24,714 nucleotides of DNA from a virus: positions 1-24,714 of IMG/VR virus record IMGVR_UViG_3300042502_000401; one strand, given 5' to 3'. Made by a program: the position numbers and the translations under genes. The notes below the pieces were generated by a model. It made no database searches. It had not been told where the DNA came from and saw only the letters and a list, made by a program, of their open reading frames with translations. The first letter of the stretch is position 1. The number at the start of each line of letters is the position of its first letter. Below, one piece after another: positions 1 through 24,714 of this stretch.

Positions 1-647
1 TTTACATAATCTCTTAGTGCTTTACTATCTCTAGCTAACATACCAGTGATATACTTGTTAATAGAAGATATATCAGAATTACCATCTACTGATTTAATCA
101 TATATCTCAATCTAGTAGTAATTTCAAAAGAACCATCCTTATTTAATTTTTCAAGAGCTTGGATATCTTTTTCTACTGCCAATTCATCACCATGTGTCAA
201 TAACTTAAAAGTTAATTTATTTTTTCCCAATGGAGTAGTGAATTCAAACTCATTTTTGTTTTTAAATAAAGAAAAATCTACTTCTTTTGTTTGAACTTTT
301 GATAAATCAACTACAGTTTGAATTGTATCACCTGTTACACTTGAATAAAATTTCATTGAATACTCAGGTCCATATCCTAACAATCTTGTTGCCAAAATAA
401 TAGCGTTCTTGTCACCAATTACAATATCTTTAGAATCGATTTTATCCACAATGATAGATTCAAACAACTTATCCAATACAATACCTTTTTTGATAAGATT
501 TTGGCTGGATAGGATATCTTCCTCTTTTGCAGTCATATACTTTATTGTAATTCTACCGGATGCCAATGGATGATCTTTTGGATAAACCAATCCTTTTGAT
601 GGCAAATCCAACACTTCGGTTGGAAAATCGTATGTTTGTTCTGTCAT
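1..647 (-). CDS. T4 gp26-like baseplate hub protein, partial (C-terminus beyond window)
   Basis: An open frame runs from an ATG at 647 to the left edge with no stop, giving 215 visible residues; the C-terminus lies outside the window. The N-terminus reads MTEQTYDFPTEVLDLPSKG, followed by VYP, an MTAKEEDIL motif (about residues 38-46) and a GDKNAIILATRLLGYG stretch near residue 80. This pattern is typical of the small T4-like baseplate hub family, the gp26 type, in marine myoviruses. From family knowledge it would be a structural or assembly component of the baseplate hub. It lies downstream of the tail sheath and tube genes on the same strand, separated from the tube gene by a terminator and a new promoter-like box, so it is probably a separate transcription unit. 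The leader lacks a Shine-Dalgarno sequence. The phage structural role is firm; the exact gp26 equivalence is less sure. Confidence 0.7.
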   Translation of the reverse strand, partial: MTEQTYDFPTEVLDLPSKGLVYPKDHPLASGRITIKYMTAKEEDILSSQNLIKKGIVLDKLFESIIVDKIDSKDIVIGDKNAIILATRLLGYGPEYSMKFYSSVTGDTIQTVVDLSKVQTKEVDFSLFKNKNEFEFTTPLGKNKLTFKLLTHGDELAVEKDIQALEKLNKDGSFEITTRLRYMIKSVDGNSDISSINKYITGMLARDSKALRDYV

Positions 648-669
648 AACTTGTATGTATTTGTTTATA

Positions 670-679
670 TATAAATATA
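670..679 (-). promoter_or_regulatory. Promoter-like box TATATTTATA before the baseplate hub-like gene
   Basis: On the minus strand the box reads TATATTTATA and ends 22 bases before the ATG at 647. The same or a near-identical box precedes four other genes in this window. It lies just downstream of the terminator at 702-732, where a new transcript would need to start. The leader also contains ATACATACAA (651-660), which recurs before the gene at 3779-4141. No -35-like element is evident. The role is inferred from recurrence and position. Confidence 0.45.
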
Positions 680-701
680 TGTTTTTAAAAAAATTAGAAA
701 T

Positions 702-732
702 AAAAAAACCCCCACCATTTCTGATGAGGGTT
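702..732 (-). terminator. Intrinsic terminator after the tail tube gene
   Basis: On the minus strand AACCCTCATC (732-723) can pair with GGTGGGGGTT (716-707) over 10 base pairs including two G-T pairs, with a six-base loop (722-717). A run of seven T follows directly (708-702). This is a standard Rho-independent terminator about 30 bases past the tail tube stop codon, oriented to end transcripts coming from the sheath and tube genes. Confidence 0.85.
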
Positions 733-762
733 GTCCTTCGGTAGCATCCGTAAGGAATATTT

Positions 763-1251
763 TTAGAACTCTAAAATTGCGTAATCGTAAGATAAAGTTA
801 ATTCAACAGTTGCAGGTTCGTTAGAATCAAATGAAAGGTCACCAAAATTTGCAGAGTTAATAAATGCTCCTTTGATTGTCCATTGTTCGATTTTATCTCC
901 AACAGGCCCTAACATATAGAAAGTGATATCTTTCTTATAGAAGTCAGCGTATCCTCTTCTACCAGTAATAGATTCGTGTCCTAAACGAACCCACTCCATT
1001 ACTGATTGTGCTCCTGATGGAACAATCGGGTCATACAATGTAATTGTTATATCTTGCCAATCACCTTTACCTTGTAATTTTCTTTTGATGTTGATGTGGT
1101 CTAACACAATTGTTTCAAAAGTTATTGAAGGTCTAGCTGCTGATTTTACTAAGTAAGAAGGGATACCGTCAATTTCCATAACGTATCTATTCTTCATCTT
1201 CGGTTCGAAGTTCGTATAGAACATCTTATCAAACTCTAATACTTCTGCCAT
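763..1251 (-). CDS. gp19: Tail tube protein (T4 gp19-like)
   Basis: This 162-residue protein matches the T4 gp19 family in length (T4 has 163) and pattern: an N-terminal FEPKMKNRYVMEIDGIPSYL strand, then RPSITFETIVLDHINIKRKL, DITITLYDPIVPSGAQSVMEW, and a C-terminal ATVELTLSYDYAILEF strand. In this family hexameric rings stack to make the inner tube of the contractile tail, through which DNA passes. It follows the sheath gene by 58 bases, the usual 18-19 order in T4-like phages. The start is an ATG with an A-rich leader (AAAGAAATAAAATG) and no Shine-Dalgarno. A promoter-like box lies 26 bases upstream and a strong terminator lies downstream, so the tube gene can be transcribed at a high level, alone or with the sheath gene. 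Confidence 0.95.
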   Translation of the reverse strand: MAEVLEFDKMFYTNFEPKMKNRYVMEIDGIPSYLVKSAARPSITFETIVLDHINIKRKLQGKGDWQDITITLYDPIVPSGAQSVMEWVRLGHESITGRRGYADFYKKDITFYMLGPVGDKIEQWTIKGAFINSANFGDLSFDSNEPATVELTLSYDYAILEF

Positions 1252-1277
1252 TTTATTTCTTTATCTGTTTTATTAAT

Positions 1278-1287
1278 AATAAATATA
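1278..1287 (-). promoter_or_regulatory. Promoter-like box TATATTTATT before the tail tube gene
   Basis: On the minus strand this reads TATATTTATT, one base different from the box at 670-679, and ends 26 bases before the tail tube ATG. It lies in the 58-base gap between the sheath stop and tube start. With the sheath promoter upstream, it could give extra tube transcripts. Function is inferred from the repeated motif only. Confidence 0.4.
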
Positions 1288-1309
1288 CACTAATTATTTT
1301 TTCGTTATC

Positions 1310-3628
1310 TTATGCGCTGAATGTTGCTCCAGTTGGTAAGATGTTGAAATCAATAACTATAAATTCAGCTGTCTTTGTTGGTTGTAAGAAAATCTGTCCA
1401 GCCATAATGTTTCTATCGATAACATCAGGTGTGTTATTACTTTCATCCATTACCACATTAAATGCGTAAAGTCCTTGTCTTTGTTGAATTGCTTCAAAAT
1501 AAGGATTAACAGTGTTTAAGAATCTAGTTCTAGTCTCTGAAGTATTTTGTTCGAATACTAAGAAACGAGATGTAGATGCCACAAACTTCTTAACAGTGAT
1601 AAGTAATCTTCTTACATTGATTCTATCCAATGCCGATGCTCTATCTTGTAAAGTTTTTTGTCCGTATGCTACAATACCTTGTCCAGGGAATACAGCGATT
1701 GGGTTTACTTTTGCTTCGTATAAAGTATCTCTTTCAGAATGTGTTAATCTATTCAATACACTAACTGCTCCCGTAATGCCACCTCTATTTAAACCGGCTG
1801 GTGCGAACCATTCTGCTGCCAATCTATCATTTGCTGCGAATACTGCTGGTAATAAAGTTGATGGAGGAACTGAAGTTAATTTGTTTGTGTTACCATCAAT
1901 TGTTTTAACCCAAGGATAGTAAGTTCCAACATAGTTTGAATCTACTAAAGATGCTTCATCGGTTGCTTGTGTGATTGTATCACCTGCTCCGTTGAAATCA
2001 GCGATGTAGAATGCATCTTGTCTATTTTCTACCATGTCGATTACTCTATCAGTTACATTAGAGTGTAATCTTCTAATGATACCTGGAGTTACCACCATAT
2101 TAATATCATATTCATCAGGGTTAGATACTGCTGCGATTGCTTTAGCGTATGCTACCGAACCACTTGCTATTGAAGTTGAACAATCAAGTCCTTGTACGTT
2201 AGCTGCTGAAATAGATGTTCCCAATGCTGGCTTAATAATTGGATTTAATCCATCAAAACCTTCTTGGAAACATAATATAATTTGTCTCTTAGCCATATCA
2301 ATAGCTGCTGAGCCCGTTGGAACATAATTAAATGGAGAATTGTGGAATGAGAAGTTATTTGAAGTTCTTCCAGTTATACCAGTAGGTATTGGTTTTAAGA
2401 ACTGAGTCATATCTATTTTATATGCTGCTGATTCGATATCCAATCCACTAAATCTAATGGTTGAAGATGTTGTATTATCTTTTGAACCGGTTGAATATTG
2501 AACACCTGGTAATAAATTTCCGTTTTGTCCATCATCAATTGGTGAATAATATGCAGAGTGTCCAAATGGCATTGCTGATATTGGATATGTACCTTGCTCT
2601 TTTACTTCAACTCTAATATATTTTGATTTGTTTGAGTAATCACCATTTTCAGTAATTTTACCATCAGAATCAATAGTTACATTTCTATCACCAATTACTC
2701 TAGCTATAAAGTTAGGAGAAGCGGGGTCTAAGTTTACATTGTTAAATGTTTCTAATACTACTTTTCTTCTATCAGTGTCAGAAAATGCTCTTACAGTTAC
2801 ACTAAATACAGAATAATCAGTTGAACCATCTTCACCAGCTGCTTTAACTCCAGAAATACCAATTTTGTATTTTGTGTTATAGATTGTCCCATCACCAATT
2901 GTGTGGAAACGGAATAAATCGCTTGATGGGTCTTGTGCGCTTCCCGTTTGAGATTGAACCCAAGGAGTTGAAGCGTATGTAATATCTTGTCTGAAATCTT
3001 GTGTTGGGATAGTAACTCTTTGGATACCATAATCAGCACCACTTAATGTTGCTGCATAATTTTCAAAATATACATAAGTATATGGTGCTTTAGTTCCAAA
3101 TGGTGATTCACCAAATACATCACTAACATCATTAGTTGATGAAGGTAATAAATTTAGTGTATAAGAGCTTCCCATTATACCCGCATTGTTTATTACAAAA
3201 GATGAACTATCAGATAATTGACTTGCTGAAATAGATCCTGTGAATCCTGTAGGTTGATTGTTAGAACCTGTAGCGAATAATACTGCGAATATTCTACCAT
3301 CGGAGTTATCACCATCAGCAGAACCTGTAATTCTTAAAGCGAAAGGTTGTGGTTGTTGATAACCACCGATACCACCAACTCTTACGATGGTAGCCGTTCC
3401 AGCTTCTCTTAAATAGTTTTGAACTGCATATTCTGTGTAATATGTTCCATCGGGTGTTCCGAAGATATCTTCGAATTCTGATTGGGTTCTTACGATTGTT
3501 GGAATAAATGCCGGTCCTTGCTTAAAAGGTCCAATAAATGCTGCTCCAATTTCACCAACTCCTTGCGCTAAGAAGGATAGGTCATTTTCTCTTGTAAAAA
3601 CACCAGGTGATACGATTCTTTCTGCCAT
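1310..3628 (-). CDS. gp18: Contractile tail sheath protein (T4 gp18-like)
   Basis: At 772 residues this is clearly larger than T4 gp18 (659). The N-terminus (MAERIVSPGVFTRENDLSFL, then IGAAFIGPFKQGPAF and a TYYTEYAVQNYLREAG segment) and the C-terminus (AVFPGQGIVAYGQKTL, ALDRINVRRLLITVKKFV, TRTRFLNTVNPYFEAI, GQIFLQPTKTAEFIVIDFNI) are the conserved polymerising core of myovirus sheath proteins. The middle (about residues 100-430) is rich in Ser, Thr, Gly and Asn and is less conserved; in this family that part forms surface-exposed domains. The protein would polymerise around the gp19 tube and contract on infection. It is followed by the tube gene and preceded by a 150-base gap holding a promoter-like box. 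Confidence 0.95.
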   Translation of the reverse strand: MAERIVSPGVFTRENDLSFLAQGVGEIGAAFIGPFKQGPAFIPTIVRTQSEFEDIFGTPDGTYYTEYAVQNYLREAGTATIVRVGGIGGYQQPQPFALRITGSADGDNSDGRIFAVLFATGSNNQPTGFTGSISASQLSDSSSFVINNAGIMGSSYTLNLLPSSTNDVSDVFGESPFGTKAPYTYVYFENYAATLSGADYGIQRVTIPTQDFRQDITYASTPWVQSQTGSAQDPSSDLFRFHTIGDGTIYNTKYKIGISGVKAAGEDGSTDYSVFSVTVRAFSDTDRRKVVLETFNNVNLDPASPNFIARVIGDRNVTIDSDGKITENGDYSNKSKYIRVEVKEQGTYPISAMPFGHSAYYSPIDDGQNGNLLPGVQYSTGSKDNTTSSTIRFSGLDIESAAYKIDMTQFLKPIPTGITGRTSNNFSFHNSPFNYVPTGSAAIDMAKRQIILCFQEGFDGLNPIIKPALGTSISAANVQGLDCSTSIASGSVAYAKAIAAVSNPDEYDINMVVTPGIIRRLHSNVTDRVIDMVENRQDAFYIADFNGAGDTITQATDEASLVDSNYVGTYYPWVKTIDGNTNKLTSVPPSTLLPAVFAANDRLAAEWFAPAGLNRGGITGAVSVLNRLTHSERDTLYEAKVNPIAVFPGQGIVAYGQKTLQDRASALDRINVRRLLITVKKFVASTSRFLVFEQNTSETRTRFLNTVNPYFEAIQQRQGLYAFNVVMDESNNTPDVIDRNIMAGQIFLQPTKTAEFIVIDFNILPTGATFSA

Positions 3629-3687
3629 TGTTATTTATATATTTGTTATTATATTTTAATTCCGTGTACTTCCAAACAAAATACACA

Positions 3688-3697
3688 TATAAATATA
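3688..3697 (-). promoter_or_regulatory. Promoter-like box TATATTTATA before the tail sheath gene
   Basis: On the minus strand it reads TATATTTATA, identical to the box at 670-679. It sits in the 150-base gap upstream of the sheath gene and leaves a leader of about 60 bases, longer than at the other boxes. The rest of the gap (3629-3778) is A/T-rich with no gene and no convincing terminator. Function is inferred. Confidence 0.45.
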
Positions 3698-3778
3698 AGG
3701 GAAATCCCCAAAACACAATTTTTTTTTAAAATATCGTATTAGGAATCTATTACTATTATCTAATGTATTATATTCTTC

Positions 3779-4141
3779 TTATTCGGTTGTTTCTTCTTCA
3801 GTTACAGTCTCTTCCCAAGGTAATCCATATACAAAGTTAGTAGCGTAATCCTTTTGAATATCTATGTTATAAGTTAATCCAGTAACTATGCTTGTTACTT
3901 CCTCATTTCCTAATTTATTCTTAACCCACTCAACCAATTGAGGTGCAGTTAGGTTTGAAAATTGTGTAAACTCAGGCGCATTGGTATCAACTGTGCTTAA
4001 ATCATCACAAATAGTTACAACATCTTGAGCTGCGGCGGTAAACATACCATCCACAACCTCACACTTCCAATACACTTTTGTAACGATACCGTTTACAATG
4101 TGTCTTTCCAATTGTCTGATTGTCCAATTTGTTTGAGCCAT
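3779..4141 (-). CDS. Small acidic phage protein, unknown function, upstream of the tail sheath gene
   Basis: The 120-residue protein starts MAQTNWTIRQLERHIVNGIV followed by a KVYWKCEVVDG strand. This opening (WTI..LER...NGIV...YW) resembles small proteins I know from marine tailed phages, which often carry a TPW-like C-terminal motif; here GLPWEETVTEEETTE closes the chain. The middle (LTAPQLVEWVKNKLG, about residues 64-78) looks like an amphipathic helix. The tail is strongly acidic. There is no signal peptide or membrane segment. It has its own promoter-like box 17 bases upstream and stands between the glycan cluster and the sheath gene, so it is more likely a structural or accessory virion gene than an enzyme. 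I assign no function. Confidence 0.8.
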   Translation of the reverse strand: MAQTNWTIRQLERHIVNGIVTKVYWKCEVVDGMFTAAAQDVVTICDDLSTVDTNAPEFTQFSNLTAPQLVEWVKNKLGNEEVTSIVTGLTYNIDIQKDYATNFVYGLPWEETVTEEETTE

Positions 4142-4158
4142 AATATCTTATTTGTATG

Positions 4159-4168
4159 TATAAATATT
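4159..4168 (-). promoter_or_regulatory. Promoter-like box AATATTTATA before the 120-residue gene
   Basis: On the minus strand it reads AATATTTATA, one base off the common TATATTTATA, ending 17 bases before the ATG at 4141. It lies in the 31-base gap after the carbamoyltransferase stop, a place where the tail module could start an independent transcript. The leader shares the 10-mer ATACATACAA (4152-4161) with the gene at the left edge. Function is inferred. Confidence 0.4.
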
Positions 4169-4172
4169 TAAT

Positions 4173-5855
4173 TTATTTGTAAACAATATAATTACCCAAT
4201 ACCAACACATCCATTTCCGTATCATAGAAGGTTTGTAAGGCATCTTCCGGCGTTAAAACCATAGTTTTATCCTTTACATTGAATGATGTGTTTAATAAAA
4301 TTGGATATCCACTCAATTTCTCATATTTCCTCAATAACCTGTATATTCGGTTGTTTGAAGTGGTAAATATAGTTTGAATTCGAGCAGTTCCATCCACATG
4401 AGTTACTGCTCCTAACTTTTCCTGATATTCAGTTCTGACTTTAACCACCTGATTCATATATGGAACATCTCCATCCGTTTCAAAATACTTATCTTGCACA
4501 TCTTGCAATACCATAGGTGCAAATGGTCTAAATCCTTCTCTTTTTTTGATTACCTTATTAATCTTATCTTTCATTTCAGCCTTTAAAGGTGATGCAAGGA
4601 TTGAACGATTACCCAAAGCCCTAGCTCCAAACTCAATACTTCCATAAAACCAACCAATTACCTTTTCATTATGTAATTCTTCAGCAACTTTGGTTAATAA
4701 CTCCTCATCGTTACTATATTTTACAATTTTAGATGGATCTATCGTTTCCACAACCCTACCATATCCATATTCCGGCCCCAAAAATGGGTTTCTTGTAATT
4801 CTACCTTTAAATTCGGTATCATTTAACACACTATAATGAACACAAGCACCAATAGCAGAACCGGCATCGGATGGTGCGGATGGTATCCATAGTTTTTTAT
4901 ACTTTGTATTACGGAATACCTTACCATTAGCAGTTCCATTATATGCACATCCACCACTCAAACATAAATTAGGGTTACCATTCGTATTTATACTATTTAG
5001 AATTGCAAATAAAACATCTTCATATACTTGCTGAACTGCAAATGCCAAATCTTCATGTTCCGCTGTAATTGGTTCTTTTGAATCTCTTGGTAAGATTCCT
5101 AAACATTCAACCAATTTGTGATTAAACATTAATTTATCATCTCTATCCCAACAAAACTTCTCCATATCACAATTTAATCTTCCAGCTCCAAATTTAATAA
5201 GTTGTCCTACTAATTTAGTATATTTACTCTTAGAACCATACGATGCTAACCCCATAACCTTATATTCTCCCTCATTTGGTTTAAATCCTAAGTAAGATGT
5301 CATAGCTGAATAAAACAACCCCAATGAATGTGGATATTGAGCTACACTTTTATATTTTATTGATTTTTCTTTATGAGAACCATATGATATTGTATCAATT
5401 TCACCAACTCCATCTACAGATACCACATCAGATTCTAAAAAATCAGAAGTAAATGCTGAATAATAAAGATGCGATTTATGATGCTCTGAATAAAATATAG
5501 TATCGGATATTGATTTCAGTAACTTATGTATTTTAATTCTATTTAAAGTTATTTCAACTAAAGATTTAGTTACATGAATTGGTGCTTTAAAGAAATTTGT
5601 TTTAAAATTATCCCAAACTCTTTTAAATTTTAATTTTGGTTCTTCGTAATAGCAAACCGCACTTATATCCTCTTTACTAATTTTATATTTCTTAAAAATG
5701 TAATCTATTGTATTTTGCGGAAATGAACTATCATGTTTTATTCCTGTAAATCTTTCTTCTTCACACGCAAACATTAACTTGCTATTTTTGAATAGACATG
5801 CTGATGAATCGTGGTAAAATGCCGATATACCTATTATGTATTTATCGTTTTTCAT
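4173..5855 (-). CDS. NodU/CmcH-family O-carbamoyltransferase
   Basis: The 560 residues are close to the usual length of the NodU/CmcH/TobZ family. The N-terminal Kae1-like domain shows GISAFYHDSSACL (9-21), CEEERFTGIKHDSSFP (31-46), the metal-binding SEHHKSHLYYSAF (H125, H126, H129) and VDGVGE (147-152). The middle carries NEGEYKVMGLASYG and SGGCAYNGTANGKV. The C-terminal domain has GSIEFGARALGNRSILASP and EGFRPFAPMVL. Members transfer a carbamoyl group from carbamoyl phosphate, via a carbamoyl-adenylate, to a hydroxyl of a sugar or antibiotic. Nothing key appears missing, so it is probably active, most likely in O-carbamoylating a sugar made or attached by the neighbouring genes. It is the last gene of the cluster and overlaps the SGNH gene upstream by 14 bases. 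Confidence 0.95.
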   Translation of the reverse strand: MKNDKYIIGISAFYHDSSACLFKNSKLMFACEEERFTGIKHDSSFPQNTIDYIFKKYKISKEDISAVCYYEEPKLKFKRVWDNFKTNFFKAPIHVTKSLVEITLNRIKIHKLLKSISDTIFYSEHHKSHLYYSAFTSDFLESDVVSVDGVGEIDTISYGSHKEKSIKYKSVAQYPHSLGLFYSAMTSYLGFKPNEGEYKVMGLASYGSKSKYTKLVGQLIKFGAGRLNCDMEKFCWDRDDKLMFNHKLVECLGILPRDSKEPITAEHEDLAFAVQQVYEDVLFAILNSINTNGNPNLCLSGGCAYNGTANGKVFRNTKYKKLWIPSAPSDAGSAIGACVHYSVLNDTEFKGRITRNPFLGPEYGYGRVVETIDPSKIVKYSNDEELLTKVAEELHNEKVIGWFYGSIEFGARALGNRSILASPLKAEMKDKINKVIKKREGFRPFAPMVLQDVQDKYFETDGDVPYMNQVVKVRTEYQEKLGAVTHVDGTARIQTIFTTSNNRIYRLLRKYEKLSGYPILLNTSFNVKDKTMVLTPEDALQTFYDTEMDVLVLGNYIVYK

Positions 5856-6570
5856 TTTCTAATTCTTTTATTAAAAAGTGGCCCCATTCTTTATGTGCCT
5901 CTTTTGATGGATGATTGCGTGGTAAAAATCCCTCACCCATAAATTTTATGTGTTCATACATTGTTCCAAATGTAAATTCATCGGGCAATTGTGACCATAA
6001 TGAATTTAAATCTAATTGAAAATGTGGTTTACCATAATTATCTATTAAATCCGTTGGTTCTTTTGGAAGTTTATATTCGTAAAAACTATTAAAGAAATAA
6101 TATGATATATTATGTTTTTCCAAAAATGCAGATAACGAAATAATATGATTAAATGTTCTGATATACGATGGTATATCCGAAGTTTGGTTTAAAACAAATT
6201 GATCTTCAGTTGTCCTATTTGTATCCGGCTCACCCCATTTATCATATCCCACCCACAATCTTTCCTGTTGGTATTTATTACCATCCCACCATTCAAATCG
6301 AGTAGGTGCAGTCCAACCTATTACTACTATAAGATTTGATGCATTAATCCAACCATTATCTTCACTCCAAACAACTCTATTACTTAACCAATGGGAAACA
6401 TCTCTCATTGTTTGTCTATAAATATAATCATTAGAAACACCAGCCGATGCATTATTACAATCCATTGCATTTAAATTATTAGCAACATGGTGTGAGAATC
6501 TTTCCGTTTTTTTATCTTCTAACTCAGCTCCCCATACTACCGAATCTCCGTGACTATATAACGCTAACAT
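5842..6570 (-). CDS. SGNH/GDSL-like hydrolase or acyltransferase, copy 1 (GDS type)
   Basis: The 242-residue protein has the block I motif SHGDSVVWGAEL near the N-terminus (candidate nucleophile S10), a block II-like ASAGVSNDYIYRQ (G44, N47), a block III-like VVIGWTAPTRFEWW (83-95) and a C-terminal RNHPSKEAHKEWGHFL with candidate His at 220. The canonical DxxH is not obvious, as Asn-His stands there. SGNH enzymes cleave or transfer acyl groups, often acetyl, on glycans. No signal peptide or membrane segment is seen, so it should act in the cytoplasm. It overlaps both neighbours (14 bases with the carbamoyltransferase, 17 bases with the next SGNH gene), which indicates coupled translation. The fold assignment rests on motifs; substrate and even catalysis are unproven. 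Confidence 0.75.
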   Translation of the reverse strand: MLALYSHGDSVVWGAELEDKKTERFSHHVANNLNAMDCNNASAGVSNDYIYRQTMRDVSHWLSNRVVWSEDNGWINASNLIVVIGWTAPTRFEWWDGNKYQQERLWVGYDKWGEPDTNRTTEDQFVLNQTSDIPSYIRTFNHIISLSAFLEKHNISYYFFNSFYEYKLPKEPTDLIDNYGKPHFQLDLNSLWSQLPDEFTFGTMYEHIKFMGEGFLPRNHPSKEAHKEWGHFLIKELENEKR

Positions 6571-7402
6571 CTTTTAATAATTTTCTTTTAACAATTTCCG
6601 AATGAATTAATTCAGCTATAAAGCCATATCCAATTCTGTTTGGATGTGGTCCATCAGAACATTCTCTTACAACTTTGTGGTCATCTTCCCAAAGTGCATA
6701 TGGTAACGATGGATCTATTTCATCTTTTCTATCTAATAGATATTCTGATAATGTGTAATTTGGTAGTATCCAATTTTCTAATTTTACTTGTTCATAAAAT
6801 GAAACTTTTTTACAAAGAATATTTTCAAATGCATTTAAAAATAGATAATCAATATCCAATGATTCTAATAATATTTGTAAATTGCAAACATAGTTCATAG
6901 CAATTTCATGTAAAAATTCATAACTAAATCTATTAACTATAAAATCTTTATATAACTTAACTACACCATCTCTCATTTCATCATTTTCTATTTGGTCTAT
7001 CCAATTTAAATTTAAAACTGCCGATGGTCGAATATGGCATTCGTTTGAATAATTAATAAATCCGTTTGCCTCATAATTAGCAGTATCTAAAAAATTTAAT
7101 GGTTCTCTTATTATAGATGAAAAACATACAATTACCAAATCTCCTTTTTTAAGATGACCCTCATGTAATCTATGCATTACTTCTCTATAAATTTCAAAAT
7201 TAGAATATCCAGCTGCTCCAAAATTATTTACTTTATATTTGTTTTTTAAAAGTGTATTTAACTGACCTGGCCATGCATATAATTTTCTTTCGTTATCCCA
7301 GTTTAAATCATATCTATCACTCATTGGAATTTGCCCTCTTCCGGGTTCCCACTCAACTCCAACACCCTGTGTCCAACTATCACCAAAACAATGTATTTTC
7401 AT
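6554..7402 (-). CDS. SGNH/GDSL-like hydrolase or acyltransferase, copy 2 (GDS type, complete DxxH)
   Basis: At 282 residues this is the copy closest to a classical SGNH enzyme. It shows KIHCFGDSWTQGVGVEW (S9 as nucleophile), NNFGAAGYSNFEIYREV (oxyanion-hole G65 and N68), GDLVIVCFSSIIREPL in the block III position, and a C-terminal SDGPHPNRIGYGFIAELI with D250-x-x-H253. All four block residues are therefore present, and an active esterase or acyltransferase is plausible. It is cytoplasmic by appearance, with no leader peptide. One base separates it from the stop of the next upstream SGNH gene, and it overlaps the downstream one. Its neighbours suggest a glycan substrate, for example O-acetyl removal or transfer, but this is inference from context. 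Confidence 0.85.
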   Translation of the reverse strand: MKIHCFGDSWTQGVGVEWEPGRGQIPMSDRYDLNWDNERKLYAWPGQLNTLLKNKYKVNNFGAAGYSNFEIYREVMHRLHEGHLKKGDLVIVCFSSIIREPLNFLDTANYEANGFINYSNECHIRPSAVLNLNWIDQIENDEMRDGVVKLYKDFIVNRFSYEFLHEIAMNYVCNLQILLESLDIDYLFLNAFENILCKKVSFYEQVKLENWILPNYTLSEYLLDRKDEIDPSLPYALWEDDHKVVRECSDGPHPNRIGYGFIAELIHSEIVKRKLLKDVSVI

Positions 7403-7403
7403 A

Positions 7404-8309
7404 TCACTTAATTAAATTTAATAATTCTTCTTTAACAAATCTTTCCATCATTTTAGGAGATGGATGTCCCCAACCATTATGTTGTATTTTTAAATATTCT
7501 TCGTATGTATTACCATTGGATTCCTGAAATGGAGATTCTCCATTATGATTATCAATTGTCCATTCCAATAAACCATTATAGTTTTTATAATGCCAATGTA
7601 ATTTACTATCAATTGGTAATTCGTTGATATATGGTTTAAGAATCTCATGCTTATCAAACCATATTGTTTTTGTTGGTATATCCGAATTGTTTTCAGGTGC
7701 CCCAAATAAAACTTCTCTGGCTTCATATGAATATGGATTCCTCATACTCATATAATTATGTTGTATTTCATTTTTATCACAAAATAAAACTAAATGAGAC
7801 CAAGCTTCCAACCAACTAATTGTTTGATTTAGAATATTGTTCCAATTCACTTCCAATTCCCAATATTTTACTGCATTATCAATACCCAACCCATCTAAAG
7901 CATCATCAGGCGGTGCGTATCCACCCGTTAAAAAGAATAAACCATTTTCATTCTTCCAATTATTCCAATACATAAGTGTATGAGGTTGTTGAATAATTTT
8001 TATAGGATTATCATTTGTAATATATATGGATTGTCTTGTTGGGTCTGACCATTGAATGATTGTATGTATATTTTTTACATCAACTCCCTCTTTAATTAGT
8101 TTTTGTATCCAATAAAAGATAATCCTACACATAGAAACATTATCATTAGTAGCCCCACCCAAATTATATACCAATACATCATTACCTAATTCCTTTTGTA
8201 AGTAATATGGCCAAGAATATCTATCCTCTGGTCCTTGATTGAATGGTGCATCGGGATTAAACCTAACATTTTTTGTAAATGAACAACCCGTGCATAATAT
8301 ATGTTTCAT
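7404..8309 (-). CDS. SGNH-like protein, copy 3 (GCS type)
   Basis: The 301 residues start MKHILCTGCSFTKN, a block I variant in which the Asp before the nucleophile Ser (S10) is replaced by Cys. Block II-like VYNLGGATNDNVSM has G52 and N55; a block III-like TIIQWSDPTRQ sits at 83-93; and the C-terminal NGWGHPSPKMMERFVKEEL carries candidate H282 without a clear DxxH Asp. The same layout (GCS, then WSxPxR, then HP) recurs in the copy at 13655, so they form a subfamily within this window. It lies between another SGNH gene and the radical SAM gene, with 1- and 5-base gaps. The short leader contains AGGA, the nearest thing to a Shine-Dalgarno in the cluster. Enzyme activity is uncertain. Confidence 0.7.
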   Translation of the reverse strand: MKHILCTGCSFTKNVRFNPDAPFNQGPEDRYSWPYYLQKELGNDVLVYNLGGATNDNVSMCRIIFYWIQKLIKEGVDVKNIHTIIQWSDPTRQSIYITNDNPIKIIQQPHTLMYWNNWKNENGLFFLTGGYAPPDDALDGLGIDNAVKYWELEVNWNNILNQTISWLEAWSHLVLFCDKNEIQHNYMSMRNPYSYEAREVLFGAPENNSDIPTKTIWFDKHEILKPYINELPIDSKLHWHYKNYNGLLEWTIDNHNGESPFQESNGNTYEEYLKIQHNGWGHPSPKMMERFVKEELLNLIK

Positions 8310-8314
8310 AATTC

Positions 8315-10240
8315 CTATTTTATTGTTTCCAAAAAGTTTTTACCAAAACTTCTTCTTCTTGCAAAGAATAAGCTTTCCATAAACCATGCCAAATCCTTGC
8401 TACGAATTGGGTCATGTGGATATGTTATTTTTATAGTAGTTTCCTCACCTTTCAATTCAGAATCCATATCTATAATATATTCCAATAAATTATAATTCAT
8501 ATTAAAACTATAATCTATCAAATTTCTTTGTTCAGCTACCACACATTTGTTTAACATCATTAAATCTTGTGTAATCTCAATTGGTAACTGATATGTATCG
8601 ATGAATCTACTCAATAACTCATACATATGTTCATATTTCTCATCTGAATGAACTCTAAATAGGGTTCTATATTGATTTGTAGATGCGTTTATACGAACCG
8701 GTCCTATTGTGGTATCTATTCTTTCACCTTTATCAAACCAATTCATCATAATATCACTAAGAGTATCTTCCTCTTCTTTCCAAAACGGATCAGATTGTAA
8801 AAACTCCCTAAATTTAGTATAAAACTCTTTATATGTATCTCCTTTATGTTTTCTAATGAATCTGGCAGCAATTTGAGAGAATCCACCCGTATGCCACGTT
8901 ATTAAAAACCAAGATAACTTATAAGCTTCTATCATTTCGTTAATATTCATAGTTGATGTTGATACAACTATCTCACTATGTTCAGGTGCCTCATCATCTG
9001 AAGCATTTGGGAAGTAATCGTAAACATATTGTCCTCTAATCGTATGGGATTCTCTTTGAGAAAGATTCATCTCAGCGTTTTCTAATATTTGAGCCTGCCA
9101 TGCTTCAATACTATCATGCTGCCCCACTTCCAATACACCAAACATCGTATCTGTCCAACTTTCTAATGTTTCACCAGGTAATCCAATGATTAATTCGGTG
9201 TTTAACGGAACTCCCATCATTCTACACTCCTCAAATATATCCGATATCTTATTAATACCCAAGTTATTCCTTTTAATTGTCTTTAATGTGTTCTCATCCA
9301 ACGATTGTAAGCTAATTGTTAACCCATTATTGAAGTGTCCGCTATTAATTAGCTTTTTAGCTATAGCAACTACCTCAGATTTCTGATTTTTAGCCCAACT
9401 CCATCCTGTTCTATACGGATATCCTGTTCTTTTCTGAACTTCTATTAGTTTATCCACAATCATATTATCTCTTTCAACGAATATACCAAAGTTGGCATCT
9501 GCTACATCCAAATAGCCTATCTTATTATCAGCCATCCACTCTAATTCGTGAAATACTCTAGTCAAACCAAATTGTTTTACCTTACTATAAGTTAAAGAAC
9601 CCCAATCACAAAATGTGCACTTATAAGGACACCCTCTATTAGTTTCTAATGTTCCGTTCCATTCGTTTTCTAGCGGCATTATATCATCAAATACACCCGT
9701 TAGATATGGAGATGGAACATCATCTAGTGTTTCAATTCGGATAGCACTACCAGTGTTTAAAACCTCACCATTTACATTAATAAGTAATCCAGGTATTAAA
9801 TCATACCACCTACCCAATACTCTACTCTCCAAAACCTTTGTGAATATAAATTCACCTTCGCTTTTAACAACCAAATCAGCAAATGGCATCCATTTACTAA
9901 AAATTTGAGAATCACTAATTGGTGGTTCTGGTCCTCCGAATATTACCAATACATTTGGATTGATTTCTTTTATTTTCTTAGCCAATGTAAAGTTATAATT
10001 ACGATTCCACACATAAGTTGAAAATGCAACTATATCCATTTTAGATAATTCAATAGCTAACCGATTTATTGGTTCTCTATTGTATATTATTCTATGAAGT
10101 TTAATACCAACCTTCACCAATTCATTTGTTTGAGCATGTGCCCATAATAAACCACAACTATATGGTAAATATGCAGCTATTCCACCAGGCCCTTGTCTGA
10201 AATTTGGTTGAACGAATGATATTTGTAACTTATTATTCAA
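8315..10240 (-). CDS. B12-binding-type radical SAM enzyme
   Basis: The 641 residues begin with a Rossmann domain of the B12-binding type: LQISFVQPNFRQGPG, AYLPYSCGLLWAHA (24-37) and IFGGPEP (100-106). The radical SAM domain follows, with RGCPYKCTFCDW holding the 4Fe-4S cysteines C204, C208 and C211 in CX3CX2C spacing, DVADANFGIF, and TELIIGLPGET. The long C-terminal part (about 400-641) has no motif I recognise. I see no DxHxxG, the usual lower-ligand motif for cobalamin. Such enzymes catalyse radical methylations or rearrangements; a sugar substrate is inferred only from the neighbours. The start must be TTG: no ATG or GTG lies between the upstream in-frame stop and the conserved N-terminus, and the TTG is four bases after the stop of the DegT-like gene. 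Confidence 0.9.
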   Translation of the reverse strand: MNNKLQISFVQPNFRQGPGGIAAYLPYSCGLLWAHAQTNELVKVGIKLHRIIYNREPINRLAIELSKMDIVAFSTYVWNRNYNFTLAKKIKEINPNVLVIFGGPEPPISDSQIFSKWMPFADLVVKSEGEFIFTKVLESRVLGRWYDLIPGLLINVNGEVLNTGSAIRIETLDDVPSPYLTGVFDDIMPLENEWNGTLETNRGCPYKCTFCDWGSLTYSKVKQFGLTRVFHELEWMADNKIGYLDVADANFGIFVERDNMIVDKLIEVQKRTGYPYRTGWSWAKNQKSEVVAIAKKLINSGHFNNGLTISLQSLDENTLKTIKRNNLGINKISDIFEECRMMGVPLNTELIIGLPGETLESWTDTMFGVLEVGQHDSIEAWQAQILENAEMNLSQRESHTIRGQYVYDYFPNASDDEAPEHSEIVVSTSTMNINEMIEAYKLSWFLITWHTGGFSQIAARFIRKHKGDTYKEFYTKFREFLQSDPFWKEEEDTLSDIMMNWFDKGERIDTTIGPVRINASTNQYRTLFRVHSDEKYEHMYELLSRFIDTYQLPIEITQDLMMLNKCVVAEQRNLIDYSFNMNYNLLEYIIDMDSELKGEETTIKITYPHDPIRSKDLAWFMESLFFARRRSFGKNFLETIK

Positions 10241-10244
10241 AACT

Positions 10245-10886
10245 TTAAATGTAATCTTTATATATTGTTTGCTCCGTTAAATCTTTATACATCCAACTAC
10301 CACCACAATGTGGATTAAATGATTTTATTTTGTCTGAATGAAATATTTCCAATCCTCTCTTTGCTTGCTCAGGAGTCATATACATATGCCAACCAATACA
10401 ATCAAACTCATCATCTTTATATAATTTAGTTTTATCTCTACCATCGTATATCATAGGTCTTGCCCATTGATTAAAAGTATCATCATTTGTAAGGATTATC
10501 CCACCCGTTCCAATATTTAGGATTTTTTTAAAATGAAAAGAAAGTATCATATAGGATTCATCCAATGTATCATAATACATTCCTTCATAGAACGCAGTTG
10601 CTGCATCATATATTCCAGTATAACCCAATTGATACATACCATCCCATTGAGTATCTTGAAATACCGGCTTATTGCCTGATAAGATGATTTGGTTAGGTAC
10701 CGAAACATATGTTCTTGTTGGTATTCCTATTTCTTGTCCAACTATTCCTAAATAATGTAATACTAAACGAATTGCGTTTGTATTAGAATCACATGCTATT
10801 GCATATTTTGAACCACAATATTCTGCTATCTCTTTTTCAAAATGAGTAACCCAATCCCAACTATCGTTTATTGTATAATCTCTCAT
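10245..10886 (-). CDS. Miniature DegT/DnrJ/EryC1-type PLP aminotransferase homologue
   Basis: The sequence is clearly of the sugar aminotransferase family but has only 213 residues against about 370-400 normally. Present are FEKEIAEYCGSKYAIACDSN (16-35), YDAATAF with the PLP-pyridine Asp at D94, and SFHFKKILNIGTGGIILTND with the Schiff-base Lys at K121. The stretch that usually separates the second strand from the Asp motif is shortened, and the C-terminal small domain is absent: the chain ends soon after TPEQAKRGLEIF. No frameshift remnant is seen; the next gene starts four bases later. It may be a stable PLP-binding mini-enzyme, a partner for a host full-length enzyme, or a decaying gene. 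It overlaps the SGNH gene upstream by 26 bases. Confidence 0.85.
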   Translation of the reverse strand: MRDYTINDSWDWVTHFEKEIAEYCGSKYAIACDSNTNAIRLVLHYLGIVGQEIGIPTRTYVSVPNQIILSGNKPVFQDTQWDGMYQLGYTGIYDAATAFYEGMYYDTLDESYMILSFHFKKILNIGTGGIILTNDDTFNQWARPMIYDGRDKTKLYKDDEFDCIGWHMYMTPEQAKRGLEIFHSDKIKSFNPHCGGSWMYKDLTEQTIYKDYI

Positions 10887-11655
10887 AATGCTTAATTATA
10901 TATTTTGAAACTTCCTTTGCCCCAATAATATTGGTATGACCCGAATTTCCCTCACAATATCTTTCATCTCCCCATTTGTGTATAAATTGTAAAATAGGAG
11001 TACCATCCACATCAACATATTTTTCATCAAATAATAAATCCACCATATTTTTATCAACAATACTCTTTACAAAATTCAATGAATTATCTAAATTAAATTC
11101 TTCTTTTTCAAATTTATAGTCTCGGATGTAAACCTTATTGTTTTCAAAATATAGTTTATTATCATTTACAGCATCAAAAAACATATATGGAATACCTTTT
11201 GAATCACAAAAAGTTTTAACCATTAACATCGATTGATATGTTTTCATCAATGCCCAATTTAAATCAGAAAAAAATGGATATAATGCATCTCTATGTTTAT
11301 ATATCCAATAACCTGGCGTATCATCTCCACAATCATCTGATATAAAATCGTTTGGTTGTGCACTCCATATCCATTTACCAATTTTACCACCCATATCATC
11401 AAAATGAATCATCTGTCTCATCATTTCGGTCCAAGCTATTATAACAACTGAACTATCCCATAATTCTGGATTTTTTTGTAAAAATGTTATAGTTTGTAAC
11501 GATATCCATTCATTACTCATTCCACCAGATGCTAAGTTTTTTAATTTTAAATTAAGAGTATCAGCTGTCCAATATGCCCATGATGCTGTTTCACCCATAT
11601 CATGTCCTTCTGTAAACGAATCACCACATACTATAAGGTTTTTTATATTTTGCAT
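10861..11655 (-). CDS. SGNH/GDSL-like hydrolase or acyltransferase, copy 4 (GDS type)
   Basis: The 264-residue protein shows KNLIVCGDSFTEGHDMGE (candidate S13), a clear block II LKNLASGGMSNEWISLQ (G45, N48), a block III-like VIIAWTEMMRQMIHF (71-85) and C-terminal GNSGHTNIIGAKEVSKYI with candidate H240. The His is preceded by Asn-Ser-Gly rather than Asp-x-x, as in copy 1. There is no signal peptide. It reads into the DegT-like gene by a 26-base overlap and follows the glycosyltransferase-like gene by 6 bases. It is most like copies 1 and 2 in its GDS block. The substrate is unknown; an O-acyl group on a cytoplasmic sugar intermediate is a guess from context. Confidence 0.8.
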   Translation of the reverse strand: MQNIKNLIVCGDSFTEGHDMGETASWAYWTADTLNLKLKNLASGGMSNEWISLQTITFLQKNPELWDSSVVIIAWTEMMRQMIHFDDMGGKIGKWIWSAQPNDFISDDCGDDTPGYWIYKHRDALYPFFSDLNWALMKTYQSMLMVKTFCDSKGIPYMFFDAVNDNKLYFENNKVYIRDYKFEKEEFNLDNSLNFVKSIVDKNMVDLLFDEKYVDVDGTPILQFIHKWGDERYCEGNSGHTNIIGAKEVSKYIIKHYERLYNKR

Positions 11656-11661
11656 AGTTTG

Positions 11662-12876
11662 TTATAAAAAATTATTTAAATTATATAAATCATATTCCTC
11701 CATTCTATTTGTTAATATTTGAAAATTACTATGAACTCTGTTTAAATTATTTACATAATATTTGTGCAGTTCATCTTTAGTCATACTATTGATAACTTTT
11801 AAGTTTTTTTCAAATTGTTCAAATATTTCATTTTTTTTAAATTTAGGAGTTAAATCAAATAAATCCTCAAACATATCAAATCCCAAATCTTTCAAATACC
11901 TAATTGATGCAGGTTGTCCAAGTATTAATGGAATGTTAAATCCATAAAATGCTTTTAAAGATTTTTCCGAAAATACTGCATTTTTTGATAATTCATTTTG
12001 AAAGAAATATGTTTCTGTTGTAATAGAAACATAACTTTGTAACGAGTATTGAGGAGGAATTGCAAACGCAACAAATACATTTGGATTTACATCAGTAGTA
12101 TCACACAAATATGGTATCTCAAATTCATCTAAATATTTTAAATATTCGTTTGTAGATTTAAATTCTAAAAAATCAACAAAACTTTGATATTGCTCTTCAT
12201 CATTCTTAAAATATGCAAAATCTACATAAGAAAAATACCCATCATTTAGCATGTTATTATTTTTAATAAGTTCATAACACTTTAAACGATGCGGTTTATG
12301 TATTCCATTAAAAAAATTATATTTTTTTTCCCTAACTAATGTATTAGTTTGTGAAAATAACCCATCTATAAATGTATTGTAATTCCATTGTAAATATGCA
12401 TTCATTATATAGTAGTTTGCAACTTTATCCATAGCAGATATAGTAGGTATAATAGAATACGGGTCTTTTAAATTATTTATTATATGGAATACATTTGTAT
12501 TTTCGAAAGATTCTCTTGTATATTCTAAAAAAGTTTCATCTGTCAATACTATAAATTTTATATTTGGATATTTTTTAGATAAAAAATCAATATAATTATT
12601 ATTTGGTAATGTACAATTTTCAAAAATATCTATGTTAAAAAATAATATTGAAATATCCGGATTGGAATCTATATAATTTGATATGGTTTCTTTGTTAAAC
12701 AAAACATCACCTCGTTGGATTTCAATATGAACATAATTATTTTTTTTTAAAATTCTTTTTATTGCATTTGTTTTTGATAATAACCTTTCAAATATTATTG
12801 GCATATTAACATATTGTAATAATATCTTTGGGTTTCTATCAAAATAGCAATTTTTATATTCTAATATATGTATCAT
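11662..12876 (-). CDS. Glycosyltransferase-like protein, copy A
   Basis: Of its 404 residues the N-terminal half (about 1-190) is unlike anything I recognise. The C-terminal half contains HKPHRLKCYELI near 190-205, SYVSITTETYFFQNE near 277-291 and FSEKSLKAFYGFNIPLILG (302-320), then RYLKDLGFDMFEDLFD (326-341). The pattern (sequence before SEK, a short spacer, PLILG, then LKDLGF) resembles the nucleotide-sugar-binding region of alpha-1,3-fucosyltransferase-type and related phage glycosyltransferases. The gene at 18063 has the same block with identical spacing, so the two are paralogues. Its role would be transfer of a sugar to a glycan or protein. It overlaps the dioxygenase gene upstream in an ATGA junction. 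Family assignment is moderate; donor and acceptor are unknown. Confidence 0.65.
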   Translation of the reverse strand: MIHILEYKNCYFDRNPKILLQYVNMPIIFERLLSKTNAIKRILKKNNYVHIEIQRGDVLFNKETISNYIDSNPDISILFFNIDIFENCTLPNNNYIDFLSKKYPNIKFIVLTDETFLEYTRESFENTNVFHIINNLKDPYSIIPTISAMDKVANYYIMNAYLQWNYNTFIDGLFSQTNTLVREKKYNFFNGIHKPHRLKCYELIKNNNMLNDGYFSYVDFAYFKNDEEQYQSFVDFLEFKSTNEYLKYLDEFEIPYLCDTTDVNPNVFVAFAIPPQYSLQSYVSITTETYFFQNELSKNAVFSEKSLKAFYGFNIPLILGQPASIRYLKDLGFDMFEDLFDLTPKFKKNEIFEQFEKNLKVINSMTKDELHKYYVNNLNRVHSNFQILTNRMEEYDLYNLNNFL

Positions 12877-13658
12877 TTGTTTTTTGGGTTATATCCATAA
12901 TCTTCACCACCCTTACCAACAAAGTGACCATTCCATTCTGCTTCTTCGTGCAATTTGTGATGAGAATATTCATTTGTTTTATAAGCGCTTCTGTGAGGTG
13001 GGTTGAATTTATCTGGTTCTGATGTTGAAATATAATAGAAGAAACGAATTGCACATCTACCATATACATCATCGGAGCATTCTACTTTACTTACACTATG
13101 TACGGGTCCTTTTGGGACATTTTCTGATATTATAAATCTATTAAATAAAGGTGCTACCGATTCTACTATTTTTGCGTTTGGATCTAATTCAGGATTAGCT
13201 GTCCAAGTTACATTATGCCCTCCCCACTCTTCTTTCCAATTTGGTGTTATATAAAGTAATGAAGTTAACTTTCTATGTAATCTTAATCTATCATTCCAAT
13301 TAAAATCATAATGAGGTGATAATACAGTTCCGTTTCTTAAAATAGAATACCCAGCTCCAACTAAATGCGGGTCTGGTAATAATCCACTTATACCTGTCAT
13401 TTGTTCCAACTCATAAAGAAACTCACCTGAATGCATTATATCATATGTAACTTTATGTGCGGTTGGTAGAGAAATTAAATCATTAAACTCTTCCATACGA
13501 GAACCAGCTCGTGTAAATACAGTCCATCCACCTTTTGGTGCATTCATACATTCCTCATACAACTTCATACAAGTCTCTTCATCCAAAAAATTATCTATTG
13601 TGGCTCTAGCAAATCCCTCTGCTTTGGTTTTTTCCCACTCTTTCTTTTTTTGTATCAT
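12873..13658 (-). CDS. 2-oxoglutarate/Fe(II) dioxygenase, prolyl 4-hydroxylase-like fold
   Basis: The 261-residue protein carries the facial triad: SPHYDFNW gives H116 and D118, and KGPVHSVSKV gives the distal H187. An Arg at 201 or 205 in YGRCAIRFFYYIS would bind the 2-oxoglutarate carboxylate. LTSLLYITPNWKEEWGGHNV matches the core strand seen in 2OG-FeII_Oxy_3 proteins. Members hydroxylate proline in peptides and also free amino acids or other small molecules; the sequence does not decide which. All catalytic residues are in place, so activity is likely. It sits in ATGA junctions with both neighbours (glycosyltransferase-like downstream, SGNH upstream). Possible targets are a glycan intermediate or a virion protein. 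Confidence 0.92.
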   Translation of the reverse strand: MIQKKKEWEKTKAEGFARATIDNFLDEETCMKLYEECMNAPKGGWTVFTRAGSRMEEFNDLISLPTAHKVTYDIMHSGEFLYELEQMTGISGLLPDPHLVGAGYSILRNGTVLSPHYDFNWNDRLRLHRKLTSLLYITPNWKEEWGGHNVTWTANPELDPNAKIVESVAPLFNRFIISENVPKGPVHSVSKVECSDDVYGRCAIRFFYYISTSEPDKFNPPHRSAYKTNEYSHHKLHEEAEWNGHFVGKGGEDYGYNPKNK

Positions 13659-14677
13659 AATCGTATTGCATTGTGTTTAGTTCTACTCCATCTATCAGTA
13701 AAATCAAAAGTGAATTCACCTATAAATGGAATCAAATCGTTATAAATGTATTCCTTAAAGAAATCAATATAAACTGAATCATGTGGATGTGCCCCAAATG
13801 AAGTAACATAACCCTCATTGGGAATATCCCATTCGTTTGCACCCGATGTGTATGCTATATGTCCAAATCTTTCCATTGCATATTCATCAATACCACCAAA
13901 ATTGAAATTTTTCGTTTCGTAAAATGCGAATTTAGTTAAATCAATACTATCCCAAATTTGATTTAAATAATCTGAGAATTCTTTTATATGTGTTAATTTT
14001 TTTAGATTTGGTAGTTCTATTAATTCTTTATTAAAAATAGAATCATTACCATATTCGTGTGAGAAGTTTTTATAATACCCCTCAAATGTATTATTCATCA
14101 AAAAGAACTTATATTGTATTTTATTTGCATTTAAGTAATTTTGTAAATCTAATATATTAGTTAGATATTGCTCTAATCTATCTATTGGTTTATGCGATAT
14201 ATGCAAATTTTCTTTAAATAACTCTAAATAAGTTATTAAGTTAGAATCTTCTAATTCATCAAAGCTATCAACATCAGGGTTTAGATAAACTCTATCACCA
14301 ATTATAACATTCAATGATTTGTATTTTGCTATATAATCATACGAATCATCCGTTCTATTAAAGTTATTATCCAATACAAAAGTTCCCTCTGAATTTTTAA
14401 CATTATTTAATATATGATTTGAGTTTTCTTTGGGTAATTCAATAAATAATCTATTCGGTTGTGACCATTCGGTTACTACAAATATATCAGATGGGTTTAC
14501 ACCTTTTTTTAAAAGTTTAGATATAGTATAAATAATACTTCTTTTTTGATACTCAGCCCCATGCGAATCACAATGTAAATCAATAACCTTAAATTGATTA
14601 TCATTACCTTTAGTGAATTCTTTCATTGAACGAAACATCACACCATAACTACATCCAGTATTAACTATATATTTCAT
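13655..14677 (-). CDS. SGNH-like protein, copy 5 (GCS type, tandem duplicate)
   Basis: The 340-residue protein begins KYIVNTGCSYGVM (S10 in a GCS block), and its block III-like strand is FVVTEWSQPNRLFIELP (66-82), close to TIIQWSDPTRQ of copy 3. A block II Asn is not evident. The C-terminus has FGAHPHDSVYIDFFKEYI with candidate H297 and H299. It shares long colinear stretches with the next gene upstream: FFLMNNTFEGY against SFLMNNVFDGW, YLNQIWDSIDLTKFAFYET against YTKALWDCIDLDMFVFHTT, and GGIDEY in both. The pair is therefore a tandem duplication. It lies in ATGA junctions on both sides. Catalytic competence is doubtful given the missing block II Asn and absent DxxH. Confidence 0.65.
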   Translation of the reverse strand: MKYIVNTGCSYGVMFRSMKEFTKGNDNQFKVIDLHCDSHGAEYQKRSIIYTISKLLKKGVNPSDIFVVTEWSQPNRLFIELPKENSNHILNNVKNSEGTFVLDNNFNRTDDSYDYIAKYKSLNVIIGDRVYLNPDVDSFDELEDSNLITYLELFKENLHISHKPIDRLEQYLTNILDLQNYLNANKIQYKFFLMNNTFEGYYKNFSHEYGNDSIFNKELIELPNLKKLTHIKEFSDYLNQIWDSIDLTKFAFYETKNFNFGGIDEYAMERFGHIAYTSGANEWDIPNEGYVTSFGAHPHDSVYIDFFKEYIYNDLIPFIGEFTFDFTDRWSRTKHNAIRL

Positions 14678-15591
14678 TTAAACCAATCATTTATTTGATT
14701 AATCATATATTCTTTTGCAAACTCATAATAAATTTTTCCGGTTGGGTGATTACCAAAATAAAAATTTTTAATAGATGGGTCTAAAAAATACTTTTTATCC
14801 GGAAATTTATCTAACAAATATTCATCAATTCCACCATACTTATTTTCATTGGTAGTATGGAATACAAACATATCTAAATCTATACAATCCCACAAAGCTT
14901 TAGTATAATCGCTTATTTCCGAAATGTGCTTAGTTCCTTTGGTGCTTGGTAAATTAAATTCTTTATGATTGTTGTATATGTGGTTATAATCGGAATCCCA
15001 ACCATCAAAAACATTATTCATTAAAAATGATATTGTTTTAATATTATTCTTTTTTACAAAAGATTGTAAAGTAACAATACTACTCAAATATGATTCAAAG
15101 TGCTCTTGTATAGTTTTTTTGGTGTATATAATACTACTTTGATAATCATACCAATCTTTAATACTTCCTTTTAAATTTCTATCAGATATTAAAAAAGAAT
15201 AAATTTGATTCTTAACCTTTACCAAAGATTGTGTAAATTGTATAGGAGAATAAGTATATTCTCTAATATCATAATTATCAAATTTTAAAATATCATTAGC
15301 AATTTCATAATACTCAATTGGTAATTTTACAGAAGTTCTTCCTATTTGAGTAAAATTATTAATAACCAATATATCTTTTGGTAATACACCATTTTCCAAT
15401 AAAGAACTAACTGCTATTATTATTGCCTCTGTTATAAATTCATTACTGGCGGAACTAGCTCCTAACATTAGGAATTCTACATCATCGTAATCAAGTTCAT
15501 GCCCATTTTCAGATATTCTTAATGGTAATAAATATTTTCCAGGATCTTTGTATGCATAACTACATCCACCTATTATGATATATTTTTTCAT
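14674..15591 (-). CDS. SGNH-like protein, copy 6 (GCS type, tandem duplicate)
   Basis: I place the start at the ATG at 15591, which overlaps the upstream stop in a TAATG junction; the slightly longer frame would need a TTG at 15597. That gives 305 residues. Block I is KYIIIGGCSYAYKD (S11), block II FLMLGASSASNEFI (G44, N50), the block III-like strand ILVINNFTQIGR, and the C-terminus FGNHPTGKIYYEFAKEYM with candidate H282. It is the paralogue of the gene directly downstream. The GCS form keeps the small residue and Ser of block I but has Cys at the Asp position, as in copies 3, 5 and 7. Function is unknown beyond the likely fold. Confidence 0.65.
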   Translation of the reverse strand: MKKYIIIGGCSYAYKDPGKYLLPLRISENGHELDYDDVEFLMLGASSASNEFITEAIIIAVSSLLENGVLPKDILVINNFTQIGRTSVKLPIEYYEIANDILKFDNYDIREYTYSPIQFTQSLVKVKNQIYSFLISDRNLKGSIKDWYDYQSSIIYTKKTIQEHFESYLSSIVTLQSFVKKNNIKTISFLMNNVFDGWDSDYNHIYNNHKEFNLPSTKGTKHISEISDYTKALWDCIDLDMFVFHTTNENKYGGIDEYLLDKFPDKKYFLDPSIKNFYFGNHPTGKIYYEFAKEYMINQINDWFK

Positions 15592-15995
15592 TACCAACTA
15601 ATTTCCCAGTCTTTAAAATCTGCTGCTAAGCAGTCTATTTTGTAATCTTTTCTACCACCAACTACTTCTTGTATTTTATTTTTTGCAGTATTACGAATGC
15701 CATTTAAACCATGCGTTAGTGCTAATGCATTTGGTCCTTCAGTTCCATTTCTCACATTTGATTCATTGTGCCAAATATGTAAATTCATCTGAGAAAGGAC
15801 TACTATTGCTCTAATTGTTTCCGCTGTAATTGGTTCTTTACTTTCATTCAAATATAATTGAATATCATGCACAATATCTTTAATTTCTTGCGCATACTCT
15901 TCTTTGTGTTTTGAAATAAACACTTCTTTTAATTGGGATATTGATAATCTATCAATTAATTCAGCCAATGTTGGTAAATACTTTCTTTCTGCCAT
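15591..15995 (-). CDS. DUF4254-like helical protein of a glycan cluster
   Basis: The 134 residues start at an ATG (15995) five bases after the stop of the 42-residue gene; a longer frame from a TTG at 16016 would overlap that gene and is less likely. The sequence MAERKYLPTLAELIDRLSIS, then QLKEVF, LNLHIWHN-like QMNLHIWHNESNVRNG, and LTHGLNGIRNTAKNKI recalls DUF4254 proteins, with their IDRLSI...LK opening, a central LWxxE motif and an LNxxRN motif. Those are small all-helical proteins often found next to lipopolysaccharide or sugar genes in bacteria. The function of that family is not known to me. Similar proteins occur in marine phages. The resemblance is by eye and needs a profile search. 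Confidence 0.75.
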   Translation of the reverse strand: MAERKYLPTLAELIDRLSISQLKEVFISKHKEEYAQEIKDIVHDIQLYLNESKEPITAETIRAIVVLSQMNLHIWHNESNVRNGTEGPNALALTHGLNGIRNTAKNKIQEVVGGRKDYKIDCLAADFKDWEISW

Positions 15996-15999
15996 ATTG

Positions 16000-16128
16000 T
16001 TAGTGTTTATAGACAAACGGGTCTCTTTTTTTGAGTTCGGCCAATCTTTCTTTGTAAAGTTTTTCTAACTTCTTCCTTTTACGCTTGTCTTGGAATTTTT
16101 TCCACAATTTTTTAATGTAATTAACCAT
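16000..16128 (-). CDS. Small lysine-rich protein, 42 residues
   Basis: An ATG at 16128 opens a 43-codon frame ending in TAA at 16000-16002. The product begins MVNYIKKLWKKFQDKRKRKK and ends LAELKKRDPFVYKH. It is very rich in Lys and Arg, with alternating hydrophobic residues that would make one amphipathic, strongly basic helix. It fills exactly the gap between two longer genes: 20 bases after the SGNH gene upstream and 4 bases before the ATG of the DUF4254-like gene. This tight fit, and a KKRDPF ending that I recall from similar small marine phage ORFs, argue it is real. It could bind RNA, DNA, membrane or its neighbour protein; none of this can be shown here. Confidence 0.7.
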   Translation of the reverse strand: MVNYIKKLWKKFQDKRKRKKLEKLYKERLAELKKRDPFVYKH

Positions 16129-16148
16129 AAAGATACGATTTTTTTTCC

Positions 16149-17117
16149 TTAAAACCAATTTTTTTCTAATAAATTTTTATAAATAACTCCCTCAATAATA
16201 TCCATACCTTTTGGACCGGCATGGCCCCCATCTACATTATAAGAAGTATCATGTGGTTTAAATTGATATAAACTCCATAAAACCACATCATCTATCTTAT
16301 ATTTGGGTTCAATCATATCGAAAATCCACCCACATTTGATGTTTTTAAAGTCATATACCATTTCATCAGTTGGATCATCGGTTTCAGTTGACCAAAATCG
16401 GTTTACCCACTCAAATTCAGATTCAGATTCATAGTAATTTCTGAAATTTAACTTATATGATAAGAATGGTGAATATCCATCTACTATTAAATGCCCAATT
16501 CCCATAGTTTTAAGTAACAAATGTAATGAAGAAATTCTTAAACCCCAATGCAACATCAATTCTTCAAATTGTTCGTGTATATATGGTGGGTCTATATCGT
16601 TATTATTACCCAATTTCCAAAAATGTCTACTATTTGGATAATGTTTATGTTCAGGAAAAAATCCCAATTTGCTTGTTTCCAAAAAATCACCCAATTCATC
16701 ATATAATTGAAACTCTTGATTAATGTCATCTAATCTATGGTTAATTGGTGTATCAAATCCATGTTTTTCAAAATCAATATAACCTTGAAATTGTAAATCG
16801 GTATGGGACATATATTTTATATTCCATTTTTCCCACATATCCGTTCTATTTGTTGCCAATTCCTCATAATTAACTCTACGGGCTAATTCAGATTTTTGTA
16901 AGATAAAGAAGCACTCATCCAATATATCTCTATTTCCGTTTATAAAAGACATTGTTGATGTTTCCACTTTATACCAACCAGTTCCAGCCGATGCTAAATT
17001 TATTAATTCAAGACCCAATCGTTTTGCTAATTTTACTGCCCAAGTTTCACCAACCGGGCACATTTGGCCGGAGGTTTGAGAACATCCATTTACCACCAAG
17101 TATTTATAGTTTTTCAT
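16149..17117 (-). CDS. SGNH-like protein, copy 7 (GCS type with DxxH)
   Basis: The 322-residue protein starts YKYLVVNGCSQTSGQM (S13), followed by a GETWAVKLAKRLG helix and block II-like INLASAGTGWYKVE, where Gly45 is kept but Gly-Trp replaces the usual Asn. A hydrophobic FFILQKSELARR strand (70-81) fits block III, and the C-terminus has NVDGGHAGPKGMDIIEGVIY with D296-x-x-H299. It is the only GCS-type copy with a proper DxxH pair. It has no signal peptide. It overlaps the SAM synthetase-like gene upstream by 14 bases. SGNH-fold origin is likely; the lost block II Asn leaves catalysis open. Confidence 0.72.
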   Translation of the reverse strand: MKNYKYLVVNGCSQTSGQMCPVGETWAVKLAKRLGLELINLASAGTGWYKVETSTMSFINGNRDILDECFFILQKSELARRVNYEELATNRTDMWEKWNIKYMSHTDLQFQGYIDFEKHGFDTPINHRLDDINQEFQLYDELGDFLETSKLGFFPEHKHYPNSRHFWKLGNNNDIDPPYIHEQFEELMLHWGLRISSLHLLLKTMGIGHLIVDGYSPFLSYKLNFRNYYESESEFEWVNRFWSTETDDPTDEMVYDFKNIKCGWIFDMIEPKYKIDDVVLWSLYQFKPHDTSYNVDGGHAGPKGMDIIEGVIYKNLLEKNWF

Positions 17118-18063
17118 ATTTTGTATTTAGATTAAAGTAACCCCATTTTGCCAATTCAATTAAGGAATTGGGAGTTGATTTTATTTTTTCTATAATATTA
17201 TTTTTTATGTCAATCAATTCATCAAACTTATTACAATTTTCAAAAAATGTCCCATTTTCTAAATGAATACCACCAATATTGCCCTTAATACCAAATTGTA
17301 TTGGGGTTGGGTTATTATGTGAATATGTTAACTCTACTAATGAATAGTTTAAATTTTCAATCAAACCCATTTTACCTGCAATTTCTTTTGAAACTAAATG
17401 AGAATATTTAGAATTTCTATAGATATCCAATCCAATAAAATTTGTATTACCATATGGTGAGCGTGGCCCATATGCGTTTATGATAAAATTTTCATTTGAT
17501 TTATATAACAACTGATTGATTATTGGACTCACCTTAATGTTAATACTAATATAATTTTCATCAATTAGATATTCATTTATTAAATCAATTATATAACTAT
17601 TATTTTCATAATTTGTTTCTGCAAAAATATCAATTTGTTTACCATTTATTACTAATCCAATTTTTATAGCTTCATTTATTTTATTGTATATAGTTTTTGT
17701 TAGTTTTGTAACTAATAAATGTTCAAATGGAATACCTTCTGCGTTTTCATTTGAAGCATATCCCAAAAATGTTCCAGCATTGATTTCAAAAATATCGTTT
17801 GATAATGGTATTTGCTTAATAGATAAAACCATATTTATATCAATTTCTATACAATTTGATATGAATTGTTTGATGGTTTCATATGAAAAATGATTATCAG
17901 AACTAACCCAACCATTTATATATAATGTATTATTCATAACATATGAAAATACATCCGAATAATATAATTCATTTGAATCTGTGTATAGTTGAACTACCGA
18001 TTCCGCTGCTATATCACAAACTTTACTATAATGTTTAGGACTTATAAATTGAGATGTTCTCAT
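17104..18063 (-). CDS. Degenerate S-adenosylmethionine synthetase (MetK) homologue
   Basis: The 319 residues align by eye with MetK (E. coli 384) from end to end. TSQFISPKHYSKVCD (3-17) matches the TSESVSEGHPDKIAD opening without gaps, keeping His11 and Lys14 but changing the Pro-Asp to Tyr-Ser. GTFLGYASNE (97-106) matches GLMFGYATNE, but the preceding GAGDQ is lost. FIINAYGPRSPYGN (193-206) and LDIYRNSKYSHLVSKEI (212-228) match FVIGGP...TGRK and VDTYGG...RSAAYAARYV; the intervening HGGGAFSGKDPSKVD segment seems absent. The end (AKWGYFNLNTKYEKL) recalls YGHFGR...WEKTD. In MetK the lost residues bind metal, phosphate and ATP, so canonical synthesis of SAM is unlikely. The role is unknown. It starts in a TAATG junction. 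Confidence 0.75.
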   Translation of the reverse strand: MRTSQFISPKHYSKVCDIAAESVVQLYTDSNELYYSDVFSYVMNNTLYINGWVSSDNHFSYETIKQFISNCIEIDINMVLSIKQIPLSNDIFEINAGTFLGYASNENAEGIPFEHLLVTKLTKTIYNKINEAIKIGLVINGKQIDIFAETNYENNSYIIDLINEYLIDENYISINIKVSPIINQLLYKSNENFIINAYGPRSPYGNTNFIGLDIYRNSKYSHLVSKEIAGKMGLIENLNYSLVELTYSHNNPTPIQFGIKGNIGGIHLENGTFFENCNKFDELIDIKNNIIEKIKSTPNSLIELAKWGYFNLNTKYEKL

Positions 18064-19202
18064 TATATTAAATCATTTTGTATTATAAAATTATGAAGTT
18101 CTAAATAAGCTTCCGATTTTAATTTATAAATATTGGCACAATTTTTTACAAATCTCTTACGATTTTGATTATAGAACTCTAACATATCTAATTGAGTTAA
18201 TTTATTTAGTTCTTCTACAACTATTTTAATTCTTTCTACATGATTTTGTTCTTTATCATAATTGTGATTTATAAAATCATCAAATACATCAAATCCTAAA
18301 TTTCTAATCACATCTACATAACCAGGCAATCCTATATATAAAGGAAGTTGATGTGTTTTGAATGGTTTCCAAGCTTTTTCAGTAAGAGTTATTGTTCCAT
18401 ACTTAAAATTATCAGAATCATCAAACCCAGTAGCATTATCGGTAACTAAATTTAAAATATTAGCGTAGTATTCTCTTAAAAGCAAATCAGGTCTTTCACC
18501 CATTTCACCATTAACTATTATTGGTAAACTATTTGATATGGAATTAAGTAAAACAAATTCTTCATTTGTAATTTCTCCATTTAATAGCATATTATCTATG
18601 AATATATTGTAACTTTCAATATCAAATTTGTTATTACCATAAAATAAAAAAGATATATTATTATTTATATTTGAAATTGTCCCATCTAAATTTACATACC
18701 CATTTTTAATCAATTCAATAAGTAATAATATTCTTTGAGTTCGCATCGAACCATTTAATGATAAAAATCCATCTCTTTTATTATAAATTGATGTATCATT
18801 TAATACAAATTGAGAATCGTGTTGTTCTACACAATAGTTTTCAAAAAAAGGTAAGAATGAAAGCTTATAAGATTGTAGCATTTTAACATTGCTACCTACA
18901 TTAACATCAAACACACTATCTACTAATAGATAAAATTGAACATCTTTGTGTTTATTGGTTAATTCTAAAAAAATATCAATAAAATTATCTAAATTTCCGG
19001 ATTCTGAAATGATATCTATTAAGATTTTAGTATCTTTGTGTGCATATTGTAACATATCATCCAAATTATCTTGGAATGAATCTCGTTCACATACAATTAT
19101 ATCATAGATTCCATTTGCATTGTCACGAGTATCCGGCAATGAATAGAATGGTTGTAATATTCTAATGGATACATACCCATAATCTAATATTCTTTTGTTC
19201 AT
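18063..19202 (-). CDS. Glycosyltransferase-like protein, copy B
   Basis: The 379-residue protein is a paralogue of the gene at 11662. Its block TEKAWKPFKTHQLPLYIGLP (274-293) followed by VIRNLGFDVFDDFIN matches copy A position for position, and the C-terminal helices (KLTQLDMLEFYNQNRKRF against SMTKDELHKYYVNNLNRVH) also correspond. The TEKAWKPF...LPLYIG layout is the better match to the ITEKLW...PVVxG signature of fucosyltransferase-like enzymes. The N-terminal half (MNKRILDYGYVSIRIL onward) is not recognised. MRTQRILLLIELI (about 152-164) parallels KPHRLKCYELI in copy A. A sugar transfer role is inferred. It is joined to the MetK-like gene by a TAATG overlap and follows the TPP enzyme half by 8 bases. 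Confidence 0.68.
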   Translation of the reverse strand: MNKRILDYGYVSIRILQPFYSLPDTRDNANGIYDIIVCERDSFQDNLDDMLQYAHKDTKILIDIISESGNLDNFIDIFLELTNKHKDVQFYLLVDSVFDVNVGSNVKMLQSYKLSFLPFFENYCVEQHDSQFVLNDTSIYNKRDGFLSLNGSMRTQRILLLIELIKNGYVNLDGTISNINNNISFLFYGNNKFDIESYNIFIDNMLLNGEITNEEFVLLNSISNSLPIIVNGEMGERPDLLLREYYANILNLVTDNATGFDDSDNFKYGTITLTEKAWKPFKTHQLPLYIGLPGYVDVIRNLGFDVFDDFINHNYDKEQNHVERIKIVVEELNKLTQLDMLEFYNQNRKRFVKNCANIYKLKSEAYLELHNFIIQNDLI

Positions 19203-19210
19203 ACAACATT

Positions 19211-19744
19211 TTAATTATAGTATTTCTCAGGATATTCGGTTATTAAGTAAATTCCTTTATTTTTTATAGCATATTCGTAGTTCAATTGTATATCAACTAC
19301 CGTTTGGCAATCTAATATCTCAACCGTCTTTAACATACTCTTAAATTCTTCAATATAATTACCCTTATGTTGATGACCCGGGTCTAATGGTTTATCAGAA
19401 CCCTTGCCAACTCTTATTATAATATGTGGAGTTATCCCAGTCATTAGTGAATACTTATCAATATGATTTACTAACTGATTTGTTGCTGATATTAGAAAAT
19501 CCCAACGTGGATAAAATGTAACTACAAATTTATCAGTCATTGCCAATCCCAAACTCATTCCCATTTGCGTTTCTTCCATTACCGGCACCTCAATCATCTT
19601 TGATTTATCTACAAAATCTAATGTAGTTGACATTGGATTACCTTTCCACAATATTTGTTGTCCAATGAATATAGAATTTTCTACATCATTACACATTTTC
19701 ATTGCTTCGGATAACTGGTCTTTGTAATTAGTGTAACTTATCAT
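19211..19744 (-). CDS. TPP enzyme pyrimidine-binding half (E1 beta / transketolase-like), minimal
   Basis: The 177 residues form only the pyrimidine-binding domain of 2-oxoacid dehydrogenase E1 beta or transketolase-like enzymes; the usual C-terminal domain is missing. IEVPVMEETQMGMSLGLAMT (51-70) matches the family's TPISEQGIVG segment and provides the Glu (E57) expected to activate the thiamine cofactor. TFYPRWDFLISATNQLVNHI and TPHIIIRVGKGS follow in family order, with a LDPGHQHKGN loop where E1 enzymes carry their conserved His. Its partner is almost certainly the gene at 21989. Together they would make or break a C-C bond with a two-carbon or acyl donor, here probably on a sugar. It lies 4 bases after the epimerase upstream. 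Confidence 0.88.
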   Translation of the reverse strand: MISYTNYKDQLSEAMKMCNDVENSIFIGQQILWKGNPMSTTLDFVDKSKMIEVPVMEETQMGMSLGLAMTDKFVVTFYPRWDFLISATNQLVNHIDKYSLMTGITPHIIIRVGKGSDKPLDPGHQHKGNYIEEFKSMLKTVEILDCQTVVDIQLNYEYAIKNKGIYLITEYPEKYYN

Positions 19745-19748
19745 TTAA

Positions 19749-20741
19749 TTAAGGTTTTGAATTTGGATTAAATTCTTTTTTGTGTTCTTTATACCATTTT
19801 AGTGCATCTTTCAATCCACTCTTTAAATCATATTTAGGTTTCCATCCCAACTTACGAAGCTTCGCATTAGAAAGCAATCTAACCGGTATCATTGGAGCTT
19901 TGTTGTTTACATATTCAATTGGATTGGTATTACCATCAATCTCTTTAATAGTATCCAATACATCTTTAACAGTGTATCCTTCTCCATAGCAAACATTATA
20001 GATATCATAGGTATCAACTTTCTCTGCTATTGTAATAAAACCACTAACCATATCATCAACATGAATGATATCTCTAACTTCCGTTCCATCTCCCCAAACG
20101 GGTATTGGATCTAACCCATCAGCTACCTTTCTGATTGATGCTGGCGTAACGTGACACTTTTCAAAATCATATTTATCATTTGGACCGTATGCATTTGAAG
20201 GTCTTAATACAATACATTGCATTGGATTGTGAATCTGATTTGAAAAGAAATCACATAATGTTTCGGTATATCGTTTCATCCAACCTACTGCTTTATACAC
20301 AGGGTATATGTTTGGCGTTTGAACTTCTATATCTTCTGTGCATGGAGTTGACCCCATATCAGGATATGTTGTATTAGATGATGGAAACACAAATTTTCTT
20401 ACACCATTTTTCCAACTTTGCTCCATTAAGTTTACATTCATTTCAACATTTGGGGTAACATGCAATAATGGATTTACTTTAGTATCTAATGCATTTGTTG
20501 TGTTTGCTGCACAATGAAATACAACATCAACTCCTTCTGAAACTTCATTGCAAAATTTTGCATCTTGCAAACTTCCTTTGTAAAACGGAATTGAACTACT
20601 ACCATCAAAATCGTTTCTTAAATTTCTACTATGAGATGTTGCACGTAAATTAGTGTAACCACTTTCCCATAACATTTTTAGTAATCGAGAACCAATAAAT
20701 CCAGCAGCGCCTGTAACTAATATTTTATCTGTTTTTTTCAT
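19749..20741 (-). CDS. NAD-dependent nucleotide-sugar epimerase/dehydratase (extended SDR), copy 1
   Basis: The 330-residue protein has the dinucleotide-binding ILVTGAAGFIGSRL (7-20, GxxGxxG), FHCAANTT (75-82), catalytic Ser/Thr region FPSSNTTYPD, and a Y146-x-x-x-K150 pair in IYPVYKAVG. RPSNAYGPND and DIIHVDDMVSGF follow, and the C-terminal SNAKLRKLGWKPKYDLKSGL is typical of GalE/GDP-mannose-type enzymes. All catalytic residues are present, so it is probably active on a nucleotide sugar; the exact reaction (4-epimerisation, dehydration or reduction) cannot be read from sequence alone. It overlaps the second epimerase gene by 17 bases and precedes the TPP beta-like gene. Confidence 0.92.
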   Translation of the reverse strand: MKKTDKILVTGAAGFIGSRLLKMLWESGYTNLRATSHSRNLRNDFDGSSSIPFYKGSLQDAKFCNEVSEGVDVVFHCAANTTNALDTKVNPLLHVTPNVEMNVNLMEQSWKNGVRKFVFPSSNTTYPDMGSTPCTEDIEVQTPNIYPVYKAVGWMKRYTETLCDFFSNQIHNPMQCIVLRPSNAYGPNDKYDFEKCHVTPASIRKVADGLDPIPVWGDGTEVRDIIHVDDMVSGFITIAEKVDTYDIYNVCYGEGYTVKDVLDTIKEIDGNTNPIEYVNNKAPMIPVRLLSNAKLRKLGWKPKYDLKSGLKDALKWYKEHKKEFNPNSKP

Positions 20742-21657
20742 AATATTCGTATGTAACTTTTAATCCTTCTTTAAAACCCAATTTTGGTAATAATCCATAT
20801 TGCTCTTGCAATTTTGTATTCATTTTTCGTTTCATATCACCATTTGGTTTGGTAGTATCCCAATTTATTTGAATATCCTTACCACTAACTTCAGAAACAG
20901 TTTCTATCATCCTTTTTATAGAAATATCTTCACCACTACCCAAATTGGTTGTAATGTGCAATTTATCTTCTAAGCATTTAATACAAGCATCTGCAACATC
21001 TCCCGCATAAATAAAATCTCTGGTAGGAGTCCCATCACCCCATGCTTCAATTTCACCATCAGATTCATATACTTTTCGTATAGTAGATGCTATTACAGTA
21101 GAACCATCCCCAAAGTTATCGTATTCACCAAATATATTGGCAGGCCTTACTATAGACCAATCTTGCCATTTATATTGGACTTTATATGCTTCTAAGTAAA
21201 GTTCGGGTATTCGTTTTGACCAAGATGGAAACCAATCATTTTTAGATGGTAGAGTTTTCCATACACTATCTTCTACAAACTCTTCTGCTGGCTCATATAC
21301 GCCAACTGAGGACATGAATACTAACCAACTATTGTGTTTAAAACAATTGTCTATGATGTTAGTATTAACTTTAATAGAAGGTTCTAAAAAATCTAGTGGA
21401 TTTTCTTTTGCTTTTATTGGGGAGCCTTTTATACCAAATGAATTTATAACCCCATCAAATTTAAAGTCATTAAACAATAAACTAACATCAGTTTGATTTC
21501 TTAAATCAAAAGAAATAAACTTAAAGTTTTGATTATCAATGACTTTAACAGGTGGTTTAAAATCAACCCCAATTACATTATAACCTTTTTCTAATAACTT
21601 TTCAATTAGATGTGTGCCAACTAAGCCGCTACTTCCTGTAACCAATATTTTCTTCAT
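20725..21657 (-). CDS. NAD-dependent nucleotide-sugar epimerase-like protein (extended SDR), copy 2
   Basis: The 310-residue protein has KILVTGSSGLVGTHLIEKLL (3-22; G8, G11, G14), a Ser region VFMSSVGVYEP (113-123), RPANIFGEYDNFGDGS and RDFIYAGDVADACIKCL, then GSGEDISIKRMIETV and a LGFKEGLKVTYEYYE end. Where Tyr-x-x-x-Lys is expected it reads DWFPSWSKRIPE: the Lys (K148) is there but Pro144 stands in the Tyr position. It may use another residue or a shifted aromatic as acid-base, or have only a partial activity. It follows the 84-residue gene by 20 bases. A nucleotide-sugar substrate is likely from family and neighbours. Confidence 0.88.
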   Translation of the reverse strand: MKKILVTGSSGLVGTHLIEKLLEKGYNVIGVDFKPPVKVIDNQNFKFISFDLRNQTDVSLLFNDFKFDGVINSFGIKGSPIKAKENPLDFLEPSIKVNTNIIDNCFKHNSWLVFMSSVGVYEPAEEFVEDSVWKTLPSKNDWFPSWSKRIPELYLEAYKVQYKWQDWSIVRPANIFGEYDNFGDGSTVIASTIRKVYESDGEIEAWGDGTPTRDFIYAGDVADACIKCLEDKLHITTNLGSGEDISIKRMIETVSEVSGKDIQINWDTTKPNGDMKRKMNTKLQEQYGLLPKLGFKEGLKVTYEYYEKNR

Positions 21658-21677
21658 ATAACATTTTTGTTGTGCAA

Positions 21678-21932
21678 TTAAGCCATAGATGCCGATTCAT
21701 CTGCTAAAAACATATCATAGTGTTGTTCATTTGCCAATACTCTTATATTATCTGTAGTAGATGATGATACGATTAATTGCTCAAATAATCCGGTACTGTA
21801 ATAAAAATACCCAATTGGTTCTGTATCAGGCGAAGTTGATGCTGATAATTCAGCAATAAGTTCTTGAGGTTCAGCATCTGATACAAATGTAGATTCTATT
21901 GTTTTATCGATTGTTAAAACTTTCCATTCCAT
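21678..21932 (-). CDS. Small hypothetical protein, 84 residues
   Basis: I do not recognise this protein. It starts MEWKVLTIDKTIESTFVSDA, is rich in Ser, Thr, Glu and Asp (acidic), has a short aromatic GYFYYSTGLFEQLIV core and ends MFLADESASMA. There is no membrane segment or signal peptide and no cysteine. The A-rich leader and the promoter-like TATATTTATA box 39 bases upstream suggest a separately expressed small structural or accessory protein rather than an enzyme of the pathway. The alternating polar and hydrophobic strands would fit a small beta-rich virion decoration protein, but this is a guess. Confidence 0.75.
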   Translation of the reverse strand: MEWKVLTIDKTIESTFVSDAEPQELIAELSASTSPDTEPIGYFYYSTGLFEQLIVSSSTTDNIRVLANEQHYDMFLADESASMA

Positions 21933-21971
21933 TTTTTCTTATTTTTTAGTTGTTATATATTATAACTTTTG

Positions 21972-21981
21972 TATAAATATA
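21972..21981 (-). promoter_or_regulatory. Promoter-like box TATATTTATA before the 84-residue gene
   Basis: On the minus strand it reads TATATTTATA, identical to the boxes at 670-679 and 3688-3697. It stands 7 bases past the stop of the TPP alpha-like gene and 39 bases before the ATG at 21932. It is the only such box in an intergenic position in the biosynthetic part, so it could drive the 84-residue gene and the run of genes after it. Function is inferred. Confidence 0.45.
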
Positions 21982-21988
21982 ATTTTTT

Positions 21989-22618
21989 TTAAAATGCTAT
22001 CCATTTTCCAGTCCCATAATGTGGAAACTTAGATTCATAGTTATAATGTATAACATCCGATGGGATATCCCTTTTAGTATTCCAAGTTGCTTCAGTTGGG
22101 GTATATGTTGATACTCCATTATCTTCTACAACAAAATAAAGAGGTAAATCAAAGTTTCTAGCATATTTATGAACTTCATAAAATATACCACTTTCAAATG
22201 ACATATCTCCCACAAACACCCATACCTTTTCATCACTACCATCCTTCTTTAGTGCAGATGCTACCCCCAATGCAATAGGTAATGTCCCACCTACAATTGC
22301 TGAGGAATAAAACTTACCATCCGTATCACATAGAGTGATAGATTTTCCTTGTTTAATTAATTCAGTTCCATAATCAGCAGATAATCCCTTCAAAACCCAA
22401 TGATAGTGAGAACGCCAGGTTGAGAACACCCAATCGGATTCCCGTATCCTCTTAAAGATTTCAATTAATTGAGATTCGTTACCATTTGAAAGATGGACAG
22501 GGCCTGTTATCTTACCAGCTTCCCATATATCAACAATTTGTTGTTCAAATGCAATAAGTTTTTCTTCAGTCCAATCTATATCCCTTACTATGGGATATTG
22601 TTCTAAATTTTGTATCAT
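21989..22618 (-). CDS. TPP enzyme alpha half (E1 alpha-like), diphosphate-binding domain
   Basis: I start it at the ATG at 22618, one base after the upstream stop (TAG-T-ATG); a longer frame from 22684 would overlap the upstream gene by 65 bases. The 209-residue product has the E1 alpha hallmarks: GKITGPVHLSNGNE (36-49), STWRSHYHWVLKG (R69, H71), a GGTLPIALGVASALK helix (110-124) and the TPP/Mg motif GDMSFESG (from 137) ending in EDNG with N167. It is shorter than normal E1 alpha (about 320) because the chain ends about 40 residues after that motif. The beta-like half is at 19211, separated by three other genes. Together they form a reduced two-subunit TPP enzyme. Confidence 0.88.
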   Translation of the reverse strand: MIQNLEQYPIVRDIDWTEEKLIAFEQQIVDIWEAGKITGPVHLSNGNESQLIEIFKRIRESDWVFSTWRSHYHWVLKGLSADYGTELIKQGKSITLCDTDGKFYSSAIVGGTLPIALGVASALKKDGSDEKVWVFVGDMSFESGIFYEVHKYARNFDLPLYFVVEDNGVSTYTPTEATWNTKRDIPSDVIHYNYESKFPHYGTGKWIAF

Positions 22619-22619
22619 A

Positions 22620-23165
22620 CTATCTATCTCTTTTTTGTAAAATTGGATTATTCGTTGGCCATTCCATTTGATATTCCGCATCATTCCATTTGATTACACC
22701 TTGCTGATCAGCATCTACATAACCATCTTTATAAAATAAGTTATAGTGAAACATACAATCGGTTAATGCATAATGTCCATTTGCAAATCCCGGTGGAACT
22801 AATACTTGATTCCTATCTTTTTCAGTTATCATAAATGATTCCCAATCTCCAAATGTATCTGATGTTGTTCTCATATCTAAAACAACCAAATATATATCAC
22901 CTACAGCTGCTTGAACTAATTTCCAGGTTTTATTATCCCAATGCAATCCCCTCAATACACCCTTATATGATTTTGAAAATCTTCCGTGAATACTAATTTC
23001 ACTTTTATCATAATGAATGTGCCTCATAACAGGATGTTCTTCACTATGAAATGTAGTAAATATTTCACCTCTATACTCTCTATAAATTGATGGAGTAAAA
23101 GTTGGAACTTGATATCCGAATACCTTTGATGGAGTTTCTATAAACTCATCCCATTTATTACTCAT
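22620..23165 (-). CDS. RmlC-like dTDP-sugar 3,5-epimerase
   Basis: From the ATG at 23165, one base after the upstream stop, the product has 181 residues, the normal RmlC size; a frame from 23183 would overlap. YREYRGEIF (28-36), SKSYKGVLRGLHWDN (64-78, with catalytic-type R72 and H75), VQAAVGDIYLVVLDMR, SDTFGDWES and VPPGFANGHYALTD follow in RmlC order. FHYNLFYKDGYV supplies Tyr141, and IKWNDAEYQMEWP supplies Asp162. It would epimerise C3 and/or C5 of a 4-keto nucleotide sugar, in the cytoplasm. It sits between an NAD-dependent epimerase and the TPP alpha half, as in deoxysugar clusters. Catalytic residues appear intact; whether it is a 3,5- or a 3- or 5-only enzyme is open. Confidence 0.9.
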   Translation of the reverse strand: MSNKWDEFIETPSKVFGYQVPTFTPSIYREYRGEIFTTFHSEEHPVMRHIHYDKSEISIHGRFSKSYKGVLRGLHWDNKTWKLVQAAVGDIYLVVLDMRTTSDTFGDWESFMITEKDRNQVLVPPGFANGHYALTDCMFHYNLFYKDGYVDADQQGVIKWNDAEYQMEWPTNNPILQKRDR

Positions 23166-23166
23166 A

Positions 23167-24138
23167 TTATGTTTGATTTGCATATCCTAATGGGAAACCA
23201 TTTCTAAATTCAGAACCCATTTTTGGAACTATCATCTGATATGCCATTATTAGTTCGGTAATACCCATATCTAAATTCCATTCAGGCATCCACCCAGTTG
23301 CTTCTATTTTTGCATTTGATACAATGTAATCCCTCTTATCAGGATCTTCGTAATAATCGTTGTATGATACCGCAAAATCCTTTACATGCGATTGTATCTT
23401 TTCCAATAATTCTTGCTTACTTAAATTTGCATTACTTAACCCAACATTGAATACTTCGTATTTATATTTGTCATAATTGTTTATCATAAAAAGAAAAGCA
23501 CTTGCCACATCTTTAATGTGAATAAAATTACGTTTAAAAGTTTTCTCAAATACAACAATGTATTTATCGGTAATTGCTTTGTAAGTAAAATCATTTACTA
23601 ATAAATCGGTTCTCATACGAGGAGATACACCAAATACAGTTGCTAATCTGAAAACAATAGCATCGGTATTTGATCTTAGAAAGTTTTCTGCTCCACATTT
23701 GGTGTTACCATATATTGAAATAGGGTTTAGGGGTGATTCTTCCGTGCATTCAGTTTGTCCAACTCCAATGCCATATCCACTATTTGTATTTGGATATAAA
23801 ATCTTTTTATTCTTGCCCTTAGTAAACTTTACAATATTAAATATTTGCTTAAAGTTAACTTCATTTGCTAATTGTGGTTCTGCATCACACGCAGGGAATC
23901 CCACAATTGCCGCAAGAGGAATTATTACATCGGCCTCATTACAAAGCCTTTCTAATAATTCCTCATTACGAACATCACCATAAACAAATTTAAAATTTGT
24001 ATTTGATGTATATGGTAGTAACGATAATTGGCTAAATATTAATTTATCTAAGCAAGTAACGTGGTATCCATTATCTAATAATGTTTCAGTTATTACAGAC
24101 CCCAAATAACCAGCACCACCTGTGATTAATACTTTCAT
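23167..24138 (-). CDS. NAD-dependent nucleotide-sugar epimerase/dehydratase (extended SDR), copy 3
   Basis: The ATG at 24138 overlaps the upstream stop in a TAATG junction and begins MKVLITGGAGYLGSVI directly, so I prefer it to an earlier in-frame codon at 24150. The 323-residue product has G7, G10 and G13 in the dinucleotide loop, IIPLAAIVGFPACD (72-85), NTNSGYG, and Y143-x-x-x-K147 in SIYGNTKCG. FRLATVFG, RNFIHIKDVASAF and FNVGLSNANLSK follow. The family members most like this are UDP- or GDP-sugar dehydratase/epimerases with a PLAAIVG motif. It is probably active. It lies between the PhyH-type gene and the RmlC-like gene. Confidence 0.92.
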   Translation of the reverse strand: MKVLITGGAGYLGSVITETLLDNGYHVTCLDKLIFSQLSLLPYTSNTNFKFVYGDVRNEELLERLCNEADVIIPLAAIVGFPACDAEPQLANEVNFKQIFNIVKFTKGKNKKILYPNTNSGYGIGVGQTECTEESPLNPISIYGNTKCGAENFLRSNTDAIVFRLATVFGVSPRMRTDLLVNDFTYKAITDKYIVVFEKTFKRNFIHIKDVASAFLFMINNYDKYKYEVFNVGLSNANLSKQELLEKIQSHVKDFAVSYNDYYEDPDKRDYIVSNAKIEATGWMPEWNLDMGITELIMAYQMIVPKMGSEFRNGFPLGYANQT

Positions 24139-24714
24139 TATTCTCCCCAATGTTTAGAACGTAATTCATAGATATCAATTGGTTCTCTTTTCATTTGGTT
24201 ACCCGGTCTGAAATAAGCACCTTTCTTTAAATACCCACCTAAGAAGTTTCTTCTCATTCTAGTAGTATCTTTATTTGGATCTGAACCATGCACAACATGA
24301 GAGTGTAAAAGTGCTACTTGTCCTTTTTTCAAATAACCCTCCACTTTTCTGAAATCATGTCCTTCCGGCATTACACAACTAATACCCCTTTCACTTCTCC
24401 AATTTTTAGTATTTGTTGCTTTTCTTTCTTCATTATCTTCCATTGGTAAAACAGGCAATCTATGAGAACCTTCATAGTTCCATACTGCACCATTTTCAGG
24501 GTCGTGATTATCTAATGCTAATGCAGTGTTGATGATTTCATTGTGCCCACACCCAGTATAGAATGCGTTTTGATGTTGGTCTCTTCCTAACTCACCCTTT
24601 GGTTTATAATAACCCCAAGTTTGCATTCCCACAACCTCACCTTCCATAAGAAATTCCATAGCTTCAATCATTTTAGGATGAGCAAATAGTTTTTCTATTT
24701 TTTCAGATGATTTA
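24138..24714 (-). CDS. Phytanoyl-CoA dioxygenase (PhyH) family protein, N-terminus beyond window
   Basis: The frame is open to the right edge, so the start lies outside; 192 residues are visible. From the edge it reads SSEKIEKLFAHPKMIEAMEF, then WGYYKPKGELGRDQHQNAFY, DPENGAVWNYEGSHRLPVLP and VALLHSHVVHGSDPNKD, the PhyH order. The first ligand motif is His-Gln-Asn (His codon 24573-24575, Asn codon 24567-24569), not the usual His-x-Asp. The distal His (in VVHGSDPN) and an Arg pair (MRRNFLGGYL) are there. PhyH-type enzymes hydroxylate small molecules with 2-oxoglutarate and Fe(II); substrate unknown. The Asn makes metal binding, and so activity, less certain. Confidence 0.88.
   Translation of the reverse strand, partial: KSSEKIEKLFAHPKMIEAMEFLMEGEVVGMQTWGYYKPKGELGRDQHQNAFYTGCGHNEIINTALALDNHDPENGAVWNYEGSHRLPVLPMEDNEERKATNTKNWRSERGISCVMPEGHDFRKVEGYLKKGQVALLHSHVVHGSDPNKDTTRMRRNFLGGYLKKGAYFRPGNQMKREPIDIYELRSKHWGE

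Follow-up and report, generated by a model that had tools for sequence, protein, structure and literature searches.

The window, i.e., the whole 24,714-nucleotide stretch of viral DNA analysed here, holds seven genes that belong to one SGNH-fold family and are old, distinct and non-redundant paralogues. Our best explanation, to which we give an even chance of being right, is that the array encodes separately maintained acyl enzymes with a Ser-His pair, which would act on different targets within a decorated glycan built by the phage.

A family of seven SGNH-fold proteins

A preliminary description of the window had reported seven SGNH/GDSL-like genes (at 5842, 6554, 7404, 10861, 13655, 14674 and 16149), each opening with a GDS or GCS block I at residues 8-13. 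All seven open reading frames are present at these starts, all on the minus strand, and block I reads GDS in three and GCS in four of them, with its Ser at residue 9, 10 or 13. The predicted proteins are:

5842..6570, minus strand: SGNH-fold protein A, 242 aa; GDS block I; Ser10/Arg91/His220; above the DUF6071 cut-off; tree group of 16 rows
6554..7402, minus strand: SGNH-fold protein B, 282 aa; GDS block I; Ser9/Arg99/His253; Asp at His-3; weak Lipase_GDSL_2 match
7404..8309, minus strand: SGNH-fold protein C, 301 aa; GCS block I; Ser10/Arg92/His282; AlphaFold model (pLDDT 87, pTM 0.88), top match TesA
10861..11655, minus strand: SGNH-fold protein D, 264 aa; GDS block I; Ser13/Arg80/His240; AlphaFold model (pLDDT 92, pTM 0.90), top match TesA
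13655..14677, minus strand: SGNH-fold protein E, 340 aa; GCS block I; Ser10/Arg76/His297
14674..15597, minus strand: SGNH-fold protein F, 307 aa; GCS block I; TTG start, with an ATG two codons downstream; Ser13/Arg87/His284
16149..17117, minus strand: SGNH-fold protein G, 322 aa; GCS block I; Ser13/Arg80/His299; Asp at His-3

The dN/dS ratios of the seven, each against one relative, range from 0.09 to 0.33, and the hydropathy profiles of the window's genes display no clear membrane segment (peak 19-residue mean of 1.63, in protein F). The conserved His had been placed within a C-terminal helix; its distance from the C-terminus ranges from 19 to 43 residues in the seven proteins, but in the AlphaFold models of C and D it immediately precedes the last helix.

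An iterated search started from any one of the seven retrieves the other six. With leave-out profiles (window genes and members at ≥35% identity over 100 residues removed), all seven are still recovered, at E 3e-13 to 4.1e-31. In the controls for these profiles, which comprised 330 further genes from the neighbourhoods and 700 shuffled sequences, only two rows appear up to E 10: L041:18580-19419, in five of the seven leave-out runs (E 4.7e-8 to 2.7e-10), which is probably a true family member lost during recruitment, and the window gene at 23167-24150, in a single run (E 0.46). Chance GxS...H motifs are ruled out by these profiles and shuffles. When single sequences are compared to Pfam, protein A alone passes a curated cut-off (DUF6071, PF19547; 31.8 bits vs. 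27), proteins B, C and D match DUF6071 under the cut-off, proteins E, F and G have no match to it at E 1, and protein B matches Lipase_GDSL_2 under its curated cut-off (E 3.1e-5). The PHROG families yielded weak matches only.

Structure prediction, a check proposed in the preliminary description, was run on proteins C and D and gave the SGNH fold in both. The two models are closest to TesA (Z 13.2, rmsd 3.5, 169 aligned for C; Z 15.8, rmsd 3.2, 171 aligned for D) and, among the 50 rows listed per model, match mostly GDSL/SGNH esterases, thioesterases, acetylesterases or PatB. Foldseek gave modest results with the model of C (best E 3.2e-4; TM by query of 0.23 to 0.39 among the matches listed). 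The fold of the seven is thus predicted by modelling for two and by homology for the other five. One fold match is a 602-aa viral protein named ‘Radical_SAM domain’, over 160 columns. UniProt already names single fold relatives SGNH.

An atypical active site

Residue conservation was tallied in 53 representatives, one per 60%-identity cluster, drawn from 98 recruited ORFs after leaving out two that occurred in fewer than four of the seven sets as well as all ORFs below 190 aa; one representative is the truncated N-terminal part of a fusion. The block I Ser, the block III Arg and the block V His are invariant, both in the representatives (53/53 each) and in the later members (65/65 each; 84 before identical ones were removed), the latter matching nearly the whole of a profile that itself includes these three columns. 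The block III oxyanion Asn (GxND), whose column was located by aligning the sequences with that of E. coli TesA, is found in none of the 53 representatives and none of the 65 later members; its place is taken by Ser (30 representatives), Thr (19) or other residues (four). Ser or Thr stands four residues before the Arg in 49/53, and the block V Asp three residues ahead of the His in 10/53 (in the window, only in proteins B and G, i.e., 2/7). For the block II Gly, the best-aligned column has a Gly in 36/53. Of the intermediate blocks described earlier, the Ser-Arg part of the Trp/Ser-Arg block stands and its Trp occurs in only 23/53.

From these alignments, the family is atypical, with a Ser in block I, a Ser/Thr and an invariant Arg in block III, and a His in block V, and the label of textbook SGNH hydrolase is wrong because the block III Asn is absent and the block V Asp mostly so. 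Precedents exist in the accessible text of PMC9487903, both for an Arg replacing the block III Asn in the oxyanion hole (BcPatB1, an acyltransferase) and for Ser-His dyads (CE2). The fold, the block I Ser and the block V His are common to the phage family and to known SGNH/GDSL acyl enzymes (E. coli TesA, CE2/CE3 acetylesterases), whereas Ser/Thr mostly in place of the block III Asn, the invariant Arg, the scarcity of the block V Asp and the arrays of paralogues set the phage family apart.

The same losses in blocks III and V would suit non-catalytic sugar binders or scaffolds, which might keep glycan intermediates for the adjoining enzymes, an option raised in the preliminary description. We consider it improbable: it is disfavoured because Ser and His are unvaried in all members tallied, and Ser, Arg and His are maintained at a mean column identity of only 13%.

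Recurrence of the array and its sugar-gene neighbours

In a tree of 85 of the 92 rows (near-duplicate contigs dropped), which has long branches, each window gene falls in its own supported clade with genes of other phages, i.e., seven label changes for seven genes. This bears out the earlier view that the paralogues are not redundant. Recent tandem duplication is ruled out by these seven separate supported groups. Profile searches, also proposed earlier, revealed arrays of three to nine family genes in other virus contigs from uncultured phages. The raw matches include split pieces; with the pieces of each reading frame pooled, twelve genes are counted in the record G003 (276 kb), ten each in G004 and G006, and nine each in G001 and G002. 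All records of a 17-record set contain the family, but these were chosen as holders, so that 17/17 is no measure of its frequency. DUF6071 has matches in 15 of them, over the cut-off in 11, even though only 9/53 representatives match it at E 0.01; the term is in no paper found among open PMC papers. The statement that no phage system of this composition had been described holds insofar as no paper on such SGNH arrays was found in the accessible text of open PMC papers, but the window is not unique. By tblastn, none of the seven has a match in 50,697 annotated phage records (four searched at E 1e-5, three at 0.1), nor did the family profile match anything in five selected phage records, in a run without a positive control. 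Genome-contig scans with the group of protein A, or with the radical SAM protein, found no bacterial relatives within their reach, which is limited to close ones.

The array is interleaved with, and flanked by, genes predicted as follows:

4173..5855, minus strand: O-carbamoyltransferase of NodU/TobZ/GdmN type
8315..10240, minus strand: cobalamin-dependent radical SAM enzyme, related to TokK (E 2e-72) and CysS
10245..10886, minus strand: compact DegT-type aminotransferase, 213 aa; present in 12/19 contigs compared
11662..12876, minus strand: ‘SEK’ family protein, GT10-like; weak profile matches
12873..13658, minus strand: 2-oxoglutarate/Fe(II) oxygenase
15591..16016, minus strand: h141, conserved 141-aa protein frequent in phage sugar clusters
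17104..18063, minus strand: divergent S-adenosylmethionine synthase-like protein; weak matches
18063..19202, minus strand: second ‘SEK’ family GT10-like protein; weak profile matches
19211..19744, minus strand: thiamine-pyrophosphate enzyme, E1-beta-like part; weak matches
19749..20741, minus strand: NAD-dependent epimerase/dehydratase family protein
20725..21657, minus strand: NAD-dependent epimerase/dehydratase family protein
21989..22684, minus strand: thiamine-pyrophosphate enzyme, E1-alpha-like
23167..24150, minus strand: third member of the epimerase family; clusters with 19749 and 20725 in BLAST

The cluster adjoins a tail sheath gene. Its carbamoyltransferase, 2-oxoglutarate oxygenase, epimerases, cobalamin-dependent radical SAM enzyme and GT10-like proteins agree with the sugar-decoration setting proposed earlier, and a sugar role of the cluster is moderately supported. 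Solved relatives of the carbamoyltransferase are GdmN, the novobiocin carbamoyltransferase and TobZ; together with TokK and CysS for the radical SAM protein, these antibiotic tailoring enzymes are sequence relatives of window proteins, but the window proteins are encoded in a cluster of phage genes that also includes SGNH and GT10-like ones. The h141 protein matches Pfam DUF4254 at E 0.001 at best (5/12 members at E 0.05).

Linkage was studied in two samples, both with many short flanks: 73 loci from the best 80 of 495 h141 relatives (E limit 1e-5; seven dropped as known contigs) and 72 loci from the best 80 of 172 SEK relatives (E limit 1e-4; eight dropped likewise). In the h141 sample (best 80 of 495), epimerases are found in 56/73 loci, including 12/16 of those with SGNH, while SGNH is absent from the examined flanks of 57/73, and DegT is negatively associated with SGNH (0/16 vs. 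21/57, p 0.0035). SGNH occurs in 13/13 SEK-bearing h141 loci vs. 3/60 without SEK (p 6.5e-12; best 80 of 495). The SEK profile behind this contrast was itself derived from loci with SGNH, towards which it may be biased, and with default filters it missed the fusion L029:7888-9999; after dereplication, the counts are 7/7 vs. 3/30 (p 1.2e-5; same best 80 of 495). In the SEK sample (best 80 of 172), SGNH is found in 37/72 loci. Among nine neighbour families, SEK alone was found fused to SGNH, in two lineages: L029:7888-9999 (SGNH E 2.4e-35, SEK E 4.7e-15) and L220:3013-5139, which matches the former at E 7.7e-43 over 738 columns. As for SEK itself, one of ten distant members matches Pfam Glyco_transf_10, below the cut-off (E 2.4e-4), and none of 20 other members does; against PDB profiles up to E 10, only three fucosyltransferases come up (E 0.0052, 0.014 and 1.7), and narrower SEK profiles or members gave no useful match in PDB, NCBIfam, PHROG or Pfam. 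A GT10-like identity of the SEK family is moderately supported.

These samples, drawn by other genes (h141, SEK), bear on whether the SGNH proteins could be virion-borne deacetylases acting on the host surface, like those of phage tail proteins. The adjoining tail sheath gene, a profile match to a phage tail-associated lysin (E 9.2e-5) and PHROG matches, all weak, to a tail-fibre family (4/53 representatives) and a tail-protein family (1/53) would fit such esterases, but sugar genes accompany SGNH in both samples and the proteins are mostly single-domain, SEK being their sole fusion partner among the families tested, which makes this reading unlikely.

Still less probable, in our opinion, is a role in DNA hypermodification, to which the carbamoyltransferase might point, as phage enzymes of this type can modify 5-hydroxymethylcytosine. 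The carbamoyltransferase is present in 14/17 records, and four large relatives have a thymidylate synthase gene followed, 2.6 to 4.9 kb on, by the start of the carbamoyltransferase gene; in one of the four, an SGNH-SEK fusion is directly adjacent. However, the four synthases carry PFNIASY, which we take, from the ThyA motif, to mean Asn at position 177. The accessible text of PMC8670742 ties carbamoyltransferase/thymidylate synthase pairs to modified DNA, but it gives Asp at this position where contigs are modified and Asn where they are not, and it describes carbamoyltransferases flanked by glycosyltransferases in unmodified contigs. A TET/JBP search was negative in all 17 records but equally so in its control, and therefore carries no weight here.

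Possible chemistry and significance

According to our preferred explanation, that of separately maintained acyl enzymes, the cluster would make unusual nucleotide sugars and assemble a decorated glycan, destined for the virion or the host surface. Each SGNH protein would be cytoplasmic (48/53 representatives have their catalytic Ser no more than 20 residues from the start, so that no signal peptide is apparent) and would form an acyl-enzyme through its Ser-His pair, in order to attach or take off an acyl group at a position or stage of its own, in concert with the GT10-like glycosyltransferases, while the invariant Arg plausibly stands in for the oxyanion Asn. A bolder formulation, which we put forward tentatively, is a new catalytic class, in which an SGNH-fold Ser-(Ser/Thr)-Arg-His site, in phage arrays paired with GT10-like enzymes, would serve an antibiotic-like, multiply decorated glycan without a membrane acyl donor.

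The fold is shared with the peptidoglycan O-acetyltransferases PatB/PatB1 (PatB at Z 11.4 to 12.3), and atypical oxyanion holes are known, in the accessible text, from PatB1 and OafA/OafB. However, the SGNH domains of PatB/PatB1 and OafA/OafB act alongside membrane partners of the AT3 or MBOAT type and, unlike them, the phage family has no apparent signal peptide. Neither AT3 (PF01757) nor MBOAT (PF03062) was found in the 17 records, window included (0/17 each; positive controls 10/14 and 4/14, respectively), although the records may be incomplete and a partner might come from the host. With this apparent lack of a membrane acyl donor, the invariant Arg in the absence of the oxyanion Asn, and the tight linkage and fusion with GT10-like proteins, one might suppose that the fold was reused for non-acyl chemistry, Ser-Arg-His catalysing or assisting the transfer of sugars, or phosphoester reactions of nucleotide sugars, with the Arg binding phosphate. 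We regard this as a minority possibility, since the invariant Ser-His and the TesA/acetylesterase-like fold suit acyl chemistry, and the acyltransferase BcPatB1 has an Arg in its oxyanion hole.

Clusters of sugar genes have been described from aquatic phages. The T4-like cyanophages P-SSM2, S-SM2 and S-SSM7 also have myovirus sugar clusters (accessible text of PMC3037559), but the profile search without positive control, with matches in 0/5 records, did not reveal the SGNH family in these three, while S-SCSM1 encodes fucosyltransferases and epimerases according to the accessible text of PMC9602691, from which the term SGNH is absent. That arrays of non-redundant SGNH proteins recur in association with GT10-like ones suggests a heavy investment of some phages in glycan decoration. 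Such clusters can be searched for, and their chemistry approached, by means of the S, S/TxxxR, H signature, of h141 as a marker and of the SGNH-SEK fusions, and an invariant Arg without the oxyanion Asn poses a concrete question of catalysis.

The phage and its gene cluster

The 24,714-base IMG/VR virus record comes from a phage with a contractile tail. Close to the window start is a tail sheath gene, its product being 47% identical to the sheath of Microcystis phage Mel-JY01, and we take 763-1251 to be the tube gene, by position alone. A dense cluster occupies the minus strand from position 4173 on; its SGNH-like genes are named here by their start coordinates.

Content of the minus-strand cluster
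5842, 6554, 7404, 10861, 13655, 14674, 16149 (starts), minus: seven SGNH-like genes
8315-10240, minus: cobalamin radical SAM enzyme
10245-10886, minus: compact DegT-type aminotransferase
11662-12876, minus: member of the neighbour family SEK
15591-16016, minus: small conserved protein h141
17104-18063, minus: divergent SAM synthase-like protein
18063-19202, minus: second SEK member
19211-19744, minus: short, split thiamine-pyrophosphate protein, E1-beta-like
21989-22684, minus: short, split thiamine-pyrophosphate protein, E1-alpha-like
within the cluster, minus: carbamoyltransferase
within the cluster, minus: 2OG oxygenase
within the cluster, minus: three epimerase-family proteins
within the cluster: a few further genes, unassigned

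The cluster's predicted enzymes are of types used for highly decorated sugars, and gene context speaks against virion-borne esterases, a reading of the SGNH proteins that we disfavour. The carbamoyltransferase is related to TobZ, GdmN and novobiocin carbamoyltransferase. The phage-borne radical SAM protein, whose relatives are the methyltransferase TokK (E 2e-72) and CysS (E 4.8e-51), shares the cluster with the SAM synthase-like protein (NCBIfam metK E 3.7e-5, under the cut-off; PDB E 0.0038). The aminotransferase, present in 12 of 19 contigs, has just 213 aa against a 360-position Pfam model.

One SGNH-fold family and its active site

Pfam scans of the single genes are almost blank, while an iterated profile seeded with any one of the seven recovers the other six (531 distinct ORFs, 53 loci). 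To curb circularity, one leave-out profile was built per gene, with the window genes and all members of at least 35% identity removed; each of the seven is still detected (E 3e-13 to 4.1e-31). Searched against 330 other genes and 700 shuffled sequences, these profiles give a single extra clear match, L041:18580-19419, in another viral contig and probably a family member lost at recruitment, plus a match at E 0.46. When searched against the PDB, a profile of 53 representatives retrieves GDSL esterases (best E 9.7e-5). AlphaFold models were made for two of the seven proteins, 7404 (pLDDT 87) and 10861 (pLDDT 92). TesA is the top match of each, at Z 13.2 for 7404 and Z 15.8 for 10861; Foldseek's own scoring is clear in the case of 10861 (best E 2.7e-6), while 7404 scores modestly (best E 3.2e-4). 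The preliminary description had called the seven SGNH/GDSL-like, and the homology proves stronger than it stated.

Ser, His and the block III Arg do not vary in any of the 53 representatives, nor in any of the 65 distinct members found later via other genes, which form 38 clusters at 50% identity. In MAFFT and hhalign alignments to E. coli TesA, the column of the GxND Asn holds Ser or Thr in 49/53 representatives and Asn in none, the invariant Arg aligns with the Arg of TesA GGNDGLR, and Asp occurs at His-3 in 10/53. By the definition in the excerpted text of PMC9487903 (Ser, Gly, Asn, His), the family members are SGNH-fold proteins but, judged by sequence, not canonical SGNH hydrolases. The same excerpt describes BcPatB1 with Arg in place of Asn, SASA enzymes that lack this Asn, and CE2 enzymes that have a Ser-His dyad; because of these precedents, losing the Asn and Asp residues is compatible with catalysis. 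Lectin-like binding, offered earlier as the option of non-catalytic sugar binders, is disfavoured by the invariant Ser and His. The strongest rival is use of the fold for non-acyl chemistry, which ranks first because the site is unusual and is without a known acyl donor.

Lineages, arrays and neighbours

The seven window genes require seven label changes in a phylogeny of 85 family members. Every one of them has a supported clade of its own, of 3 to 16 rows, whose remaining rows all belong to other phages. At deeper levels, 13655 and 14674 are joined in a larger and older clade (99/99), and the grouping of 10861 with 16149 is weak (80/78). With one relative compared per gene, dN/dS ranges from 0.09 to 0.33 (dS ~1 for 6554). 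The evidence thus says that the seven are not redundant, as had been proposed.

Multi-SGNH arrays are recurrent in other uncultured virus contigs, the named examples holding 5 to 9 members: one 276-kb record has an array of 9, the contigs 031951, 021091 and 008267 have 8, 7 and 6, and L145, with 5, has the same neighbours as the window. Whole records hold up to 12 genes, pieces sharing one frame being counted once. Copies of 7404, 14674 and 16149 that are 100% identical occur in two other contigs. A tblastn search of the seven genes against 50,697 annotated phage records gave no match; the 10861 model has 66 matches among predicted viral structures (E 0.001 or better), and of the 50 listed most belong to uncultured Caudovirales phages and are either unnamed or called "SGNH_hydrolase".

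The protein h141 (141 aa; 69 to 91% identity in 11 other contigs compared) has at least 495 relatives in viral contigs, often within phage sugar clusters. So that SGNH itself would not set the sample, we gathered 73 loci by h141, none already known, from its best 80 relatives. These contain epimerases (56), TPP enzymes (29), PfkB kinases (24), DegT (21) and SGNH (16, with at least three SGNH genes in 7), counts that make h141 a companion of phage sugar clusters generally, a minority of them with SGNH. SGNH is found in 13/13 of these loci with SEK versus 3/60 without (p 6.5e-12), and after dereplication in 7/7 versus 3/30 (p 1.2e-5). The remaining neighbours have no positive association with SGNH in this sample, and DegT is negatively linked to it (0/16 vs 21/57, p 0.0035); in SGNH-found arrays, by contrast, 12/19 contigs have a DegT gene. 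Among SEK-gathered loci, 37 of 72 contain SGNH. SEK looks like a GT10-like family: Pfam Glyco_transf_10 matches one of ten distant members (E 2.4e-4) and the PDB profile search returns fucosyltransferases only (E 0.0052, 0.014 and 1.7), matches that are weak yet agree in direction.

An SGNH-SEK fusion of ~700 aa exists in two lineages, the first having been overlooked by a narrower SEK profile. The fusion at L220:3013-5139 (708 aa) overlaps the end of a thymidylate synthase gene, with a carbamoyltransferase gene ~2.8 kb further on. We considered that the cluster serves DNA modification because four large relatives have a thymidylate synthase gene followed, 2.6 to 4.9 kb on, by a carbamoyltransferase gene, and one of the four has an SGNH-SEK fusion at that place; all four synthases, however, carry PFNIASY, which we take to be the Asn (thymidylate) type. 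That type is the state in unmodified contigs, according to the excerpted text of PMC8670742.

Proposed role in sugar decoration

The neighbours would supply O-carbamoylation, C-methylation (by the TokK relative), transamination, oxidation and glycosyl transfer, and SGNH enzymes that are soluble and keep the Ser-His pair intact may transfer or remove acyl groups at differing positions or stages; this acyl step, its donor and the product are inferred. The catalytic Ser lies at most 20 residues from the start in 48/53 representatives, which leaves no apparent signal peptide, and a search of 17 records for AT3 and MBOAT partners found neither; for both reasons, the reaction is probably cytoplasmic. 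Compared with the earlier description, the finding is stronger in homology and non-redundancy and weaker as to function. The finding itself is real: phage sugar clusters hold arrays of an SGNH-fold subfamily whose active site is shifted.
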